From Desulfomicrobium sp. ZS1 (lineage in GTDB: Bacteria; Desulfobacterota; Desulfovibrionia; Desulfovibrionales; Desulfomicrobiaceae): DNA of 64,000 bases. The notes below the pieces were generated by a model, which ran no database searches, was not told the origin of the DNA, and saw only the letters and a list, made by a program, of their open reading frames with translations. Positions 1 through 64,000 of this stretch are shown here, piece by piece. Both the position numbers and the translations under genes were made by a program. Numbering within the stretch: position 1 is the stretch's first letter; each line of letters starts with the position of its first letter. Where the stretch lies: assembly GCF_024204645.1 (NCBI RefSeq), contig NZ_CP100351.1, positions 682,001 through 746,000 of the forward strand, given 5' to 3'.

Positions 1-66
1 GTTGACTGGGTTAAAAAAACGTTCATAGCAATGCGCAACGCATAATTGAGGAGGATACCCCTTTTC

Positions 67-1401
67 GTGAGGTTTCATATACTGACTTTTGGATGCCAGA
101 TGAATGTGGCGGACGCCGACTGGTTGACCCAATCTTTGGTCTCCAGAGGCTGGACCGAGGCGGGCGAATCCGACGCCCAGGTTTTCGTGGTCACTACGTG
201 CAGTGTACGGGAAAAGCCCGAACAGAAAGTGTATTCCCTGCTCGGCCGGTTGAAGAGCTACGCTGACCGCAGTCCGGATGTTTTCGTGGCCGTGGGCGGC
301 TGCGTGGCTCAGCAGATCGGCGAGGAATTCTGGAATCGCTTTCCTTTCGTTCGCCTGGTTTTCGGCACCGACGGAACGGCCATGGTGCCCCAGGCTCTTG
401 ATCGGCTGGTAGCCGATCCTGCGCTGCGGATAAGCCTGCTCGATTTTCTGGATCATTATCCTGAACGCGAACAGCCCGAAGGTGGCACTGTCCAGGCTCA
501 GGCCTTTGTGAACATCATGCAGGGGTGTGATAATTTTTGCACCTATTGCATCGTGCCTTTCACTAGGGGACGGCAGAAATCGCGTAGTTCAGACGCCGTG
601 GTGGCCGAATGCGAGATCCTGGTGCGTCGTGGCGCGCGCGAATTGACCCTTTTGGGGCAAAACGTGAACAGCTACGGCCAGGACAAGCATGGCGACGGAA
701 CATCTTTTGCGGCGCTCCTGGAGCGGATATCCGCCATTCCCGGCCTCATGCGTTTGAAATTCACGACATCGCATCCCAAGGACATCGCCCCGGAGGTCGT
801 GACCGCATTCGGCAAGCTGCTCAATCTTTGTCCGCAGCTGCATCTGCCCGTGCAGTCCGGGTCCGACGCGGTTTTAAAAGCCATGGGACGCAAATACACA
901 AAGGCGCGTTACCTGGACACGATCCGCGAACTGCGTCGGGTTTGCCCGCAAATTACCTTGACCACGGACATCATTGTCGGTTTTCCGGGCGAGACTCTTC
1001 AGGATTTTGAAGATACGCTGGAACTTATGCGCCAAGTGCGGTACGAGTCCAGCTTCTCCTTCAAGTATTCGGACCGGCCGGGGGTGCGCGCCGAAAAGAT
1101 GGATTTCAAGGTGTCTGAAGAAGAGAAGTCGCGGCGTCTTGCGGTCCTGCAGGAGATGCAGGACCGAATCACCGTCGAGGAGTTGGCCGCGCAGGTGGGG
1201 TCGATGGCCGAGGTGCTGGTCGAAGGGCCGAGCAAGATGCAGGACAGTGAACATGTTTTTTGGAGAGGCCGTGACGGGGGCGGACGAATTGTGAATTTCT
1301 CATCGCCCATACCTTGCCTGACAGGCAGAATGGTTCGCGTGCGCATCGTGGACGCGAAGAAACACTCCCTCGTGGGAGAGATTCGAGGTGAACCGTGGTA
1401 G
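67..1401 (+). CDS. miaB: tRNA-2-methylthio-N6-dimethylallyladenosine synthase MiaB
   Basis: Radical-SAM methylthiotransferase that adds the 2-methylthio group to i6A37 of tRNAs reading UNN codons. The N-terminal UPF0004 domain carries the auxiliary-cluster cysteines C10, C45 and C79. The radical-SAM cluster motif CDNFCTYC gives C154, C158 and C161, and a TRAM-like C-terminus follows. I chose the GTG at 67 because the protein then begins MRFHILTFGCQMN, as in the family, and GAGGAGG lies 12 bases upstream; a TTG at 46 is in frame but sits on that ribosome-binding site. The stop overlaps the next gene by 7 bases. At 444 residues it is full length. Confidence 0.95.
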   Translation: MRFHILTFGCQMNVADADWLTQSLVSRGWTEAGESDAQVFVVTTCSVREKPEQKVYSLLGRLKSYADRSPDVFVAVGGCVAQQIGEEFWNRFPFVRLVFGTDGTAMVPQALDRLVADPALRISLLDFLDHYPEREQPEGGTVQAQAFVNIMQGCDNFCTYCIVPFTRGRQKSRSSDAVVAECEILVRRGARELTLLGQNVNSYGQDKHGDGTSFAALLERISAIPGLMRLKFTTSHPKDIAPEVVTAFGKLLNLCPQLHLPVQSGSDAVLKAMGRKYTKARYLDTIRELRRVCPQITLTTDIIVGFPGETLQDFEDTLELMRQVRYESSFSFKYSDRPGVRAEKMDFKVSEEEKSRRLAVLQEMQDRITVEELAAQVGSMAEVLVEGPSKMQDSEHVFWRGRDGGGRIVNFSSPIPCLTGRMVRVRIVDAKKHSLVGEIRGEPW

Positions 1402-1889
1402 ACATGATGGTTTTCGGATTGGCATTGGACGAGGATTCGCAGATGCCCATCCTTATTTTAAAGGACACATCGGAAGATATCATTTTTCCCATCTGGATCG
1501 GCGCCATGGAGGCCATGTCCATTTCCATGGCTCTGAACAAGGTCGCCGTGCCCAGGCCCATGACTCACGATTTGATTTTGACCATACTGGAGAAAATGGA
1601 AACGCGGCTTGTCGCGGTCGAAATCATTTCTATCCACGAAGGCACCTATTATGCCGAACTTGTGCTGCAAAGCGAGACCGGCGAGCGCCGCGTCGATTGC
1701 CGGCCTTCGGACTCCATCGCCCTGGCCCTCAGAGCCCAGGTGCCCATCCGTGTTTCGGAGGAAGTCATCGCTTTGAACAAAACGCTGCAGAAAGGCGTTT
1801 TTCAGGAGGTTGTCACGGGCGAGGACAGCGACAAGTGGACGGACATCCTCTCCAAGTATAGCCTGGACGATCTCAAGTACAAGATGTGA
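1395..1889 (+). CDS. Bifunctional nuclease family protein (DUF151)
   Basis: A 164-residue single-domain protein of the DUF151 (bifunctional nuclease, BFN) family. It is recognised from the opening MVFGLALDEDSQMPILILKD and the core segments PIWIGAMEA and RPSDSIALALR. Plant members have RNase and DNase activity; bacterial roles are poorly defined, so the substrate is unknown. The GTG start overlaps the end of miaB by 7 bases, with AGGTGA just upstream. The overlap suggests translational coupling and a link to tRNA/RNA maintenance, which is an inference from context only. Confidence 0.85.
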   Translation: MVDMMVFGLALDEDSQMPILILKDTSEDIIFPIWIGAMEAMSISMALNKVAVPRPMTHDLILTILEKMETRLVAVEIISIHEGTYYAELVLQSETGERRVDCRPSDSIALALRAQVPIRVSEEVIALNKTLQKGVFQEVVTGEDSDKWTDILSKYSLDDLKYKM

Positions 1890-1896
1890 CGCGGCC

Positions 1897-2550
1897 GTGA
1901 TCGATCTGCATACCCATTCGAGCTTCAGCGACGGGGAGCTGATCCCGGCTGAATTGGCGCGTCGGGCCAAGGTGGCCGGGTACCGGGCCATAGCCATCAC
2001 CGACCACGCCGACGCCTCCAATATGGATTTTGCGTTGCCGCGCGTGGCCGCCATGGCGAAGGAGTATTCCATCTATATGGATATCGTCATCGTGGCGGGG
2101 GTCGAGTTGACCCACGTGCCGGCAGCTCTCATGGAGCAGGAGGTGCGCCGCGCCCGCGCTTTGGGCGCGGGAATTGTGGTGGCCCATGGAGAGACCATTG
2201 TCGAGCCGGTGGAGACGGGTACGAACCTTGCGGCCATATTGGCCGGTGTGGACGTGCTGGCCCATCCCGGGCTGATCACGGAAGAAGAGGTCCGACTGGC
2301 GGCTGAAAAGGGCGTGCGGCTTGAAATCACGACCCGGGCCGGACACGGATACACCAATGGGCATGTCCTGGCCCTGGCCCGTGCGCATGGCGCCAAGCTC
2401 GTGGTCAATAACGATGCCCATTCTTCGCGGGATCTGGTCTGCGCGGAACTGCGCCGCAAGATCGCGCTTGGGTGCGGCATGACCCCCGAAGAATATCGGC
2501 AGGCGGACGCAGAGGCCTGGGCTCTTGTGTCCCGGAGCCTTTGCCTGTAG
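1897..2550 (+). CDS. PHP-domain phosphoesterase, histidinol-phosphatase-like
   Basis: A 217-residue PHP-family metal-dependent phosphoesterase. The metal-binding motifs appear in order: HTHSSFSDGE near the N-terminus, TDHAD, GVEL, LAHPG and the terminal NNDAH. The GTG at 1897 is chosen because the first PHP motif (IDLHTHS) begins immediately after it; upstream in-frame codons lie inside the preceding gene. It starts 7 bases after that gene's stop, so the three genes form one operon. Family members hydrolyse histidinol phosphate, nucleoside 3',5'-bisphosphates or similar small phosphates; the substrate cannot be assigned from sequence. Confidence 0.85.
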   Translation: MIDLHTHSSFSDGELIPAELARRAKVAGYRAIAITDHADASNMDFALPRVAAMAKEYSIYMDIVIVAGVELTHVPAALMEQEVRRARALGAGIVVAHGETIVEPVETGTNLAAILAGVDVLAHPGLITEEEVRLAAEKGVRLEITTRAGHGYTNGHVLALARAHGAKLVVNNDAHSSRDLVCAELRRKIALGCGMTPEEYRQADAEAWALVSRSLCL

Positions 2551-2605
2551 TGAACCGAAAATTTGTTGTGCCCTCTATAATCTCGTAGTGTAAAAGGTGA
2601 CAGAT

Positions 2606-3397
2606 ATGGAAGCAGTAGCTCAAACGGGCGTTGTTGAGCAGATGAATGTTACGCAGCCGATCGATTCCATTCAATCTCTTGGCGCCGCCACGCAGCTCGG
2701 CGGTATGTCGCAGATGGGTTTCTGGGACATGATTTCTAACGCGACCGTGGTTGTGCAGGGTGTCATGACCCTCTTGGCCATCATGTCGCTTATCAGTTGG
2801 TCGATCATTTTTTTCAAGATAATCCAGATCAATGTCGGGCGGCGTAAAGCCCTCCGCGAACGGGCGCTGTTTCAGAACGCCACGAATCTGGCCGACGGAG
2901 TGCAGACTTTGCGCGAGCAGGGCAACTCGGCCCTGTACCCCATTGCCAAGCGGGGCCTGCAGGAGTTTCGCCGCCTGGAGCAATCCGTCATTCATCCCAA
3001 CCTGAAGTTCCGCGTCGCCGGCGACAACCTGCGCCGGGTGCTCGAACAAGGGGTGAGCGAAGGGCTTGGAGAAATGTCCAGGTCTTTGTCCTTTTTGGCT
3101 ACATGTGCCAATGCGGCTCCGTTTATCGGCCTTTTCGGCACTGTCTGGGGCATCATGAACTCATTTCATGCCATCGGACAGATGAAAACGGCGGCTCTGG
3201 CCGCAGTTGCGCCCGGTATTTCCGAGGCCCTTATAGCCACTGCCATCGGTCTGGCCGTGGCCATTCCGGCGACCATCGCCTACAATACCTTTCTGGGCAT
3301 GATCACCACCGTGCATACGGAGATGGAGTGCTTCGCCAGCGAATTTTTGAATCGCGCCCAGCTTGAACTCCCATGGATGAACAAGCGGAGTGAATAA
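2606..3397 (+). CDS. tolQ: Tol-Pal system proton-channel subunit TolQ (MotA/TolQ/ExbB family)
   Basis: Inner-membrane stator subunit that, with TolR, harnesses the proton motive force to energise TolA and outer-membrane constriction at division. Three membrane segments are visible: one near residues 35-60 ([18 protein letters not shown]), and two in the conserved C-terminal half, around [15 protein letters not shown] and [20 protein letters not shown] 2606 is preferred over GTG 2597 because AAGGTGA ends 5 bases before it. A TATAAT at 2576-2581 could be a -10 box, but no convincing -35 is present. It is the first gene of the complete tol-pal cluster. Confidence 0.93.
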
Positions 3398-3400
3398 ATC

Positions 3401-3811
3401 ATGCAGGTAAATTCAGGAAAAGGCTTTCTGGCGGAGATCAACGTCACGCCTTTTGTGGACGTCATGCTGGTGCTGCTCATCATTTTCATGGTGACGGCGC
3501 CCATGCTGACCCAGGGTGTTGAAGTCGACCTGCCTGAAACCAAGGCAGTTGAGACCCTGCCTGAGGATAGCGACACAGTGGTGTTGCACGTGCTCAAAGA
3601 TGGGACCATCAAGCTCGACAAGTATGTGGTCAAAGTCGATGAACTGGGTAACTATCTCAAAAGAATGGAATTTGAGAAAGGGAAACTGCTTTATCTGCAG
3701 GCCGACAAGGATGTGGCGTACGGCGTTGTCGTCAAGGTGATGGCGGAAGTCAGGGCCGCAGGCGTGCAAAAGCTGGGAGTCGTGGCAGAACCTGAGGAAG
3801 AGAACCCCTAG
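3401..3811 (+). CDS. tolR: Biopolymer transport protein TolR (ExbD/TolR family)
   Basis: A 136-residue single-pass membrane protein. A short cytoplasmic N-terminus leads into the membrane helix [20 protein letters not shown], which carries the aspartate (D20) needed for proton conduction in this family, followed by a periplasmic dimerisation domain. It starts 3 bases after the tolQ stop. The tolA-, tolB- and pal-type neighbours support TolR rather than ExbD. Confidence 0.93.
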
Positions 3812-3826
3812 GATAAGGCGTTTTTA

Positions 3827-4813
3827 GTGTTTAATTCGCTACGTCATTTGAGTTGGGTTTTCTCCATTGTGCTGCATTTGGTCGTGCTGCTCGGCGGAGC
3901 CTATGTGTCCACGGACACCCATATTAAACTTAATCTGAACAAAAGAATGTACGAGGTCGACTTGGTCGGCCCTCCGAATAAAGGCAAGCCGGGGGCCAGG
4001 AGCGCGCGCAAAAAGGCCGCCGAAGTCGCCGAGGCGCCTCAAAAACCTGCGGCCAAGGATGCCAAGACCGTAAAAGCTCCGGATGAGCCCAAAAAGCCGG
4101 AGAAGAAAGCCGCCCCAAGCGAAACAGCCAAGGCGATTCCTTCCGACACGGTGAACGCCACCAAGGTGGCCGAGGCTAAGCCCGAGGAGCCGAAGAAGCC
4201 GGAGGCTAAGAAGGAAGAGCCTAAAAAAGAAGAGCCGAAGAAGGAAGAACCCAAGAAAACCGCCAAGGATGAGCCGAAAAGCGAGCCGAAAAGCGAGTCG
4301 AAAGCAGAGAAGAAGCCGACCAAGGAAGAAATCTTGGCGCAGGCTTTGGGTGATGCGACCAAGGCCGCCAAGTCTTCTACCAAGAGCGGCGCGGACGGAG
4401 CGGCAAAAGGCACTGCCACGAGCGGCTCCAAGGATGCCTTGGCTGACGCTCTGGCAGATCTTGGGCGCGAAGTCTCGGGGCGAGGCACGCGCGGGGACGG
4501 GACCGCCGAGGATGGCGATGGCGAAGGAGTGTCTTCGGGCAGCCTGGACCAATACTATGCCACGCAGGTCATTCGGGCCATTCGTCAGAATTGGAGATTT
4601 CCGCGTCTGTCGAATGTTGTGCTGGCCACGACCGTTGAGCTCAAGGTGAACAAGGCCGGTGATATTCTGAGCTCGCGTATGCTGAACGGGTCCGGGCGGT
4701 CCGATTTTGACGCGTCGGTCATGCGTGCTATCGAGGATACCAAGAACTTGCCTCCTTTGCCTGAAACATTGGACGCGACTCTGGCCATAACTTTTTATAA
4801 TACGGAAAATTGA
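3827..4813 (+). CDS. tolA: TolA-like periplasm-spanning protein with C-terminal TonB domain
   Basis: A 328-residue protein with the TolA layout. An N-terminal membrane anchor at about residues 10-27 (FSIVLHLVVLLGGAY) is followed by a long Lys/Pro/Glu/Ala-rich spacer to about residue 225, with repeated KKEEPKKEEP blocks. The globular C-terminal domain is TonB-like (ATQVIRAIRQNWRFP at its start). It should connect TolQR in the inner membrane to Pal/TolB at the outer membrane. The start is a GTG with a weak AAGG upstream. The C-terminal domain reads as TonB_C/TolA type, so it is named by position and architecture. Confidence 0.85.
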   Translation: MFNSLRHLSWVFSIVLHLVVLLGGAYVSTDTHIKLNLNKRMYEVDLVGPPNKGKPGARSARKKAAEVAEAPQKPAAKDAKTVKAPDEPKKPEKKAAPSETAKAIPSDTVNATKVAEAKPEEPKKPEAKKEEPKKEEPKKEEPKKTAKDEPKSEPKSESKAEKKPTKEEILAQALGDATKAAKSSTKSGADGAAKGTATSGSKDALADALADLGREVSGRGTRGDGTAEDGDGEGVSSGSLDQYYATQVIRAIRQNWRFPRLSNVVLATTVELKVNKAGDILSSRMLNGSGRSDFDASVMRAIEDTKNLPPLPETLDATLAITFYNTEN

Positions 4814-4829
4814 GCAGGAGCCTGTCTTG

Positions 4830-6146
4830 ATGAAAAAATTCCTTCTCATTCTGCTGGCGCTGCTGGCTTTCTCCACGCCTGTCCTGGCCGCCGGAGTGCT
4901 GAACATCGATATCTATGGACCGGGTCAGTCCCGGGTCAATCTTTTCGTGGCCGAGGCCCTGTCCAAGGACGCTTCGGGCCCGTTGGGAGCCATCCCCGGC
5001 AACGCGCCGGCAGAATTGCAGCAGCGCATTCATGCCAACTGCGCCTTTTTGCCATTTTTCAACATGCTCTCCGGAAAGGACATCGTCGGTGGTCCCAATC
5101 CCGGCGGTTATGTGGCGCAGAGCATCGACTTCAACAAGTTTCAGCTCGCGCGTACCGACGTGCTGGTCACGGCTGCCTGGGCGCCCCGCTCCGGCGGAGT
5201 CGGCGAGGTGGAGCTGCGCGCCTATGAGGTCTACACGGGCCGTCTGATCGTGGGCAAAGGCTATGGCGTAGCGAGCAATCAACAGATTCCCGAGGTGGCG
5301 GCGCGGTTTTGCGCGGATCTGATGGAGGCTTTGACCGGGCAGGGAGATTTCTTCCGTTCGAACATCGCTTTCATCAAGAAGGAAGGGCAGCGCAAGCAGG
5401 TCTACATGGCCACGGCCCAGGGCCTCAATCTGCAGAAGATCACCAACCTTGACGGGATTGCGGTCAGTCCAGCCTGGTCCCACGATGGTCAAAAGCTGGT
5501 TTTTATCTTTTTGGACAAGAAATATCACAATCTGTGCGTCTGGGATCGACAGACCAGAACTCTGGATAAGAAGAGGCTCCCCGGAAACACCCTTATCGCG
5601 CCTGCCTTCACCAAGACCGGCAATGTGGCGATCAGCCTCGACATGCGAGGAAATCCGGATATTTATGAGCTGAATTCCGCATACAAGGTCGTGCGCACTC
5701 TTGAAGAAAACTGGGGTATTGACATCGGGCCGGATTTTGATCGATCTGGTGAGAAAATGGTATTTGTTTCCAATAGGTTGGGAAATCCACATGTATTTTT
5801 GAAAAATATGGTCACAGGACAGAGCAAACGCATCTCCCTGACTGGAAAATACAATACCGGTCCAAGCATCAGTCCCGACGGTTCTCAGGTTGTTTTTGCT
5901 CAGATGGTGAACGGAAATCATAAATTATTTCTGGTGGATTTGGCTTCCGGGCACGAGCGCCAGTTGACATTTGGCCCCGGTAGTGATGAAGATCCCACTT
6001 GGTCTCCTGATGGTTATTTCATAGCTTTTGCGTCAAACAGATCCGGCCCGAGCAAGATCTACCTGACGACCAAACATGGAGACGAACCTATTTTGATTCC
6101 AACCGGACCAGGGGAAGCTACTTCTCCGGCCTGGGGGAAATTATAG
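4830..6146 (+). CDS. tolB: Tol-Pal system periplasmic beta-propeller protein TolB
   Basis: A 438-residue secreted protein. The signal peptide is MKKFLLILLALLAFSTPVLA. An N-terminal TolB domain follows, and then a six-bladed propeller built from WD40/PD40 repeats (blade signatures SPAWSHDGQKLVF, SISPDGSQVVFAQ and PTWSPDGYFIAF). It binds Pal and shuttles between Pal- and TolA-bound states. ATG 4830 is used because it opens the signal peptide and GCAGGAG lies 9 bases upstream; a TTG three bases earlier is in frame. It sits between tolA and pal, as in most Tol operons. Confidence 0.95.
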   Translation: MKKFLLILLALLAFSTPVLAAGVLNIDIYGPGQSRVNLFVAEALSKDASGPLGAIPGNAPAELQQRIHANCAFLPFFNMLSGKDIVGGPNPGGYVAQSIDFNKFQLARTDVLVTAAWAPRSGGVGEVELRAYEVYTGRLIVGKGYGVASNQQIPEVAARFCADLMEALTGQGDFFRSNIAFIKKEGQRKQVYMATAQGLNLQKITNLDGIAVSPAWSHDGQKLVFIFLDKKYHNLCVWDRQTRTLDKKRLPGNTLIAPAFTKTGNVAISLDMRGNPDIYELNSAYKVVRTLEENWGIDIGPDFDRSGEKMVFVSNRLGNPHVFLKNMVTGQSKRISLTGKYNTGPSISPDGSQVVFAQMVNGNHKLFLVDLASGHERQLTFGPGSDEDPTWSPDGYFIAFASNRSGPSKIYLTTKHGDEPILIPTGPGEATSPAWGKL

Positions 6147-6185
6147 TGGCTGAGGCGTGTTTTTTTTTCGTTAATGGAGGAAGTT

Positions 6186-6725
6186 ATGAAGAAGTTAGGC
6201 GTTTTTGGATTGATCGTTTTGGTTTTTTGTTTGGCCATGGCTGGCGGTTGCTCCAAAAAAGTGAGCTCCACCCCTGCTGGCGCGACTGCTGTTGGCGCTG
6301 GAGACGGTTCCGGTGCACAGAGTGGTTTGACCGCAGAGCAGCTCGAAGCGCAGCGCCTTGCTGAATTGCAGCGTCAGGCTATCGAAAAGATTGGTGCAGA
6401 CAAGATTTATTTTGCTTTTGATTCTAACGAGTTGACTCAGGAATCCCGCCAGGTTTTGACGGATAAGGCCGAGCTGTTGAAGGCCAATCCTGCACTGTCC
6501 CTGCTCATCGAAGGACATTGCGACGAACGCGGAACCAACGAATACAACTTGGCTCTTGGCGAGCGCAGAGCCCGTGCTGCGTATGAATTCCTGGTCCTGC
6601 TGGGAATTGATTCGTCCAAGCTGCAGATCATCAGCTACGGCGAAGAATACCCCGCTGTTCAGGGTTCCAACGAAGACGCTTGGGGCAAGAACAGACGCGA
6701 CGAATTCAAAGCCAGTGCTAACTAG
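6186..6725 (+). CDS. pal: Peptidoglycan-associated lipoprotein Pal
   Basis: A 179-residue outer-membrane lipoprotein. A signal peptide ends in an AGGC lipobox, and the mature protein would start at Cys22. The C-terminal OmpA-like domain has the peptidoglycan-binding signature GHCDERGTNEYN followed by LGERRA. It anchors the outer membrane to the wall and binds TolB. ATG 6186 follows GGAGGA by 3 bases; the in-frame ATG at 6174 lies upstream of that site and would spoil the signal peptide. It is the last gene before a strong terminator. Confidence 0.95.
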   Translation: MKKLGVFGLIVLVFCLAMAGGCSKKVSSTPAGATAVGAGDGSGAQSGLTAEQLEAQRLAELQRQAIEKIGADKIYFAFDSNELTQESRQVLTDKAELLKANPALSLLIEGHCDERGTNEYNLALGERRARAAYEFLVLLGIDSSKLQIISYGEEYPAVQGSNEDAWGKNRRDEFKASAN

Positions 6726-6770
6726 TTTTAAGTGATTTCTAAAGGTTGGGGCAATCCCACCCTTTTTTAA

Positions 6771-6797
6771 GCCCCGGTTCGCCGGGGCTTTTTTTTT
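6771..6797 (+). terminator. Rho-independent terminator after pal
   Basis: A GCCCCGG stem, TTCG loop and CCGGGGC stem are followed by nine T residues. This is a textbook intrinsic terminator closing the tol-pal operon. Confidence 0.95.
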
Positions 6798-6830
6798 GCG
6801 GAGTGCGCCCGGAAGGGCGCTTGAAGAATA

Positions 6831-6962
6831 GGAGCTATGGGAGAGTTATAGGAATTGTAGGACCTATAGGACTTATGGGGCCCATGTGGTGAGGATGGCT
6901 ATTCTTGTATAGGTTTCATAGGTCGCATAGGTCCTATAAGTCCCATACGTCCCATCAGTCCC
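6831..6962. repeat. Two opposed arrays of degenerate 9-bp repeats (large inverted repeat)
   Basis: The left arm (about 6831-6884) reads as 9-mers such as TAGGACCTA, TAGGACTTA and TGGGGCCCA. The right arm (about 6905-6962) reads as CATAGGTCG, CATAGGTCC, TATAAGTCC, CATACGTCC and CATCAGTCC, the reverse complement of the left-hand type. The arms could fold into a long imperfect cruciform or hairpin between the converging ends of pal and opgH. A separate short hairpin (GCGCCC-GGAA-GGGCGC) lies at 6805-6820. No coding potential is seen. Confidence 0.7.
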
Positions 6963-6969
6963 TTTCTCT

Positions 6970-9066
6970 TTAGTCCAGTCTGACTTTCCAGCGTTTTTCA
7001 AGCACATCCTGGGGCAGTTCCCAGATGTGTTCATGCAGTTTTTTCATACGCTGTCCGTCGTACAGGAGTTCTTTCTTTTCTTTCTTGCTGAGCGCCTGGG
7101 GGCCGTTGTCCATGGCTTTATCCAGGATACCGTCACGGCGCAGTTCTATTTCCGGAGACAGGGCGCGTGGTCCGCGCAGCAGGCTGAGGTGCAGGGTGTT
7201 GACCCTCGGGACCACGGACGCTCTCAGAAATCCCTCCTCGGGTGGGATGCCGAAACTGGTTCTGTCTTCGGCGATACTCTGCATGTAGCTGCCGATATCC
7301 TCGTATTCGCGAGGCAACCGGACTTCTTCCGGCGTCGTGAAGATCCGCATGCTGCGGAAAATCCGGCCAAGTTCGGCCCGGCTGGTGAGCATGGAGACCG
7401 GAATGGAGAGCAGCAGGGAAATGACCAGTGGCGAACTCCACCAGAAAAAGACCCGGTTGATCTGAAACATGGCCACGCCCCAGACAAGGCCCAGCAGCGT
7501 TCCGCCGCCGTGGAAGCGCAGCGCGTCCCAGAAGCGCGTGCCTTCGTCGTCGCGCTGCTGGGTGCCCCAACCAATGCCCATGCCCATGAGGGTCAGGAAG
7601 ACGTACTTGCTGTGAAAGAGCATGCGCACCGGGGCCAGCAGGGTGGACAAGATGACCTCTGTCAGGATGCTCCCGCACAGGGCGAAAAATCCACCAAACT
7701 GTTTGCGGCGCCCTTTGATGAGAGCCAAAAGCAGGGCGCATACCTTGGGCAGGAAAAGAATCACGGCCGTGCCCGCCAAGAGCAGCAGTGCAGGCGTAGG
7801 ATCCCAGACGGGCCAGACCGGGAAGAGGGATTTGGAGGGCGTGAAGTAGTCGGGCTGAACCATGGCCTCGGTCACGGCCGCAGCGGTGGCCAGGGCCAGG
7901 AACAGAAACCAGAGCAGGGCCGAGCCGTACGCCATGACCCCGTTCAGAAAGAGGGCGCGGTGGCCGGGAAAGATGCCGCGAGTGAAGACCAGGCGCAGAT
8001 GCTGCAGGTTGCCTTGGCACCAGCGGCGATCGCGCTTGAGTTCCGTCAGCAGATTGGGTGGAACTTCCTCGTAGCTGCCCTCAAGATCATAGGCCAGCCA
8101 GACCGAGTATCCGGCACGGCGCATGAGGGCGGATTCCACGAAGTCATGGGAAAGGATGTCGCCGCCCAGCGGCGGCTTGCCCGGCAAGCGTGTCAGGGCG
8201 CAATGCTTCATGAAGGGCTTGACCCGGATAATGGCGTTGTGCCCCCAGAACTGCGCGTCTCCCAGGAACCAGTGGTGCAGGCCTGCCGCGTACATGGGTC
8301 CGTAGGCCCGGTTGGCGAACTGCTGGGCGCGGGCAATGAGGGTCTCGCGACCTGTGCAGGCCGGAGCTGTTTGCAGGATGCCGACGTTCCGCCTGCGTTC
8401 CATGATGCGCACCATGCGGATGAGCGTTTCCCCGGACATGACGGAGTCGGCGTCAAAAACGATCATGTAGGTGTAATGGGCGCCGTAGCGGCGGCAGAAA
8501 TCGGCGACGTTGCCGCTTTTGCGTTTCAGATTGACGCGCCGACGACGGTAGAAAATGTGACCATGCGCGGAGAGGTCATCGCATAGCCTGCTCCAGGCCG
8601 CCTGTTCCTGCACCCAGCGGTCCGGATCGTTCGAATCGCTTAGGATGTGAATGTCGAATCTGTCCGCCGCGCCAAGCCTGATCAGGGAGCGCCAGACGGC
8701 CTGGATGCCGGCCATGATCCGTTCCGGGTCCTCGTTGCAGACGGGGAAGAGGATGGCGGTCTTGACGTGAGCGCGGATGGCCGCGTCGAGTTCCCCGCGC
8801 GAGCGTGTCACGGCGAAGCGGTCGTCTTTCTTGAGCAAGGTCCAAAAGCCGGCCAGGGCAGTCCAGAAACCGAGCGAGATCCAGATGAAAAGCACGCAAT
8901 AGACAAAGATGATGCTCGCTTCGAGATAGGTGGTCCCCCGGTGCGGGAGGAGCGAACCCATGACGCTGGCGGCAACCAGGGCCGGAGTCAGGACCAGGAT
9001 CAGGAGAAGAAGTCTGCGGCGGCTGGCGATCTTGCGCCAGGGTTCGTTTAAAAATTCTCGTTTCAT
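6970..9066 (-). CDS. opgH: Glucans biosynthesis glucosyltransferase OpgH (MdoH)
   Basis: Inner-membrane GT2-family glucosyltransferase that polymerises the beta-1,2-glucan backbone of osmoregulated periplasmic glucans from UDP-glucose. Membrane helices lie near residues 18-40 and 50-75. The catalytic region has FPVCNEDPER, the DxD-type FDADSVMSGETL and the RDRRWCQGN signature, and further helices follow. It is 698 residues and in frame throughout, lacking only the long N-terminal extension of E. coli MdoH. The 14 bases at its start codon are one core repeat of the adjacent integrated element. Upstream there is therefore element DNA with no clear Shine-Dalgarno, while its natural AAGGA site and operon partner opgG now lie 9.67 kb away. 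Confidence 0.93.
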   Translation of the reverse strand: MKREFLNEPWRKIASRRRLLLLILVLTPALVAASVMGSLLPHRGTTYLEASIIFVYCVLFIWISLGFWTALAGFWTLLKKDDRFAVTRSRGELDAAIRAHVKTAILFPVCNEDPERIMAGIQAVWRSLIRLGAADRFDIHILSDSNDPDRWVQEQAAWSRLCDDLSAHGHIFYRRRRVNLKRKSGNVADFCRRYGAHYTYMIVFDADSVMSGETLIRMVRIMERRRNVGILQTAPACTGRETLIARAQQFANRAYGPMYAAGLHHWFLGDAQFWGHNAIIRVKPFMKHCALTRLPGKPPLGGDILSHDFVESALMRRAGYSVWLAYDLEGSYEEVPPNLLTELKRDRRWCQGNLQHLRLVFTRGIFPGHRALFLNGVMAYGSALLWFLFLALATAAAVTEAMVQPDYFTPSKSLFPVWPVWDPTPALLLLAGTAVILFLPKVCALLLALIKGRRKQFGGFFALCGSILTEVILSTLLAPVRMLFHSKYVFLTLMGMGIGWGTQQRDDEGTRFWDALRFHGGGTLLGLVWGVAMFQINRVFFWWSSPLVISLLLSIPVSMLTSRAELGRIFRSMRIFTTPEEVRLPREYEDIGSYMQSIAEDRTSFGIPPEEGFLRASVVPRVNTLHLSLLRGPRALSPEIELRRDGILDKAMDNGPQALSKKEKKELLYDGQRMKKLHEHIWELPQDVLEKRWKVRLD
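9053..9066 (-). repeat. att core, left copy (overlaps opgH start)
   Basis: On the minus strand this reads ATGAAACGAGAATT, encoding the first residues (MKRE) of opgH. It is identical to 18719-18732, and the flanking bases on both sides differ between the copies, which defines a 14-bp core. Confidence 0.85.
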
Positions 9067-9100
9067 ATTTGTGCTTTATAATTCAAGTAGTTTAGGACTA

Positions 9101-9123
9101 TTACCCAACCTTAAACCCAACTC
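9101..9123. repeat. Candidate integrase arm-type sites, left end
   Basis: Two ACCCAACCT-like boxes (9103-9111 and 9115-9123) are spaced 12 bp apart. The first 21 bases match 18580-18600 at 19 of 21 positions in the same orientation. A direct repeat inside both ends of an integrase-bearing element is what arm-type binding sites look like. Confidence 0.6.
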
Positions 9124-9136
9124 TTGCCATTTTCAA
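9108..9136 (-). promoter_or_regulatory. Weak candidate promoter for displaced opgH
   Basis: On the minus strand TTGAAA (9131-9136), a 17-base spacer and TAAGGT (9108-9113) lie between the element's terminator and opgH. The -10 match is poor (3 of 6). It overlaps the candidate arm sites, so integrase could compete with RNA polymerase. This is speculative. Confidence 0.22.
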
Positions 9137-9209
9137 CGCCCGTAAACTGGCTTTTCACCGTTGGGCGGGACACGCGGGTTTTCGTCGATTTCCCTGTAGT
9201 TGTCATCAC

Positions 9210-9246
9210 AAAAAAAAGCGGCCGTCCAGCATCTCGCCAGACGGCC
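9210..9246 (-). terminator. Rho-independent terminator at the end of the element's late operon
   Basis: On the minus strand GGCCGTC and GACGGCC form a stem around a 13-base loop, followed by GC and eight T residues. It lies downstream of the 289-residue gene and would stop element transcription before it reaches opgH. Confidence 0.8.
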
Positions 9247-9303
9247 TCCAGGGTCGGCCGGAACATCGCGCACCAGCCTTTATGTGAATCGCGGGAGGCG
9301 ATA

Positions 9304-10173
9304 TTACACGAGAACTGCCTCGGACTTCGCCAGGGCATTGTTGACCACCTGCACCCACTGGGCCGCGTTGCCGTCAAAGCCTTCCAGCCCAAGCGCCTGA
9401 AGTCCGTAATTCGTCCCGGCCTCCATCGTCGCCAGTCGAGCGCCGGCAGCTTCGAGGATGCGCTTGTGCTGCTTCCAGTCGAACAGCAGCCACTCTCCGC
9501 CTTGGGCCATGATAGCGGCCTCACGAGCACCGGCCAGCACTTCAGCGGACGCGGCCTCACGTTTCAGCGGGTCACTCTTCAAACTGTGCAACGGTTCAAG
9601 CGCGCCCTTTGCGCCAAGTTCCAGCAGCAGCTTGGCGCAAGCGCCCGGCTCCATGCCAAGGACAGCTTCACGGCACTCACGAGCGCGGGCCTCTACCACT
9701 TCCGGCGTCATGCCTTCAGTCTCCGGCACCAGGGCCAGCCCGATCAGGATTTCAATGTCACGCAGCCCATTTTGCAGGTTGAGCAAATACTTACTTGCCG
9801 CAGCTATCCACTTGACGCGGGCCGGTTCAATCGCCTTGAGCGCCTCGTTACGGCGCGCCTCGTTGGTGAAACGTGTATCCGCCATGATGTTCTTCACGGA
9901 TGAAATGGCGGGCGTCATGGCGTCCTGATAGGCAGCGAAAAGGGACTTCTCAAAGTCCATCAGGGCGTTGCGCAAATACTCATCGTCACGCTTGACCAGG
10001 TTCTGCATGTTCGCGTTGCTCTTCGGGTCGAATCCGGTCTGGGACAAGACATATTCGAGGGTTGCCGCATATTCGGGCCTCATGCCTAGAGTCTTCCTCT
10101 CTTCGGGATTGCTCTTGCGCACTACGCGGCCGCCAATTTCGACACGTCCATTTTCAAAATTCTTGATTGCCAT
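9304..10173 (-). CDS. Hypothetical element protein, 289 residues
   Basis: I do not recognise this protein. It is soluble, mostly helical and rich in Ala, Glu and Leu, with no signal peptide or membrane segment. It opens MAIKNFENGRVEIGGR and ends near WVQVVNNALAKSEAVLV. It is the last and largest gene of the operon that begins with the Ogr-like regulator, and the start has AAGGA about 10 bases upstream. In P4-like satellites this position is often used for genes that manipulate a helper phage (capsid-size or packaging factors), but nothing in this sequence proves such a role. Confidence 0.75.
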   Translation of the reverse strand: MAIKNFENGRVEIGGRVVRKSNPEERKTLGMRPEYAATLEYVLSQTGFDPKSNANMQNLVKRDDEYLRNALMDFEKSLFAAYQDAMTPAISSVKNIMADTRFTNEARRNEALKAIEPARVKWIAAASKYLLNLQNGLRDIEILIGLALVPETEGMTPEVVEARARECREAVLGMEPGACAKLLLELGAKGALEPLHSLKSDPLKREAASAEVLAGAREAAIMAQGGEWLLFDWKQHKRILEAAGARLATMEAGTNYGLQALGLEGFDGNAAQWVQVVNNALAKSEAVLV

Positions 10174-10212
10174 GATCGTAAATCCTTGCCCGGTCTCGGG
10201 CGGTTGAAATTT

Positions 10213-10485
10213 TTATCCGATAAACCATGAATCAAAATCCGGTTCGCCTGGCAGGGCTTCACCCCACATTGACGTGCATCCCGGCGGATACGTCACGAAA
10301 CTTATCTGTTGCCGATGCACTCGCCAGTAATAATCAGCGGCCTCTTGCCGGGTCTTGAATCCAGCCCATGGGCCTTTGGGGTCTCTCTCGTCGTATTCCA
10401 GGACGGCGGGAAGGTTCTGCTGCCCTTGGGGCAGTTCGTGGGACATTTTGCGCAGGCGAGCGCGTAGCGCCTGGGTTCCTCTCAC
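10213..10485 (-). CDS. Hypothetical element protein, 90 residues
   Basis: Small unrecognised protein. The first 25 residues are basic, followed by an aromatic-rich half (DYYWRVHRQQISFV, and a C-terminal PDFDSWFIG). It overlaps the preceding gene by 4 bases, so it is translated as part of the same late-type operon. No motif was found that suggests a function. Confidence 0.6.
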   Translation of the reverse strand: MRGTQALRARLRKMSHELPQGQQNLPAVLEYDERDPKGPWAGFKTRQEAADYYWRVHRQQISFVTYPPGCTSMWGEALPGEPDFDSWFIG

Positions 10486-10763
10486 CGGTAATCCTCCCGC
10501 GTGGGAATGGGCTCTTTCGTGCAGTCGTAAACCTCGACACAGACGACGAATCCATGCACTGCCGGGTCAAAGTAGCGGTCCAGTAGCTCTTGCCTCGTGT
10601 CGAAAAATCCGCCCTCGGGATTGCCGTCCGCGTCCTTCTTACTGAGGTGGATCTTTCCACCGACGCGGGTTTCGTCAAAGATTAACAGCGGCGGCTTCCA
10701 GGGTTCGCGGTCCATCGCCACAGACTCAAGTCGATCTCTCATTTTGCGCAGCGCCGGCTTCAT
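10482..10763 (-). CDS. Hypothetical element protein, 93 residues
   Basis: Unrecognised small protein, with a basic, helical N-terminus (MKPALRKMRDRLE) and a mixed alpha/beta remainder. It overlaps both neighbours by 4 bases, which supports real translation in a coupled operon. No membrane segment and no cysteine motif typical of a zinc finger are present. Confidence 0.6.
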   Translation of the reverse strand: MKPALRKMRDRLESVAMDREPWKPPLLIFDETRVGGKIHLSKKDADGNPEGGFFDTRQELLDRYFDPAVHGFVVCVEVYDCTKEPIPTREDYR

Positions 10764-10981
10764 GCTTGCACCTCGTTGTCATCGCCAAGGGTTAAGAACA
10801 GCACCATATCAATGGCTCGCTCGGGCCGAGCTAGATACTCCGGTACGGGCCATGGGCGGCCGGTTCCATGCTGCAACTCCCGACCATCTGGATGCGCGTC
10901 AACAAGCCAGAATTGAGGGGTAGGCTTCGCGCCTGGCAGTCTCCGCAGCCGTCGCCGTAGGGTTGATGATCCGGCTACCAT
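10760..10981 (-). CDS. Hypothetical element protein, 73 residues
   Basis: Small unrecognised protein with an Arg-rich N-terminus (RRRLRRLPG). It overlaps the DUF5681 gene upstream by 7 bases and the next gene by 4. Support comes from its position in the overlapping gene chain rather than from similarity. Confidence 0.55.
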   Translation of the reverse strand: MVAGSSTLRRRLRRLPGAKPTPQFWLVDAHPDGRELQHGTGRPWPVPEYLARPERAIDMVLFLTLGDDNEVQA

Positions 10982-11445
10982 CGCTTGTTCCTCGGGGCCG
11001 CGTCTTCGAGCTCGCTCAGTCTCTCGGCTATTTGCTGATACTCGAAGGCTTCAAGGTAGGTCCGCAGCATCTTGACCAGCATGTCGCCCTCGCCTGGGAC
11101 AATCTGACCACCGGCCACGGCTTTGAAGATCTTCCCAAACACCTGGCCCGCGTTCTCTGCGTTGATTTTTGCAGGCAGCTTGATTGCATCGCCGTCGATA
11201 GCTCTTTCCTTGAGCGGCGGGCAGATCCGCTCCATGCAGATGCGAAGGGCGGTTGTGTCGCCTTCCAGGGCTAGATCCACGCACTTGCGCGTCAGGGCCT
11301 CGGCTTCGCCGTCGAGAAGCACCTGGGCCGCCCTGGTTGCCTTGTTCCGGCATCCCTTGGGCTTTCCAGCGGGGTTTCCTGACCTACCCTTGGGAAAGGG
11401 CTTGCCTGGTCCTTTCTGCTGATCCTGTGCTGCATTATCAGCCAT
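10975..11445 (-). CDS. DUF5681 domain-containing protein
   Basis: A 156-residue protein whose N-terminus has the DUF5681 signature PFPKGRSGNPAGKPKGCRNK, a basic Gly/Pro-rich motif seen in many phage and mobile-element proteins. A helical remainder follows, and a C-terminal segment (YQQIAERLSELEDAA) could form a coiled coil. The family's function is unknown; its place near packaging genes in phages suggests DNA binding. It overlaps the Ogr-like gene by 8 bases, making it the second gene of that operon. Confidence 0.8.
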   Translation of the reverse strand: MADNAAQDQQKGPGKPFPKGRSGNPAGKPKGCRNKATRAAQVLLDGEAEALTRKCVDLALEGDTTALRICMERICPPLKERAIDGDAIKLPAKINAENAGQVFGKIFKAVAGGQIVPGEGDMLVKMLRTYLEAFEYQQIAERLSELEDAAPRNKRW

Positions 11446-11662
11446 TGGTTACGGCCTCGCACAACTCCGCACCGCGACGTTGCAGGGGTCTTCTATCGTA
11501 GCAGCGAACCATTTCGCCCGTCCAAATAGTCAAGAAACGCTGCCCACAGTCCTGGCACTCGAAACGCTGCTGGACGCACCACCCCGAAAGGTTGATCGGC
11601 CCCTGCAACTTGTACGTTGCTTCACTCCCGCAAGTCGGACATGGTATCCGTGGTTTTTTCAT
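11438..11662 (-). CDS. Ogr/Delta-like zinc-finger transcriptional activator
   Basis: A 74-residue protein with paired cysteine motifs CPTC and CQDC followed by GQRFLT. This is the arrangement of the P2 Ogr / P4 Delta family of late-gene activators; P2 Ogr is about 72 residues, so this is the single-domain form. ATG 11662 is chosen because AAAGGAGG lies just upstream; the longer open frame runs through the promoter. In P2/P4 these proteins activate phage late promoters. Here it heads the operon at the left end of the element, and one inverted repeat lies upstream of its own promoter. Confidence 0.82.
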   Translation of the reverse strand: MKKPRIPCPTCGSEATYKLQGPINLSGWCVQQRFECQDCGQRFLTIWTGEMVRCYDRRPLQRRGAELCEAVTNG

Positions 11663-11677
11663 GCGTTCGCCTCCTTT

Positions 11678-11746
11678 GTGCAGAATCATAGCAAGTCTTG
11701 TTTTCTGTACAAGCGAACCAAGTGCAGATTTACAATTACTGCACTT
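11678..11746 (-). promoter_or_regulatory. Candidate activator-dependent promoter with dyad upstream of the Ogr-like gene
   Basis: On the minus strand, TATGAT (11685-11690) is a good -10 box. A poor -35 (TTGTAC, 11707-11712) lies 16 bases away. Further upstream is the perfect dyad AAGTGCAG-N11-CTGCACTT (11720-11746), and another CTGCAC half-site overlaps the predicted start (11678-11683). The dyad centre is about 55 bp before the predicted start. That matches the Ogr/Delta binding distance in P2/P4 promoters, although the P2 sequence TGT-N12-ACA is not present. Confidence 0.5.
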
Positions 11747-11862
11747 TTTATAGACGTTGACGGCCAAGACATTGCAGTCTCGGAGTTGGGTATGTGGTCG
11801 GGTCGGGATGATATTTTCCTGTAAATTCATTTTGTTATCTGTCCTGCTCTTGAATTTGAAAT

Positions 11863-12021
11863 TCATCTGCTTCGAGAAATGCGCTCTCGCAGTTCCTTGA
11901 CTTCGGCCTGTAGCTTCACGATCTCTGCCCATAGCTTCGTGGTTCGTGCATCCAGCCTGGAATCCATCACGGCCACTTCATCTTCGAGCGTGGCCACTCG
12001 TTCGGATAAATCAGCCTTCAT
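11863..12021 (-). CDS. Small coiled-coil protein, 52 residues
   Basis: This short frame opens MKADLSERVATLEDEVAVMD and has heptad-like Leu/Val spacing to its end, typical of a short coiled coil. It overlaps the upstream gene by 11 bases and ends just before the promoter of the Ogr-like operon. Function unknown; it could be a phage-type accessory protein. Confidence 0.5.
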   Translation of the reverse strand: MKADLSERVATLEDEVAVMDSRLDARTTKLWAEIVKLQAEVKELRERISRSR

Positions 12022-12238
12022 GCTTCACCCCCAGATCCTCGGAAACTGCGACATGCAGGAATGCCGTCTGTGTATGCTTCGGAAGCGCCCGCCAGGTAGA
12101 GACCATCTCGTTGACGTGTTGAGCGTTCCACCACGGCATCCCGATTGAACCACCGCCAAGCATGAGAAAAAAACCGTCCTTCTCAGCCAAGCGGGCGTCC
12201 ACCCATAGCTGCAATAGACGTTCGGTCATTGCGTCCAT
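12011..12238 (-). CDS. Hypothetical element protein, 75 residues
   Basis: Unrecognised. Features that can be seen are a Gly-rich stretch (MLGGGSIGM) followed by a Trp pair (PWWNAQHVNEM). The start has GGGAGGT 7 bases upstream and overlaps the previous gene by 13 bases. A downstream ATG three codons in is less well placed. It lies in the primase-helicase operon. Confidence 0.55.
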   Translation of the reverse strand: MDAMTERLLQLWVDARLAEKDGFFLMLGGGSIGMPWWNAQHVNEMVSTWRALPKHTQTAFLHVAVSEDLGVKHEG

Positions 12239-12534
12239 GGTGTACCTCCCTTGCCCGGGCCAGGATGGCAGATGGAGCAGATGCGCAGACCATAATCCGA
12301 GGTCCAGAATTCACGATGGCGGGCGTATCCGGTCGGGCATTGCCACTGATCAGGCGCGGAAACCTCGACGCGCTTCCGGGTTAACTCGTTGATGATTGCG
12401 GTCTTGTGTTCTTGCAGCAGGGGAAGGACAGCGGCCACTGCCTGGGCCTCGCCTTGGTAGCGAAGCCGGCCGTCACGGATGGAAAGGGCCACGCCATGAG
12501 ACGCGGCCTCGTTGATGACTTCGCGGGGGGTCAT
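12226..12534 (-). CDS. TubC-type docking-domain-like protein
   Basis: A 102-residue protein. Residues 1-50 (REVINEAASHGVALSIRDG onward, with a helical LLQEHKTAIINEL) resemble the TubC N-terminal docking domain, a small protein-interaction fold known from NRPS/PKS subunits and also seen in mobile-element proteins. The second half has CPTG and CSIC cysteine pairs that might bind zinc. It overlaps the primase-helicase gene by 4 bases, which suggests it partners the replication protein. Similarity was judged by eye. Confidence 0.55.
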   Translation of the reverse strand: MTPREVINEAASHGVALSIRDGRLRYQGEAQAVAAVLPLLQEHKTAIINELTRKRVEVSAPDQWQCPTGYARHREFWTSDYGLRICSICHPGPGKGGTPWTQ

Positions 12535-14693
12535 AGGATGCCCTCCACGATTTGAGAGTTTCCGTTCCTTAAAGAATCTATTCCGAGTATTCCGACTTGT
12601 CCGTCTGTACCTTCTGGAGAAGTAACACTCGGAACACTCGGAGTACTTCCACCACTAGGAACACTCGGAATGAGAGAATACATTCCGTACCCAACAGAAA
12701 ATAAAAAACCTTCTTCGACCAGTTTTTTAATAAGCTTTCCTGTGTTGGAAGGAGTCTTACCAAGTGTACTGGCCACCATGTTGGGGCTCAGGCTTCCGCC
12801 GTCATCCCTAAACGCCTGCAGGATGGCCAATCGCTCTGGAGTCAGGTCCACTTCATCCTCGTTGGCATAGCCGGAGCAGGACCAGCCCGGATTGCTCCAT
12901 GCGAGCTCATACGAATGGCCTTCAATGTCTCGCCCCGTTGTTTGCAGGGTTGCGGTCGAGGCACCACGCTTGCGGGTTAAGAGCATGGCCGTGTCAGCCG
13001 TGCCGAACTGCCCCATGCTGCCGGTGATGTTGTCGAAGGGATCTTTTGAGGTGCGCAGTTTTGATAGGTGCGTCACGATCAAAATGCAGATGCCGTGCTT
13101 GTCCGCCATGGACTTGATGCGCGTCATGATGATGCTGTCGCTCTCGTAGGCATTCAAGCCCTTGCTCTTGGACTTCGGACCGACCTTGGCAAGAGTATCG
13201 ATGACAACCAGCTTCAGCCCGTTGGGCACGTTCTCTTCGACGTAGGATTCCAATTTCTCCAGACCGCCTTCGTCGTCGAATCGCGGCCAGGTGATTTGAA
13301 AATCCACGTTCGAGAGCCCGGACTTGATAGCGGGCTCGTTCCGAAACAGGGCTTTCATGCGGTCCTGTAGTCGCCGTTTGCCGTCTTCCAGGGCCAGGTA
13401 AAGGCTCTTTGCCTGGGGCGTCTGGAAATGGCCTAGGACGCGGCATCCCGCGCCCATTCCTGCACAAATGGAATAGATCAGCCAGGACTTGCCCAACTTC
13501 GGGCCACCGGCCAGGATAGCCAGTCCTTGGGGGAGTAAATCAGGGACTGCCCAACGGACCTCTGGCAGATCCATTTCGAGCAGATCCGCACCGTTGAAGA
13601 TCCCGGCAAGGCATTCCTGGGCATGGTTTTCCTTGGCCGCGTTCTTCCCGGCCTTCTGTCCGCCGTCACGGTTCCAATCACTCTCACCTTCCGGCGTTCC
13701 ATACCCCTGCGCAGACAGATCCTTGGCCGCCGCCGCGAAGTCTCCGTCATGCTCAAGCATGGCATAGACAGAGAAAGGGGCGTAAGCCTCGTAGGGCTCG
13801 AAAGGATGGCTGTTAGAGCTGAAGGGGTAGAAGATGCGCTCGTCGGTCAGCGTGGCGCTTGTGCCGCCCGTCTTGCCCGGCCTGGCCAGATGAATCCGGT
13901 CTCCGATCTGTTTGACGAAAGTCCATCCATGCTTTTCGAGAATGGGCAGGATTTCGCCTCGGGCGTTGAAGTCGTCGCCGGGGCGGTTGCCGTCTGCCGT
14001 CCTCGCCTCGCTCTTGAGCTTGGGCGCTTTTGGCTCGGGGAAGTAGGTCTCGAACTCCCTGGCCAGGGAAAGCAGGTAGTCGACTTCCTCATCTTCGAGC
14101 AGGGGCATGGACAGGATCTTGCCCTGTAACAACTCATAGCCAGGCGACGGAGCACAAACACAATACGCGCCCATTCCGGCGGTCGCGCCTCTGGTCTCGA
14201 TGGCGTCGGGGTTGATGATCCACTTCCCGCGATGCTCGAAAGCCTTGAATGACTTCTTGGGCCTGTTGTCAGGGTCGATTGGCTTGCCGCCGCCGTCATA
14301 CTCGCCGGGGCATTCGACCTCGATCACTTGGTGGGCGAGCTTCTGGGTCATGAAGGGGCGCTTGGTCCTGACCCAGATATGAGCGCCGGCATTCATGGTC
14401 TTCTCAACCGTGAGGCGTGCCCATAACTCGTGGCGCTCTGCCATTACCCTGGCCTTGTAAGCCTCGAAGAATAGACCGGCCTGGTCAAAGTCGATGGCTA
14501 GCACCGGATTGACCTCGCAGCCGCAGATCAAACCTACCATGGGATTGCCCCAAAGCTCTATTTCACCCGGCGTCGGGGGGCGGTCCTTGATCTTCTCTCG
14601 GTTGATAATCGGCTTTTTGTCGCCTCGGCATCCGATCGGATGTAAACCACGCTCTAGGGCCAGCTTGGCGAAATCTTTAACCAATACGCTCAT
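12531..14693 (-). CDS. Primase-polymerase / RecA-like helicase replication protein
   Basis: A 720-residue fusion. The N-terminal third has a Prim-Pol-like catalytic motif (VLAIDFDQ) and GAHIWVR. The central domain is a RecA/RepA-type ATPase with Walker A GGPKLGKS and Walker B LKLVVIDTL, then ILIVTHLSK. The C-terminus looks like a winged helix (LGKTPSNTGKLIKKLVEEGF). This is the architecture of autonomous replication proteins of satellites and plasmids, like P4 alpha in role. ATG 14693 is used because AAGGGGG precedes it; the longer frame upstream crosses another gene. Confidence 0.85.
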   Translation of the reverse strand: MSVLVKDFAKLALERGLHPIGCRGDKKPIINREKIKDRPPTPGEIELWGNPMVGLICGCEVNPVLAIDFDQAGLFFEAYKARVMAERHELWARLTVEKTMNAGAHIWVRTKRPFMTQKLAHQVIEVECPGEYDGGGKPIDPDNRPKKSFKAFEHRGKWIINPDAIETRGATAGMGAYCVCAPSPGYELLQGKILSMPLLEDEEVDYLLSLAREFETYFPEPKAPKLKSEARTADGNRPGDDFNARGEILPILEKHGWTFVKQIGDRIHLARPGKTGGTSATLTDERIFYPFSSNSHPFEPYEAYAPFSVYAMLEHDGDFAAAAKDLSAQGYGTPEGESDWNRDGGQKAGKNAAKENHAQECLAGIFNGADLLEMDLPEVRWAVPDLLPQGLAILAGGPKLGKSWLIYSICAGMGAGCRVLGHFQTPQAKSLYLALEDGKRRLQDRMKALFRNEPAIKSGLSNVDFQITWPRFDDEGGLEKLESYVEENVPNGLKLVVIDTLAKVGPKSKSKGLNAYESDSIIMTRIKSMADKHGICILIVTHLSKLRTSKDPFDNITGSMGQFGTADTAMLLTRKRGASTATLQTTGRDIEGHSYELAWSNPGWSCSGYANEDEVDLTPERLAILQAFRDDGGSLSPNMVASTLGKTPSNTGKLIKKLVEEGFLFSVGYGMYSLIPSVPSGGSTPSVPSVTSPEGTDGQVGILGIDSLRNGNSQIVEGIL

Positions 14694-14815
14694 TTCTGCC
14701 CCCTTTGTTGGGTAAACGGGTAGGGTAGAAATGAACTCGCAAACGATGACGACACGTTGTAGCAGATGGACATGAACAAGGGATTCAAGAGGCGGGTCGG
14801 GGCGTGACAATGCTT

Positions 14816-14827
14816 GACAAATTTGTC
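14816..14827. promoter_or_regulatory. Perfect 12-bp palindrome upstream of the replication gene
   Basis: GACAAATTTGTC lies in the 240-bp gap between the HTH gene and the primase-helicase gene, about 125 bp before the latter. A related TGACAA occurs ten bases to the left. It could be an operator for the AlpA-like protein or another regulator. Confidence 0.35.
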
Positions 14828-14882
14828 TATATTTGCCACATTTTCCTTGCGGTTGTTTGGATAACCTCCGCGCCCGGTCTCT

Positions 14883-14910
14883 AAATCCCGTCCTTGCCCG
14901 GCGGGATTTT
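14883..14910. terminator. Hairpin AAATCCCG...CGGGATTT after the HTH gene
   Basis: An 8-bp perfect stem with an 11-base loop. The T-run (TTTTTCTTTT) is on the plus strand, while on the minus strand, the direction of the genes, only TTTAGAG follows. It may act as a weak or attenuating terminator. Confidence 0.4.
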
Positions 14911-14932
14911 TCTTTTGCACCATATCCACCCC

Positions 14933-15112
14933 CTACGCTGCCGGGTTGATAGTGCGGGATGCGACGTAGGCGTCGAGGTCTGCGACGTTGTAGCGGACGC
15001 TCCGACCCAGTTTGATGAACTTTGGGCCGCGTCCATAGCATCGGCACTGCTGCATCCACTTGACACTCATCCCAAGATACTTGGCCGCCTGCTTCTCGTT
15101 CCATCTTTCCAT
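14933..15112 (-). CDS. AlpA/Vis-like helix-turn-helix regulator (excisionase family)
   Basis: A 59-residue protein opening MERWNEKQAAKYLGMSVKWM and continuing through YGRGPKFIKLGRSVRYN to VADLDAYVASR. This is the MerR-like DNA-binding fold of AlpA, Vis and excisionase (HTH_17) proteins. In P4, Vis both represses satellite genes and promotes excision; a matching dual role here is inference. TGGAG lies 7 bases before the start. Immediately upstream is the terminator of the preceding gene. Confidence 0.85.
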   Translation of the reverse strand: MERWNEKQAAKYLGMSVKWMQQCRCYGRGPKFIKLGRSVRYNVADLDAYVASRTINPAA

Positions 15113-15130
15113 GGTTATGCTCCAGAAAAG

Positions 15131-15168
15131 TAAAAAGCCGAAAACTGCGGGATTGCAGTCTTCGGCTT
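15131..15168 (-). terminator. Rho-independent terminator between cargo gene and HTH gene
   Basis: A 14-bp stem with one G-U pair (AAGCCGAAGACTGC / GCAGTTTTCGGCTT on the minus strand) has a 6-base loop and is followed by TTTACTTTT. It ends the upstream 200-residue gene only about 20 bases before the start codon of the AlpA-like gene. Confidence 0.8.
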
Positions 15169-15244
15169 GGAAAATAAGAGAGCTCGAAGGTACTAGGTTA
15201 TGTTTTTATATGTGGTAGTATTTGGCAATAACTAACTGTCTGAT

Positions 15245-15847
15245 TTATTTAAATCTAAGTTCAATCCAGTCAAGACAGGGCTTTGCGAGTTTAACACACC
15301 TCGGATGGATGGATTGGACCCATCGACGGTAGCCCTCACTGTCAATGGTCAGTTCGTTGTCAGATAATCTACGGTAAATCTCTCTGAACTCGCCGCAAAG
15401 TATAGCTTTTCGATATTTCCAGCAAAATTTTATAAATGTGTCAGAGTCTTTTTGCATAATGACAGTTGATTGACTGCAAAATTTGCGTGCAGCAGCGTCA
15501 ACTGGTCTTGTTGACTGCCCGTCTATAGTCTCATCAACTCTTAGAACTCCTAGCCATTCGGCATAAGATTCATTCATGCTTCTTTCTTGGAGTTTCTGTC
15601 TTTCCGTCTTAGGGACTCGCTTCGCTGGTTTTTTAAACGCCAAGAGGTCGCACACAGCAATTCCCAGATCAGCGGGGAGAGAATGTCCGTTCTCAAACGT
15701 CTTGCGCAGAGCCCACAGGATAGCGTCTTTGTCTTGCTCTTCATCCTCAACTACCATCTGAACAAGAGTTAGATTTGGATCTCCTGTATCCCTCAAGAGG
15801 GAACCTATGGCAGGCTCATATCCAAGCAATTTTTCCCAATGCGCCAC
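15245..15847 (-). CDS. Hypothetical cargo-like protein, 200 residues
   Basis: Unrecognised soluble protein with charged, helical stretches, a basic linker (KKPAKRVPKTERQKLQ) and a C-terminal half rich in Cys and aromatic residues (FIKFCWKYRKAILCGEF). Its G+C is clearly lower than that of the genes on either side (about 40-45% by eye), and it has its own terminator, both signs of an independently acquired cargo gene. Satellites often carry anti-phage genes in such positions, but no defence motif is visible. The true start could be internal. Confidence 0.65.
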   Translation of the reverse strand: MAHWEKLLGYEPAIGSLLRDTGDPNLTLVQMVVEDEEQDKDAILWALRKTFENGHSLPADLGIAVCDLLAFKKPAKRVPKTERQKLQERSMNESYAEWLGVLRVDETIDGQSTRPVDAAARKFCSQSTVIMQKDSDTFIKFCWKYRKAILCGEFREIYRRLSDNELTIDSEGYRRWVQSIHPRCVKLAKPCLDWIELRFK

Positions 15848-15876
15848 AAGCCACCTCCGCTTGCACCTGAGAAGAT

Positions 15877-15940
15877 CCAGGGCCGGGGGTCAGGTAAACC
15901 CCTTTTCGCCGTCGATGATCAGTCAGCGGCTAGGCCCTGG
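15877..15940. repeat. Intergenic inverted repeat CCAGGGCC...GGCCCTGG
   Basis: An 8-bp perfect stem spans about 48 bases in the gap between two element genes. The loop contains a smaller GGGG/CCCC pairing. There is no T-run, so it is a structured intergenic segment rather than a clear terminator. Confidence 0.35.
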
Positions 15941-15950
15941 AAAGAATGAT

Positions 15951-16181
15951 CTACTGTTGCGGTTCCTCGGGCTTGACCAGATCCATCGCCCGGTCAACGC
16001 GTTCACTGACATGCGTCATGGATGTGGACACAAGATCCAGGCCCTTGTAGGCGGCGTCTGGGTCTGCCGTCATCTTCTCGGGCGTCCAATGAGCTACATG
16101 GTCGGCAAGGGCCACGAGGGCAGCGTGGACGGCCTGCAATTCGGCCTGTGCAAGCGTTGTGCGCAGTTCGTTGGTTGTCAT
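15951..16181 (-). CDS. Hypothetical element protein, 76 residues
   Basis: Unrecognised small, Ala-rich helical protein (LRTTLAQAELQAVHAALVAL). It starts with GGGAGGTGAG upstream and an ATGA overlap with the previous gene. It is the last of four small overlapping genes between the integrase and the cargo gene. Confidence 0.55.
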   Translation of the reverse strand: MTTNELRTTLAQAELQAVHAALVALADHVAHWTPEKMTADPDAAYKGLDLVSTSMTHVSERVDRAMDLVKPEEPQQ

Positions 16182-16381
16182 GGTCTCACCTCCCGTTGCA
16201 TCTCCGCAATCGGTCCCACAAGACTGTCGAGCTGTCTTGTGATGCCGTCGAGGATTTCAGCCGCCGGGCTGTCTCCGTTCGCCTTCATGGCGTTGACCAA
16301 CCATCCAAGGTTGATTGCAATCCTGGCCACTTCAATCTCGATGTCAATTTTCTTGTCTTCGATGATCTGTGCTGCTCCCAT
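16178..16381 (-). CDS. Hypothetical element protein, 67 residues
   Basis: Small helical protein opening MGAAQIIEDKKIDIEIEVAR. GAGGAGGTG upstream gives a strong ribosome-binding site. No known domain is recognised; position in the coupled array supports that it is translated. Confidence 0.55.
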   Translation of the reverse strand: MGAAQIIEDKKIDIEIEVARIAINLGWLVNAMKANGDSPAAEILDGITRQLDSLVGPIAEMQREVRP

Positions 16382-16383
16382 GA

Positions 16384-16800
16384 CTACACCTCCTCAGAAA
16401 GAATGCTTTCCACTACACCGGCCAACTTATCCGCGCCGGGCTCGTTGCTGATAACCAGCCTTGCGCCCTTGATCATCGTGTCGATCACCTTGTCCTTGCG
16501 GGCCGCCTCGGTCCGTTCCTCTTCAGTTGGACGCAACCGGCGATTGACGTCTTCCTCTTCAACGCGAGCCCGGAGAGCTTCTACCTGGGCCACGGATGCG
16601 GACATGAGCCGATGCCATGCGTCAACGTCGAATTCGTAGTCATTCCACGTCAAAGCCTTCCATGCCTGTGTCAGCACGTCCAGCTCGCCATGGATGCGGC
16701 CAAGTTCGCTTTCTGTTTCGCTCACAAGCTTTTGCATCGCTTGATATGCGGCCTTGGGATCTGCCAATTCGTGATTGATTGCTGTTGCGGTACTAGCCAC
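16384..16800 (-). CDS. Hypothetical element protein, 138 residues, coiled-coil
   Basis: A Glu/Arg-rich, strongly helical protein with likely coiled coils (AYQAMQKLVSETESELGRI and LRARVEEEDVNRRLRPTEEE). GTG 16800 is chosen because AGGAGG sits about 7 bases upstream and it overlaps the preceding stop by 8 bases; an ATG at 16830 lies upstream of that ribosome-binding site. Function unknown. Confidence 0.6.
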   Translation of the reverse strand: MASTATAINHELADPKAAYQAMQKLVSETESELGRIHGELDVLTQAWKALTWNDYEFDVDAWHRLMSASVAQVEALRARVEEEDVNRRLRPTEEERTEAARKDKVIDTMIKGARLVISNEPGADKLAGVVESILSEEV

Positions 16801-16993
16801 GGGACACCTCCTGCGCAGCAGCGCGGGCAATGATCAGGTTCATCTCAGCCATGCCGACACGCAGAGCGCCAATCTGGCGAGGGAAAAGGGCGGGGACTGT
16901 CGACATGATAGCCAGGGGGGTCTTGCCGTCCTGGCAGCGTACGACGTGGACCTTGCAAACCGTGGGAACTGAATTTAGGGACTGTCTAGCCAT
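16793..16993 (-). CDS. Hypothetical element protein, 66 residues
   Basis: Unrecognised small protein. The start has AGGAGGTTC at proper spacing, which is the main support. It contains two cysteines (VCKVHVVRC) and an Ala-rich helical C-terminus. It is translationally coupled to the next gene by an 8-base overlap. Confidence 0.5.
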   Translation of the reverse strand: MARQSLNSVPTVCKVHVVRCQDGKTPLAIMSTVPALFPRQIGALRVGMAEMNLIIARAAAQEVSRG

Positions 16994-17081
16994 GATGAAC
17001 CTCCTGTCGGTTCGTTGCGGTTAGGGCCTTGTGGGAAGTTGGCGCTTCCCGCTTGGCCTGTTTATTTTGGCCTTGAAATTT

Positions 17082-17321
17082 CTATTCGTCCGCCATTTCC
17101 TCGAAAGCCTTGATTGCCCCGAGCTTGACCGCCAAGTCCCTGAGAGAGACGCGAGAGTCTACGACCTCATTCTTTGACGTATCCAAGATGTAGGCATCGC
17201 CTAGGTTCGAGCGTTCGCCTTGGCTGCGGGAGACTCGAAAAGTCTTCTCTTCCTTCGCCAAGATCCTGTTCACTCGGGCCAGTACGGCGCGATGACTGAC
17301 GGGGACTTTCTTCTGTTCCAT
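17082..17321 (-). CDS. Hypothetical element protein, 79 residues
   Basis: Small basic protein starting MEQKKVPVSHRAVLARVNRI. The pattern of a basic helix, then charged beta-like segments (AYILDTSKNEVVDSR) and a helical end, is common in small phage regulators, but no family is recognised. ATG 17321 is favoured because GAGGTGA is adjacent; an ATG at 17351 would add ten residues but has no ribosome-binding site. It is the first gene downstream of the integrase. Confidence 0.55.
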   Translation of the reverse strand: MEQKKVPVSHRAVLARVNRILAKEEKTFRVSRSQGERSNLGDAYILDTSKNEVVDSRVSLRDLAVKLGAIKAFEEMADE

Positions 17322-17423
17322 TTTCACCTCGGGGTTCTGTGTTGCTTCCATGAGTTTACGAATATGTGTTTATGTGAAAACATGCAAGCATTATTTCGTG
17401 AAAATGTGAAGTTGTGTCAAAGA

Positions 17424-18560
17424 TTATTCCTTCCCGGCCACCACTTTCAGCGCCGGGCCTGGGGTCATTACGTCGTCGGCCACAGACGCGGCCCTGCGCA
17501 GCGTGTCGTCTGCCAAGTGCGCGTACCTCTGCGTCATGGCGGGCGTGGCATGGGTCAGCATTTGTTGCAGCGTGAACAGATCCACCTTGCCGGAGCTGGC
17601 CAGCATTGACGCGAACGTATGCCGTAGTCCGTGACATGGGCGGAAGTCCTCGGGCAGTCCTGCCGCCTTTCTGATCCTTGCGCCCCAGAGTCCGACATCT
17701 CTAAACCCGCCTCGCGAGCTTGGCCATACATAGCCGTCGTCGTTCCGTGGCATTGCCTCGAAGATCCTGATCGCAGCAGCGGGGAGGGGAACAGACTTGG
17801 CCTTTCCACTTTTGGCGGTCTGAGCCCGCAGGGTCAAAAAACCCTTGGCCAGATCCAGATCTTCCCACCGCACCGCAGCCAGAGCCCGGCGTCTAATTCC
17901 GGTCAGCAGCATGATGCGAAAATAATCTGCTATATGCTGATCGTCCCACTCTTCGAGCGCCTGCCAATAGCGGGTCAGTTGCTCGGGGGTCATGCACTCA
18001 GTCCGCTGGTTATCGAATTTTGGGAACTCGAAGCGCAGGCCGGGATCTTTGATCAATTCCTGCTCGCCACCCCACCGCAGCAGTTGAGCCAGCAGGGCCA
18101 TATTAATTTTGACGGTTGCAGGGGAGAGGTTGCGCTGTTCGAGGTCGCGGCGGAATCTTGTCACGTCAAAGTTGCAGATCTCTTCAGCCACGCGCTTTCC
18201 GAAAAAACGGCCAAGGTGGATCTTGTATCTGCTGATAGTAGAGTCGAGCCCTCGCGTATGCTTCCGGCCTTCGAGCCACTTTTCCCAGAGTTGGGCCACA
18301 GTCAGCAGCGGCCGGGCGTCGTCCTTTGTATTTGTGACAGCGGCAATTCGACGTGATCGCCATGCGCTGGCCTCCTGGGGGGTCTCCGCTGGTCGGGTCT
18401 CGGGGCCGTCGTCGATCAGCACTTTTGCTGCCTCTTCGTAGACTTTCCCGTCACGCTTAAAGACGACGTAGTAGCGTCGGACGGGCTTGCCCGTGGTGGA
18501 CTTGCCTTCAGTATAGTAAACACCTGGATATTTTGTCTTATTTCTGCCCTGTGCTGCCAT
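17424..18560 (-). CDS. int: Tyrosine recombinase / phage-type integrase
   Basis: A 378-residue integrase with three recognisable parts: an N-terminal arm-binding region (about residues 1-80), a SAM-like core-binding domain (about 85-185, with VAQLWEKWLEGRK), and a catalytic domain. The catalytic residues are visible: the first Arg in LLTGIRRRAL, Lys in AKSGKAKSVPLP, the box-II HGLRH, and the nucleophile Tyr in MTQRYAHL. It lies at the right end, pointing inward, next to candidate arm sites and the right core repeat, so it is the likely recombinase for integration and excision at the opgH start. Confidence 0.93.
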   Translation of the reverse strand: MAAQGRNKTKYPGVYYTEGKSTTGKPVRRYYVVFKRDGKVYEEAAKVLIDDGPETRPAETPQEASAWRSRRIAAVTNTKDDARPLLTVAQLWEKWLEGRKHTRGLDSTISRYKIHLGRFFGKRVAEEICNFDVTRFRRDLEQRNLSPATVKINMALLAQLLRWGGEQELIKDPGLRFEFPKFDNQRTECMTPEQLTRYWQALEEWDDQHIADYFRIMLLTGIRRRALAAVRWEDLDLAKGFLTLRAQTAKSGKAKSVPLPAAAIRIFEAMPRNDDGYVWPSSRGGFRDVGLWGARIRKAAGLPEDFRPCHGLRHTFASMLASSGKVDLFTLQQMLTHATPAMTQRYAHLADDTLRRAASVADDVMTPGPALKVVAGKE

Positions 18561-18579
18561 GTCTGATCGCCTCCAGTTT

Positions 18580-18602
18580 TTACCCTACCTAAAACCCAAC
18601 CT
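18580..18602. repeat. Candidate integrase arm-type sites, right end
   Basis: Two boxes, ACCCTACCT (18582-18590) and ACCCAACCT (18594-18602), are spaced 12 bp apart, exactly as at the left end. The 21 bases from 18580 match the left copy at 19 positions. They lie just upstream of the integrase gene. Confidence 0.6.
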
Positions 18603-18705
18603 GCAAGGCAAAATTAGGTGAAAATGGGGAGAATGGCAAGAAAAGAAAATGAGCTTAGGCAATGAATATCAAGGATTGAGAAGGAATAGAGAGAAGTTGA
18701 GAGAA

Positions 18706-18714
18706 ACCCTACCT
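18706..18714. repeat. Third ACCCTACCT box, 4 bp inside the right core
   Basis: It is identical to the box at 18582-18590 and immediately adjoins the 14-bp core. It may be a further integrase-binding site. Confidence 0.45.
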
Positions 18715-18718
18715 GATG

Positions 18719-18732
18719 AATTCTCGTTTCAT
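18719..18732 (-). repeat. att core, right copy (old opgH start with native ribosome-binding site)
   Basis: On the minus strand ATGAAACGAGAATT is preceded by AAGGA and a 5-base spacer, the original translation signal of opgH. In the integrated state this start leads only to seven residues (MKREFIR) and a stop. Confidence 0.85.
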
Positions 18733-18848
18733 GAAGTTCCTTGGTGGAGCGTCCGGTCCATGGCGAATGGAGACATGGCGCGGCTTTATGAAAATCCGGG
18801 CAATTCGCCTGCGAGTGTTATAAAAAAACGGAGTTGCGTAAACCGTTG

Positions 18849-19343
18849 CTAGCGCAAGGTCGCGTCGAGAATATAGAGTCCTGCGAGCAGGAGCGCGTAC
18901 TGAAAAATATCGATCAGGCGCGTGTTGAAAAAATACGCGGTTATGTTCCAAAGAGGCCGCCCAAGTCGCAAAAACACGCGCACCCAGGGCCGCCTGTCCA
19001 TCTCTTCGGGTTTCATGTGCATGCGTTGCAGTGGCGGTCCCGGCACCACGAAAAGTGGAATCGGCTGCTCCGCCAGGAGCTCCCGCAGGATGGTCATGGC
19101 TCTGGCTTCGGCCTGGGACGGGTTGTTGCCGGGGTCTTCCGCCAGCGCGGTCAGCGTCTTCAAGGCCAGTTCGTGGCGGCTTTTCTCCGGCAAGGGCAGA
19201 TGCCGCAGATAGGCCGCGATCCTGCGGCCCGCTGCTTCCAGCCTGGTCTCGAGGATCGTGGCCGCTGTCTCGACTGGAGGGCGGAAGACGCCTGAATTGC
19301 AGGCGTCGTACGGCAGAGGAGGCTCCGTGGTTTTGTTTTTCAT
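18849..19343 (-). CDS. Small membrane-anchored protein of the opgGH operon
   Basis: A 164-residue protein with a helical soluble part (residues 20-90) and one C-terminal membrane segment (IDIFQYALLLAGLYIL). Its ATG shares one base with the opgG stop, so the two are coupled. Before the element inserted, opgH started about 116 bases downstream. OpgH here lacks the long N-terminal extension found in E. coli MdoH, so this gene may supply an equivalent accessory or membrane function; that is an inference. No family is recognised. An upstream ATG at 19367 is possible but lies inside opgG. Confidence 0.75.
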   Translation of the reverse strand: MKNKTTEPPLPYDACNSGVFRPPVETAATILETRLEAAGRRIAAYLRHLPLPEKSRHELALKTLTALAEDPGNNPSQAEARAMTILRELLAEQPIPLFVVPGPPLQRMHMKPEEMDRRPWVRVFLRLGRPLWNITAYFFNTRLIDIFQYALLLAGLYILDATLR

Positions 19344-20899
19344 CAGAGTTTGATGGCGTAGGTCCATGTTTCGGTCAGCGGGGTTACGCCGTGTTGCAGG
19401 ATTGCCCGCATTTCGATGCTTGGCCTTTTGTCCGGCAGGACCATGGAAAGGGCGGAAGCCGAATCGGGTTCAATTTCAAATACCAGACGCCAACTGTCGG
19501 TGACAGGATTTTTATAGACGCGTTTTTCCAGGAGCTTGCCGCCCATTCCGACCCAGACATTGGCGTCCAGGGCCGCGTCGTCCGGCAGATCTTCAAGCTT
19601 ACCACCCTTGAACTCAAGCACGAACAGTCTGGAATTGGGCGTTTTTCCCTTCCCGGTGCGCGTGAAGATGACCTGGCCCTCGGGAGAGGTCACGCGTTTG
19701 GGCGGCGCCCAGCGAAGCCTGTAGTCAAAGGCGATGGGCTGGCCCGGCTGCGGATTTGTGTCGGGAGCCCAGAAGGTGACGATATTGTCGTGGATCTCCT
19801 CCGGTGAGGGAATCTGCACCAGATGAAGTTTGCCTGGTCCCCAGTCGCCCTTGGGTTCGATCCAGGCGCTGGGCCTGGCCTCGTATTTGGCCTCAAGGTC
19901 GAGGTAGTTCGCGTAATCCGTGTCGCGCTGCATGAGGCCCATGCCGCGAATGTTGGGCGCGCTGAAGACATTGACGGACAGGGATTTGGGGTTTTGCAAT
20001 GGCCGCCAGATCCACTCGTTGTTGTCGAATGCGGCCATGAGGCCATCGGAGTCATGGACTTCGGGTCTGAAGTCGTCGCTCACGCGAGGATTGGAGTTTT
20101 CCCCGAAGATGAACATGCTGGTCAAGGGCGCGATTCCGAGTTTGGCCACCGGTTCGCGTAAAAAGAGAATGGATTCGACGTCGAGCATAGTTTCCGCTCC
20201 AGTCGTGATCTCGAAACGATAGGCTCCGGCTACGCGGCGTGAGTCCAGCAGAGCGTAGACGGTGATGGACTTGTCCTTCTTGCCGGGCTTTACGATCCAG
20301 AATTCTTTGAAAAAAGGAAACTCCTCGCCGGACGGCTCCGCCGTGTCGATGGCCAGGCCACGGGCGGACAGGCCGTAGTTCTGCCCCTTGCCCACGGCCC
20401 TGAAATAGCTGGCTCCAAGAAAGACCAGAAACTCATCCAGATAGTTCTTGGTATTGATGGCGGTGTGGATGCGAAATCCGGCATACCCCATTTCCGTCGG
20501 GATCTGCGTGGCGAAGTTGTTCTTTCCGTAATCGAAGGCCCCGGTATCAAAGGCTAGGCGGGTGGGAACATTCTTTTCCACCACGTTGACGGCTATGGTG
20601 CGGTCATAGAACAGCCCTGGATGGAAGAATTGCAGCTCAAAGGGCAGTTTGTCTGCGCGCCACAGGCTTTTTTCCGGGACAAAGCGAATGTCCCGCCATT
20701 GGTCGTATGAGATGGTTTTAAGGACCTCGGGCACCTGTCCTAGGTTGTCTTCATACGGTTTGGCCGCGAGCGCTTGCGCCATGGCCGCAACATCCTGCAG
20801 CCCGAAGCCTGGTGCCTGGACCTGGGCCTGGGCCGGAAGGGTAGATAAAAAGAGGAAGAGTCCGGCCATAAGGCCGAACAATCCGTTATGTCTGAGCAT
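19343..20899 (-). CDS. opgG: Periplasmic glucan biosynthesis protein OpgG (MdoG family)
   Basis: A 518-residue secreted protein needed with OpgH to make osmoregulated periplasmic glucans. It is thought to act on the nascent beta-1,2 chain in the periplasm. The signal peptide ends near LSTLPAQAQ. The large beta-sandwich MdoG domain follows (SYDQWRDIRF, ELQFFHPGLFYDR, and FGENSNPR), and then a smaller Ig-like C-terminal domain ending ETWTYAIKL. Length fits the family. It heads the operon opgG, small membrane gene, opgH that is now interrupted by the integrated element. Confidence 0.93.
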   Translation of the reverse strand: MLRHNGLFGLMAGLFLFLSTLPAQAQVQAPGFGLQDVAAMAQALAAKPYEDNLGQVPEVLKTISYDQWRDIRFVPEKSLWRADKLPFELQFFHPGLFYDRTIAVNVVEKNVPTRLAFDTGAFDYGKNNFATQIPTEMGYAGFRIHTAINTKNYLDEFLVFLGASYFRAVGKGQNYGLSARGLAIDTAEPSGEEFPFFKEFWIVKPGKKDKSITVYALLDSRRVAGAYRFEITTGAETMLDVESILFLREPVAKLGIAPLTSMFIFGENSNPRVSDDFRPEVHDSDGLMAAFDNNEWIWRPLQNPKSLSVNVFSAPNIRGMGLMQRDTDYANYLDLEAKYEARPSAWIEPKGDWGPGKLHLVQIPSPEEIHDNIVTFWAPDTNPQPGQPIAFDYRLRWAPPKRVTSPEGQVIFTRTGKGKTPNSRLFVLEFKGGKLEDLPDDAALDANVWVGMGGKLLEKRVYKNPVTDSWRLVFEIEPDSASALSMVLPDKRPSIEMRAILQHGVTPLTETWTYAIKL

Positions 20900-21154
20900 G
20901 CTTGATTCTCCTGCTGAGAAATGTTGCCCATCACAGGACGGGCAATTTTCGGTATTTCCACTTGTGCTTTTCGATGACGCTCGTCAAGAGCTAAGAAATG
21001 CCTCGCCAGCCTTTGACATCCGTGGCTTGCGCCATTCGTTTCGCTGGATTTTTCACGAAAGAGGGTGTGCTTCAAGCACGAGAAGTTAAGAGCTGGAAGA
21101 GAGGCCCGGCCGAAAACGTGTCGGAGGGATTGATTCCGGCCAGGCCGAGGGGTT

Positions 21155-22744
21155 TTATGATTGCTGTCTGCGGTGATCGACTCGCCCTTTGGCGATGAGC
21201 TCTTCAAGGTTGAATTTTCTGACCCGGTAACCCATCTGGCGGGGCGTGAGGTTCAGTTCCCGGGCGGCCTTGTACTGAATCCAGGCGTTTCGTTTGAGCG
21301 CCGCCAGGACTTCTCGGCGTTCGGTTTCCTTGAGCGGCTGGTAAAAATCTTCCTGCTCGGGATGAGCGGGCGGTTCGGGAGCGTGCCTGGCCGGTCCGGG
21401 CCGGTGTGTTTCAGGCGTGAGGAACCCGCGCACCAGCTCCGCTTCTACCGGCTTGTCGTCGGTCAGAATGACCAGCCGCTCCACCAGGTTTTCCAGTTCG
21501 CGCACATTGCCGGGCCAGTCATAGGCCAGCAGCAGGTCGAGGGCGCCCGGGGTCAAAGTCAGGCTGCGGCCGTATTCGCGTTCCATTTCCTTTTGAAAAT
21601 GATTGAGGAGGCGTGGAATATCTTCCTTGCGCTCCCGGACAGCCGGTACATGCACAGGGAAGACGTTCAGGCGGTAGTACAGGTCTTCGCGGAAAAGCCC
21701 GTGGCCGACGAGGGCTTCCAATTCGCGGTTGGTGGCGCTGATGATGCGCACATCGACTTTACGCGTCTTGTTGCTGCCGATGCGTTCGAATTCGCGTTCC
21801 TGCAGCACGCGCAGCAGCTTGGATTGCAGAGTGAGGGGCAACTCCCCGATTTCATCAAGAAAAATAGTGCCCAGGTGCGCATCTTCAAAACGGCCCGGTT
21901 TTGTGCTGTTGGCTCCGGTGAAAGCCCCTTTTTCGTAGCCGAAGAGTTCGGCTTCAAGCAGATTCTCAGGGATGGCGGCGCAGTTGACCTTGATGAAGGG
22001 ATGGGTTTTGCGGTCCGACAGTTCATGAATGATCCGGCCGATGAGGGTCTTGCCCGTTCCCGATTCCCCGAGGAGCAGAACCGTGGCTTTGGTGATGGCG
22101 ACTTTGGCTACGTATTGTTCCACTTCCAGCATGGTCTGGCTCTTGCCGACGATGTAGGGGCCGTGATTCTCCCTGGCGATCTGGTACTTGAGGGATGTGT
22201 TCTCCTGCTTGAGGGCGGCCTCTCTTTTTTTTACTTTTTCGTTAAGACTTAAGAATTGAGAAATGAGGGTGGCCACCACGGTCAGAAATTCCGTGTCGGC
22301 GTCGAGTTGCTCCTGGCCCGTGAAGACGCGGTCCACGTTCATGACCCCGATGGGGCTGCCGTGCAGTAGAATGGGCACGCCCACAAACGATATGCGCTCT
22401 TGGCTGATGCGCCGTGTGCCGGTCTTGTCCAGAAAGAGGGGTTCAAGGGAGATGTCCGGGACCACGTATGGCTTAGCCGTGCGAAAAATGATCCCCGTGA
22501 TTCCTTCGTCCATGCGATAGACGCCGCGCTGTTTTTCCAGGGCCGAGAGGCCGTAGGAAGTGGAGATGGCCAGACGGCCCGAGAGGGGGTCGTACAGGGT
22601 GACCGTGGCCCTGCGCATGCTCATGGTGTCGGACAGGATTTTCAGAATTGATTCCAGCGCGCTTTCCAGGTCCAGGGCCTGGTCGATGACCTTGCTGATG
22701 GCCAGCAGGACGCGCAGTTCTGTGGAACAGGTTGAGGTGCTCAT
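21155..22744 (-). CDS. NifA-like sigma-54-dependent transcriptional activator
   Basis: A protein of about 529 residues. An N-terminal GAF sensor domain (about 10-170) is followed by the AAA+ domain with Walker A GESGTGKT, the sigma-54 contact motif GAFTGA and Walker B LGTIFLDEIGELP. A Fis-type HTH lies at the C-terminus (YKAARELNLTPRQMGYRVRK). The TPRQMGYRVRK ending is the style seen in NifA proteins. No nif genes lie nearby, so the target is unknown and the name NifA is only a family label. ATG 22744 is used; a TTG at 22774 is in frame. Confidence 0.88.
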   Translation of the reverse strand: MSTSTCSTELRVLLAISKVIDQALDLESALESILKILSDTMSMRRATVTLYDPLSGRLAISTSYGLSALEKQRGVYRMDEGITGIIFRTAKPYVVPDISLEPLFLDKTGTRRISQERISFVGVPILLHGSPIGVMNVDRVFTGQEQLDADTEFLTVVATLISQFLSLNEKVKKREAALKQENTSLKYQIARENHGPYIVGKSQTMLEVEQYVAKVAITKATVLLLGESGTGKTLIGRIIHELSDRKTHPFIKVNCAAIPENLLEAELFGYEKGAFTGANSTKPGRFEDAHLGTIFLDEIGELPLTLQSKLLRVLQEREFERIGSNKTRKVDVRIISATNRELEALVGHGLFREDLYYRLNVFPVHVPAVRERKEDIPRLLNHFQKEMEREYGRSLTLTPGALDLLLAYDWPGNVRELENLVERLVILTDDKPVEAELVRGFLTPETHRPGPARHAPEPPAHPEQEDFYQPLKETERREVLAALKRNAWIQYKAARELNLTPRQMGYRVRKFNLEELIAKGRVDHRRQQS

Positions 22745-22999
22745 GGCGGCTACCAAGCAACAAGGATGCCGCAATGGTCAACGCAAACGAAGCCATGGTG
22801 TGTCCAAGACTTTGTTGTCAAATGAAAAGATAAAATATTTTAATATTAGATGGTTAAGGCGTAAACTGGGGGGGCTGGAAGATTGGGCTGCATGGAAAGA
22901 ATTTTCTGAATCGATGGCTGTGTGCCATCATAATTTACTTTTTTGTAATTTCATTCCGAATTGTTGGTGGTTAATTTGGGATGGTTTAAACAAAATTGA

Positions 23000-24382
23000 T
23001 TAATTTTTCTTCGTGGCGTCTGCAGAGCCGGTCCCTTGGCATTGCGCAGGTTCGATATCGCGCAGCAATGTTGTGGCGGCAGTGTGGTCGAGGTCGTTTC
23101 GCAGCGTGTCCAGGCAAGCGGCTATGGCCGCAAGCTTGGGTTGGTCATGGGTAAAGCTCGGGTTCGCATGAGCATTGTCGACGGCATCGAGCACGTCCCA
23201 GACGGTAATGTTGGCGCTGTCGCGGGCCGGTTGCAGTTGGGGCGTTTCGTCCCCTTCGGATTGAACCCGGTGCAGGAGGTGCGTGTGAACCAGCATGTTG
23301 ATCATTTCGGAGGTTTCACTGCGGGACATGTCAAACTCCGAGGCAATGGTTTCTTCGCTTAAGCTCGGTTCATCGCGGTGAAAGCGCTGCACGATCTCAT
23401 GGCAGATCGCCAGCGCCAGCAGCCTGGTTTGCGCCATGCTCCGCTCGCGCCATTTCGGCTCTGCCGCGACGGTGTCTGAATGGGGAAAGAAGTGGGCGAT
23501 CTCGGCCCCGAAGAGAACAATATGCCAACTCAGTTGCAGCCAGATCAAAAAGAGGGGCAGGGCCGCGAAGCTGCCGTAAATGGCATTGTAGCTGGCCACG
23601 TTGATTTGAAAAGCGATGTAGCTGACCTGCAGGAGCTGGTACGCCGATCCTGCCAGGATGCCGGCCAGCAGTGCGCCTGCGAACTGGACACGGGTATTGG
23701 GCATGATCAGGTAAAGGAGGGTGAAGAGGGCCCAGAGCAGCAGGTAGGGGGCGAAACCCAGGCCCAGGGAGACTGCCGGGTCGAGCACGCCGGGCATGCC
23801 GACTTGATTGGAAATGGCCCGCACCTGGGATGCGATGAATACGGTGGCGCTGCCGGACAAGATCAGGAGCAGGGGGGCGATGAGCATGATGGCCAGGTAG
23901 TCGCTCAGTCTGCGCGACATCGAGCGCGAGGGGACAGCCCATATTCGATTGAAATTTTGTTCGATTCTGCCAAGAACCTTGATCACGGACCAGAACAGGA
24001 TGATGACGCCGATGCCGGCGATGAGCCCTCCCTTTGTGTTGTCGAGCATGTTGCGGGCGAAGGCGATGACCTGCAGGACCACCTCCTGCTGCGCGGCAAA
24101 ATTGCGGAGCAGTTCTTTTTCAAGCAGCTGTTCAAGTCCGAAGCCTTTGGCGATGCCAAAAGCCATGGCCGCGAGCGGCACCAGAGACAGGAGGGTGTAG
24201 AAGGTCAGGGCGGATGCCTGCAGGGAACCCTGGCGGTTTTGAAAATCTCGGGCCGCGAAGAGGAGGGTCCGCAGCAGGCGGATCACGAACCACGGAGCGG
24301 GCGTGTCTTCGCGCCGGGCATGCACAATGGACCTCGTCACGAAATGCTCGCCTCTGGCCAAAAGGTTGTTGAAATATTCCAT
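23000..24382 (-). CDS. YihY/virulence-factor BrkB family membrane protein with C-terminal winged helix
   Basis: A protein of about 460 residues. Residues 35-300 form the YihY/BrkB domain with six membrane helices (signatures QASALTFYTLLSLVPLAAM and YNAIYGSFAALPLFLIWLQL). A cytoplasmic extension of about 150 residues contains a winged-helix-like segment (ETIASEFDMSRSETSEMINM). The family was once called RNase BN, wrongly; its true function is unsettled. The start is uncertain: ATG 24382 and TTG 24406 both lack a clear ribosome-binding site. Confidence 0.85.
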   Translation of the reverse strand: MEYFNNLLARGEHFVTRSIVHARREDTPAPWFVIRLLRTLLFAARDFQNRQGSLQASALTFYTLLSLVPLAAMAFGIAKGFGLEQLLEKELLRNFAAQQEVVLQVIAFARNMLDNTKGGLIAGIGVIILFWSVIKVLGRIEQNFNRIWAVPSRSMSRRLSDYLAIMLIAPLLLILSGSATVFIASQVRAISNQVGMPGVLDPAVSLGLGFAPYLLLWALFTLLYLIMPNTRVQFAGALLAGILAGSAYQLLQVSYIAFQINVASYNAIYGSFAALPLFLIWLQLSWHIVLFGAEIAHFFPHSDTVAAEPKWRERSMAQTRLLALAICHEIVQRFHRDEPSLSEETIASEFDMSRSETSEMINMLVHTHLLHRVQSEGDETPQLQPARDSANITVWDVLDAVDNAHANPSFTHDQPKLAAIAACLDTLRNDLDHTAATTLLRDIEPAQCQGTGSADATKKN

Positions 24383-24511
24383 GAACGCAAGTCCGGTTTG
24401 TTTCAAGTTTGGCGATCAATACCAACCCTGTGGCCACAACGGGCCGCAGTGTCAACCGGGCAGCAAGGAATGAAGCGTCATCAGGGATGATTTCGCTTCA
24501 CTCCCCCCTTC

Positions 24512-24545
24512 AAAAAAAGCAAGGCCTTGCGCTGGGCAAGGCCTT
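24512..24545 (-). terminator. Rho-independent terminator after hcp
   Basis: On the minus strand a perfect 10-bp stem AAGGCCTTGC / GCAAGGCCTT with a 5-base loop is followed by seven T residues. Confidence 0.95.
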
Positions 24546-24571
24546 GGTGATGCAGGGATGGCGAGTTAATG

Positions 24572-26179
24572 TTAGCCGAGAATGGCTTTCAAGTCTTCGT
24601 CCGGGGTGGTCAGGGGCTTGATATCGAAGTTTTCGACCAGCACGTTCAGCACCGTCGGGGTGATGAAGGCGGGCAGGGTGGGCCCGAGGCGGATGCCCTT
24701 GATGCCGAGGCTTAAGAGGGTCAGCAGGATGGCCACGGCTTTTTGCTCGTACCAGGACAGGACCATCGAAAGGGGCAGGTCGTTCACGCCGCAGCCGAAA
24801 GCTCCGGCCAGGGCCGAGGCGATCTGGATAGCCGAGTAGGCATCGTTGCACTGGCCGATGTCCAGAAGGCGCGGGATGCCGCCGATGTCGCCCAGCTTCT
24901 TGTCGAAGAAGCGGAATTTGCCGCAGGCCAGGGTCAGCACGATGCAATCCTGAGGAACCTTTTCCACGAATTCCGTGTAGTAGTTGCGGCCGGGCTTGGC
25001 CCCGTCGCAACCGGCGACCAGGAAGAAGTGGCGGATGTCGCCGCTCTTGACCGCCGCGATGACCTTGTCGGCAACGCCGAGGACCGCGTTGCGGGCGAAC
25101 CCGGTCAGTACGGATCCCTTGTCTTCATCGGCCGCGAATCCGGGCATGGAGAGGGCCGTCTCGATGACCTGGGAGAAGTCCTTGCCGACGTGGGTCACGC
25201 CGGGCCAGCCGACCAGTCCGGTGGTGAAGATGTTGCCCTTGTAGGACTCGACCGGTTTCTGGATGCAGTTGGTGGTCATCAGGATCGCGCCGGGAAACTC
25301 GGAGAATTCCTTCTGCTGGTTCTGCCAGGCGGTGCCGTAATGACCATGGAAATGCGGGTGCTTCTTCAGCTCCGGGTAGCCGTGGCAGGGCAGCATCTCG
25401 CCGTGGGTGTAGATGCTTATGCCCTTGCCGGCGGTCTGTTCCAAGAGCATGGCCAAATCCTTCAGGTCATGGCCGGAAACCAGGATGGCTTTGCCTTTCT
25501 TGGGTCCGAGGGGAACTTCCGTGGGCACGGGGTGGCCGTAGGTGCCGGTATTGCCGCTGTCGAGAAGTTCCATGGCCTTCAGGTTGATCTGGCCGCATTC
25601 GAGGCACAGTCCGACCAGTTCGTCCACGCCCAGATTTTCGAGGGTCTTGACCAGGGCGCGCTGCACGAATTCGTACACGCTTTCGTCTTCATGACCGAGA
25701 ATGGCGGCGTGATCGGCGTAGGCTGCCACGCCCTTCAGACCGTAGATGAGGATCTGCTTCAGGGAGCGCAGGTCTTCATGGGCTTCCAGCGTTTCGGCGA
25801 TGCCGTGCTGCTCGCCCTGAGCGACCAGAGCTTCCAGGGTCGCGGCCGGGGTAAAGGTGGCGGCGGGGCTGTCCACGGTCAGACCGGCCCGGGCCTTGAT
25901 GGCTTCACGGTGGGCTACGGCTTCATTGATGAGCACCTGAAAACGTGCCGGGTCGAAATCCACATTGGTCAGGGTCGAGAACACACCCTCATTGATGAAA
26001 TGGTTCACGGCCGCGTCTGACACGCCCTTGGCCCGGGCCTGCGTCGTGACTTGGGAAAGCCCTTGCAAGGCGTAGATGAGAAGATCCTGCAGAGCCGCCA
26101 CGTCGGGCTGTTTACCGCATACGCCGACCTTGGTGCATCCGGTTCCTTTGGCGGTCTGTTCACACTGATTGCAAAACAT
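24572..26179 (-). CDS. hcp: Hybrid-cluster protein / hydroxylamine reductase
   Basis: A 535-residue Hcp. The N-terminal cysteines C3, C6, C15 and C21 (MFCNQCEQTAKGTGC and VGVCG) hold the [4Fe-4S] cluster. Hybrid-cluster ligands are visible later: HGEMLPC, TTNCIQ, VAGCDG, LACGKF, GQCNDAYS and WYEQKAVA. Hcp reduces nitric oxide to nitrous oxide, and hydroxylamine in vitro, protecting anaerobes from nitrosative stress. It is divergent from a GltD-like flavoprotein and ferredoxin gene that probably feed it electrons. A candidate FNR/HcpR-type operator lies in the shared promoter region. Confidence 0.96.
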   Translation of the reverse strand: MFCNQCEQTAKGTGCTKVGVCGKQPDVAALQDLLIYALQGLSQVTTQARAKGVSDAAVNHFINEGVFSTLTNVDFDPARFQVLINEAVAHREAIKARAGLTVDSPAATFTPAATLEALVAQGEQHGIAETLEAHEDLRSLKQILIYGLKGVAAYADHAAILGHEDESVYEFVQRALVKTLENLGVDELVGLCLECGQINLKAMELLDSGNTGTYGHPVPTEVPLGPKKGKAILVSGHDLKDLAMLLEQTAGKGISIYTHGEMLPCHGYPELKKHPHFHGHYGTAWQNQQKEFSEFPGAILMTTNCIQKPVESYKGNIFTTGLVGWPGVTHVGKDFSQVIETALSMPGFAADEDKGSVLTGFARNAVLGVADKVIAAVKSGDIRHFFLVAGCDGAKPGRNYYTEFVEKVPQDCIVLTLACGKFRFFDKKLGDIGGIPRLLDIGQCNDAYSAIQIASALAGAFGCGVNDLPLSMVLSWYEQKAVAILLTLLSLGIKGIRLGPTLPAFITPTVLNVLVENFDIKPLTTPDEDLKAILG

Positions 26180-26253
26180 GAGGGGTAGCCTCCATTGTTG
26201 GGGGTTGTTGTTTCCGTTGAAAAGGGGTTTACGGGGACGGATGCGAAGGAGCT

Positions 26254-26267
26254 TTGACTCAGATCAA
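26254..26267. promoter_or_regulatory. FNR/HcpR-like operator between hcp and the GltD-like gene
   Basis: TTGACTCAGATCAA fits the CRP/FNR-superfamily dyad TTGAY-N4-ATCAA with one mismatched symmetric base. It is 75 bp before hcp and 123 bp before the divergent gene. HcpR, a CRP/FNR regulator, is known to control hcp in sulfate reducers. Confidence 0.55.
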
Positions 26268-26389
26268 AAAATGTGACTTTTTAGGGGGCGCGATGGTTGT
26301 GGTCTTTGTGAATGATTGCTCTATCTTGACAAAGGTGTCGCGCCGGAACAGATGATTCTGACACGGTCAGAAACGATAATGGAGTGCCC

Positions 26390-27472
26390 ATGGACCCGAT
26401 GAATTTCAATTTCCTGTGTTCCGAACCGGCCGCGCCTGTTGGCCGTAGCGTCGGGATTATCGGCGCGGGCCCTTCGGGTCTGGCCGCCACGGGTTATTTG
26501 TCCTGCCTTGGCTACCAGGTCGAGGTTTACGACAAGTTGCCCAAGCCGGGCGGGCTCATGCTTTTTGGCATTCCAGGTTACCGCATTCCCAAAGAGCGTA
26601 TCGATTTGGGCGCACGCAATCTGGAGAGAAAGGCGGGAGTCATTTTTCACACCCACACCAAGATCTGCTGCAGCGGGCCCTTGCATGACGAGGAGGGGGA
26701 CCATTTCTGCCGCGAGATTCTGGGTTTTGGCGACATGGTCAAAAAGCACGACGCCATCATGATCTGCACGGGCTCCTGGCGTTCCCGCAAGCTTGGCATC
26801 CCCGGCGAGACCCTGCCCGGCGTTTTCTCGGGCCTTGAATTTCTTTTCCCTATCCGCGCCGTCAAATACAGCGCGCCCAACGTGAAGCTGCCCGACGTCG
26901 CGGGCAAGACAGTGGCCGTCATCGGGGCCGGGCATTCGGCCGTGGACGTGGCCCACAGCGCGGTCCATCTCGGGGCGGCCAAGGTCTATCACATATACCG
27001 GCGCACCAGCCGCGAAGCGCCATGCGGTGCCTTTGAGATCGGGCAGTTGCGGCAGATGGGCGTGGAGTGGCTGGATCGCACCACGCCGCTTCGGGTCCTG
27101 GGCGGAGGCACGGTCGAGGGGCTGGAGATTTCCCGTCCCGGTCAGAACGGGCCGGAGGTTTCGGTCCTGCCCGTGGATCTGGTGGTCGCCGCCATCGGCG
27201 AGACGGCGACGCCGCCGTTCGCCAAGGAGCTGGGTCTTGAGAACGTACGCAAGGGCGAGGTACGCTGGCTGCACATGACCGCAATTGAGAACGTGTTTGT
27301 GGCCGGCGATGCCTTGAGCGGCCCGAGCAAGATCGGCAAGGCGGTCTACAGCGGCCTGCGCGCGGCCCGCTCCCTGGCCAACTGGCTGGATTTGAAGGCC
27401 CAGGACAGGCTCGACGCCTATGATTACAACGACCTCGTGACCAACGAGGCCGGATTCGGGAGGCAGGCATGA
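26390..27472 (+). CDS. GltD-like FAD/NAD(P)H oxidoreductase
   Basis: A 360-residue flavoprotein of the glutamate-synthase small-subunit type. An FAD-binding GIIGAGPSGLAATG motif lies near residue 22, an NAD(P)H-binding VIGAGHSAVDVAHS in the middle, and a C-terminal VFVAGDAL. It lacks the N-terminal double 4Fe-4S domain of true GltD; a separate ferredoxin gene follows with a 4-base overlap. With hcp divergent next to it, the pair most likely carries electrons from NAD(P)H to Hcp (inference). ATG 26390 has GGAG five bases upstream; an in-frame GTG lies at 26384. Confidence 0.85.
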   Translation: MDPMNFNFLCSEPAAPVGRSVGIIGAGPSGLAATGYLSCLGYQVEVYDKLPKPGGLMLFGIPGYRIPKERIDLGARNLERKAGVIFHTHTKICCSGPLHDEEGDHFCREILGFGDMVKKHDAIMICTGSWRSRKLGIPGETLPGVFSGLEFLFPIRAVKYSAPNVKLPDVAGKTVAVIGAGHSAVDVAHSAVHLGAAKVYHIYRRTSREAPCGAFEIGQLRQMGVEWLDRTTPLRVLGGGTVEGLEISRPGQNGPEVSVLPVDLVVAAIGETATPPFAKELGLENVRKGEVRWLHMTAIENVFVAGDALSGPSKIGKAVYSGLRAARSLANWLDLKAQDRLDAYDYNDLVTNEAGFGRQA

Positions 27473-27969
27473 GCGGCCAGAAGACCCTGTACATCGACTA
27501 CAGCCTGTGCATCGGCTGCGAGACCTGCGAATACGTGTGCCGCTTCACCAACGACACATCGCGCATTCACATGACCCGGACCATCGACGGGGTCATGGTG
27601 CCGCTGTACTGCCAACATTGCGAAAACCCCAAGTGCGCCAACGCCTGCCCGCGCGGGGCGCTCAAAAGGGACAAGGACGGGGCGATCATCCTGCAGCCCA
27701 TGCTCTGCCGAGGCTGCCAGACCAAGAACTGCATCCTGGCCTGTCCGTACAGCGCCATGTTCGAGACCGATCGCGGGGTCATGGTCGCCAAGTGTGACAT
27801 GTGCGCCCAGCGTCGCCAGGTAGGCATGGGACCGGCCTGCGTCGAGATGTGCCCGTGCGCGGCCATCCATTACGTGGACCGCGATGAGATCCCGGCTCTT
27901 GAAACGGAGAAATCGAAACTGGCGCACCAGAAGGTGCTCGATCATCTGAAGCTGCCGGGAAAAGAATAG
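27469..27969 (+). CDS. 4Fe-4S ferredoxin-type electron-transfer protein
   Basis: A 166-residue polyferredoxin of the HycB/CooF/DmsB class. Four cysteine clusters are visible: CIGCETCEYVC, CQHCENPKCANAC, CRGCQTKNCILAC and CDMCAQ with a later CVEMCPC. It is probably cytoplasmic, since no signal or membrane segment is seen. It is translationally coupled (ATGA) to the GltD-like gene, and together they look like the redox partners of the divergent hcp. Confidence 0.9.
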   Translation: MSGQKTLYIDYSLCIGCETCEYVCRFTNDTSRIHMTRTIDGVMVPLYCQHCENPKCANACPRGALKRDKDGAIILQPMLCRGCQTKNCILACPYSAMFETDRGVMVAKCDMCAQRRQVGMGPACVEMCPCAAIHYVDRDEIPALETEKSKLAHQKVLDHLKLPGKE

Positions 27970-27995
27970 GGCCTGGCGCGGAAGGAGCAGACAGA

Positions 27996-28028
27996 GGCTG
28001 GAAGAGATTCCGGCCTTTTCATTTTTTT
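27996..28028 (+). terminator. Rho-independent terminator after the ferredoxin gene
   Basis: GGCTGGAA and TTCCGGCC (one G-U pair) form a stem around GAGA, followed by TTTTCATTTTTTT. Confidence 0.85.
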
Positions 28029-28254
28029 GCAGACTTTTCATGATGTTGCCGCGCAACCAATGAAAACAGTGCCGCCGGGTTTTGATGTTCTGAAGGTGGC
28101 ATTCATTATGCTTTGCTACTCCGTCGATCAGCCCATGCCTTGATTTTTAGGGCATTGCGGCTTTTTTTTGCACAGCCAGTTTTGCATAACCGCTCAGGTG
28201 CAATGCGCTTGATTGCGCTTTTTTCCGGGTCCCAGGACCGTTTGTCGACAATTC

Positions 28255-29253
28255 ATGATTTTTATGAGGTATTCCGTGCGTTTCACCCTGCCGTCACCTG
28301 CCGTGTTTCAACGTCTGATCCAATCCGCCTTTCTGATTTTTTGCCTGTATTCGGGCTGGAAATTCTACCATTTCGTGCTGTGGATGACGGGTCAGAGCGA
28401 AATCCCGGTGCCCAGGCCCCCGTCCGTCGAAGCTTTTCTGCCCATCGCGGCCTTGATGGGTCTGCGCCGTCTGCTCGAAAGCGGGGTGTGGGACGTGGTC
28501 CATCCGGCGGGACTGGCCATTTTCCTTGCGGCGCTGGGCATGGCTCTGCTCCTGCGCAAAGGTTTTTGCGGCTACGTCTGTCCGGTGGGGCTTGCTTCCG
28601 GGCTGCTCAACCGTCTGGGCCGGAAGCTGAAGCTCTCCAGGGTTCCCGGCCCGCGCGTCGATGCACTGCTGCACGTTCCCAAATATGCGCTGCTGGCCTT
28701 TTTTCTGTACACGGTTTTCGTGGGCATGGATTTACGGGCCGTGGAGCAGTTCGCTTCCAATCCGTACAATTTCGTGGCCGACGCCCGCATGCTGCACTTT
28801 TTTCTCGATCCTTCGGCGCTGACCCTGATGGTCCTGGCCGGACTGGCCGTGTTCGGAGTCCTTCTGCGCAGCGCGTGGTGCCGCTATCTCTGCCCCTACG
28901 GAGCGCTGCTCGGCCTCTTGAGCTGGGCCGGCCCCGTGCGTATCCGGCGCGACAAGGACGCCTGCGTGCAGTGCGGCCGTTGCAGCGCGTCCTGCCCCGG
29001 AGGCATCCCGGTGCACCTCAAGGAGGATGTGCGCAGCCCGGAATGCGTGGGCTGCATGCGCTGCCAGTCCGTCTGTCCGGTGCCCGGCTGCGTGACCCTG
29101 CGCGCCGGGGGCAGGGAAGTGCCGTTCTGGAGTATTGGAGTCGGATGCGTAGTGCTGCTGCTCGCGGCCTGGCTGCTGGCCGATTCCCAGGGCCTGTGGC
29201 ATCAGAATCTGCCCGAAAACATGCTGCGCATGCTGTATCGCCAGGCCTTCTGA
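28255..29253 (+). CDS. NapH/NosR-like membrane 4Fe-4S protein
   Basis: A membrane ferredoxin of about 332 residues. Several helices are interrupted by two CxxxCP motifs (CGYVCPVG and CRYLCPYG), typical of NapH, NosR and RdxA-like proteins. Two [4Fe-4S] motifs follow (CVQCGRCSASCPGG and CVGCMRCQSVCPVPGC), then one last helix. It probably passes electrons from the quinone pool to a periplasmic or cytoplasmic partner. No partner reductase lies beside it, so its pathway is unknown. Start uncertain: ATG 28255 or 28264, with a GTG shortly after; no strong ribosome-binding site. Confidence 0.85.
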   Translation: MIFMRYSVRFTLPSPAVFQRLIQSAFLIFCLYSGWKFYHFVLWMTGQSEIPVPRPPSVEAFLPIAALMGLRRLLESGVWDVVHPAGLAIFLAALGMALLLRKGFCGYVCPVGLASGLLNRLGRKLKLSRVPGPRVDALLHVPKYALLAFFLYTVFVGMDLRAVEQFASNPYNFVADARMLHFFLDPSALTLMVLAGLAVFGVLLRSAWCRYLCPYGALLGLLSWAGPVRIRRDKDACVQCGRCSASCPGGIPVHLKEDVRSPECVGCMRCQSVCPVPGCVTLRAGGREVPFWSIGVGCVVLLLAAWLLADSQGLWHQNLPENMLRMLYRQAF

Positions 29254-29325
29254 AAAATACCGTTTCGTTTTTGCGCGGTGCCATGATCGGAGCGCGTATC
29301 TTCTTGCCTCGCGCAAGACCGGATG

Positions 29326-29359
29326 GCGGCCCGGCCCCGGCGCACGAGGGCCGGGCCGC
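29326..29359. repeat. Strong GC-rich hairpin between converging genes
   Basis: GCGGCCCGGCCC and GGGCCGGGCCGC form a perfect 12-bp stem with a 10-base loop. No T-run follows on either strand. It separates the NapH-like gene from the convergent methyltransferase gene and may limit read-through. Confidence 0.6.
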
Positions 29360-29394
29360 GAATCAGCCGCGATGGCGCAAGATCACGGCGTGCC

Positions 29395-30105
29395 TCACCA
29401 GCTTCGTTTTTCACCGATCAGGCCGTGGGTGGCGAAATAGCGGCCCCCTTCCATGTCCATCATGACCACATCGGTCTTGGCGTGCTCGTTGTCGCTCTCC
29501 AGCCATTCGGCCCAGGCCTGATTGTGGCAGTCCATGTCGAAGGCCTCGCGCAGGGTCAGGCCCGTGCATTGCAGCCACATCTCCCGCCACCACTGCAGGG
29601 TGCAGAAGTTCATGCCGTCGACCCAGTAGGGGCGCAGGTCGTCCGGCACGGCGCCGAAGGGATGGCGCAGTCCGGGGACGCCGACCGCAAGCAGACCGCC
29701 GGGCTTGAGCATGGGGAGCAGGTGCGTGGTCAGATAGGCCGAGTCCGCGGCGAAGTAGTGCCAGGCGTCGATGCTGACCACAACGTCGAAGGACTCCGGC
29801 TCGAAGGGCAGGGCGCGGGCTTCGCAGTGCACGGCCGTGACGCGGTCCGAGAGGCCTGCCTCGGCGAAGCGCCGGGCGTTGTCCTCGGCCGGGATCCACA
29901 GGTCGGCGGCGGTCACGGTGCAGCCGTAGCCCTTGGCCAGGGCCATGGATGTCAGGCCCATGCCGCAGCCCAGGTCCAGCACGCGGGCTTTGGGCGGCAG
30001 ATCGACGCGGGCGAGCAGTTCATCCAGGATGCGCAGGCAGTTCGGCCCCATCATGGTCTGAAGCTGGAATTGGCGGGAAAACAGTGTGGTCGAATCAAAG
30101 GTCAT
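29395..30105 (-). CDS. Class I SAM-dependent methyltransferase
   Basis: A 236-residue protein with the Rossmann methyltransferase motifs: motif I VLDLGCGMGLTS, the acidic post-motif in VTAADLW, motif IV FDVVVSIDAWHYF, and MLKPGGLLAVGVPG. This is the small-molecule/UbiE-like methyltransferase class. Substrate unknown. ATG 30105 is preceded by GGAGA. Its immediate neighbours give no pathway hint. Confidence 0.85.
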   Translation of the reverse strand: MTFDSTTLFSRQFQLQTMMGPNCLRILDELLARVDLPPKARVLDLGCGMGLTSMALAKGYGCTVTAADLWIPAEDNARRFAEAGLSDRVTAVHCEARALPFEPESFDVVVSIDAWHYFAADSAYLTTHLLPMLKPGGLLAVGVPGLRHPFGAVPDDLRPYWVDGMNFCTLQWWREMWLQCTGLTLREAFDMDCHNQAWAEWLESDNEHAKTDVVMMDMEGGRYFATHGLIGEKRSW

Positions 30106-30183
30106 GGTCGTATCTCCGTGTTTGTTTGATTGGAGAGTACACGACTGCGATGCGTCCGTCCCGCCCCGGCACGGTTGTGAAAC

Positions 30184-30214
30184 AAAAAAGCGCCACGGGA
30201 CTGGCCCGTGGCGC
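30184..30214 (-). terminator. Rho-independent terminator after the CD3324-type gene
   Basis: On the minus strand GCGCCACGG / CCGTGGCGC with a 7-base loop is followed by TTTTTTG. Confidence 0.9.
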
Positions 30215-30219
30215 TGTGT

Positions 30220-30495
30220 TCACCTTCCGGCGGTTCGTGCGCGGAGAATTTTGGCGATGGTCTTGGGGGAAAGGTAGAACTGGTCCGCCAGTTCCCGCAC
30301 CCCCATGCCCCGGGCGTGCCGGGCATGGATCTCGCGGTTTCTGGTCGTGATGTTCGCGCGTGTCTGCGTCTTTTCTCCCCAGGCCTGTCTGCGGTCATCC
30401 CGGCGCGGGATGTATACGCACTGGCCATCGATATACTTCTGCACTGCCTCCAGAACGGTCTTCGGCAAAACTTCCGTGGCGTTGGTGTAGCCCAT
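30220..30495 (-). CDS. CD3324 family HTH protein (Mor-like)
   Basis: A 91-residue protein. The N-terminus opens MGYTNATEVLPKTVLEAVQ and runs through GQCVYIPRR and WGEKTQTR. The C-terminal helix-turn-helix is MGVRELADQFYLSPKTIAKI. This layout matches the CD3324 family, related to the Mor transcription activator fold. Targets are unknown. GAGGAGGAG lies just before the start, and the gene stands alone with its own terminator. Confidence 0.8.
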   Translation of the reverse strand: MGYTNATEVLPKTVLEAVQKYIDGQCVYIPRRDDRRQAWGEKTQTRANITTRNREIHARHARGMGVRELADQFYLSPKTIAKILRARTAGR

Positions 30496-30799
30496 GATGC
30501 TCCTCCTCGTGATGAATCAATTGAGGACGGGGCAGGGGCCACGGCCCGGCTAGATCACCGGGCGTCGCCCCTGCGGAGCGTGCCGACAAAATCCGTTGAT
30601 GCGCTGAACATCCAGACTCCGGGGTTTAAGGGTTATTGATGGGCCTCATGTTTAAGGCCGGATCCCGTGTAACGCGGCGTGGGTGGATTTGTCACGCCCC
30701 GGTGGCCAGTCGGCCGGGCTGCCGGACGGGGCGACGAAAAAAAGGCCCCTACGATGAGGGGCCTTGGAAGCGTAAGGCTAAAAGCAATTCCAGTCTTTT
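30496..30799. other. Intergenic region without a gene
   Basis: 304 bases between the CD3324-type gene and the qmcA-like gene. It contains the qmcA terminator and a GC-rich imperfect hairpin (GGGGC...GCCCC at about 30531-30573). No supported coding frame was found. Confidence 0.6.
30737..30765 (-). terminator. Rho-independent terminator after the qmcA-like gene
   Basis: On the minus strand AAGGCCCCT / AGGGGCCTT with a 6-base loop is followed by seven T residues. Confidence 0.95.
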
Positions 30800-31660
30800 C
30801 TATTTGCCCAGCGTCCCCATGATCCCGCGCACTGCCGCAGGCAGGTCGGCGGGGAGGACGATGACCTTGGAGTTGTTGTTCTCGGCCATCTTGCGCATGG
30901 CGTCCACGTAGCGCTGGCCCAGCAGGAAGACCAGCGGCAGTTCGCCGCCCTTGGTGGCTTCGGCCACCTTGACGATGGCCTCCCGGTCCGCTTCGGCCAG
31001 TACGACCTTGGCCTCGGCGTCGCGGCGGGAAGCTTCCAGGCGGCCGTCGGCCTGCAGGATGGCCGCCGACTTGTCGCCCTCGGCCCTGGTCACCGTGGCG
31101 CGTCGGGCGCGCTCGGCCGCGGCCTGTTCTTCCATGGCGTGCTGCATGGTGTCGGAGGGGTTGATGTCCTGGATTTCCACGGTCTTGAGCATGATGCCCC
31201 AATCCGAGATGTCGTCGGAGATGGTTTCTTTGAGTCTGGCCTTGATCCTGTCCCGGGAAGACAGGGCGTCGTCGAGGTCCATTTCGCCGACAATGGATCT
31301 GAGCGAAGTCTGCACCAGGGTCTGGATGGCCATGCGGTAGTCTTCCACTCCGTAGACCGCTTTTTCCGGAGACACGATATTGATGTAGGCCACGGCGTTG
31401 GTGATGATGACCGCGTTGTCGCGGGTGATGACCTCCTGCGAGGGGATGTCCATGACGATGTCCTTGGTCGTCACCTTGTAGGCCACGGTATCCATGTAAG
31501 GAATGATGATGTTCAGGCCCGGAGCCAGGGTGCTATGGTACTTGCCCAGGCGCTGGACCACGAACTTGAAGCCCTGGGGTACGATGCGTACGCCCATGCT
31601 GATGGTGATGATGACCAAGAGAAGCAGGAAAATGACTACGGTAAGTCCTGGACTGAACAT
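30800..31660 (-). CDS. qmcA: SPFH/Band 7 (stomatin/QmcA-like) membrane protein
   Basis: A 286-residue protein. An N-terminal membrane helix (VVIFLLLLVIITISMGV) is followed by the SPFH domain (IVPQGFKFVVQRLGKYHSTL, and GVEDYRMAIQTLVQTSLRS) and an Ala/Glu-rich helical oligomerisation region (EEQAAAERARRATVTRAEGD). Stomatin-like proteins form membrane rings that scaffold proteases or lipid domains. It is downstream of an NfeD gene, the usual partner. GGAG precedes the ATG at a good distance. Confidence 0.92.
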   Translation of the reverse strand: MFSPGLTVVIFLLLLVIITISMGVRIVPQGFKFVVQRLGKYHSTLAPGLNIIIPYMDTVAYKVTTKDIVMDIPSQEVITRDNAVIITNAVAYINIVSPEKAVYGVEDYRMAIQTLVQTSLRSIVGEMDLDDALSSRDRIKARLKETISDDISDWGIMLKTVEIQDINPSDTMQHAMEEQAAAERARRATVTRAEGDKSAAILQADGRLEASRRDAEAKVVLAEADREAIVKVAEATKGGELPLVFLLGQRYVDAMRKMAENNNSKVIVLPADLPAAVRGIMGTLGK

Positions 31661-31678
31661 GATAATCTCCTAAGGGGC

Positions 31679-32134
31679 TTATTTGTTGTTTTTCGGAGCG
31701 ACCACAAGGGTGTTGCCCGACACGTCGCGGATTTGGACCCGGTCGCCCAGTTGTACCGGCTCGTCACAGATGAAGGACCACTCGTCGGATCCGAGCAGGG
31801 GTTTGGAGAAGCGCACGACGCCGCGCCGATCGCCCTCCGGTGTGCTGATGACCTGGCCTGTTTCGCCCAGCAGCGCCTCGCGGGACATGCCGGCACGGGT
31901 CTTGTCCAGCATGCGTGGTTTCATGACCAGAAACCAGAACGTGGTCAAAAGCGCGGAGAATATGGCCCAGAGCAACAGTTGCATGGTCAGGCTCAACGCC
32001 GGGAAAAGTCCGATCAGACCGCCCACGGCCAGCGCGCCCAGTCCAAACCAGAAAATGGTGAAACTTGGAATGAAGAGCTCGGCGATGATGAGGATCATGC
32101 CGAAAACAAGCCAATGCCAGTACTGTAGGTCCAT
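31679..32134 (-). CDS. NfeD family membrane protein (YbbJ-like)
   Basis: A 151-residue short-form NfeD. Two to three membrane helices (HWLVFGMILIIAELFIPSF and MQLLLWAIFSALLTTFWFL) are followed by a C-terminal OB-fold domain (LLGETGQVISTPEGDRRG to SGNTLVVAP). It pairs with the adjacent SPFH protein, as YbbJ does with QmcA in E. coli. The start has GGGAGAA upstream. It lacks the serine-protease domain of long NfeD proteins. Confidence 0.9.
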   Translation of the reverse strand: MDLQYWHWLVFGMILIIAELFIPSFTIFWFGLGALAVGGLIGLFPALSLTMQLLLWAIFSALLTTFWFLVMKPRMLDKTRAGMSREALLGETGQVISTPEGDRRGVVRFSKPLLGSDEWSFICDEPVQLGDRVQIRDVSGNTLVVAPKNNK

Positions 32135-32401
32135 GAGTTCTCCCGCAAAAGTGATTCGTTTTCGCTTGCCTGAGTGCTAACAGGGTCCGGGAAGCAAATC
32201 CAGCGCCATGTTCAACTTTTGCTTGGGCACGGGATGTCGGAGGCGGCGAGCACCCCCTGATGACTTCATGTTGACAAATCCCGCTCTTTTCGCATAGCCG
32301 TTTCGCAGCTTCACGAATAGGTTCTCTCAGCGGAACGGGTTGTTCATTATTTCGGTATTTCCAATCGTTCAGCGCATTTTCATCGTCAACCGGAATCATC
32401 C

Positions 32402-33169
32402 ATGGCAGGCAAGGACAACAGTTCCGAAACATTGGCCAAAGGCCTCTGGATTCTAGATATTTTCGGCGATGACGACGTCGGTTACACTCTCGCCCAGATT
32501 TCCCGCCGCACGGGCATCAACAAGACTTCCATATACAGATATGTCAATACGTTTTGCGATCTCGGCTTTTTGAAGCGCGACGATCGTACCGGCCTGTACA
32601 GGCTTGGGGTGCGCATGCTGGCCCTGGCCCATGCCATGCTTGAGAAAAGCGAGCTGGAGCGCGCCGTCAAGACCCAGGTCGATGCGGCCCACGAGCGCCA
32701 CGGCGTGCATGTCGACGTCGGCCTTTTGTCCGGAGACTCCATCTATCTGATTTATCGTCGTGAATCTCAGGACACCAAGGCTTTCCGCTCGTTCAGCTAT
32801 GGCTCCGAGCCGTATTACCTGGCTGCCGGCAAGGCGGCCATGGCCTTCATGAGCGATGAAGAGCTTGCCGCTTTTGTCTCGCGCCTCTCTTTGACCCCTA
32901 AGACCGACAAGACAATCACTTCCGCGCCGGAACTGCTGGCGGATCTGCATCAGTCCGTGGAGCGCGGCTATACCCGCAACCGCGAAGAGTTCGTACCCGG
33001 GCTCATCGCCATCGGCGCGCCGCTGTACAGCCTGCGCACCGGCAAGGTCGTGGGCGGGGTGAGCTTCGACTCCTCCACGGACCGCTTTTCCATGGAAGAG
33101 TTCGAGACGCGTTTCGCTGGCTATCTGGTTGAACTGGCCAAGAAAATTTCCGCAGTGGTGTCTTGGTAG
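32402..33169 (+). CDS. IclR family transcriptional regulator
   Basis: A 255-residue regulator. A winged helix occupies residues 8-70 (LAQISRRTGINKTSIYRYVN), and the IclR effector domain follows (SYGSEPYYLAAGKAAMAFMS, and GLIAIGAPLYS). It lies upstream of livKHMGF in the same direction with a 196-bp gap, so it may control that operon; this is inference from position. No operator was identified with confidence. Confidence 0.9.
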   Translation: MAGKDNSSETLAKGLWILDIFGDDDVGYTLAQISRRTGINKTSIYRYVNTFCDLGFLKRDDRTGLYRLGVRMLALAHAMLEKSELERAVKTQVDAAHERHGVHVDVGLLSGDSIYLIYRRESQDTKAFRSFSYGSEPYYLAAGKAAMAFMSDEELAAFVSRLSLTPKTDKTITSAPELLADLHQSVERGYTRNREEFVPGLIAIGAPLYSLRTGKVVGGVSFDSSTDRFSMEEFETRFAGYLVELAKKISAVVSW

Positions 33170-33365
33170 ATTACAGAGTATCACTGCTCCGGAGCCTTTG
33201 CGGGCTCCACCCTGGACGAGGAAAAAGGGAAGCCGGAAGCGTTGGGTTTCCGGGTTCATGGCAGGCTTCGTCGCGTTTGCGCGAAGCCAAACGGCAGCCG
33301 GTGATGCGGGGCGCGGCGCGCGACGTAGTCTCCGGGATTCAACGTTCACCTTGGAGGATTTTTTG

Positions 33366-34505
33366 ATGAAACGACTAGGAGTCCTGTGCATGGTTTTGGC
33401 CATGGTTTGCGGCTTCGCCGGCATGTCTTTGGCTGCCGACGAGACTGTGAAGATTGGCGTGTTTCTGCCCCTGACCGGCCAGAATGCCTTTGGCGGCCAG
33501 TTGGAATTGGAAGGCGTGCAGATGGCCTACAAGGAAATGGGCGAGGTTCTCGGCAAGAAGGTCGAGCTGTTCGTAGTTGACAACAAGTCCGATAAGGTCG
33601 AGTCCGCCAATGCGGTCAAGCGCTTGATCGAAAAGGAAAAAGTCCAGGCCATCATCGGCACCTACGGTTCTTCCCTGGCCATGGCCGGTGGTGAAGTTTC
33701 CGAAAAGGCCGGTATCCCGCAGGTCGGCACCAGCTGCACCAACCCGCTGGTCACCCAGGGCAAGAAGTACATCTTCCGCGTGTGCTTCATCGACCCCTTC
33801 CAGGGCGCCGGCGCAGCCACCTATGCCTACCGCGATCTGGGTCTGAAAAAAGCCGCTCTGCTCATCGACGTGGCCAACGACTATTCCGTCGGCCTGGCCA
33901 GCTTTTTCAAGAAGTCTTTCACCAAGCTGGGCGGCGAAGTCGTAGCCACCCTGAACTACCAGTCCGGCGATCAGGATTTCACTGCGCAGCTGCAGGAAAT
34001 CATGAGCAAGCAGCCTGACGTGCTCTTCATTCCTTCCTACTTTTCCGAAGGCGCCATCATCATGAAGCAGGTCCAGGAACTGGGCGGAACCTTCAAGATC
34101 ATGGGCGGCGACGCCATGGACAACCCGGAGATCACCGCCATCGGCGGCTCTGCCGTGGAAGGTTTCATGCACACGACCTTCCCCTACGATCCGTCCATGC
34201 CCGACATGAACCCCGTAGCCCAGAAGTTCACCGACGAGTGGAAGAAGATCAATCCCGACCAGGATCCCAACGTCAACGCCGCCCTGGGCTATGACGCCTA
34301 CATGATCATCATGGACGCCATCACCCGCGCCGGTTCCGCCGAGCCGCAGGCCATCACCGACGCCCTGGCCGCTACCAAGGGCTTTGTCGGCGTGACGGGC
34401 ACCACGACCATCAACGAGACCCACGACGCTGAAAAGCCCGTTGGCCTGGTCATGATCAAGGACGGCAAGAAGACCTACATCGGTGCCATCACTCCCGAAC
34501 TCTAA
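33366..34505 (+). CDS. livK: Branched-chain amino-acid ABC transporter, periplasmic binding protein
   Basis: A 379-residue LivK-type type I binding protein. A signal peptide is cleaved near AGMSLAADE, and the Leu/Ile/Val-binding fold follows (VKIGVFLPLTGQNAFGGQ, and AIIGTYGSSLAMAGG). ATG 33366 has GGAGGA upstream; in-frame sequence further upstream is not coding-like. It is the first gene of a complete liv operon and is followed by a strong hairpin. Family members may also bind other amino acids or amides. Confidence 0.93.
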   Translation: MKRLGVLCMVLAMVCGFAGMSLAADETVKIGVFLPLTGQNAFGGQLELEGVQMAYKEMGEVLGKKVELFVVDNKSDKVESANAVKRLIEKEKVQAIIGTYGSSLAMAGGEVSEKAGIPQVGTSCTNPLVTQGKKYIFRVCFIDPFQGAGAATYAYRDLGLKKAALLIDVANDYSVGLASFFKKSFTKLGGEVVATLNYQSGDQDFTAQLQEIMSKQPDVLFIPSYFSEGAIIMKQVQELGGTFKIMGGDAMDNPEITAIGGSAVEGFMHTTFPYDPSMPDMNPVAQKFTDEWKKINPDQDPNVNAALGYDAYMIIMDAITRAGSAEPQAITDALAATKGFVGVTGTTTINETHDAEKPVGLVMIKDGKKTYIGAITPEL

Positions 34506-34534
34506 TTCTCTGAATGAGCGCTTTTTTGGCGTGA

Positions 34535-34558
34535 GCGGCAGGGGGGAACCCCTGCCGC
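34535..34558 (+). promoter_or_regulatory. Hairpin between livK and livH (attenuator / mRNA stabiliser)
   Basis: GCGGCAGGGG-GGAA-CCCCTGCCGC is a perfect 10-bp stem with a stable GNRA-type loop. It is not followed by a T-run. Such hairpins after the binding-protein gene commonly protect the 3' end and raise its level over the membrane subunits. Confidence 0.6.
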
Positions 34559-34580
34559 CGTATTCAGACAAGGATCGTCC

Positions 34581-35474
34581 ATGAATCTGGCAACATTCAT
34601 CCAGCACTTCCTGAACAGCCTGACCCTGGGCAGCCTCTATGCGCTTATCGCCATCGGCTACACCATGGTCTACGGCATTTTGCGACTCATCAATTTCGCG
34701 CATAGCGAAATTTTCATGCTCGGCGCCTACTTCGTTTTCTGGGGCATCACGCTTTTTCACATGCCCTGGGCCGTGGCCATGGTCGCGTCCATCATTTTTG
34801 TCGCAGGCATAGGCATCCTGGTTGACCGCATCGCCTATCGCCCCCTGCGCGACGCGCCCCGCATATCGGCTCTGATCAGCGCCATCGGCGTCTCCTTTTT
34901 TCTGCAGAACGTGGCCATCGTCTTCTTTCAGGCCATCCCGCGTCAGGTGTACCGGCCGCTTTGGCTGGAAACGCCCATGCTTTGGGGTGACGTGCGCGTC
35001 CTGCCTCTGACCCTTTTCGTGCCGGCCCTCTCTTTCTTTTTGATGATGGGCCTAGTCTACATCGTCTATCATACCAAGGCGGGCCTTGGCATGCGGGCCA
35101 TCAGCAAGGATATCGAGACCAGCTATCTCATGGGCGTGCCCGTGAACAAGGTCATCGCGCTCACCTTCGGCATCGGTTCGGCCCTGGCCGCGGCCAGCGG
35201 CATCATGTGGGCTCTCAGATACCCCCAGCTGCAGCCCATCATGGGAACCATTCCAGGCTTCAAGGCCTTTATCGCGGCTGTCTTCGGCGGCATCGGTTCC
35301 ATTCAAGGCGCTGTTATCGGCGGCGTGGCCCTGGGCTTCATTGAAATCATGACCGTGGCATTTTTTCCGGACCTGGCAGGATACCGCGATGCGTTCGCCT
35401 TCATTCTGTTGATCGGCATCCTGCTGGTCAAACCGACCGGTATCATGGGCGTCAAGACGGAGGACAAGGTCTGA
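34581..35474 (+). CDS. livH: Branched-chain amino-acid ABC transporter permease LivH
   Basis: A 297-residue inner-membrane permease with about eight helices and the LivH signatures LTLGSLYALIAIGYTMVYGI and INFAHSEIFMLGA. The coupling segment lies near GMRAISKDIETSYLMGV. It pairs with LivM. AAGGA precedes the ATG. Its stop shares a base with the livM start. Confidence 0.93.
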   Translation: MNLATFIQHFLNSLTLGSLYALIAIGYTMVYGILRLINFAHSEIFMLGAYFVFWGITLFHMPWAVAMVASIIFVAGIGILVDRIAYRPLRDAPRISALISAIGVSFFLQNVAIVFFQAIPRQVYRPLWLETPMLWGDVRVLPLTLFVPALSFFLMMGLVYIVYHTKAGLGMRAISKDIETSYLMGVPVNKVIALTFGIGSALAAASGIMWALRYPQLQPIMGTIPGFKAFIAAVFGGIGSIQGAVIGGVALGFIEIMTVAFFPDLAGYRDAFAFILLIGILLVKPTGIMGVKTEDKV

Positions 35475-36511
35475 TGAACCGCAGCACAACCATTTTTCTC
35501 AATTTCGTTCTGGTGGCCTGCCTGGGCCTTTTTCTATGGTGGGCGGAGGGCAACCTTGACGGATACAAGATTCAGATCCTGAATCTTATAGCCGTGAACA
35601 TCATCCTGGCTCTGTCGCTCAACCTCATCTACGGTTTCACCGGCATGTTCAGCCTGGGTCACGCAGGCTTCATGGCCATCGGAGCCTATGTCTGTTCCAT
35701 TTTGATCATGACCCCCGACCAGAAGATCACGCTCTTCATCCTTGAAGAGGCGTATCCCTGGGTGCAGAATTCCCATGCGCCGTTCCTGGTGGCCGTGATC
35801 GCCGGCGGCCTTGTGGCGGCACTCTTCGGGCTGGTCATCGGCGCGCCTCTGTTGCGCCTGGGTGATGACTATCTGGGCATCGCGACCCTCGGGTTCGCCG
35901 AGATCGTGCGCGTCATCGCCAACAACATCCCGCGCGTGACCAACGGGGCGCTCGGCTTCAAGGGCATTCCGGACCATGCGAACCTGTGGTGGAACTACGG
36001 CTGGTGTCTGTTGACCCTGTACTTTGTGATCCGGATTCTCGGCAGCAACACGGGCAACGTCTTCAAGGCCATCCGCGACGACGAGACCGCGGCCAAGGCC
36101 ATGGGCATCAATGTCTTCAAGGTCAAGCTCCTGTCTTTCGTCTTCGGCGCGTTTTTCGCCGGTGTGGGAGGAGCGCTGCTGGGCAGCCTGCTGACTACCA
36201 TCGATCCCAAGATGTTCCTCTTTACCCTGACCTTCAACGTGCTCATGATCGTCGTCACCGGCGGACTCGGCTCCATCACCGGCTCCATCCTGGCCGGCGT
36301 GGGCATAACCGTGGTACTCGAATGGCTCAGGTTCGTGGAGAATCCCATCACCATCGGAGATTGGAGCATGGACGGCATCCCCGGCATGCGCATGGTGGTC
36401 TTTTCGCTGGTGCTCATCCTGGTCATTCTTTTTCGCCGGGAAGGTATCATGGGTATGCGTGAAATCACCTGGGACGGCGTCATGCGGTTCATGAAGCGAG
36501 GTAAGGCATGA
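35474..36511 (+). CDS. livM: Branched-chain amino-acid ABC transporter permease LivM
   Basis: A 345-residue permease. Signatures are LIAVNIILALSLNLIYGFTG and FSLGHAGFMAIGAY, with a cytoplasmic coupling region FKAIRDDETAAKAMGINV. It forms the translocation pore with LivH and overlaps the ATPase gene livG by 4 bases. Confidence 0.93.
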   Translation: MNRSTTIFLNFVLVACLGLFLWWAEGNLDGYKIQILNLIAVNIILALSLNLIYGFTGMFSLGHAGFMAIGAYVCSILIMTPDQKITLFILEEAYPWVQNSHAPFLVAVIAGGLVAALFGLVIGAPLLRLGDDYLGIATLGFAEIVRVIANNIPRVTNGALGFKGIPDHANLWWNYGWCLLTLYFVIRILGSNTGNVFKAIRDDETAAKAMGINVFKVKLLSFVFGAFFAGVGGALLGSLLTTIDPKMFLFTLTFNVLMIVVTGGLGSITGSILAGVGITVVLEWLRFVENPITIGDWSMDGIPGMRMVVFSLVLILVILFRREGIMGMREITWDGVMRFMKRGKA

Positions 36512-37287
36512 GCACGATTCTCGAAACCAAAAACCTGACCATGCGCTTCGGCGGCCTGGTAGCGGTTTCCGATTTCACCGCCAGCATCCCCCAGGGCAGC
36601 ATCACGGGGCTGATCGGCCCCAACGGCGCGGGCAAGACGACCTGTTTCAACATGGTCACGGGTTTTTATCGCCCCTCTGAAGGGCAGGTCTTCTTCGAAG
36701 GCAAGGAACTCACCGGCATGAACCCGCATCAGGTCTGCCGTGCCGGCATCGCCCGCACCTTTCAGAATATCCGCCTTTTCGGCAACGAAACGGCGCTGGA
36801 AAACGTCATGATCGGCAGCTTCGTGCGTCAGCGCACAGGCTGGATCCAGTCCGTGCTCATGACCCCGGCTTCGCTGCGCGAGGAAAAGGAAATCCGCAAG
36901 AAATCCATGGAGCTTCTCGAAGTAGTCGGACTGGGGGATATCGCCGGGGAAAAGGCCAACAGCCTGCCGTACGGCGCGCAGCGCCGTCTGGAGATCGCCC
37001 GCGCCCTGGCCACCGGCCCGCGTTTTCTGCTGCTCGACGAGCCGGCGGCGGGCATGAACCCTCAGGAATCCATGGAACTCATGGATTTCATTCGCACCAT
37101 CCGGACCCGCTTCGACCTGACCATCCTCCTCATCGAACACGACATGAAAGTGGTCATGGGCGTGTGCGAGCATATGTGGGTTCTGGACTACGGAGTGACC
37201 ATCGCCGAGGGCGGCCCTGAATCCATTCAGTCCAACCCCAAGGTCATCGAGGCCTATCTGGGTGAGGAGTATGTGAAATATGCTTAA
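36508..37287 (+). CDS. livG: Branched-chain amino-acid ABC transporter ATPase LivG
   Basis: A 259-residue ATPase. Walker A is GPNGAGKTT, the signature region is LPYGAQRRLEIARAL (degenerate LSGGQ, typical of LivG) and Walker B is FLLLDEPAAGMNP; the switch histidine is in LIEHDMKVVM. It overlaps livM by 4 bases and livF by 8, giving one polycistronic unit. Confidence 0.94.
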   Translation: MSTILETKNLTMRFGGLVAVSDFTASIPQGSITGLIGPNGAGKTTCFNMVTGFYRPSEGQVFFEGKELTGMNPHQVCRAGIARTFQNIRLFGNETALENVMIGSFVRQRTGWIQSVLMTPASLREEKEIRKKSMELLEVVGLGDIAGEKANSLPYGAQRRLEIARALATGPRFLLLDEPAAGMNPQESMELMDFIRTIRTRFDLTILLIEHDMKVVMGVCEHMWVLDYGVTIAEGGPESIQSNPKVIEAYLGEEYVKYA

Positions 37288-37984
37288 GATCAGTGAATTG
37301 CATGTATATTACGGGGGCATTCACGCCCTCAAGGGGATCTCGCTGGATGTGCCCACGGGCCAGGTCGTGACCCTCATCGGGGCCAACGGCGCAGGCAAGA
37401 GCAGCACGCTGCGGGCCATCTCGGGGCTGATCAAGAACAAGAAAGGCACCATCACCTACAACGATCGCGACATCACCACCCTCGATCCGGTGGAGATTGT
37501 CAAAGGCGGAATCGTCATGTCCCCCGAGGGCCGGCGCATCTTCCCGCATCTTTCGGTGACCGAGAACCTGTACCTGGGCGCTTTCAGCCGCAGCGACAAG
37601 GACGGGATCGAGCGCGACAAGGAGTGGGTCTTCGACCTCTTCCCGCGCATGCGCGAGCGGCAGAATCAAAAGGGCGGGACCCTGTCCGGCGGCGAACAGC
37701 AGATGCTGGCCGTGGGCAGGGCGCTGATGAGCGCGCCGGACGTGGTCATGCTCGACGAGCCGTCCCTGGGACTGGCTCCGCTGCTGGTCAAGGATGTCTT
37801 CGAGATCATCAAGGTCATAAATGCCCAGGGCAAGACCGTCGTTCTCGTCGAACAGAACGCTTTCGCGGCCCTCAAGGTGGCCCACTACGCCTATGTGCTC
37901 GAAACCGGGGCCATTGTCCTGCAGGGCACGGGTGAAGAGCTGTTGAACGACGAGCGGGTCATCCAGGCCTACCTGGGCGGGTGA
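37280..37984 (+). CDS. livF: Branched-chain amino-acid ABC transporter ATPase LivF
   Basis: A 234-residue ATPase. Walker A is GANGAGKSST, the signature is LSGGEQQMLAVGRAL and Walker B is VVMLDEPSLGLAP. GIVMSPEGRRIFPHLSV is typical of LivF. It is the last gene of the liv operon, followed by a terminator. Confidence 0.94.
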   Translation: MLKISELHVYYGGIHALKGISLDVPTGQVVTLIGANGAGKSSTLRAISGLIKNKKGTITYNDRDITTLDPVEIVKGGIVMSPEGRRIFPHLSVTENLYLGAFSRSDKDGIERDKEWVFDLFPRMRERQNQKGGTLSGGEQQMLAVGRALMSAPDVVMLDEPSLGLAPLLVKDVFEIIKVINAQGKTVVLVEQNAFAALKVAHYAYVLETGAIVLQGTGEELLNDERVIQAYLGG

Positions 37985-38302
37985 AGCCGGGAACGACGTG
38001 TTGCGAATACGGCCCGGGCCGTCTTTGCATGGATATGTGGATGCCCTCCTTCTTTTTTGAGACGGAGGGCATTTTCGTTTTCTGTCCGGAGCGTCTATAT
38101 GATGGAAAATCAGGTGAGTCCGGCTACATATTAGGGTAAATTGCACTTCTCATGGCGGGCGCAACCGGTTATGGGGAAGTTCTGACGCGTTGGGCAGAGC
38201 CGGTTCGCCGGTCCGGTGCGGGGAGTACCCGATGATTGAGGCGACTGCGGAACATCCATCGTCTCGGTCCGCATTTTCACCAGTGTTACGGGAGACAATG
38301 GA
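37985..38302. other. Intergenic region livF to nfnA
   Basis: 318 bases. It contains the liv terminator and presumably the nfnA promoter. I looked for a Rex-type site (TTGTGAAN6TTCACAA) before nfnA and saw none that is convincing. GGGAG precedes the nfnA start. Confidence 0.5.
38041..38082 (+). terminator. Rho-independent terminator after livF
   Basis: ATGCCCTCC and GGAGGGCAT form a 9-bp stem around a 14-base loop, followed by TTTCGTTTT. Confidence 0.85.
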
Positions 38303-39136
38303 ATGTTCAGAATAATTAAGCGCGAGGAAATGGCCGGCGGAACGGTCGTGCTGAACGAGATCGAGGCGCCGCGCATCGCCGTCAAGGCCCGGCCCGGACA
38401 ATTTGTCATCTTGAAGGCCAACGAGGACGGTGAGCGCATCCCCCTGACCATGGCCGAGACCGATCCGGCCAAGGGCACGATCACGGTCATTTACATGGTG
38501 GTCGGCAAGAGCACGGAACTGTTTTCCCGTCTTCAGGTCGGGGACTCCTATCAGGACGTCATCGGCCCCCTGGGCCAGCCGACGCACATCGAGGGCGGCA
38601 AGAACGTCGTCTGCGTAGGCGGCGGGACCGGTGTGGCGGTGTTGCATCCGATCGCTCGGGGCATGAAGGAAGCCGGTTGCCGGGTGACTTCCATCATTGG
38701 TGCCCGCAACAAGGATCTGCTCATCCTGGAAGACAAGATGCGGCTGGCCTCCCATGATCTGCATATCTGTACGGACGACGGCAGCCACGGTCGCAAGGGT
38801 TTCGTGACCGAAGTGCTCCGGGAGCTCCTGGAGAAGGGCGGCGTCGACCAGGTGGTGGCCATCGGTCCCGTACCGATGATGAAATTCGTCTCTCTTTTGA
38901 CCAAGGAATTCGGCGTACCGACCATGGTCAGCCTCAACCCGATCATGATCGACGGTACGGGCATGTGCGGCGGGTGCCGGGTCACGGTGGGCGGCGAGAC
39001 CAAATTCGGCTGCGTGGACGGTCCTGAGTTCGATGGGCACAAGGTGGATTTCGACGAACTGATCCTTCGTCTGCAAGCCTATACGGAACAGGAAAAGCTC
39101 AGTTATCACGTGTGTAAATGCAAAGGAGAACTGTAG
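38303..39136 (+). CDS. nfnA: NADH-dependent ferredoxin:NADP oxidoreductase subunit A (sulfide dehydrogenase beta)
   Basis: A 277-residue FNR-type flavoprotein subunit. The N-terminal FAD-binding barrel has PGQFVILKA and the RIPLTMAETD region; the central NAD-binding part is CVGGGTGVAVLHPIA. C-terminal cysteines GTGMCGGCRVTVGG and KFGCVDGPEFDGH ligate the [2Fe-2S] cluster. With NfnB it performs flavin-based electron bifurcation between NADPH, NAD+ and ferredoxin, a key redox balance in sulfate reducers. The next gene begins right after its stop codon. Confidence 0.92.
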   Translation: MFRIIKREEMAGGTVVLNEIEAPRIAVKARPGQFVILKANEDGERIPLTMAETDPAKGTITVIYMVVGKSTELFSRLQVGDSYQDVIGPLGQPTHIEGGKNVVCVGGGTGVAVLHPIARGMKEAGCRVTSIIGARNKDLLILEDKMRLASHDLHICTDDGSHGRKGFVTEVLRELLEKGGVDQVVAIGPVPMMKFVSLLTKEFGVPTMVSLNPIMIDGTGMCGGCRVTVGGETKFGCVDGPEFDGHKVDFDELILRLQAYTEQEKLSYHVCKCKGEL

Positions 39137-40537
39137 ATGGGGGCCGCGAACCAGAAGTCACGTCAGGCTATGCCCGAACAGGATCCTCACGTTCGGGCCA
39201 GAAATTTTGAAGAAGTGCCCTTGGGCTACACCCCGGAAATGGCCATCGCCGAGGCGAGCCGCTGCCTGCAATGCAAGAATCCGCTCTGCGTACAGGGGTG
39301 CCCAGTGGGCGTTGCCATTCCCGCGTTCATAAAGCATATCGCCGACGGAAAATTCGATTTGGCCATCGGCAAGATATGGGAGCGCAACAGCCTCCCGGCA
39401 GTCTGCGGCCGGGTCTGTCCGCAGGAGGCCCAGTGCGAGGGCAACTGCATCCTCGGCCGTAAGGGCGCGGCTGTGGCCATCGGCAACCTGGAGCGTTTCG
39501 CGGCGGACTGGGAGCGGGCCAATCATGCCTGCGAATTGCCGTCCCGTGAAAAGGCCACGGGTAAGAAAGTGGCCGTGGTCGGGTCCGGGCCGTCCGGGCT
39601 GACCGTAGCCGGAGACCTGATTTTAAAAGGTCACGAGGTCACCATTTTCGAAGCCTTTCACAAGCCCGGCGGGGTCTTGGTTTACGGCATCCCCGAGTTC
39701 AGGTTGCCCAAGGAGATTGTCGCCTCGGAGGTGTCCTGCCTGCAGGCCCAGGGGGCCAAGATCGAATGCGACGTGGTCGTGGGCCGCACCGAGACGGTGG
39801 ATGAGCTTTTCGAGCAGGGCTTTGACGCGGTTTACCTGGGCGTGGGCGCGGGTCTGCCACGGTTCATGAACATTCCCGGCGAAAACATGGTCGGCGTGCT
39901 CTCGGCCAACGAATACCTGACTCGGGCCAACCTGATGAAGGCCTACCTTTTCCCGCAGGTGGACACGCCCATCCCTCATGGCCGCAACGTGGTCGTGCTG
40001 GGCGCCGGAAACGTGGCCATGGACAGCGCGCGTACGGCCATGCGCCTGGGCGCGGAAAAGGTCAGCATCGTCTATCGCCGTTCGCGTGACGAGATGCCGG
40101 CCCGAAGCGCGGAAATCCACCACGCCGAGGAAGAGGGCCTCCATTTCGAGTTGCTGTCCAACCCGGTGCGCTATCTGGGTGACGAGAAGGGTCGCCTGAT
40201 CGGAATCGAATGCGTACGCATGGAGCTTGGCGAGCCTGATTCATCAGGACGCAGGCGCCCGGTGGTTGTTCCGGGTTCAGAGTTCGTCATCGAGTGCGAT
40301 CTGGCCATCGTGGCCATCGGTTCGGGGGCCAACCCGCTACTGACCCGCTCGACTCCCGACCTGCCTTTGGGCAAATCGGGATATATCATTGCCAACCCCG
40401 AGACCGGCAAGACCGGGAAAAAAGCTGTCTGGGCCGGAGGCGACATCGTCACCGGAGCGGCCACGGTCATTCTGGCCATGGGCGCGGGCAGAAAGGCCGC
40501 GGACTCCATTCACGAATACCTGACCTGGGGCTGGTAG
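39137..40537 (+). CDS. nfnB: NADH-dependent ferredoxin:NADP oxidoreductase subunit B (sulfide dehydrogenase alpha)
   Basis: A 466-residue GltD-like subunit. N-terminal 4Fe-4S cysteines are CLQCKNPLCVQGCPVG and CGRVCPQEAQCEGNC. The FAD-binding motif is VAVVGSGPSGLTVAG, NADPH is bound at VVLGAGNVAMDSARTA, and the C-terminus has AVWAGGDIVTGAATV. It holds the bifurcating FAD and forms the NfnAB heterodimer. It follows nfnA with no gap. GltD itself is the alternative name, but nfnA next door decides. Confidence 0.93.
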   Translation: MGAANQKSRQAMPEQDPHVRARNFEEVPLGYTPEMAIAEASRCLQCKNPLCVQGCPVGVAIPAFIKHIADGKFDLAIGKIWERNSLPAVCGRVCPQEAQCEGNCILGRKGAAVAIGNLERFAADWERANHACELPSREKATGKKVAVVGSGPSGLTVAGDLILKGHEVTIFEAFHKPGGVLVYGIPEFRLPKEIVASEVSCLQAQGAKIECDVVVGRTETVDELFEQGFDAVYLGVGAGLPRFMNIPGENMVGVLSANEYLTRANLMKAYLFPQVDTPIPHGRNVVVLGAGNVAMDSARTAMRLGAEKVSIVYRRSRDEMPARSAEIHHAEEEGLHFELLSNPVRYLGDEKGRLIGIECVRMELGEPDSSGRRRPVVVPGSEFVIECDLAIVAIGSGANPLLTRSTPDLPLGKSGYIIANPETGKTGKKAVWAGGDIVTGAATVILAMGAGRKAADSIHEYLTWGW

Positions 40538-40579
40538 AAGCTGCTTTCTTAAAGAAGATCGTCGTCCTCATGACAAAAC

Positions 40580-40640
40580 GCTGCCCCGGGCTGGCACCAC
40601 ATTGGATTTTTCCGATCCGTGGACGCCAGCACGGGGCAGC
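40580..40640. repeat. Long-stem hairpin downstream of nfnB
   Basis: GCTGCCCCGGGCTGGC and GCCAGCACGGGGCAGC pair over 16 positions with one mismatch across a 29-base loop. On the plus strand CTTGTTTC follows, on the minus strand GTTTTGTC, so it may act as a weak terminator either way. Confidence 0.55.
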
Positions 40641-40856
40641 CTTGTTTCAATCTTTGTTCGTCATTCGCTACGTGAAGGCATAAGTCGTATATCTGATCCA
40701 TTTTTTTGCGCGTCATGATCTTGTTGTCAAAAGCCGTCATCCCCTTGAAGAAGAGAGCCCTGCAAAAAGTTTCGAAAGAACGTGACCGTCATTCCCTTTC
40801 CGAAGGTGGGTCATGTCGGGGGTTGATGTAAAATTCCATTCTTTTTAAATGGTTAG

Positions 40857-40898
40857 AAATGTAATGGGTTCTTTTCTCAAAGGGAATCCATTACATTT
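40857..40898. repeat. 15-bp inverted repeat in the AT-rich dctP leader
   Basis: AAATGTAATGGGTTC and GAATCCATTACATTT pair with one G-U, across a 12-base loop. It lies about 480 bp before dctP. It could be a terminator remnant or a regulator-binding dyad. Confidence 0.5.
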
Positions 40899-41376
40899 TG
40901 CACCCTCTTCACTCTCATCGCAGCCAAGATTTCAGACTTTTTCATGTGAATATTTTTCATTTCGACGATGAAAATACACTGTTTCGGTGATGAATATTCA
41001 TTTCAAAAAGAAGATTTTATTTTGATAGTGGGTTTTGTCTGAAAAAACGGACACATTTCAAATTGGATAGAGCTCTTTTTTTTATGTATTATTGAATGTT
41101 TTCAAATTTTATGTGTTTAATTATTATTTAAAATGTCAAGATTAGATTTTTTTTAAACACAATGTATCGCTTGTAAGCTTAAAAAAATCGTAAAATCAAA
41201 AATTATACGTTTTAATAAGTTTAGCACGATTATAATTGGTTGTGCGAACAGTTTAATAAGAAGTTTTTTTTGTTCATTTGTGAAAAAAAACGATAATTTA
41301 TTTAGAAAATCTTGCAGCATAGCTTCTCTGGGAGTAGTCGGTTTCAAACTAATTTAACCGTTGGAGGGTATTTGGA

Positions 41377-42366
41377 ATGTTGAAACTGAAGACCATTCTT
41401 GCGTTTGCGGTGGGTGCGGTTTTTCTTTGTGCTGTGTCCGCCATCGCTGCTCCCATCGTCATCAAATTTTCTCACGTTGTTGCCGAAGACACCCCCAAGG
41501 GAATCATGGCCAACAAATTTCGGGATCTTGTGGCTGAACGCCTTGGCGACAAGGTTGTGGTCGAAGTCTATCCCAACTCCCAGCTTTTCGGTGACGGCAA
41601 GGAACTCGAAGCCCTTCTTCTGGGCGACGTGCATCTGCTGGCCCCGGCCCTGTCCAAATTTCAGAAATACACCCCCTTGTTGCAGATCTACGACCTGCCT
41701 TTCCTGTTCAAGGACATGGCTGCCATCGACACGTTTCAACAGGGGCCCAATGGTCGCGCGCTGCTTACTTCCATGAAGGGCAAGGGCATCGTCGGTCTGG
41801 ATTATCTGCACAACGGCATGAAGCAGATTTCGGCCAACGATCCCATCCATGGTCCCGGCGATGCCAAGAACAAGAAGTTCAGAATCATGACCTCCGATGT
41901 CCTGGCCGCCCAATTTGAGGCCGTTGACGCCATGCCGCTCAAGAAGCCCTTCGCCGAAGTCTTCACCCTGCTGCAGACCCGGGCCATCGACGGACAGGAA
42001 AATTCCTGGTCCAATATCTATTCCCAGAAGTTTTACGAAGTGCAGCCCTATATCACCGAGACCAATCACGGTATCCTGGACTATCTCGTCATCAGTTCCA
42101 CGGAATTTTGGGAGGGCCTGCCGGCTGATGTGCGGCCCGTGCTTGAAGAGTGTCTGAAAGAAGCCATCGTTGTCGGAAATGCCGCAGCCGCCCAGAAGGA
42201 TTTGGACGACAAGCAGAAGATCATCGATTCCAAGCGCAGCGAAATCATTACGTTGAGCGAAGAAGAACGCGTCGCCTGGGTCGAAGCCATGAAGCCGGTC
42301 TGGAAGCAGTTCGAGGACGCAGTGGGCAAGGAAAACCTCGAAGCAGCCATCGCCTCCAATAACTAG
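41377..42366 (+). CDS. dctP: TRAP transporter substrate-binding protein DctP
   Basis: A 329-residue secreted binding protein of the DctP family. The signal peptide ends near AVSAIAAP. The body has IKFSHVVAEDTPKG, VVEVYPNSQLFGDGKELEAL and the C-terminal AIDGQENSWSNIY, which holds the family's substrate-contacting region. DctP proteins bind C4-dicarboxylates and other organic acids; the ligand cannot be told here. It is the first of three TRAP genes, with GGAGGG before its start. Confidence 0.92.
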   Translation: MLKLKTILAFAVGAVFLCAVSAIAAPIVIKFSHVVAEDTPKGIMANKFRDLVAERLGDKVVVEVYPNSQLFGDGKELEALLLGDVHLLAPALSKFQKYTPLLQIYDLPFLFKDMAAIDTFQQGPNGRALLTSMKGKGIVGLDYLHNGMKQISANDPIHGPGDAKNKKFRIMTSDVLAAQFEAVDAMPLKKPFAEVFTLLQTRAIDGQENSWSNIYSQKFYEVQPYITETNHGILDYLVISSTEFWEGLPADVRPVLEECLKEAIVVGNAAAAQKDLDDKQKIIDSKRSEIITLSEEERVAWVEAMKPVWKQFEDAVGKENLEAAIASNN

Positions 42367-42378
42367 TCCCGTCAGATC

Positions 42379-42927
42379 ATGAATACATTCATCAACAAAG
42401 TGGAGGAGGGGATTATTTCCCTCCTCCTTGCTTCCATGACGCTCCTTGTCTTCATGGAAGTGCTCATGCGGTACGGGTTCAACGTGGGTATCCACTGGGC
42501 CCAGGAATTAACCCTGCTCTTGTCGGGCTGGATGGTCATGTTCGGGGTTTCCTACGGCATCAAGGTCGGGTCGCATATCGGTGTCGACGCCTTGGCCAAG
42601 CTGTTCCCGGCGCATGTGCGCAAGGCCATCTCCATCGTGGCAATTCTGCTGTGTCTCACCTACTGCGGGCTTTTTCTGGTGGGCAGTTGGACGTATCTCG
42701 GGAAGCTCAAAAGCATAGGTATCCACCTTGAGGACATTCCTGTTCCCAAATGGATCGCCAACAGCATCCTCTTTGGCGGCATGGTCATGCTCGCCATCCG
42801 GCTTCTGGATCTTCTCTGGGCGGTCATCCGGGGCCGGCAGGAAGGTTTCAAGCTTCTGGATGAGGCCAAGGAGAGCATGTATCTGGCGCAAAAAGAGGGT
42901 ACTTCCCTGGATGGAGACGACGAATGA
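42379..42927 (+). CDS. dctQ: TRAP transporter small membrane subunit DctQ
   Basis: A 182-residue membrane protein with four predicted helices (FINKVEEGIISLLLASMTLL, MRYGFNVGIHWAQELTLLL and later segments). This matches the DctQ fold that stabilises DctM. It lies 12 bases after dctP and overlaps dctM by 4 bases. The ribosome-binding site is weak, so it is probably coupled to dctP. Confidence 0.9.
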   Translation: MNTFINKVEEGIISLLLASMTLLVFMEVLMRYGFNVGIHWAQELTLLLSGWMVMFGVSYGIKVGSHIGVDALAKLFPAHVRKAISIVAILLCLTYCGLFLVGSWTYLGKLKSIGIHLEDIPVPKWIANSILFGGMVMLAIRLLDLLWAVIRGRQEGFKLLDEAKESMYLAQKEGTSLDGDDE

Positions 42928-44321
42928 CAACTGCGGCATTATTCACCCTGCTCTTCCTCTTTATTGCCACGGGGATGCCCATCGCCATTGCGCTGGGCCT
43001 TTCGAGCATCACCACCATCCTGTTTTTCTCCAACGATTCCCTGGCATCCATTGCCCTCAAGCTGTTTGAATCGGTTTCCGAACATTACACCCTGCTGGCC
43101 ATTCCCTTCTTCATCCTGTCCTCCCAGTTTCTGTCCACAGGAGGCGTGGCCAAGCGGCTTATCAACTTCGCTCTCGACTGCATCGGGCACGTCAAGGGCG
43201 GCCTGGCCATGGCCTCGGTCCTGGCCTGCATGCTCTTTGCCGCGGTGTCCGGATCTTCGCCGGCCACGGTGGCGGCCATCGGCAGCATCGTCATTGGCGG
43301 CATGGTCCGCTCGGGCTATCCCGAGAGCTTCGCGGCCGGAGTCATCTGCAACGCCGGGACGCTGGGCATCCTCATCCCGCCGTCCATCGTCATGCTCGTG
43401 TACGCGGCGGCCACCCAGGAATCGGCGGCCCGGCTGTTCATGGCCGGTTTCATCCCCGGCATCTGCCTGGGACTGCTCCTGATGATCGCCATCTACATCG
43501 TGGCTCGCATCAAGAATTATCCGGCCCTGGCCTGGCCCGGGTTCAAGCAGGTCTTCAGGTCCGGGTTCACGGCCATGGGCGGCCTCATGCTGGTCGTCAT
43601 CGTGCTGGGCTCCATTTACGGCGGCATCTGCAGCCCTACGGAAGCCGCGGCCATTTCGGCCGTGTATGCCTACTGGATTGCCGTTTTCGTCTATCGCGAC
43701 ATGGGACCGCTTAAGGAAGTGCCCCTGCGTAAGGTGGACGAACCCCTGTCTTCGGCCCTGTTTCGCGGATTGTGGCAGACTCTCGTAGCCATCCCTAAAT
43801 CCTGGTATCATCCGGAAGTGCGGCATGTCGTGCTCGATGCGGCCAAGGTTAGCATCATGCTGCTTTTCATCATCGGCAACGCCATGCTCTTCGCCCACGT
43901 GCTGACTACGGAGCGCATCCCGCACCTCATTGCCGAGACCATCGTTGGCTGGGGCTTGCCGGCCTGGGGTTTTCTTATCGTCGTCAACATCCTGCTTCTG
44001 GTCGCCGGCAACTTCATGGAGCCTTCGGCCATCACCATGATCATGATCCCGATCCTCTTTCCCATCGCGGTCAAGCTTGGCATCGATCCCATTCATCTGG
44101 GCATCATCTGCGTGGTCAACATGGAGATCGGGCTGATCACCCCGCCCGTGGGGCTCAATCTCTTTGTCACGGCGGGCATCACCAAACGCGACCTGACCTG
44201 GGTCGTGCGCGCGGCGCTGCCGTGGCTCATGATTCTGCTCTTCTTCCTGATCCTTGTTACCTACATCCCGCAGATATCCCTGTGGCTGCCCGAGTATATC
44301 GACAAGCTCAAAGGGTATTGA
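42924..44321 (+). CDS. dctM: TRAP transporter large permease subunit DctM
   Basis: A 465-residue permease with about 12 helices. Signatures are ATGMPIAIALGLSSI, VSGSSPATVAAIG, GTLGILIPPSIVMLVYA and the C-terminal MEIGLITPPVGLNLFV. A longer loop around residues 250-300 is slightly unusual for the family. It performs sodium-coupled uptake with DctP and DctQ and ends at a terminator. Confidence 0.94.
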   Translation: MTTAALFTLLFLFIATGMPIAIALGLSSITTILFFSNDSLASIALKLFESVSEHYTLLAIPFFILSSQFLSTGGVAKRLINFALDCIGHVKGGLAMASVLACMLFAAVSGSSPATVAAIGSIVIGGMVRSGYPESFAAGVICNAGTLGILIPPSIVMLVYAAATQESAARLFMAGFIPGICLGLLLMIAIYIVARIKNYPALAWPGFKQVFRSGFTAMGGLMLVVIVLGSIYGGICSPTEAAAISAVYAYWIAVFVYRDMGPLKEVPLRKVDEPLSSALFRGLWQTLVAIPKSWYHPEVRHVVLDAAKVSIMLLFIIGNAMLFAHVLTTERIPHLIAETIVGWGLPAWGFLIVVNILLLVAGNFMEPSAITMIMIPILFPIAVKLGIDPIHLGIICVVNMEIGLITPPVGLNLFVTAGITKRDLTWVVRAALPWLMILLFFLILVTYIPQISLWLPEYIDKLKGY

Positions 44322-44349
44322 CGGATTTGGTGCGCAAAACTGCATTGCA

Positions 44350-44379
44350 ACCGGGCTTCGCGAGAGGCCCGGTTTTTTT
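44350..44379 (+). terminator. Rho-independent terminator after dctM
   Basis: ACCGGGC and GCCCGGT form a stem around a loop of about 10 bases, followed by six T residues. Confidence 0.93.
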
Positions 44380-44402
44380 ATATGTTTCTACCTGAGTGAG
44401 GA

Positions 44403-44870
44403 TTATGAATCAGATTTGTCAGGTGGCGTCGAATCATGCGGCCTGCGCAGCTTTTTCTGGCAGGCAGGGCAGATGCCTTCAAGGCGGATATCGACATGGC
44501 GGATGTCGAGGGAGAGCTCGTCCAGGGCCTCGCGGTCCAGCGGCAGGTGCGGGACTTTTAGGCAAAGGTAGCAGTCGCAGTGGGTGCAGTGGAAGTGCGG
44601 GTGCTCGTCTTCATGGTCGCTTCGCAGGCAGAAGCGCTGGGATTTCTCGCCAAGCCCAAGCCGGTTCAAGACTTCGTGTTCCACCAGCAGATCCAGAATG
44701 CGGTACACCGTGACCCGGTTGATGTCCTTTTTGGCGCTGACCTTTTCCAGAACATCCTGAGCGCTGGACGGGTGCGCCATGTTGCCTACGGCCATAAGCA
44801 CCTGCACGCGGTGCTCGGTGATTTCGAGTCCGGCCTCTTTGAGCCGGCCAAGGGCCGCCTTTTCAGTCAT
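44403..44870 (-). CDS. zur: Fur-family zinc-uptake regulator (Zur-like)
   Basis: A 155-residue Fur-family repressor. A winged helix occupies the N-terminus (HPSSAQDVLEKVSAKKDINRVTVYRILDLL). The metal-binding region is DHEDEHPHFHCTHCDCYLC, with a structural CPAC near the end. It is cotranscribed with znuABC, and paired operators lie before znuA, so Zur is the best reading over Fur or PerR. ATG 44870 has GAGGG five bases upstream; ATG 44882 overlaps the znuB stop and is possible. Confidence 0.85.
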   Translation of the reverse strand: MTEKAALGRLKEAGLEITEHRVQVLMAVGNMAHPSSAQDVLEKVSAKKDINRVTVYRILDLLVEHEVLNRLGLGEKSQRFCLRSDHEDEHPHFHCTHCDCYLCLKVPHLPLDREALDELSLDIRHVDIRLEGICPACQKKLRRPHDSTPPDKSDS

Positions 44871-44878
44871 GCGCGCCC

Positions 44879-45688
44879 TCATGTCCGCCGCCGTAGGGAT
44901 TTGAAACCCCAGGCCAGAACGTATCCGGTCGTGGCCACCGCGATGATGGACGCTCCTGAGGTCAGATCCAGCTGATAGGAGAGCGTAAGCCCGCAGAGAC
45001 AGAAGAACAGGCTCGCCAGGGTCGCAAGGGCCATGGTCTTCCAGAGGGAATCGGTGAAGAGTTCGGCGAGCATGGGCGGAATGGTCAAGAGCGCGATGAC
45101 CAGAATGAGGCCTGCGATCTGAATGACCATGACAACGGTCACGGCGGTCATGACCTGCATCAGCACATAGAGCAGACGCACGGGAACGCCCGTTGATCGT
45201 GCGAATTCCATGTCGAAGGACAAGGACAGAAAGTCTTTGTACCAGAACAGAACCATGGCCAGGATGAAGGCATCGAGCAGCAGCATGAGCCAGATGTCGC
45301 TTCTGGGAACTGCCAGGAGGCTGCCGAAGAGGTAGCTCATCAGATCGACGTTGTAGCCCGGAGTCAGGTCCAAGAGGATGATTCCAAAGGCCATGCCCGC
45401 TGCCCACATGATGCCGATGATGCCGTCGCTGCGTTCGCTGTGGCCAAAAGAGGCCAGGGCCATGATCAGAGCGGCCAGGACTGTGAAGCCCACGGCGCAG
45501 GGCAGCACCGGGAGACCCAGGAAAAAGGCCAAGCCTACTCCTCCGTAGGCTGTGTGCGCCACGCCTCCGGCCATGAAGACTTGCCGGTTGACGACCACCA
45601 GCGAGCCGATGACGCCGCAGGCCAGGCTTGCCAACAGGCCCGCGAGCAGGGCGTTCTGCATGAATTCCATGCCGAGGATAGAGCTCAT
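44879..45688 (-). CDS. znuB: Zinc ABC transporter permease ZnuB
   Basis: A 269-residue ABC-3 family permease with about eight helices (MQNALLAGLLASLACGVIGS, FMAGGVAHTAYGGVGLAFFL and IQIAGLILVIALLTIPPMLA). It forms the channel for zinc, or possibly manganese, imported by ZnuA and powered by ZnuC. It overlaps the znuC gene by 4 bases. Confidence 0.92.
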   Translation of the reverse strand: MSSILGMEFMQNALLAGLLASLACGVIGSLVVVNRQVFMAGGVAHTAYGGVGLAFFLGLPVLPCAVGFTVLAALIMALASFGHSERSDGIIGIMWAAGMAFGIILLDLTPGYNVDLMSYLFGSLLAVPRSDIWLMLLLDAFILAMVLFWYKDFLSLSFDMEFARSTGVPVRLLYVLMQVMTAVTVVMVIQIAGLILVIALLTIPPMLAELFTDSLWKTMALATLASLFFCLCGLTLSYQLDLTSGASIIAVATTGYVLAWGFKSLRRRT

Positions 45689-46569
45689 ACGGAACTCCTT
45701 GGCCCAGCCTGGCCGAAGATGGAGGACACGCCCTTGATGTATTCGTCCAGGGGGCAGGATGCGTCGTGCGTGCCGTAGATGAGTTCGAGCATGGCGGGGG
45801 TCAGCTCCCGGCTCCTGTTCTGGATGAGTTTACGGTTAACCACGGCCACGTTTGAGATGCGCGTGGAGGCGGAGATAAGGTCGTGGCTGACCATGACGAT
45901 GGTGATGGAGGAACTCAGCGCCGAGAGCAGGTCGAAAAGGCAGACCTTGCCCTGGGGGTCGATGTTGGAAGTGGGCTCGTCAAAGAGCAGCAGCGCCGGG
46001 TCCGAGACCAGGGCCCGGGCCACCAGGACACGCTGTTTCTGCCCGCCGGAGAGAGCGTCGAAGCGGCGCGTGGCCAGATCAGCCATGTCCACCATGCGCA
46101 GGGTCTCCATTGCTTTTGCCTTGTCCTGGGCGTGGTAGCCGGGCCAGCGCCCAAGCGAGAGCAACCCGCCCTGGCGGCGCAGTCCCAGCAGGACCACCTC
46201 GTGCACCGTGACCGGAAAACTTGGCTGGATAAGCGCGTGTTGCGGCACATAGCCCACAGCGGGTCGCACGGAGAGCGGATTGGCCCCGAGCACGCGCACT
46301 GTGCCGGATTTGGGCGCGAGTAGCCCGAGGATAAGTTTGACCAAGGTGGTCTTGCCCCCGCCGTTGGGACCGATGACGGCCATGAAGTCGCCGTTTGTGA
46401 TCTTCAGATTGACATTCGAGAGCACTTCCCGATCGTCGTAGGCGAAGCTGACGCCCTGAAGCTCAATGACCGGAACCCCGGTGCCGGGCAAGGGTTTGAA
46501 ATGCGGCCCCGGGATGAGCGGATAGCCGTGTCCGGAGCAGGTGGGGCAGGAATGGTCGTGGGCGTGCAT
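45685..46569 (-). CDS. znuC: Zinc ABC transporter ATPase ZnuC with N-terminal His/Cys tail
   Basis: A 294-residue ATPase. Walker A is GPNGGGKTT, the signature is LSGGQKQRVLVARAL and Walker B is LLLFDEPTSNIDP. The first 35 residues form an extra tail beginning MHAHDHSCPTCSGHG, with a HAHDH plus CxxC arrangement that could bind zinc; this is not standard in ZnuC. ATG 46569 has AGGA at a good distance; the open frame continues upstream without a better site. Confidence 0.9.
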   Translation of the reverse strand: MHAHDHSCPTCSGHGYPLIPGPHFKPLPGTGVPVIELQGVSFAYDDREVLSNVNLKITNGDFMAVIGPNGGGKTTLVKLILGLLAPKSGTVRVLGANPLSVRPAVGYVPQHALIQPSFPVTVHEVVLLGLRRQGGLLSLGRWPGYHAQDKAKAMETLRMVDMADLATRRFDALSGGQKQRVLVARALVSDPALLLFDEPTSNIDPQGKVCLFDLLSALSSSITIVMVSHDLISASTRISNVAVVNRKLIQNRSRELTPAMLELIYGTHDASCPLDEYIKGVSSIFGQAGPRSSV

Positions 46570-46634
46570 GCGGGTCCTGGTTTGTGTTGAAGAGGGCCGG
46601 GCTTTACGGCTGCCCGACGTCATGGTCGTTTTCT

Positions 46635-47567
46635 TTATTCCAGGGCGCCGGCAAAGGCGTGGGCCGCGCTGCGCAGATTTTCGGCCCAATCCGCGGCCAG
46701 GGGGTCAAGGCGCACAATCGTGGCTCCGATCTGCTTGGCGATGACGGCGGCGCTTTTCTGCGAAAACTGGGGCTGAACGAAAACAACCCGCGCCCCCGAT
46801 TTCTTGCCGGTGGCGATGATCCGCGCCAGATCCTTGGGGCTTGGTTCCTTGCCGTCCACCTCGATGGACCTTTGGGTCAGACCGTAGGCTTTGGCAAAAT
46901 AGCCCCAGGAAGGATGGAAGACAAGAAACGTGCGCTTTTCCTGCGGCAACGGCTGCAGAATGGAACGGATTTCCCGGTCCAGTGCGTCCAGTTCCTTTTC
47001 AAAGGCGCGAGCATTGGCGGCGTAGAGGTCCGCCCGTTCAGGGTCGACAGCGGAGAGGCCGTCGCGGATGCTGGCCACCTGAACCTTGACCAGCGCCGGA
47101 TCGAGCCAGATGTGCGGGTCCAGCGTGCCTTGATCCTGGCCGTCGTGATCATGGTTCCGGGTTTCATGGGCATCGCGCGCCTTACCTTCGTGTTCGTCCC
47201 CGGCGTGCCCTTCGTCATGTTGATGCTCTTCGCCCATGGGAATCTTGGCGATGCCCTTGGCCGTGTGCACGACGGTCATGCCCGGGCTTGCGCTCGTGAT
47301 CCGCTCAAGCCAGGTCTGATCGAAGCTGTCTCCGATGGTGAAATAGATGCTTGCCGTGGCCAGTTCGGCCATCTGTCTGGGACGTGGTTCATAAGCGTGG
47401 GGATTGGCCCCGGGCTCGACCATGACCGAAACGGGAACCTCGCCGCCGCTGACCTTGTCGACGAAGTATTTTTGCGGGGTGATGGTCACGAAGGCGAGCG
47501 GCCCGGCCTGAGCCGAGGCTGAGATCAAGCTCAAGAACAGTGTGAACAGGCAAAGAATTTTTCTCAT
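46635..47567 (-). CDS. znuA: Zinc ABC transporter periplasmic binding protein ZnuA
   Basis: A 310-residue cluster A-I binding protein. The signal peptide ends near ISASAQAG. Metal ligands are in GANPHAYEP, DPHIWLDP and FHPSWGYF. A His/Asp-rich loop (EEHQHDEGHAGDEHEG, and HETRNHDHDG) sits between the first two, as in zinc-specific family members. ATG 47567 has GGAGGAAAA directly upstream. It is the first gene of znuA-znuC-znuB-zur. Confidence 0.94.
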   Translation of the reverse strand: MRKILCLFTLFLSLISASAQAGPLAFVTITPQKYFVDKVSGGEVPVSVMVEPGANPHAYEPRPRQMAELATASIYFTIGDSFDQTWLERITSASPGMTVVHTAKGIAKIPMGEEHQHDEGHAGDEHEGKARDAHETRNHDHDGQDQGTLDPHIWLDPALVKVQVASIRDGLSAVDPERADLYAANARAFEKELDALDREIRSILQPLPQEKRTFLVFHPSWGYFAKAYGLTQRSIEVDGKEPSPKDLARIIATGKKSGARVVFVQPQFSQKSAAVIAKQIGATIVRLDPLAADWAENLRSAAHAFAGALE

Positions 47568-47597
47568 TTTTCCTCCATGCTTTGGGAGGGACATCTA

Positions 47598-47642
47598 TGC
47601 AACAGGATTGCACGAAGTCAAGGACCATGCAACAAGGTTGCG
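47598..47642. promoter_or_regulatory. Two tandem candidate Zur boxes before znuA
   Basis: TGCAACAGGATTGCA (47598-47612) and TGCAACAAGGTTGCG (47628-47642) are near-identical inverted repeats (TGCAA-N5-TTGCA). They are spaced 30 bp start to start, about three helical turns. They lie in the divergent promoter region of znuA and the nitroreductase gene. The link to the Zur-like regulator of the same operon is inference. Confidence 0.65.
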
Positions 47643-47721
47643 CGCTGTGGCCGCACTTGTGCATCCACCGATCACGCCGTAGGAGGGAAAGTGATCGCCG
47701 ACCATGACTTTTGGAGGAAGC

Positions 47722-48561
47722 ATGCTTGATTTTATCATCGATGAAACCCGCTGCATACAGTGCGGAGAATGCGCGGCCGACTGCCCAGTGTCGATCATAG
47801 ACATGGATGGCGGCTTGCCGCGTATACCCGAGCACCGGGAGTCATATTGCATAGGTTGCCAGCACTGTCTGGCCGTTTGTCCCACAGCGGCCCTTTCCAT
47901 TTTGGGCAAGGACCCGGATCAGAGCGCCCGGATTCTGCCGCCATCCCCTGACGCGCTGGAAAATCTGATCAAGAGCCGCCGGTCCGTGCGCCGTTTCAGC
48001 CCTGAGTGTGTTGACGGGAAGGTCCTGGACCGGCTTATGGATGTGGTCGCGCATGCGCCTACCGGCAAGAATCAGCGCAGCCTTCGCTTCACCCTGGTCG
48101 ATGACCGGGATGTGATGGAGGAAATCCGCGTCCGGACCATGGAAGGCATCCGCAAGGCCGTAACCGATGACAGCCTGCCCGAGGGCATGGAATTCTTCGC
48201 CAAGATGGTCGCCCCTTACGATCAGGGCCGGGACATCATCTACCGCAAGGCCCCGCACATGATCATCGCCTCCGCGCCCAGGGACTCGGCCGCTCCGGAT
48301 GCGGATCCGTTCATCGCCCTGTCCTATTTCGAGCTCATGGCCCACAGTCTGGGTCTGGGCACGGTCTGGTGCGGCTTTGCGCGCTGGGCCCTGCAGAGCG
48401 TGGTTCCGGAGCTGGGCCGTCGCCTTGGCATCCCGAGCGATCATCGCTCCATGTACGCCATGATGTTCGGCTATCCGGCTGTTCAGTACGCCCGGACCGT
48501 GCAACGCGACGCCTCGGGCGTGTACAGAGTCTGCCTGGCAGATCTGGAGGGCGGACGGTGA
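47722..48561 (+). CDS. Ferredoxin-domain nitroreductase family protein
   Basis: A 279-residue fusion. An N-terminal 2x[4Fe-4S] ferredoxin domain (CIQCGECAADCPVS and CIGCQHCLAVCPTAA) is followed by an FMN-dependent nitroreductase domain (LIKSRRSVRRFSPECVDG, APTGKNQRSLRF, and YPAVQY). Such fusions reduce unknown substrates with ferredoxin electrons. ATG 47722 has GGAGG seven bases upstream. It is divergent from znuA and overlaps the next gene by 4 bases. Confidence 0.88.
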   Translation: MLDFIIDETRCIQCGECAADCPVSIIDMDGGLPRIPEHRESYCIGCQHCLAVCPTAALSILGKDPDQSARILPPSPDALENLIKSRRSVRRFSPECVDGKVLDRLMDVVAHAPTGKNQRSLRFTLVDDRDVMEEIRVRTMEGIRKAVTDDSLPEGMEFFAKMVAPYDQGRDIIYRKAPHMIIASAPRDSAAPDADPFIALSYFELMAHSLGLGTVWCGFARWALQSVVPELGRRLGIPSDHRSMYAMMFGYPAVQYARTVQRDASGVYRVCLADLEGGR

Positions 48562-50357
48562 AGAAGCATATTCTGAACGTTCTGGGTGAGCGGGTGGTAG
48601 TGGCCGACGGGGCCATGGGCTCGCTGCTGTTTGATCGCGGCGTGGACAGTTCGTCCTGTTACGACGCCTTGAACCTGACCGAGCCGGCCCTGGTGCAGTC
48701 CATCCACAAGGCCTATGCGGACGCTGGCGCGGAGATCATCGAGACCAACACTTTCGGAGCCAACAGGGTCAAGCTCGGGCGTTTCGAGCTGGCGCACACG
48801 ACCCGTGAGATCAACCTGCGCGGCGCGGAACTGGCGCGCGGCGAAGCCGGGGCAGAGCGATGGGTGGCCGGAGCCATGGGCCCCTTGGGCCGCATGGGTC
48901 TGGATGCGGTCAGCCAGGAGGAAATGGAGGATGTTTTCAGCCAGCAGGCCCTGGCGTTGGTGGAAGGGGGCGTTGATTTCATCATGCTTGAGACCTTTGC
49001 CAGCCTGTCCCTCCTTTTGACCGCCCTGCGCGGGGTCAAGGCCTGCGTTTCCGTGCCCGTGGCCGCGCAGATGGTCTTCACCCAGCGCGGTCGGACCCAT
49101 TCCGGACACACGGCCCGTGAATGTTTCGATGCCCTGATCCGGGCCGGAGCCGATGTGGTGGGGCTCAACTGCGGAATCGGACCCAAGAATGCCCTGGAGG
49201 TGGTGCAGGGACTGGGCCCCGTGACTGTTCCGCTCTCGGTGCTCCCTAACGCGGGATTTCCGGAGTCCTCGGGCGATCGGCTTATCTACGCCTCCTCGCC
49301 CGAGTATTTCGCCCGCCGCACGGCGGCCTGCGCGACCTATGGCGCGCGCCTTCTGGGTGGTTGCTGCGGCACCGCGCCGGAGCACATCGCGGCCCTGGTG
49401 CGCGCCCTGGACGCGGGTTCGCCGGAGGCGCGGATCATTTCCGTGTCGCCGGATGAGATCAAAACGCAGACGGCGGCGCCGACGCGCCTGTCCCGCCGTC
49501 TGGGTGAGGGCAAGGTCATCCTGGTGGAGCTCGACCCGCCCAAGCATCTGGATGTGGAGCCGGTCCTGGTGGCGGCCGAGGCCTTGAGCGCCGCGGGCGT
49601 GGACGCCATCACCATCGCCGAGAATCCGCTGGCCGTGCCGCGCTTGTCCAATATCGTGCTGGCCGGCATGGTCCGGGCCAGGACCGGGGTGGAAGTGGTG
49701 GTGCACATGACGGGCCGCGACCGCAACCTGGTCGGCATGCAATCGACCATCATGGGGCTGGCCGCTTCAAAGCTGCACAACGTATTGGCCGTGACCGGTG
49801 ACCCGCCCTCGGCCGGAAGCGCGGAGCGGGTTTCGGGCGTGTACGACCTGCGCTCTCTGGAGCTCATGGAACTCCTGGCCGGGTTCAATCAGGGACGCAA
49901 CCACTACGGCGACTCCATGCGCCTGCCCGTCAATTTCTGCATTGGCGGCGCCTTCAACCCCAACACCCGCAACATGGCCCTGCAGGTCGGGCGCATGGAA
50001 AAAAAGATGGCGGCCGGTGCGAGCTATTTCCTGACCCAGCCCGTCTATTCGAGGGCGCGCGTGGACGAGATCCTGGCCGCCACGGCGCATATAAAAGCGC
50101 CCATCGTGCTCGGCATCATGCCGCTGGCCAGCAGCCGCAACGCGGAGTTTTTGCACAACGAGTTTCCAGGTATCGAGATCCCGCTTGAAACCCGCGAGCG
50201 CATGGCCCGCGCCGGAGACCACGGTCAGGATGAGGGCGTCGGGATTGCCTGGGAACTTCTTGAATATGCCTGGCCCTATTTCGCCGGGGTCTACATCATC
50301 CCGCCCTTCAATCGCCACTCCATGGCCCTTGAACTGATGCGCCGCCTCGGGCGCTAA
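48558..50357 (+). CDS. Bifunctional homocysteine S-methyltransferase / 5,10-methylenetetrahydrofolate reductase
   Basis: A 599-residue fusion. Residues 1-300 are a homocysteine methyltransferase domain with zinc cysteines in GLNCG and LLGGCCGTAPEH. Residues 320-599 are an MTHFR domain (ILVELDPPKHLDVEP, and LTQPVYSRARVDEI). This is the YitJ-like architecture, linking the one-carbon pool to methionine synthesis. GTG 48558 is used because GGAGG precedes it and the region upstream codes for the nitroreductase. It ends at a terminator. Confidence 0.9.
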   Translation: MKKHILNVLGERVVVADGAMGSLLFDRGVDSSSCYDALNLTEPALVQSIHKAYADAGAEIIETNTFGANRVKLGRFELAHTTREINLRGAELARGEAGAERWVAGAMGPLGRMGLDAVSQEEMEDVFSQQALALVEGGVDFIMLETFASLSLLLTALRGVKACVSVPVAAQMVFTQRGRTHSGHTARECFDALIRAGADVVGLNCGIGPKNALEVVQGLGPVTVPLSVLPNAGFPESSGDRLIYASSPEYFARRTAACATYGARLLGGCCGTAPEHIAALVRALDAGSPEARIISVSPDEIKTQTAAPTRLSRRLGEGKVILVELDPPKHLDVEPVLVAAEALSAAGVDAITIAENPLAVPRLSNIVLAGMVRARTGVEVVVHMTGRDRNLVGMQSTIMGLAASKLHNVLAVTGDPPSAGSAERVSGVYDLRSLELMELLAGFNQGRNHYGDSMRLPVNFCIGGAFNPNTRNMALQVGRMEKKMAAGASYFLTQPVYSRARVDEILAATAHIKAPIVLGIMPLASSRNAEFLHNEFPGIEIPLETRERMARAGDHGQDEGVGIAWELLEYAWPYFAGVYIIPPFNRHSMALELMRRLGR

Positions 50358-50360
50358 GAA

Positions 50361-50395
50361 AAAAACGGCAGGGAGGCTTCCCCGCCGTTTTTTTC
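50361..50395. terminator. Bidirectional rho-independent terminator
   Basis: AAACGGC and GCCGTTT flank an inner GGGA/TCCC pairing, with A-runs before and T-runs after, so it can end both converging genes. Confidence 0.88.
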
Positions 50396-50414
50396 GTAGT
50401 TTCAGGGAGCTGTC

Positions 50415-51563
50415 TTAGCCTTGGGCGTTGTTGGCGCTGACATAGCGGTCCATGACCCATCCGCGCAGATCGTCTCCCTCCACTTCTACGTAGAGCCATC
50501 CAGGCGCGCTGCCGAGTACGCGCAGGGTCGAGTAGCGGGCGACCTGGGCGATGACTTCCTCGCTTGCTTCCGGGCCGTAGCGGACGTTCAGCAGGTCGAT
50601 GATGACCTCCACCCGGTCCGGACGGTTTGCGGCGTGGCTGCGGATCGGCTCCACGACCTGATAGCCCATGGGCACCCGGCGGTAATAGACGTCACCAAAG
50701 ACATGGTAGGTGATGCCGGCCGAGAGGACCATGCGGCTGCCCAGCGGAATGTTCAGTACGATCAGCCCCAGCGGCGGGCGCACCAGGATGAAGCCACTGT
50801 TCCAGGGGCGGTAGAACCTGCCGGAATAATAATGATATCTGTCCCGGCCATGCATGACGACCGCATGGCGCGAAGGGATCTTGTGGACCACGTGTTTGAC
50901 GACTGCGGGCCGGTGGTGCGGGCCGTTGTCGTGGCGCACCTGCGGGGAGTGCCTGCGACTGTCTCCGCCTGTCCTGTAATCCTTGCGGTAATCGACCTGC
51001 GGCCGCCTCACATCGCGGCGGCCATCGTGCCTGTCTGCGTCGCGGCTCAAAACAAGGCTGTTGTGCACGGAGCTTTTCTGCCGGGGCTGCACGACATGAT
51101 CAGCGCGACGGTCTTTGTTTCGGCGTTGTACGGAAGAGTCGTGCTTGGCCCGTTCAGGCTTCGGGTCCAGGCGCAGGAGCTCGGCCGGAGGCGTCACCGT
51201 GCCAAGGTCTTTGGATGTCGGAATCCGGCCCAGTGAGCCAGGTCTGTCATTGACAGCGCGCTGCGCGGCCGAAGGCGCTTTGGGCCGGGTCTGGTCCTGA
51301 TGGTCGATTTTTTCTTTTCTGCGCTGTGAATGCTCCTTATTTTTCCGGCCTTGCCTGTCATGGTCGCCGGCATCTTTGGTGGCCTCTATGCCGGGGCGGC
51401 TCTGACCATACGCGCGGGAACCCTTTTTCCGGATTTCCTGTTCGGCAGGGTGCTGCGATTCCCGGGGCAATCCCTGCGCGCCCTGGACCGGCACGGCGAG
51501 AAAATGAAGGCAGAGCAGGGTCATAAGGAGCGGCAGTCGTGTATTTTTGAATAAGGCGTTCAT
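50415..51563 (-). CDS. Secreted SH3-like / DUF6515-type protein with His/Arg-rich spacer
   Basis: A 382-residue exported protein. The signal peptide is near LLCLHFLAVPVQG. A long low-complexity region rich in Arg, Lys, His and Asp runs to about residue 240. A DUF6515-like segment follows (YYSGRFYRPWNSGFILVRPP), then a C-terminal bacterial SH3-like domain (VIIDLLNVRYGPEASEEVI, and GWVMDRY). SH3 domains usually bind the cell wall. Function unknown. ATG 51563 has AGGAGG upstream. Confidence 0.78.
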   Translation of the reverse strand: MNALFKNTRLPLLMTLLCLHFLAVPVQGAQGLPRESQHPAEQEIRKKGSRAYGQSRPGIEATKDAGDHDRQGRKNKEHSQRRKEKIDHQDQTRPKAPSAAQRAVNDRPGSLGRIPTSKDLGTVTPPAELLRLDPKPERAKHDSSVQRRNKDRRADHVVQPRQKSSVHNSLVLSRDADRHDGRRDVRRPQVDYRKDYRTGGDSRRHSPQVRHDNGPHHRPAVVKHVVHKIPSRHAVVMHGRDRYHYYSGRFYRPWNSGFILVRPPLGLIVLNIPLGSRMVLSAGITYHVFGDVYYRRVPMGYQVVEPIRSHAANRPDRVEVIIDLLNVRYGPEASEEVIAQVARYSTLRVLGSAPGWLYVEVEGDDLRGWVMDRYVSANNAQG

Positions 51564-51739
51564 GGTTTTCCTCCTGGGAGTATTGGAGGATTCCATCGCA
51601 AGGGGCGTGCCAAGGTGCGGAAGCGACGTCTGGCGGGGAAAGCGCCACCAGACGGCGGCACTGACATGGGCGGCGGATGTATAAAATTTGTGCAGCGCGG
51701 GCTTGCCTGAGCATTCTTTTCACATCCGAAAAAAAGCCT

Positions 51740-53080
51740 TTATTCAAGCCCGAGACGCTTGAGCTTGTAGATGAGCCCGCGTCTGGTGATGCCGAGCAGC
51801 TGGGCCGCGTGGGTGCGGTTGCCTTTGGTCTGCTTGAGGGCGGCAGTGACGGCTTCGATTTCGTGCTGTTCGAGGGTCTTGGTCTGGGCCGGGGCATCGG
51901 GCCCTTGGGGAATGCGGGATTCCGGCGCGGTCTTGCCGGCAGACTTGCGCACGGCCGGGGGCAGATGTTCGGGCAGGATGACGTCGGTCTGGCTCAGGAG
52001 ACGAACATGGGCCATGGCGTTGGCCAGTTCGCGCACGTTGCCCGGCCAGGGGTGGCTGATGAGGGTCTGCATGGCCGCGCGCGAGAGGCGCCGTGCTTCA
52101 GTCTTGTCCTTGTTCAGGAAGAGACGTGCCAGGGGCGGGATGTCCTCGGGGCGCTCCCGCAGGGGCGGGATATCGATGGTGATGACGTTCAGGCGGTAGT
52201 AGAGGTCCTGGCGAAAGCGGCCCTCGGCCACGTCGGTTTCCAGGTCATGGTTGGTGGCCGCGATGAGCCTGCAGTCGATGACGGTCTCCTTGTCCGAGCC
52301 TACCGGGGTGATGCGGCCCGTTTCCGTGGCCCGCAGCAGGGACGGCTGCAGTTCCAGGGGCATGTCGCCGATTTCGTCGAGAAAAAGGGTCCCCTCGTGG
52401 GCTTCGCGGAAATATCCCTTGCGTTTGGTCACGGCCCCGGTGAAGGCGCCTTTTTCATGCCCGAACAGCTCGCTGGCCAGCAGGGTCGGGGCGATGGCCG
52501 CGCAATTGACCGGAACCAGCGGCTTGGCGCTGCGGGTGCTGTGCCGGTGAATGAACTGCGCCACGACCTCTTTCCCGCTGCCGCTTTCGCCGGTCAGCAG
52601 GATCGTCGCGTCGCTGGGGGCCACGCGGTAGGCGTCGCGCAGCACGGAGCGCATGGCCAGGCTTTCGGCCACGATGCCCGTCAGTGACGCGGCGGGGATC
52701 TCTCCTCCGGCGCCGGCGCCCACGCCCAGGGTGTCACGCACGGCGGCGAGCAATTCGTCCAGATCCACGGGCTTGGCCAGGTAATCCACGGCCCCGAGCT
52801 TGAGGGCGTCCACGGCCTCGCGCACATCGGCATAGGCTGTGACCAGCAGAAAAGGCAGCTCCGGTTTTTCTGCCCGCACCCGGCGCAGCAAATCGAGCCC
52901 GCTTTCTGCCGGCATGCGCACATCGCTTACGACCATGTCCGGAGTCCGGCGGTCCATAAATTTCAGGGCGTCGGCCGCGCTCCCGGCTTCATGCACGTCA
53001 AATCCCGCATCGCGCAGCACGCGGGCATAAAGTTCACGGTAGCGGATCTCGTCGTCGACGACCAGGATGGATCTGTTCAT
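51740..53080 (-). CDS. Sigma-54-dependent NtrC-type response regulator
   Basis: A 446-residue regulator. The receiver domain has VVDDE and phospho-acceptor D53 in VVSDVRMP. The AAA+ domain has Walker A GESGSGKE, sigma-54 contact GAFTGA and LFLDEIGDMP. A Fis-like HTH ends the protein (THAAQLLGITRRGLIYKLKR). Its ATG overlaps the stop of the histidine kinase, so the two form a cognate pair. Target genes probably include a nearby envelope or transport function, but this cannot be read from the sequence. Confidence 0.93.
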   Translation of the reverse strand: MNRSILVVDDEIRYRELYARVLRDAGFDVHEAGSAADALKFMDRRTPDMVVSDVRMPAESGLDLLRRVRAEKPELPFLLVTAYADVREAVDALKLGAVDYLAKPVDLDELLAAVRDTLGVGAGAGGEIPAASLTGIVAESLAMRSVLRDAYRVAPSDATILLTGESGSGKEVVAQFIHRHSTRSAKPLVPVNCAAIAPTLLASELFGHEKGAFTGAVTKRKGYFREAHEGTLFLDEIGDMPLELQPSLLRATETGRITPVGSDKETVIDCRLIAATNHDLETDVAEGRFRQDLYYRLNVITIDIPPLRERPEDIPPLARLFLNKDKTEARRLSRAAMQTLISHPWPGNVRELANAMAHVRLLSQTDVILPEHLPPAVRKSAGKTAPESRIPQGPDAPAQTKTLEQHEIEAVTAALKQTKGNRTHAAQLLGITRRGLIYKLKRLGLE

Positions 53081-54384
53081 GGAGTCTCTCTTGCGGGTTT
53101 GATACCGGAAATGGTCATGGTCGTGCCCTGGCCCCGGATAGACCGTGCGCTTATCTTCCAACCATGAGCCTCGACCACGCGTTTGACAATGGCCAGTCCC
53201 AGCCCGTGTCCTGTGGCCGAGCCGCTGACGTAGGGCTTGAAGATGTCCGGGAGCAGCTCGGCGGGGATGCCGCGCCCCTGATCCTCTACGCAGAGTTCCA
53301 GCCTGCGCTCCTGCCTGCCGAGCACGATTCGTACGGTCGTGCCTGCCGCCGAGGCGTGCAGGCTGTTTAAAAGCAGATTTACCAGCACCTGGCGCAGCAT
53401 GGCCTCGTCGGCGGAGATGGTGGCGGCCCTGACCTGGATGAGAAGTTCGATTCCGCCTGCTTCGAAGTCGGGGCCGAGGATGTGGGCCACTTCATGACAG
53501 AGTCTGTCGATGCGCACGGGCGCGAGGCTGGGCTTGCGCTGACGGGCGAAGTTCATGAAATTGCCCAGCCGCGACGAGGCCTTGTCCACCTCGTCCATGA
53601 TGTATCCGAGCATGGCCCGGCTTTCGGCCGGGATATCGTGCCTGGCCTCGATTTGTTGGGCCATGCCCATGATGATGCCGAGCGGGTTCTTGGTCTCGTG
53701 GGCCAGCCCTGCGGCGGCCAGGCCGAGTTCTTCCAGATGGGCGCTGCGGATGCGCTCGGAGGCCAGTTCCCCGGCCAGGATGCGGCGGCGGATGCCCGTG
53801 ATCCAGACGGCCGTGACGGCGAGGATGCAGACCAGGGCGGAGGCGAAGATGGGGGCCTGACGCCGCCAGAACCAGGATGAGGTGAAATTTTCCGTGCTGC
53901 TGCGAAAACCCAGGTACATGACCGGGTTGCTGCGCGGCCACAGGCCAAGGCCGAGGTTGATCGATTCGAGAGCCTCGGTCCAATTGGCGGGGATATGGGA
54001 GGGCTGCAGGGGAGACCACATGACATACAGGTCGTCCGTTTGGATTTCGCCCCGGGTGCTGTTGGTCATCAGGAACTCCGGCATCGTCCCGGTCTGGACC
54101 AGACGGCCATGGCGGCCCTGGACCACGACAAAGAGGGTGCGCGAATCGCGGATGACGCTTGAGAGCACCGTCTCGACCTGTTTCCAGTCGGTCAGTTCGC
54201 CGTTGCTCATGGACGCGATGACCGCGTTCAGGGTGGCGAAGCTGTCCTGGGCGCGTTGGCGGCGCCAATCCATGGAGCGCTCGGAATATCCTTGCCAGGA
54301 CCATAAGATCCAGACGCCAAGAGCCATGATGAGCCCCATGGCCGTCATGAGCGGGATGCGGTACAGGCGCGTGTCGTGTTTCAT
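53077..54384 (-). CDS. Membrane-bound sensor histidine kinase
   Basis: A 435-residue kinase. Membrane helices lie near residues 12-30 and 178-200 and enclose a periplasmic sensor region. The HisKA box is LAAAGLAHETKNPLG with the phospho-accepting His, and the ATPase domain has VNLLLNSLHA, DQGRGIP and GHGLGLAIVKRVVEAH. It pairs with the sigma-54 response regulator downstream (ATGA overlap). GGAGGAAAA precedes its start. Stimulus unknown. Confidence 0.93.
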   Translation of the reverse strand: MKHDTRLYRIPLMTAMGLIMALGVWILWSWQGYSERSMDWRRQRAQDSFATLNAVIASMSNGELTDWKQVETVLSSVIRDSRTLFVVVQGRHGRLVQTGTMPEFLMTNSTRGEIQTDDLYVMWSPLQPSHIPANWTEALESINLGLGLWPRSNPVMYLGFRSSTENFTSSWFWRRQAPIFASALVCILAVTAVWITGIRRRILAGELASERIRSAHLEELGLAAAGLAHETKNPLGIIMGMAQQIEARHDIPAESRAMLGYIMDEVDKASSRLGNFMNFARQRKPSLAPVRIDRLCHEVAHILGPDFEAGGIELLIQVRAATISADEAMLRQVLVNLLLNSLHASAAGTTVRIVLGRQERRLELCVEDQGRGIPAELLPDIFKPYVSGSATGHGLGLAIVKRVVEAHGWKISARSIRGQGTTMTISGIKPARETP

Positions 54385-54430
54385 TTTTCCTCCTTGCCGG
54401 CTTTTGACATAGCAAAGAGTGTGCTGAAGA

Positions 54431-55222
54431 TTAGCCCAGCAGCATCCGGTCCGAAACTTCCGCGTCCGCCTGGCTCTGGAACTTGTCCAGCAGGTCCTCC
54501 ACGGTCAGCCCTGCCTTTTCCTCTCCGCGCACGTCGAAGATGATGCGGCCCCGGTGCATCATGATCAGCCGGTTGCCGAGGGTCAGCGCCTGATGCATGT
54601 TGTGGGTGACCATGAGCGTGGTCAGGTTGTGTTCGGTGACGATGTTTCGGGTCAGCTCCAGGATCTGGCCCGCAGTCTTGGGATCAAGGGCCGCAGTATG
54701 TTCGTCCAGGAGCAGCAGCTCCGGTCGAACCAGAGTGGCCATGACCATGGTCAAGGCCTGGCGCTGTCCGCCGGAGAGGAGGCCCGCCCGGTCCTGGAGG
54801 CGGTCTTCAAGTCCAAGCCCAAGCGGGCGCAGGAGCAGGCGAAAGGCCTCCTTGTCGGCCGCCTTGACGCCTCGGGACAGGCCGCGCCGTTGTCCGCGTT
54901 TCTGGGCCAGGGCCAGGTTCTGGGCAATGGAGCCGCTCCCGCAGGTGCCCATCAGCGGGTCCTGGAAGACCCGGCCGATGAAGCGGGCGCGCTTGTGTTC
55001 GGGCCAGCGGGTCACGTCGGTTCCGGCCATGGCGATGCTTCCGGAGTCCAGGGTGTGGGTTCCGGCTAGGCAGGACAGAAAGGTCGATTTGCCCGCGCCG
55101 TTGGAGCCGATGATGGTGACGAAGTCGCCCTGCTCGATGTCGATGGACAGGTCCCGAAGGCTGTGCACTTCGTTCACACTGCCGCGGTGAAAATATTTGT
55201 TGATGGCGTGGACGCGGATCAT
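54431..55222 (-). CDS. ABC transporter ATPase (TrpX/BPD_transp_2-associated type)
   Basis: A 263-residue ATPase. Walker A is GSNGAGKST, the signature is LSGGQRQALTMVMA and Walker B is LLLLDEHTAALDP. The D-loop region HTAALDPK and the tail fit ATPases that serve single-permease importers of the type used for tryptophan or purine-like substrates. It overlaps the permease gene by 4 bases. No substrate-binding protein is next to it. Confidence 0.87.
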   Translation of the reverse strand: MIRVHAINKYFHRGSVNEVHSLRDLSIDIEQGDFVTIIGSNGAGKSTFLSCLAGTHTLDSGSIAMAGTDVTRWPEHKRARFIGRVFQDPLMGTCGSGSIAQNLALAQKRGQRRGLSRGVKAADKEAFRLLLRPLGLGLEDRLQDRAGLLSGGQRQALTMVMATLVRPELLLLDEHTAALDPKTAGQILELTRNIVTEHNLTTLMVTHNMHQALTLGNRLIMMHRGRIIFDVRGEEKAGLTVEDLLDKFQSQADAEVSDRMLLG

Positions 55223-56103
55223 CGGGTGAACCTCTGCTTGAGCATGGGCGAGGTCAGAGCCACGATGACCAGAAAGGCGGTGATCAGGTTCAGGTCGCTG
55301 GGGGTGAAGGAAAAGCTGCCGAGCCTGGATCCCAGCGCCAGGGCGATGGCGGTGCGGTAGAGGATGGAACCGACGATGACCGCGATGCAGGCCCTGGCGA
55401 TGGTCGCCTTGCCGAAGACCGTTTCGCCGAGGATGACGGAGGCCAGTCCTGCGACGATGGTGCCCACGCCCATGTTCACGTCCGCCGCGCCCTGGTTCTG
55501 GGCGATGAGCGCCCCGCTGAAGGCGACCAGGGCGTTGGAGAGGCCCACGCCGAAAATGATGACGTTGTCCGTGTTCACGCCCTGCGAGGTGATCATCTGC
55601 CGGTTGTCGCCGGTGGCCAGCATGGCCTGCCCGTATTCGGTGTGCAGAAACCAGATCAGTCCGGCCGTGATGAGGGCTGCGACAACGAAAAAGAACACGG
55701 GGGTGAGCTGATAGAGCGGCAGTCCCAGATTCTCGAGGTCCGTCAGCACCGACGGTGTGCCGAGGAGCGCCACATTGGGGCCGCCCATGATCCTGATATT
55801 GATGGAATAAAGTGAGATCATGGTCAGGATGGAGGCCAAGAGGTGCAGAATTTTGAGTTTGGTGTTCAGGATCGCGGTCACCGCTCCGGCCAGAAACCCT
55901 GCCATCGAGGCCAGCATAAGGGCCAGGTACGGGCTGTGCCCGGCGGTGATGGTCACGGCGCTGACCGAAGCTCCCAGCGGCAGGCTGCCGTCCACGGTCA
56001 GATCCGGAAAGTCGAGGATGCGAAAGGTCAGGTACACCCCGAGGGCCATGATGCCATATAAAAAACCCTGTTCCAGGGCTCCGAGGAAGGCGTAGAGGGT
56101 CAT
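55219..56103 (-). CDS. ABC transporter permease (BPD_transp_2 family)
   Basis: A 294-residue permease with eight to nine helices (FLYGIMALGVYLTFRILDFP, and SNALVAFSGALIAQNQGAAD). This family normally works with a lipoprotein binding protein encoded just upstream, but the upstream gene here is a CHASE2/HD-GYP protein on the same strand. The substrate is therefore unknown. The gap to the upstream gene is 119 bases. Confidence 0.87.
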   Translation of the reverse strand: MTLYAFLGALEQGFLYGIMALGVYLTFRILDFPDLTVDGSLPLGASVSAVTITAGHSPYLALMLASMAGFLAGAVTAILNTKLKILHLLASILTMISLYSINIRIMGGPNVALLGTPSVLTDLENLGLPLYQLTPVFFFVVAALITAGLIWFLHTEYGQAMLATGDNRQMITSQGVNTDNVIIFGVGLSNALVAFSGALIAQNQGAADVNMGVGTIVAGLASVILGETVFGKATIARACIAVIVGSILYRTAIALALGSRLGSFSFTPSDLNLITAFLVIVALTSPMLKQRFTR

Positions 56104-56222
56104 GTTGTGTTGGTGCTGGATGTGGATGAAAAAGGCATCGTCTGCCCGATGTGCGGGACATACATGGGGCCGGGGGGAAGGACAAGCCTGCGGCTGCGTC
56201 CCGGGCCTGGCCTGTGCTCGGC

Positions 56223-58187
56223 TCAGTCGTAGCGGGTGCTGATCTGCATGAACTCATGCCGGGACTGTTCGAATGCGTCGACCACATCCGGGTCGAAATG
56301 GGAGCCGCGCCCGTCCAGGATGATTTGACAGGCCTCTTCATGCGTCATGGCGTCCTTGTAGACGCGTTTTGTGACCAGCGCGTCATAGACGTCGGCCAGT
56401 GCCATGAGCCTGCCTCCAAGGGGGATGTCCTCTCCTTTGAGCCCCTGGGGATAACCGCTGCCGTCCCATTTTTCATGGTGGGAGAGGGCGATTTCCCGCG
56501 CCAGGCCGAGGAAGGACCGGTCGCCGCTGTCCGTGCTCTGGCGTTCCGCCTCGGCCAGGGTTTCGGCCCCAAGGACAGTGTGGCGTTGCATCTCCGTGAA
56601 CTCTTCACGGGTCAGCATGCCTGGCTTGAGCAGGATGCTGTCGGCTATGCCGACCTTGCCGATATCGTGCAGGGGCGCGGATTTGTAGAGCAGTTCGATG
56701 GTCTCCCGGTCGAGGTGCTTTTTGTATTTTGCTTGTCTGGCCAGGACGCGGGCCAGAACGAGGATATACTCGCGAGTGCGCCGGATGTGTCCTCCGGTTT
56801 CGGGGTCCCGGGTTTCGGCCAGCGCGGTGAGGCTCATGATGGTGGCGTCTTGGGCGTGCAGCAGTTGTTGGCTGCGGATGCGCAGTTCACGCTCCTCCAT
56901 GCCGTATTTGATGAGGCTTAAAAGAGCCATGTTGCCGAGCAAAATTATTTCTGTGGACAAGGGCGAAATCCAGTAGCCGGGACCGTTCAGAAGCCAGAGG
57001 CTGGCGCTCCACACCCCGGTCGCTCCCAGGACCAGACCGGCCGCGCAGGCCAAGGGACCGGCGGACATCATCATGAGGCTCGACAGGAGGCCGACAAGCA
57101 CGATGGCGCATGCTTCCGCCCCGATGGCCCAGGCCGGACGGATCAGGGTGTCTTTCTGGAGCAGGTTGTCGAGCAGGGTGGCATGGACTTCTATGCCCGG
57201 AAAGACGCGGTCCACGGGGGTCGGATGATTGTCGCCAAGCCCTGAGGCGGTGGGGCCGACAATGGCCACGCGACCGTGCAAATCCGGCAGGGGGGCGCTT
57301 AGGATATCGGTTGCGGAGTAGGTGGTGAAGGTGCCGCTGGGGCCGCGATATCTGAGCAGCACATTGCCCTGGGCGTCGATGTGCGTACGCTTGCGCCCAA
57401 ACTGCACGAAGCCGCCGTCGGCGTCCTGCCCCAGACCGATGGCGGTTTCACCCCGGGTCATGACCGTGGCCAGGATCAGGCTTGGCAGCAGTTCGTCTGC
57501 GTGCAGCGCCATGAGCGGGGTCCGTCGGATGACTCCGTCGGAGTCGGGCAGGGCGTTGATGAAGCCTGAATTTGTCGCGGCTGCGTTCAGGATCGTCAGG
57601 GGGCAGACGGCGTTCTCGGCCGCGTGCAATGACAACGCGGCAGATATGGTTTGTCCGGAGAGGATCGGATGAACGTCGCAGAAGGGTTCGTCGCTGCCGG
57701 TGGGGGTAAAAAGCAGTTTGTAACCCAGAACGGTCGGCATTTTTGCCAGCGCTTCTGCCAGCAATTGGTCATGGTCCAGTCTGGTGCGAGGCAACCCTCC
57801 AAGATCAAATGAGAATCCCGTGTCTCGGCGCAGCTCTTCCTGGACCAGTAGCGGGGAGGTCCTGTCGCGGGCCGAGAGGATTAGGTCCAGGGTCACGATG
57901 TCTGCGCCGGCTTCGCGCAGGCGGGTGATCAGGCGTGCCAATACATGCCGCGGCCAGGGCCATTGCCCGAGATCGGCCAGGGACCTGTCGTCGATGGCGA
58001 TGAGCACGGGCACAGGGCTCGGGGGGCGCTGACTGCTTTGGGACAGCAGCACATCGTAGACCTTGCGTTCGAAATGGACGAGCAATTCCGGGCGCGCGAC
58101 ATGCAGAATCACGATGCAGAGCGTGATGACGCATCCGGTGCCCAGCAGGCGAAGAATGTCCCGGCGGCGGTATCTGTGTCGCTTCAT
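56223..58187 (-). CDS. CHASE2-sensor HD-GYP domain protein
   Basis: A 654-residue membrane protein. An N-terminal helix leads to a CHASE2 sensor domain (VPVLIAIDDRSLADLGQWPW to SDGVIRRTPLM). Three helices follow at about residues 345-430. The cytoplasmic HD-GYP domain has LHDIGKVGI and HHEKWDGSGYPQGLKG, which mark it as an active-type cyclic-di-GMP phosphodiesterase. It is preceded by OmpA-like lipoprotein and FecR-like genes on the same strand, a recurring envelope-signalling set. Confidence 0.92.
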   Translation of the reverse strand: MKRHRYRRRDILRLLGTGCVITLCIVILHVARPELLVHFERKVYDVLLSQSSQRPPSPVPVLIAIDDRSLADLGQWPWPRHVLARLITRLREAGADIVTLDLILSARDRTSPLLVQEELRRDTGFSFDLGGLPRTRLDHDQLLAEALAKMPTVLGYKLLFTPTGSDEPFCDVHPILSGQTISAALSLHAAENAVCPLTILNAAATNSGFINALPDSDGVIRRTPLMALHADELLPSLILATVMTRGETAIGLGQDADGGFVQFGRKRTHIDAQGNVLLRYRGPSGTFTTYSATDILSAPLPDLHGRVAIVGPTASGLGDNHPTPVDRVFPGIEVHATLLDNLLQKDTLIRPAWAIGAEACAIVLVGLLSSLMMMSAGPLACAAGLVLGATGVWSASLWLLNGPGYWISPLSTEIILLGNMALLSLIKYGMEERELRIRSQQLLHAQDATIMSLTALAETRDPETGGHIRRTREYILVLARVLARQAKYKKHLDRETIELLYKSAPLHDIGKVGIADSILLKPGMLTREEFTEMQRHTVLGAETLAEAERQSTDSGDRSFLGLAREIALSHHEKWDGSGYPQGLKGEDIPLGGRLMALADVYDALVTKRVYKDAMTHEEACQIILDGRGSHFDPDVVDAFEQSRHEFMQISTRYD

Positions 58188-58213
58188 GTTTTGATGACTG
58201 GCCGCGCGGGTAG

Positions 58214-58810
58214 TCAGCGGACCAGTACTTCCACGCGGCGGTTCCTGGGTTCGGGAGTATCATCGGCGGTGGGAATGAGGAGGTTGCCCTCACCATGGGA
58301 AAAGACTTGCATGATGGACGGATCAACACCTTCTTTGATCAGGACATCGCGGGCGCCCTCGGCCCGTTCCAGGGACAGGCGGGCGTTGTCCTCGCGCTGC
58401 CCGATTGTGTCCGAGTGGCCGTTGATGCGTACATCGCGGGAATTGCGGCGGGTGATGGCTTCAATGATCATGGGCGGAACGGGTTTCGATTCGGCGGTCA
58501 GTTCCGATCTGCCGAATTCAAAATAGAGCAGAAAGGTCTCGGGAGGATTGGGCATGGCCTGAAGAGCCGGGCCGTACTCGCGTTCAATCTTTTTCTGATC
58601 GAGGGTGCGCAGGACGTCGGGCGCGGCCGAGGAGTCGCTGACCCTTGTGCTGTGCCCGGCGGCGGACAGCTTTTGCGTTCCGGCCGGAGTGCTGACCTGG
58701 ACCTGTCCTACCGAGCCGTCAAGGTCTTTAAGCAGGACCACGGTTGTACCTTTGGCTGCGCAGCCGCTAAAGGCCAGGCAAAGGATGAGCAGAAGAATGC
58801 GTGCGATCAT
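58214..58810 (-). CDS. OmpA-like outer-membrane lipoprotein
   Basis: A 198-residue lipoprotein. The signal peptide ends in the lipobox FSGC. A spacer follows, and then an OmpA-C domain (YFEFGRSELTAES, NGHSDTIGQREDN, and RNRRVEVLVR) that should bind peptidoglycan. Its ATG overlaps the stop of the FecR-domain gene, and a CHASE2/HD-GYP gene follows it. Confidence 0.9.
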   Translation of the reverse strand: MIARILLLILCLAFSGCAAKGTTVVLLKDLDGSVGQVQVSTPAGTQKLSAAGHSTRVSDSSAAPDVLRTLDQKKIEREYGPALQAMPNPPETFLLYFEFGRSELTAESKPVPPMIIEAITRRNSRDVRINGHSDTIGQREDNARLSLERAEGARDVLIKEGVDPSIMQVFSHGEGNLLIPTADDTPEPRNRRVEVLVR

Positions 58811-59250
58811 TATTCCACCACCCGGACCAGAAAGCGCGTGCCGTGAACGGCGATGACCGCGTCCGGGGTTTCGAGGTGAACTTTTTCGGGGGCCAGGCGG
58901 CCGATCACCCCGGACATATAGGCAAAAGAGCCTTTGAGCAGACGTATGGCGATGGAAAATTTTTCTTCCTGGGGCGCAAAGGCGAAGTCGCTCAGTTCGA
59001 GACGGCTGTTCGGGCCGAGGGAGATGACCGTGTCGTCTTCCAGCATGATTCCGAGCGTGCTTTGATCCGAGGTGGTGACAGTGTCGCTCACATAAAGGAC
59101 GTCTCCAATCGTGGCCGCAATGACATCGCCCGCGCGCAGTATTTGTCCGCTCCCCTCAGAGGTCTTGATGAAGCCCGCCACGTCTGGTGCCGCGTGGGCG
59201 GTGCCTGTGTGCAGAATGAAACTCAGGACGAGGAGCATGAAGAGATGCAT
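58810..59250 (-). CDS. FecR-domain periplasmic protein
   Basis: A 146-residue secreted protein. The signal peptide ends near HTGTAHAAP. The FecR domain is recognised by GQILRAGDVIAATIGD, TLGIMLEDDTVISLGPNSRL and VIAVHGTRFLVRV. Unlike sigma-factor-linked FecR, it lies in front of OmpA-like and CHASE2/HD-GYP genes, the pattern found in CHASE2 adenylate-cyclase loci. Role in sensing is inferred. Confidence 0.88.
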   Translation of the reverse strand: MHLFMLLVLSFILHTGTAHAAPDVAGFIKTSEGSGQILRAGDVIAATIGDVLYVSDTVTTSDQSTLGIMLEDDTVISLGPNSRLELSDFAFAPQEEKFSIAIRLLKGSFAYMSGVIGRLAPEKVHLETPDAVIAVHGTRFLVRVVE

Positions 59251-59720
59251 GTGTTTTCTCCGGGGATGCAGGGTGTCAACAATTGTTTAATCATATCCTA
59301 CTCTTTGATATTGTTCAAGCAATGCGTGCAGGACCATGCGCGTCGTTGTTCCAGGCGGTGATGATGACGGCTGGTGAGCGATGACCGTGATGCCGCATTT
59401 CGTCAATGAACGCTTGATTTTTGATCCTGCGTGTGCCCTGAGTTTCAAGGCTGCGGGGCTGGCGGGCAGACTCCTTGCATTGATCCCGCGCCGGGTCTAA
59501 AAAACTTGATCCGCGCGGGGCTTGGCCGCCGGGATCATCCGGCAGCCCGCAATTGTTCCGTGGATGGTCGCGGTAAGTGCCGTATAGGCATATTTGGTGG
59601 AACGCAGTGTCTATCCGGCGGGATCAAAGAGGATATTCCGTCGCTCAGACCTGCGTACTTTGACAGAAGCTCCACGCTTTGAGTAGGGCAGAGCCCAAAT
59701 CATCTTCGACAGAGGTCTTT
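59251..59720. other. Intergenic region between FecR gene and recQ
   Basis: 470 bases between divergent genes. A frame of 83 codons (59431-59682, plus strand) has no ribosome-binding site and no recognisable features. I see no RNA gene, repeat or clear terminator. Promoters for both genes must lie here. Confidence 0.5.
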
Positions 59721-61967
59721 ATGCCCACCCCACTTGATATTTTGCGTACGGTTTTTGGTTACGACGGGTTCGTCGGACCGCAGGAAGCCATTATCGAAAC
59801 CCTGCTGGCCGGTCGCGACGCCGTGGTGCTCATGCCCACCGGCGGGGGAAAGTCCCTGTGCTACCAGATTCCGGCCCTGATCCGGCCTGGCACCGCCGTG
59901 GTCGTGTCGCCGCTCATAGCGCTCATGCGCGACCAGGTACAGAGTCTGACCCAGAACGGGGTGCGCGCCGCCTATCTCAACTCCTCGCTTTCGGCGGCCG
60001 AGGCCCGCGGCGTGGAGGCCGAGCTGCTGGCCGGACGGCTGGACCTGATTTATGTCGCTCCGGAGCGCCTGTTTCTGCCCGGTTTTCTGGAACAGCTCGG
60101 GCGCATCCCGCTGGCGCTTTTCGCCATTGACGAGGCGCACTGCGTGTCCCAATGGGGCCACGATTTTCGGCCGGAGTACACCCGCCTCGGGATGATTGCC
60201 GAGCGCTTTGCCGAGGTGCCGCGTCTGGCCCTGACCGCAACGGCGGATGATTTGACCCGGGCGGACATCATCCGGCAGCTGCGTCTGGAATCGGCGCAGG
60301 TCTTCGCCTCGGGCTTCGACCGGCCGGGTATCCGCTATCTTGTCGCCCTGAAGGACCACCCGGAGCAGCAGCTCGCGAATTTTTTGCGTGCGCAGCCACC
60401 CGGCGAGGCGGGCATTGTCTACCGCATGTCCCGCAAGAAGGTCGAGGCCACGGCCGCGAGCCTGTGCAAGCAGGGTTTTGCGGCCCTGCCCTATCATGCC
60501 GGGCTGGACCCGGCCACGCGCGAGCGCAACCAGGAGCGTTTCATGCGCGAGGACGGGGTGATCATGGTCGCCACCGTGGCTTTCGGCATGGGCGTGGACA
60601 AGCCCAACGTGCGTTTCGTGGTCCATCTCGATCCGCCGACCAGCCTTGAGGCCTATCATCAGGAGACGGGCCGCGCCGGGCGTGACGGTTTGCCCGCCGT
60701 GGCCCTCATGACCTACGGCCTGGGCGACATCGCCATGCTGCGCCGACTGGTGGCCATGGACGCGGGATCATCCCGTCTCCCCGTCGATACCGGCGAGGGG
60801 CGCGGCGAAAGCCGGACGCGGCACGAGCGGCTCAAGCAGCAAAAATTGACCTCTCTCTTGGGGTACTGCGAGACCACCAACTGCCGGCGGCAGGTGTTGC
60901 TGCGCTATTTTGGGGAAGACCTGCCCCGGCCCTGCGGCAACTGCGATATCTGTTTGAATCCCGTTGAATCCTGGGACGGGACGGTGGCGGCCCAGAAGGC
61001 TCTGTCCACCATTTACCGGGTCAAGGAAGGCTTTGGCGCAGGGCATCTGGCCGATGTGTTGGTCGGCAAGCAGACACGGGCCATTGAGCGTTGGGGCCAC
61101 GAGACGGTCTCGACGTTCGGCATCGGCACGGAGCTCTCCCGGCCGGAGTGGCTGAGCGTCTATCGCCAACTGGTGGCGGCTGGTCTGGCCGACGTGGATA
61201 TGGAGGGCTATGGAGCCTTGAAGCTCAATGCCCAAAGCTGGGAAGTTATGAAGGGCGGGCGGAAAGTCGCGCTGCGCCGCGACCCGGTCCCGGTGAAGGG
61301 GGTGCAAAAGTCGCCTGTGTCCAAGGTGGCGGAGGTGTCCTCGCCCGAGGCCCGCGAACTCTGGGAAAGTCTGCGCGCATTGCGGCTGGAGATTTCCCGC
61401 GAACAGGGCGTGCCGCCCTATGCGGTTTTTTCGGATCGGACTCTTTTGGAGATGGTGCGCTACAGGCCGCGAGGCGTCGAGGATCTGCTTGGCATTAGCG
61501 GGGTGGGGCGGATGAAGCTTACGGCCTATGGGGAGCGTTTTGCCGAGGTTCTGCAGCGCCATGAGTCCGAACACGGTCGTCCGGAGGACGTGCCGGACGC
61601 TCCCGCGCCGCGCGTGCAGAAGACAACGTCCGGGCCGCAGGTCCTGTCCGTCACGGAACAGACCAGCCTGGAGCTGTTCCGGGAAAACGGGACCGTCGAG
61701 GCGGTGGCCGGGGCCAGGGGGCTGAAGCCTGCGACCATCTATGGGCATCTGGTCAAGGCCATCGCCCAGGGACATGTCACGGCGGCGGAGGTTACGGGGC
61801 TGACCCGCAGTCAACTCTCCCGCATTGAGGAGAGCATCGGGTCCATGCGGCTGCGCGGCTCGGCCTCGCTGGGCGCGGTGATCGAGGCGCTTGACGGAGA
61901 GTTCAGCTACGAGATCCTGCGTTGCGTCCAGGCCCAGATGCTCCGCGAGCACGCGGAGCAGGCATGA
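59721..61967 (+). CDS. recQ: ATP-dependent DNA helicase RecQ
   Basis: A 748-residue RecQ. The helicase core has Walker [17 protein letters not shown] and the DEAH box [18 protein letters not shown]. Zinc-binding cysteines lie in CETTNCRRQ and CGNCDIC, followed by a winged RQC domain and an HRDC domain ([19 protein letters not shown]). The C-terminus has a helix-turn-helix-like extension ([20 protein letters not shown]). ATG 59721 has AGAGGT upstream; an upstream in-frame start has none. It overlaps the next gene by 4 bases. Confidence 0.94.
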
Positions 61968-63067
61968 AAATCTATCTTGTCGGCGGGGCCGTGCGTGATC
62001 AGGTGCGGGGCCATGAACCCGTGGATCTTGATTTCGTGGCCGTCGGCGGGGACGAAAGGGAACTGCGGCGACGGGTGCCGGGCCTGACCAGGGTCGGCCA
62101 AGGCATCCCGGTCTTTGTGCGCGGGTCCAGCCAGTACACCCTTTCGGATTTTTCGAGCATCGAGGACGATCTTTGTTCCCGCGATCTGACCATAAACGCC
62201 CTGGCCAGGGACGAGTCCGGCGAAATTGTGGCCCATCCCCGGGCGCTTTCGGACCTGCGCGAAAAGATTCTGCGCCCTGTGGCCCCGGCCAATTTTCTGG
62301 CCGATCCCCTGCGGGCGATCCGCGCGGCCCGTTTTGCCGCCGCATTTCCCGATTTCACGGTGCATGCGCAGCTCGTGGAGGCCATGCGCGGCGTCACGGT
62401 CGATGCGCTCGGTCAGGTGGCGGCGGAAAGGGTCGGGCAGGAGGTCTTGAAGGCCTGCGCCGCCTCTGCGCCGGGGAATTTTCTGCGCGTGCTGCAGGCC
62501 GGGGACAAGCTCGCGCCGTGGCTGGTCGAGTTCAGGGACGCGCACGCGATCCCGGCCGGTCCGCCCCGGTTTCATGATGCGAGCGTGCTGGAACATACCG
62601 CCAGGGTCATGGACCGGTGCGCCGGAGACGGCCTTGGGGTCTGGATGGCGCTGTGTCACGACCTGGGCAAGACCGTGACGGCCCCCGAACTTCTGCCTCA
62701 TCATCACGGGCACGAGGCGATCGGTCCGGATATGGCCCAAAGCCTGGCCCGGCGCTTGCGTCTTCCGAACCGCCATGGCGCGGCCGGGAGTCTGGCCGCG
62801 CGCTGGCACATGGCCGCCGGATGTTACGACGGCCTGAAACCTTCGACGCGGGTGCGCCTGCTGCTGGCGCTCGATAAGGCCGGGATAATGGAGAGTTTTT
62901 TTCGGATGGTGGCGGCGGACCAGGGCGGTGAGCAGCTGGAACGGGCGCGGCGCGAACTGGATCTGATCACGTCCGTGCGCCTGCCCGAGAAGCATCGTAA
63001 TCTGGGGCCCAAAAGCGCTGAAATCCTTTTGATGATGCGTTGCGAGGCGCTTTCCGCCGGGTCCTGA
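61964..63067 (+). CDS. cca: tRNA nucleotidyltransferase / CCA-adding-type enzyme with HD domain
   Basis: A 367-residue protein. The nucleotidyltransferase motif is [13 protein letters not shown] followed by the DLDFVAVGG metal site. The head region is RDLTINALA and [15 protein letters not shown]-terminal HD domain (ALCHDLGKT, and LPHHHGHEA) resembles E. coli Cca, which has phosphatase activity. Whether it adds the whole CCA or only part (some bacteria split the task) cannot be decided here. The start is given by the 4-base overlap with recQ. Confidence 0.87.
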
Positions 63068-63125
63068 AGGGGCTTGACGGGACTGGATGGTCGGACATGC
63101 CGGGACGAGTCCCGCAGGAGGTTTT

Positions 63126-64000
63126 ATGCGGCGGTCTGTTTCAAGCGGCGTGGCAGTGATGGCTCTTGTTTTTTGTCTTTTTGCGCTGACGGCGCACGCC
63201 GCCTCCGATGGAACATCGAAGGTCCCGGAATCGCGCGGCGCGGCGGGTGACGTTCTGGTTTATGAGCGTCAGGGCTGGATCTGGAGCTGCGATGGCGAGG
63301 GCGGGAATCAGAAGCGGCTGATCCGGGGCGCACGGCCCGGGTTAAGCGCGGACGGGCGGCTGATCGCCTTTTTCCGGCCGAGCGAGGGCAAAAATTCCGA
63401 GGAAATGTCCGATTTGTGGATTTATGATGCAAAGAGCGCAGCTGAGAGGCGGATCGCGTCTGCGCTTTTCGCCGCGTCTTCTCCGGTCTGGTCCGGGCAG
63501 GGCGCTTGGGTCGCCTTTTTGGCCCGCGACGCTCGTGCGCTCACCAGAATCGTGGTCCTGGCGGCCGACGGTTCAGGACTGCGCGTCCCTTTGCGTGAAG
63601 GCGACGAGGGCGCGGGGTTTCTCTGCGCCCTGTCCATCACGCCTGAGGACTCTTTGCTGGTGCATGACATGAGCAATGCCTACTGGGTAGATCCTGCCGG
63701 CGGCGTGCTCAAAAGCGTGCCGCTGGAGAAGATCATGGGTTCACTGGCCACAGGCGTCACCAGCTCGGACACGTTTTCGGTCTGCCCGACGGACGAGACG
63801 GTGCTTGTCTTCAGCCATGCGGTTCCCGGGACTGCCCTTTTCGAGAAGATCATGCACGAGCCAAGCTCGGCCCTGTCCCTGCATGACAGCTGGGTTGGGG
63901 TCGGAAAAAACATGCAGATCACGCCGCAGGACGTTACCGCTTTCGATCCGGTCTGGTCCCGGGACGGCAAACGGATCTATTTTATCGGCTACAAGGATAC
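63126..64000 (+). CDS. Secreted TolB-like PD40 propeller protein (incomplete at window end)
   Basis: The first 291 residues are visible, and the gene runs off the window. The signal peptide is near LVFCLFALTAHAA. PD40/WD40-like blade motifs follow (PGLSADGRLIAFFRPSEG, SPVWSGQGAWVAFL, and FDPVWSRDGKRIYFI). The resemblance to TolB is in fold only; no tol genes lie near. AGGAGG precedes ATG 63126. Confidence 0.8.
   Translation, partial: MRRSVSSGVAVMALVFCLFALTAHAASDGTSKVPESRGAAGDVLVYERQGWIWSCDGEGGNQKRLIRGARPGLSADGRLIAFFRPSEGKNSEEMSDLWIYDAKSAAERRIASALFAASSPVWSGQGAWVAFLARDARALTRIVVLAADGSGLRVPLREGDEGAGFLCALSITPEDSLLVHDMSNAYWVDPAGGVLKSVPLEKIMGSLATGVTSSDTFSVCPTDETVLVFSHAVPGTALFEKIMHEPSSALSLHDSWVGVGKNMQITPQDVTAFDPVWSRDGKRIYFIGYKD

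Follow-up and report, generated by a model that had tools for sequence, protein, structure and literature searches.

A probable PICI-like phage satellite integrated at the start of opgH in Desulfomicrobium sp. ZS1

Introduction

The best-described phage satellites are those of Enterobacteria, Vibrio and Gram-positive cocci. A compact element integrated at the start of opgH in the sulfate reducer Desulfomicrobium sp. ZS1 raises the question of whether a phage satellite resides in this lineage and, if so, of which type. A preliminary description had proposed a P4-like satellite with an Ogr/Delta-type activator, implying a P2-like helper phage in the lineage and possibly a new family. The window analyzed here is a stretch of 64,000 nt (NZ_CP100351.1, 682,001-746,000, forward strand), and all coordinates count within it.

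Results

Insertion site and ends

The element forms a unit of 9,666 bp bounded by two identical copies of the 14-bp core AATTCTCGTTTCAT, and it sits at this core in the opgH start with the marks of site-specific recombination. The sites at its ends are as follows.

9053..9066, unstranded: left-hand copy of the attachment core, made up of the first 14 bp of opgH with the start codon
9101..9121, unstranded: 21-bp repeat, left; possible integrase arm site
9220..9246, minus strand: hairpin resembling a terminator (12 pairs, T8 tail), situated between the last element gene and opgH
18580..18600, unstranded: 21-bp repeat, right; 19/21 identical to the left copy; possible integrase arm site
18719..18732, unstranded: attachment core, right copy; matches the left core 14/14

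In the close relative G002 the empty site holds a single core copy, and the flanks overlap by exactly 14 bp. The boundaries first proposed (9053-18732) and the size (9.67 kb, close to the 10 kb or so of known satellites) were confirmed. The opgH starts of sister genomes, which the preliminary description had singled out for comparison, were inspected in ten related genomes drawn from the 15 other genus genomes searched; opgG, a 172-aa gene and opgH were contiguous and the site uninterrupted in all ten. The 21-bp repeats lie just inside both element ends, have no further copy in the window even with 5 mismatches allowed, and are possible candidates for integrase arm sites. Terminator-like sites in the region are not enriched (11 versus 11.8 in shuffles). 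As the insertion replaces the opgH leader, carriage of the element may change host glucan synthesis.

Gene content

All genes of the element run one way, so that there is no divergent regulator pair, unlike in Gram-positive PICIs. From the integrase end, the genes are as follows.

17424..18560, minus strand: tyrosine integrase, 378 aa; Pfam PF00589 5.6e-19, phrog_1 6.1e-59
17082..17321, minus strand: conserved small gene, 79 aa; homologue in L026, 49%
16793..16993, minus strand: uncertain small ORF, 66 aa, from gene prediction; no homologue among the loci searched
16384..16800, minus strand: conserved small gene, 138 aa, probably helical; three homologues in related elements, 62-72% identity
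16178..16381, minus strand: conserved small gene, 67 aa; homologues in L027, L028, L032 and L033
15951..16181, minus strand: conserved small gene, 76 aa; 66-71% identity in L025, L027, L032 and L033
15245..15847, minus strand: 200-aa gene; homologue in L030, 47%
14933..15112, minus strand: AlpA/excisionase-like HTH regulator, 59 aa; Pfam HTH_17 5.7e-9, phrog_66 (excisionase and regulator) 5.1e-6
12531..14693, minus strand: replication protein, 720 aa; primase/polymerase-type N-terminus and RepA/DnaB-like AAA_25 helicase; Pfam AAA_25 2.7e-21, phrog_19930 (DNA polymerase/primase) 2.5e-32
12226..12534, minus strand: 102-aa gene, weakly TubC_N-like (Pfam 3.9e-4, below cut-off); homologue in L031, 58%
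12011..12238, minus strand: 75-aa gene; homologue in L031, 63%
11863..12021, minus strand: 52-aa coiled-coil-like gene, conserved in the family; matches in 8/20 loci searched
11438..11662, minus strand: zinc-ribbon protein, 74 aa; generic zinc-ribbon matches only; start at 11662 behind AAAGGAGG
10975..11445, minus strand: DUF5681 protein, 156 aa, candidate terminase small subunit; Pfam PF18932 1e-13 and genomic contexts
10760..10981, minus strand: small gene, 73 aa, basic N-terminus; placed by eye in the group after DUF5681 from position and N-terminus
10482..10763, minus strand: small gene, 93 aa; placed in the same group on the same grounds
10213..10485, minus strand: small gene, 90 aa, of the same group; homologue in L040, 55%
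9304..10173, minus strand: last gene, 289 aa, helical in a low-confidence model; homologues beside a scaffold gene (L026) and a small terminase gene (L029), 28% and 23% identity

The integrase, AlpA/HTH and primase-helicase assignments of the preliminary description are borne out by these profile matches; about twelve small genes accompany them. Judged by its domains, the replication protein is of PrimPol/RepA type, not of the P4 alpha type. The regulator lacks a PF05930 match, yet an AlpA-like role is likely. Single-protein scans of genome contigs and viral contigs with the replication protein, the DUF5681 protein and the integrase returned no relatives.

Pfam and PHROGs scans of the 18 element ORFs recognized no capsid, portal, large-terminase, tail or lysis gene, and the same scans recognized no relaxase or conjugation gene among the element proteins. 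The original statement that no structural, packaging or lysis genes are seen stands for structure and lysis, but the DUF5681 gene is a candidate packaging gene. No credible PADLOC match to anti-phage defence cargo was found in 10 proteins. The 289-aa protein had no match in phage records and viral contigs, and its structure model, made without an alignment (mean pLDDT 50.6), was unusable; the comparison of the 52-aa coiled coil with tape measure gave a chance-level value of 0.27.

Assessment of P4-like identity

P4-like elements have been detected with six Pfam profiles (integrase, Psu, delta, epsilon, alpha and PF05930 AlpA) and a custom profile for Sid (PMC8628076). The element matches one of the six, the integrase. 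At E<=1, the alpha primase-helicase profile PF03288 gave no match, AAA_25 being found instead; PF05930 gave none, the HTH gene matching HTH_17 instead; and Psu (PF07455) and epsilon (PF10554) gave none in a scan of 20 proteins that included 18 from the element. For the 74-aa zinc-ribbon protein, PF04606 (Ogr/Delta) was absent from the 18 Pfam families reported at E<=1, and the protein is a generic zinc ribbon; its identification as an Ogr/Delta activator was not supported. A whole-genome Ogr_Delta search found no match inside the element. The P2-type capsid profile PF05125 matched an E. coli control and none of 16 genus genomes, which speaks against the P2-like helper first invoked for the lineage.

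A true P4-like satellite, exploiting a P2-like helper through an Ogr/Delta activator, would account for the integrase, the AlpA-like gene, the primase-helicase and a size near 10 kb, and the zinc ribbon is about as long as Ogr. The window's genome also holds a single Ogr_Delta match, at 4.2e-4 and below the cut-off, but it is 3 Mb distant from the element and falls on a sensor-regulator gene surrounded by chromosomal genes, with no prophage seen there. Because five of the six profiles (Psu, delta, epsilon, alpha and PF05930) are unmatched, the zinc ribbon is generic and the P2-type capsid is missing from the genus genomes, and with replication of PrimPol/RepA type, P4-like identity was rejected; it is strongly disfavoured and we consider it very improbable.

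DUF5681 as a candidate small terminase

Six of the 16 IMG/VR contigs found have a large terminase downstream of a DUF5681 relative and in the same orientation. The two genes are adjacent in L049, L053 and L163, the L053 protein having no DUF5681 profile match at E<=0.01; the terminase match in L051 is below cut-off. From these contexts, the DUF5681 protein may be the element's own small terminase subunit. A further parallel comes from the related element L029, where a real small terminase adjoins the homologue of the 289-aa gene, as DUF5681 nearly does in the window element.

The packaging role is nevertheless left as a candidate because other contexts count against it. On phage contig L167 a DUF5681 gene is followed, 2.2 kb on, by a bona fide small terminase beside the large one; the annotation of Felixounavirus Alf5 shows no terminase within 4 kb of DUF5681; and a Salmonella phage is reported to have a DUF5681 protein among the proteins of its particle (PMC8954984). 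An ERCC4-type nuclease also occurs near DUF5681 in 12/19 loci. It is a serious prospect, though short of even odds, that the element is a satellite whose DUF5681 product is a virion-associated or DNA-processing protein, with packaging provided by a helper site or another gene. A structure model from 7 sequences was of low confidence (pLDDT 64.6), and its best fold match (E 2.6) was meaningless.

Fusions to larger proteins were considered as proof of DUF5681 function and rejected, the four frames concerned (617-936 aa) looking by eye like Ala/Pro/Lys-rich chromosomal proteins.

Relatives and late modules

Of the 15 other genus genomes, 12 gave DNA matches to the element region, with some matches confined to the opgH flank. 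Across the order, the DUF5681 type occurs in 37/297 genomes and 13/55 genera, counts lowered from 41 genomes and 15 genera by dropping those four frames as false matches. DUF5681 lacks a neighbouring large terminase in the bacterial genomes: in a search of 32 of the 41 matching genomes, many with short contigs, a single terminase profile match fell within 20 kb of DUF5681, and its protein looks like a helicase. By raw count, an integrase lies within 9.5 kb of DUF5681 in all 19 loci examined. A replication gene, putative in L144 and L146, is nearby in 17/19, with L135 left out, the query taken from it being an antirepressor-like protein. Some queries were drawn from the counted loci themselves (integrase from 3, HTH from 4, ERCC4 from 3, replication from 8 including L135), so these loci match by construction. 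The stretch from DUF5681 to the integrase in L133 holds chromosomal genes, among them an RND-pump-like gene and sensor genes. MT836812, an 8.7-kb unannotated scaffold of faecal origin, encodes DUF5681 and, farther along, a long tail-like protein.

Elements at different sites and in different genomes share early gene families but differ in their late modules. Within the genus, the swapped modules comprise a small terminase (L029, 1.5e-10, with a Mor activator at 1.5e-6), a scaffold (L026, 4e-9), an HK97 portal, protease and capsid (L025) and a tape measure (L079); L031 carries an activator (phrog_836, 3.6e-14), and other relatives within the order carry ejection-type proteins. The zinc-ribbon gene of the window element stands near the position that a Mor/C-type activator occupies in relatives.

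No description of the relatives' family was found in the literature searched, and the family looks little-described and widespread. The suggestion of a possibly new family is partly borne out by the order-wide relatives. Tentatively, and with more doubt than confidence, a core made up of an integrase, an AlpA-like regulator, a primase-helicase and DUF5681, to which an ERCC4 nuclease and small paralogues are often added, may mark a distinct satellite lineage of the Desulfovibrionales and beyond that freely swaps late modules, from packaging only through scaffold, HK97 capsid with protease and tape measure to genome-ejection proteins with lytic domains.

Discussion

Nature of the element

The element is probably an integrated PICI-like phage satellite. 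The published layout of Gram-negative PICIs is int, alpA, pri/rep and then packaging or interference genes (PMC6092414). The element follows this order, with the packaging-like gene after pri/rep, and by this analogy its gene order fits Gram-negative PICIs best, better than the P4 type. Its 9,666 bp compare with about 15 kb typical of Gram-positive PICIs, no structural or lysis gene was recognized in its 18 ORFs, and it occupies a specific site that is empty in the relatives sampled. A satellite-like nature is thus supported by a small, precisely integrated unit with its own integrase, regulator and replication gene and many relatives, while the P4 type is not.

By analogy with Gram-negative PICIs, a helper phage, infecting or induced, would trigger the AlpA-like regulator; the element would then excise, be replicated by its primase-helicase and have its DNA packaged into the helper's particles. 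Less certainly, the DUF5681 protein, as a small terminase, could direct the helper's large terminase towards the DNA of the satellite, and the product of the 289-aa last gene could be a factor related to the virion or to assembly. In place of the Mor/C-type activator of relatives, the element may use the zinc ribbon. Profile searches of the genome recognized no P2, HK97 or Mu gpT capsid and no Terminase_6N; as far as these searches reach, the helper is not resident as a recognizable prophage.

This lack of a recognized helper also suits an integrative replicon, a plasmid-like element that integrates and spreads without phage hijack. A similar gene set on plasmids makes a helper-free replicon possible: a 15.6-kb Waddlia plasmid carries integrase, helicase, primase and DUF5681, and a Methylobacterium plasmid a Toprim/ATPase/DUF5681 set. 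However, the plasmids in question could be satellites too, the element has no recognized relaxase or conjugation gene, and relatives of the element occur among IMG/VR viral contigs and carry capsid, portal, scaffold, terminase, tape-measure or ejection-type genes, which makes a replicon unlikely. Less probable still is a decayed prophage that has lost its structural genes. The phage-type integrase and primase would fit such a remnant, as would the partial head modules of genus relatives, but the genes are intact and tightly packed, the ends are intact, and the recurrence of one compact layout, with the same early families at different sites and in different genomes beside different late modules, is unexpected for decay.

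Were such a satellite family common in sulfate reducers, phage parasitism would be shaping a group relevant to corrosion, the sulfur cycle and the gut. The family also gives a handle on DUF5681, a widespread unnamed protein family, and the mix of late modules within one genus is a ready-made test of which parts of the virion a satellite has to supply. If the distinct lineage were real, satellites would supply single virion parts, including tail-length or DNA-delivery parts, beyond capsid or terminase.

Comparison with known systems

P4-like satellites share with the element the integrase, the AlpA-like gene, the primase-helicase and the size, and differ in the Psu, delta, epsilon and alpha genes, which have no match here, and in the P2 helper, none having been found. 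The plasmids pWc of Waddlia chondrophila and those of Methylobacteriaceae with DUF5681 likewise have small genes after DUF5681; as in the element, a primase gene (pWc) or a Toprim gene (the M. currus plasmid) precedes it, and pWc and pCMU02 carry an integrase. These plasmids, however, are circular and belong to distant hosts, with ParA on pWc and pCMU02.

The cfPICIs carry a full capsid and packaging set (PMC10690885). Genus relatives with homologous integrase, AlpA or coiled-coil genes resemble them in carrying an HK97 capsid and protease, one also a portal, but no large terminase was seen on their contigs, some of which are short. The window element differs in lacking a capsid gene; of the cfPICI set (capsid, protease, portal, connectors, terminases), none was recognized in it and part was found in relatives.

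The closest likeness, drawn from gene order, is to Gram-negative PICIs such as EcCICFT073. The element differs from them in its PrimPol/RepA-type replication protein, its candidate terminase of the DUF5681 type and its host in the Desulfovibrionales. It shares with them a terminal integrase, an AlpA-type regulator before the primase-replication gene, a packaging-like gene after it, the lack of recognized virion or lysis genes, an attachment site of its own and a size near 10 kb.

Insertion site and boundaries

The window belongs to a complete genome of 3.87 Mb. The element (9053–18732) lies with opgH on one side and, on the other, a 172-aa gene and then opgG:

6970–9066, minus strand, opgH (named from the preliminary description and its place)
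18849–20899, minus strand, opgG (Pfam MdoG)

Two identical 14-bp cores bound a unit of 9,666 bp, whose G+C content is 55.6%, against 59.7% in the rest of the window. In G002, a close relative with an empty site, the two flanks are joined and overlap by exactly 14 bp; with these exact ends, the element reported in the preliminary description is confirmed. That description also directed attention to opgH starts in sister genomes. The site was uninterrupted in all ten fetched relatives, picked among 15 other genomes by a flank detected in a prior DNA search, and related elements were found, at different sites. A 21-bp repeat lies just within each end, with no further copy in the window at ≤5 mismatches.

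The empty site of G002 carries AAGGAACTTC immediately before the ATG of opgH, and in the window element DNA takes the place of this leader. A terminator-like hairpin, of a kind no commoner here than in shuffled sequences, is found at 9246–9220. Carriage of the element may therefore lower or rewire opgH expression.

Gene content

Every likely element gene is on the minus strand. After the integrase come small genes, five or six in number, ahead of an AlpA/HTH_17 gene and a 720-aa replication protein combining a primase-type N-terminus with an AAA_25 helicase; then come three small genes, a zinc ribbon and the DUF5681 gene. Three small genes whose products have a basic N-terminus and, last, a 289-aa gene complete the set. 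The small genes after DUF5681 (window 10213–10981) share the motif L..R(L)..(L)E at the N-terminus. By motif, such genes, often in runs, occur in 10 of 19 DUF5681 loci (L035, L132, L136, L139–L144, L146).

Pfam and PHROGs searches of 18 ORFs yielded no credible capsid, portal, large terminase, tail, lysis or relaxase match; the scores of the AlpA-like gene against a small-terminase HTH (0.0064) and of the 52-aa coiled coil against tape measure (0.27) were at chance level. The originally described lack of structural, packaging and lysis genes thus holds for credible matches in these ORFs, with DUF5681 as a candidate packaging gene. PADLOC detected no credible defence genes in ten element proteins.

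Related elements in the genus

Element DNA was matched in 13 of 16 genus genomes, its own included, some matches being the opgH flank alone. Protein searches across 20 fetched loci revealed that the early genes recur at different sites with different partners. Locus L026 combines an integrase (75%), AlpA (64%), DUF5681 (47%) and a 289-aa homologue with a scaffold protein (Pfam 4e-9), while L029 carries an integrase (45%), replication protein (68%), Mor-type activator (1.5e-6), small terminase (PHROG 1.5e-10) and 289-aa homologue. In L023, an integrase (76%) and AlpA (90%) accompany a ClpP-type protease and an HK97 capsid, and L025 has the HK97 portal (1.5e-94) together with protease (7.9e-26) and capsid (6e-38) genes.

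Of the 16 genomes, 5 carry HK97 capsid genes, nine in all (L025, L023, L027, L076–L081), and the window's genome is not among them. By blastp to L025 proteins, a ClpP-type protease lies directly upstream of the capsid in eight of the nine, and a Mor-like gene is on the same contig in seven; Mor exceeded the Pfam cut-off in L029 only. No large-terminase profile match was found on any of the nine contigs, several of which end early. These loci represent a class within this element family that carries capsid genes. In L084, from genome G004, an integrase and a primase, both of this type, occur together with a partial large terminase (3e-30) where the contig ends.

Tape measure proteins were also observed within small satellite-like elements without a recognised terminase. 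One is on L079 of genome G003 (4.5e-60, 4936–7356) and another on the viral contig L165; on L076, another G003 contig, a protein at 8372–10789 resembles that of L079 in length and start, by eye.

A second related element occupies 2,844,551–2,857,050 of the window's own genome (L003:9552 to L004:2051). It is flanked by 32-bp repeats, one of which is the end of a tRNA-Leu gene, and encodes its own integrase and a 67–70% homologue of the conserved 138-aa gene; judged by eye from the ORFs, an IS21-type insertion lies inside its primase region. It shares a glycine-rich 340-aa protein with L028, and a low-complexity repeat encoding Arg-Asp-Gly-Gly runs lies nearby (L004:4783–5181).

DUF5681 across Desulfovibrionales

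The order-wide query, built by aligning five DUF5681 proteins (PF18932) from satellites, matched 48 places in 41 of 297 genomes (15 of 55 genera). Four genomes, and two genera along with them, were discarded because their matches fell in unrelated long proteins, leaving 37 of 297 genomes and 13 of 55 genera. The 19 loci examined comprise 16 good ones among 20 fetched of the 48 places (four dropped) and three genus loci. In raw counts, an integrase lies within 9.5 kb of DUF5681 in all 19 (in L133 with chromosomal genes in between), a small HTH regulator near it in 16 and a replication gene, after one correction, in 17. An ERCC4-type nuclease, confirmed by profile in L132 (1.5e-21), the one locus so checked, is near DUF5681 in 12 loci (L132, L134, L136–L145), within 60 bp in ten. 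Query-supplying loci are included in these counts (integrase three, HTH four, replication eight, ERCC4 three). In those 12 loci the nuclease gene precedes DUF5681 with no or little DNA in between.

Within 20 kb of DUF5681 in the 32 of 41 genomes searched, a test limited by short contigs, the only large-terminase profile match was in G017, in a protein resembling a helicase by eye. In some of these elements, proteins with matches to virion-lysis or ejection functions follow DUF5681, as in L138 (endolysin, 1.7e-21), L139 (lytic tail protein, 1.2e-32) and L141 (endolysin, 3.2e-30; tail injection transglycosylase, 1.7e-12). Genome G112 carries two related elements, L136:615–9019 and L137:926–9240, each with one 566–582-aa and one 2204–2218-aa protein after DUF5681; for the large protein of L136, the match is to an uncharacterised phage family (4e-126).

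DUF5681 in viral contigs and its possible packaging role

DUF5681 relatives were detected on sixteen IMG/VR contigs, among which L050 and L051 were judged by eye to be near copies, and L166 and L167 overlap. A large terminase directly follows a DUF5681-type protein in L049, L163 and L053 (whose protein has no PF18932 match at E ≤ 0.01); it lies within 0.5 kb in L052 and within 4.5–5.5 kb in L054 and L051 (the latter match below the cut-off), and contig L050 stops 0.9 kb past DUF5681. Integrases are present on L165, L168, L169 and L170, and replication-type genes precede DUF5681 on L161, L165 and L169. After DUF5681, L165 encodes its tape measure (7.9e-48, 10843–13344); L170 carries an endolysin-type protein (3.9e-45). 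The 6547-bp contig L164, with a 127-bp terminal repeat, DUF5681 and, by eye, a resolvase-like gene, is perhaps a circular satellite genome.

Three observations count against the 156-aa DUF5681 protein as a small terminase. L167 encodes, 2.2 kb beyond DUF5681, a separate small terminase (6.2e-34) and a large terminase (3.7e-95); a DUF5681 protein is listed in the particle proteome of a Salmonella phage (PMC8954984); and phage Alf5 has no annotated terminase within 4 kb of DUF5681. Packaging via DUF5681 is the most likely mechanism, at only slightly better than even chances. We found no link between DUF5681 and satellites in the open-licence literature.

Helper phages

P2, HK97 and Mu gpT capsid and Terminase_6N profiles had no match in the window's genome. 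The broad large-terminase profile, positive in 11 of 14 control genomes too, gave a single weak match there (2.7e-6), probably a chromosomal ATPase since most genus genomes have similarly scoring counterparts. These profiles thus reveal no recognisable resident helper. Satellite-bearing genomes without a possible helper have been reported (PMC11389934).

Between the Mor-like activator in L025 and the late activator of a Mu-like prophage, recognised by eye, on L083 (G004:C16:1–20000), identity is 31% (7e-14). This homology hints that Mu-like phages could serve as helpers of the Mor-bearing relatives.

In PMC8146710, D. baculatum DSM 4028 is classed among single lysogens, and 17 unclassified prophages of sulfate reducers are considered possible remnants or satellite viruses. 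Beyond that suggestion, no description of Desulfomicrobium satellites appeared among the open-licence papers listed, nor anything apparently related on Desulfovibrio and phage satellites.

Comparison with known satellites

The preliminary description proposed a P4-like satellite with an Ogr/Delta activator and a P2-like helper. Seven P4-like markers are in print, six of them Pfam profiles (PMC8628076), and the element matched one of the six, the integrase. Its zinc ribbon weakly matches FmdB, NrdR, Lar and IS1595-type ribbons, without an Ogr/Delta match. The Ogr_Delta profile matched once in 16 genomes, below the cut-off (4.2e-4); this match is in the genome of the window, 3 Mb from the element at a sensor-regulator gene amid chromosomal genes. 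P2 capsids were absent from all 16 genus genomes, the E. coli control being positive. On these grounds P4-like identity was rejected, and the family name was dropped with the proposed activator and helper.

DUF5681 was also found on five plasmid-collection records; in pWc (L160) of the chlamydia-related bacterium Waddlia chondrophila, integrase, helicase, primase and DUF5681 are arranged in a satellite-like order. Phage-inducible chromosomal islands (PICIs), as outlined in PMC6092414, lack structural and lytic genes. Their integrase is followed by a regulator (of the alpA or merR type in Gram-negative hosts), a primase and a rep gene; interference genes come next, in some cases along with a small terminase. 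The element is best read as a PICI-like satellite, one of a modular lineage that extends across the order, and its gene layout agrees with the published PICI order.
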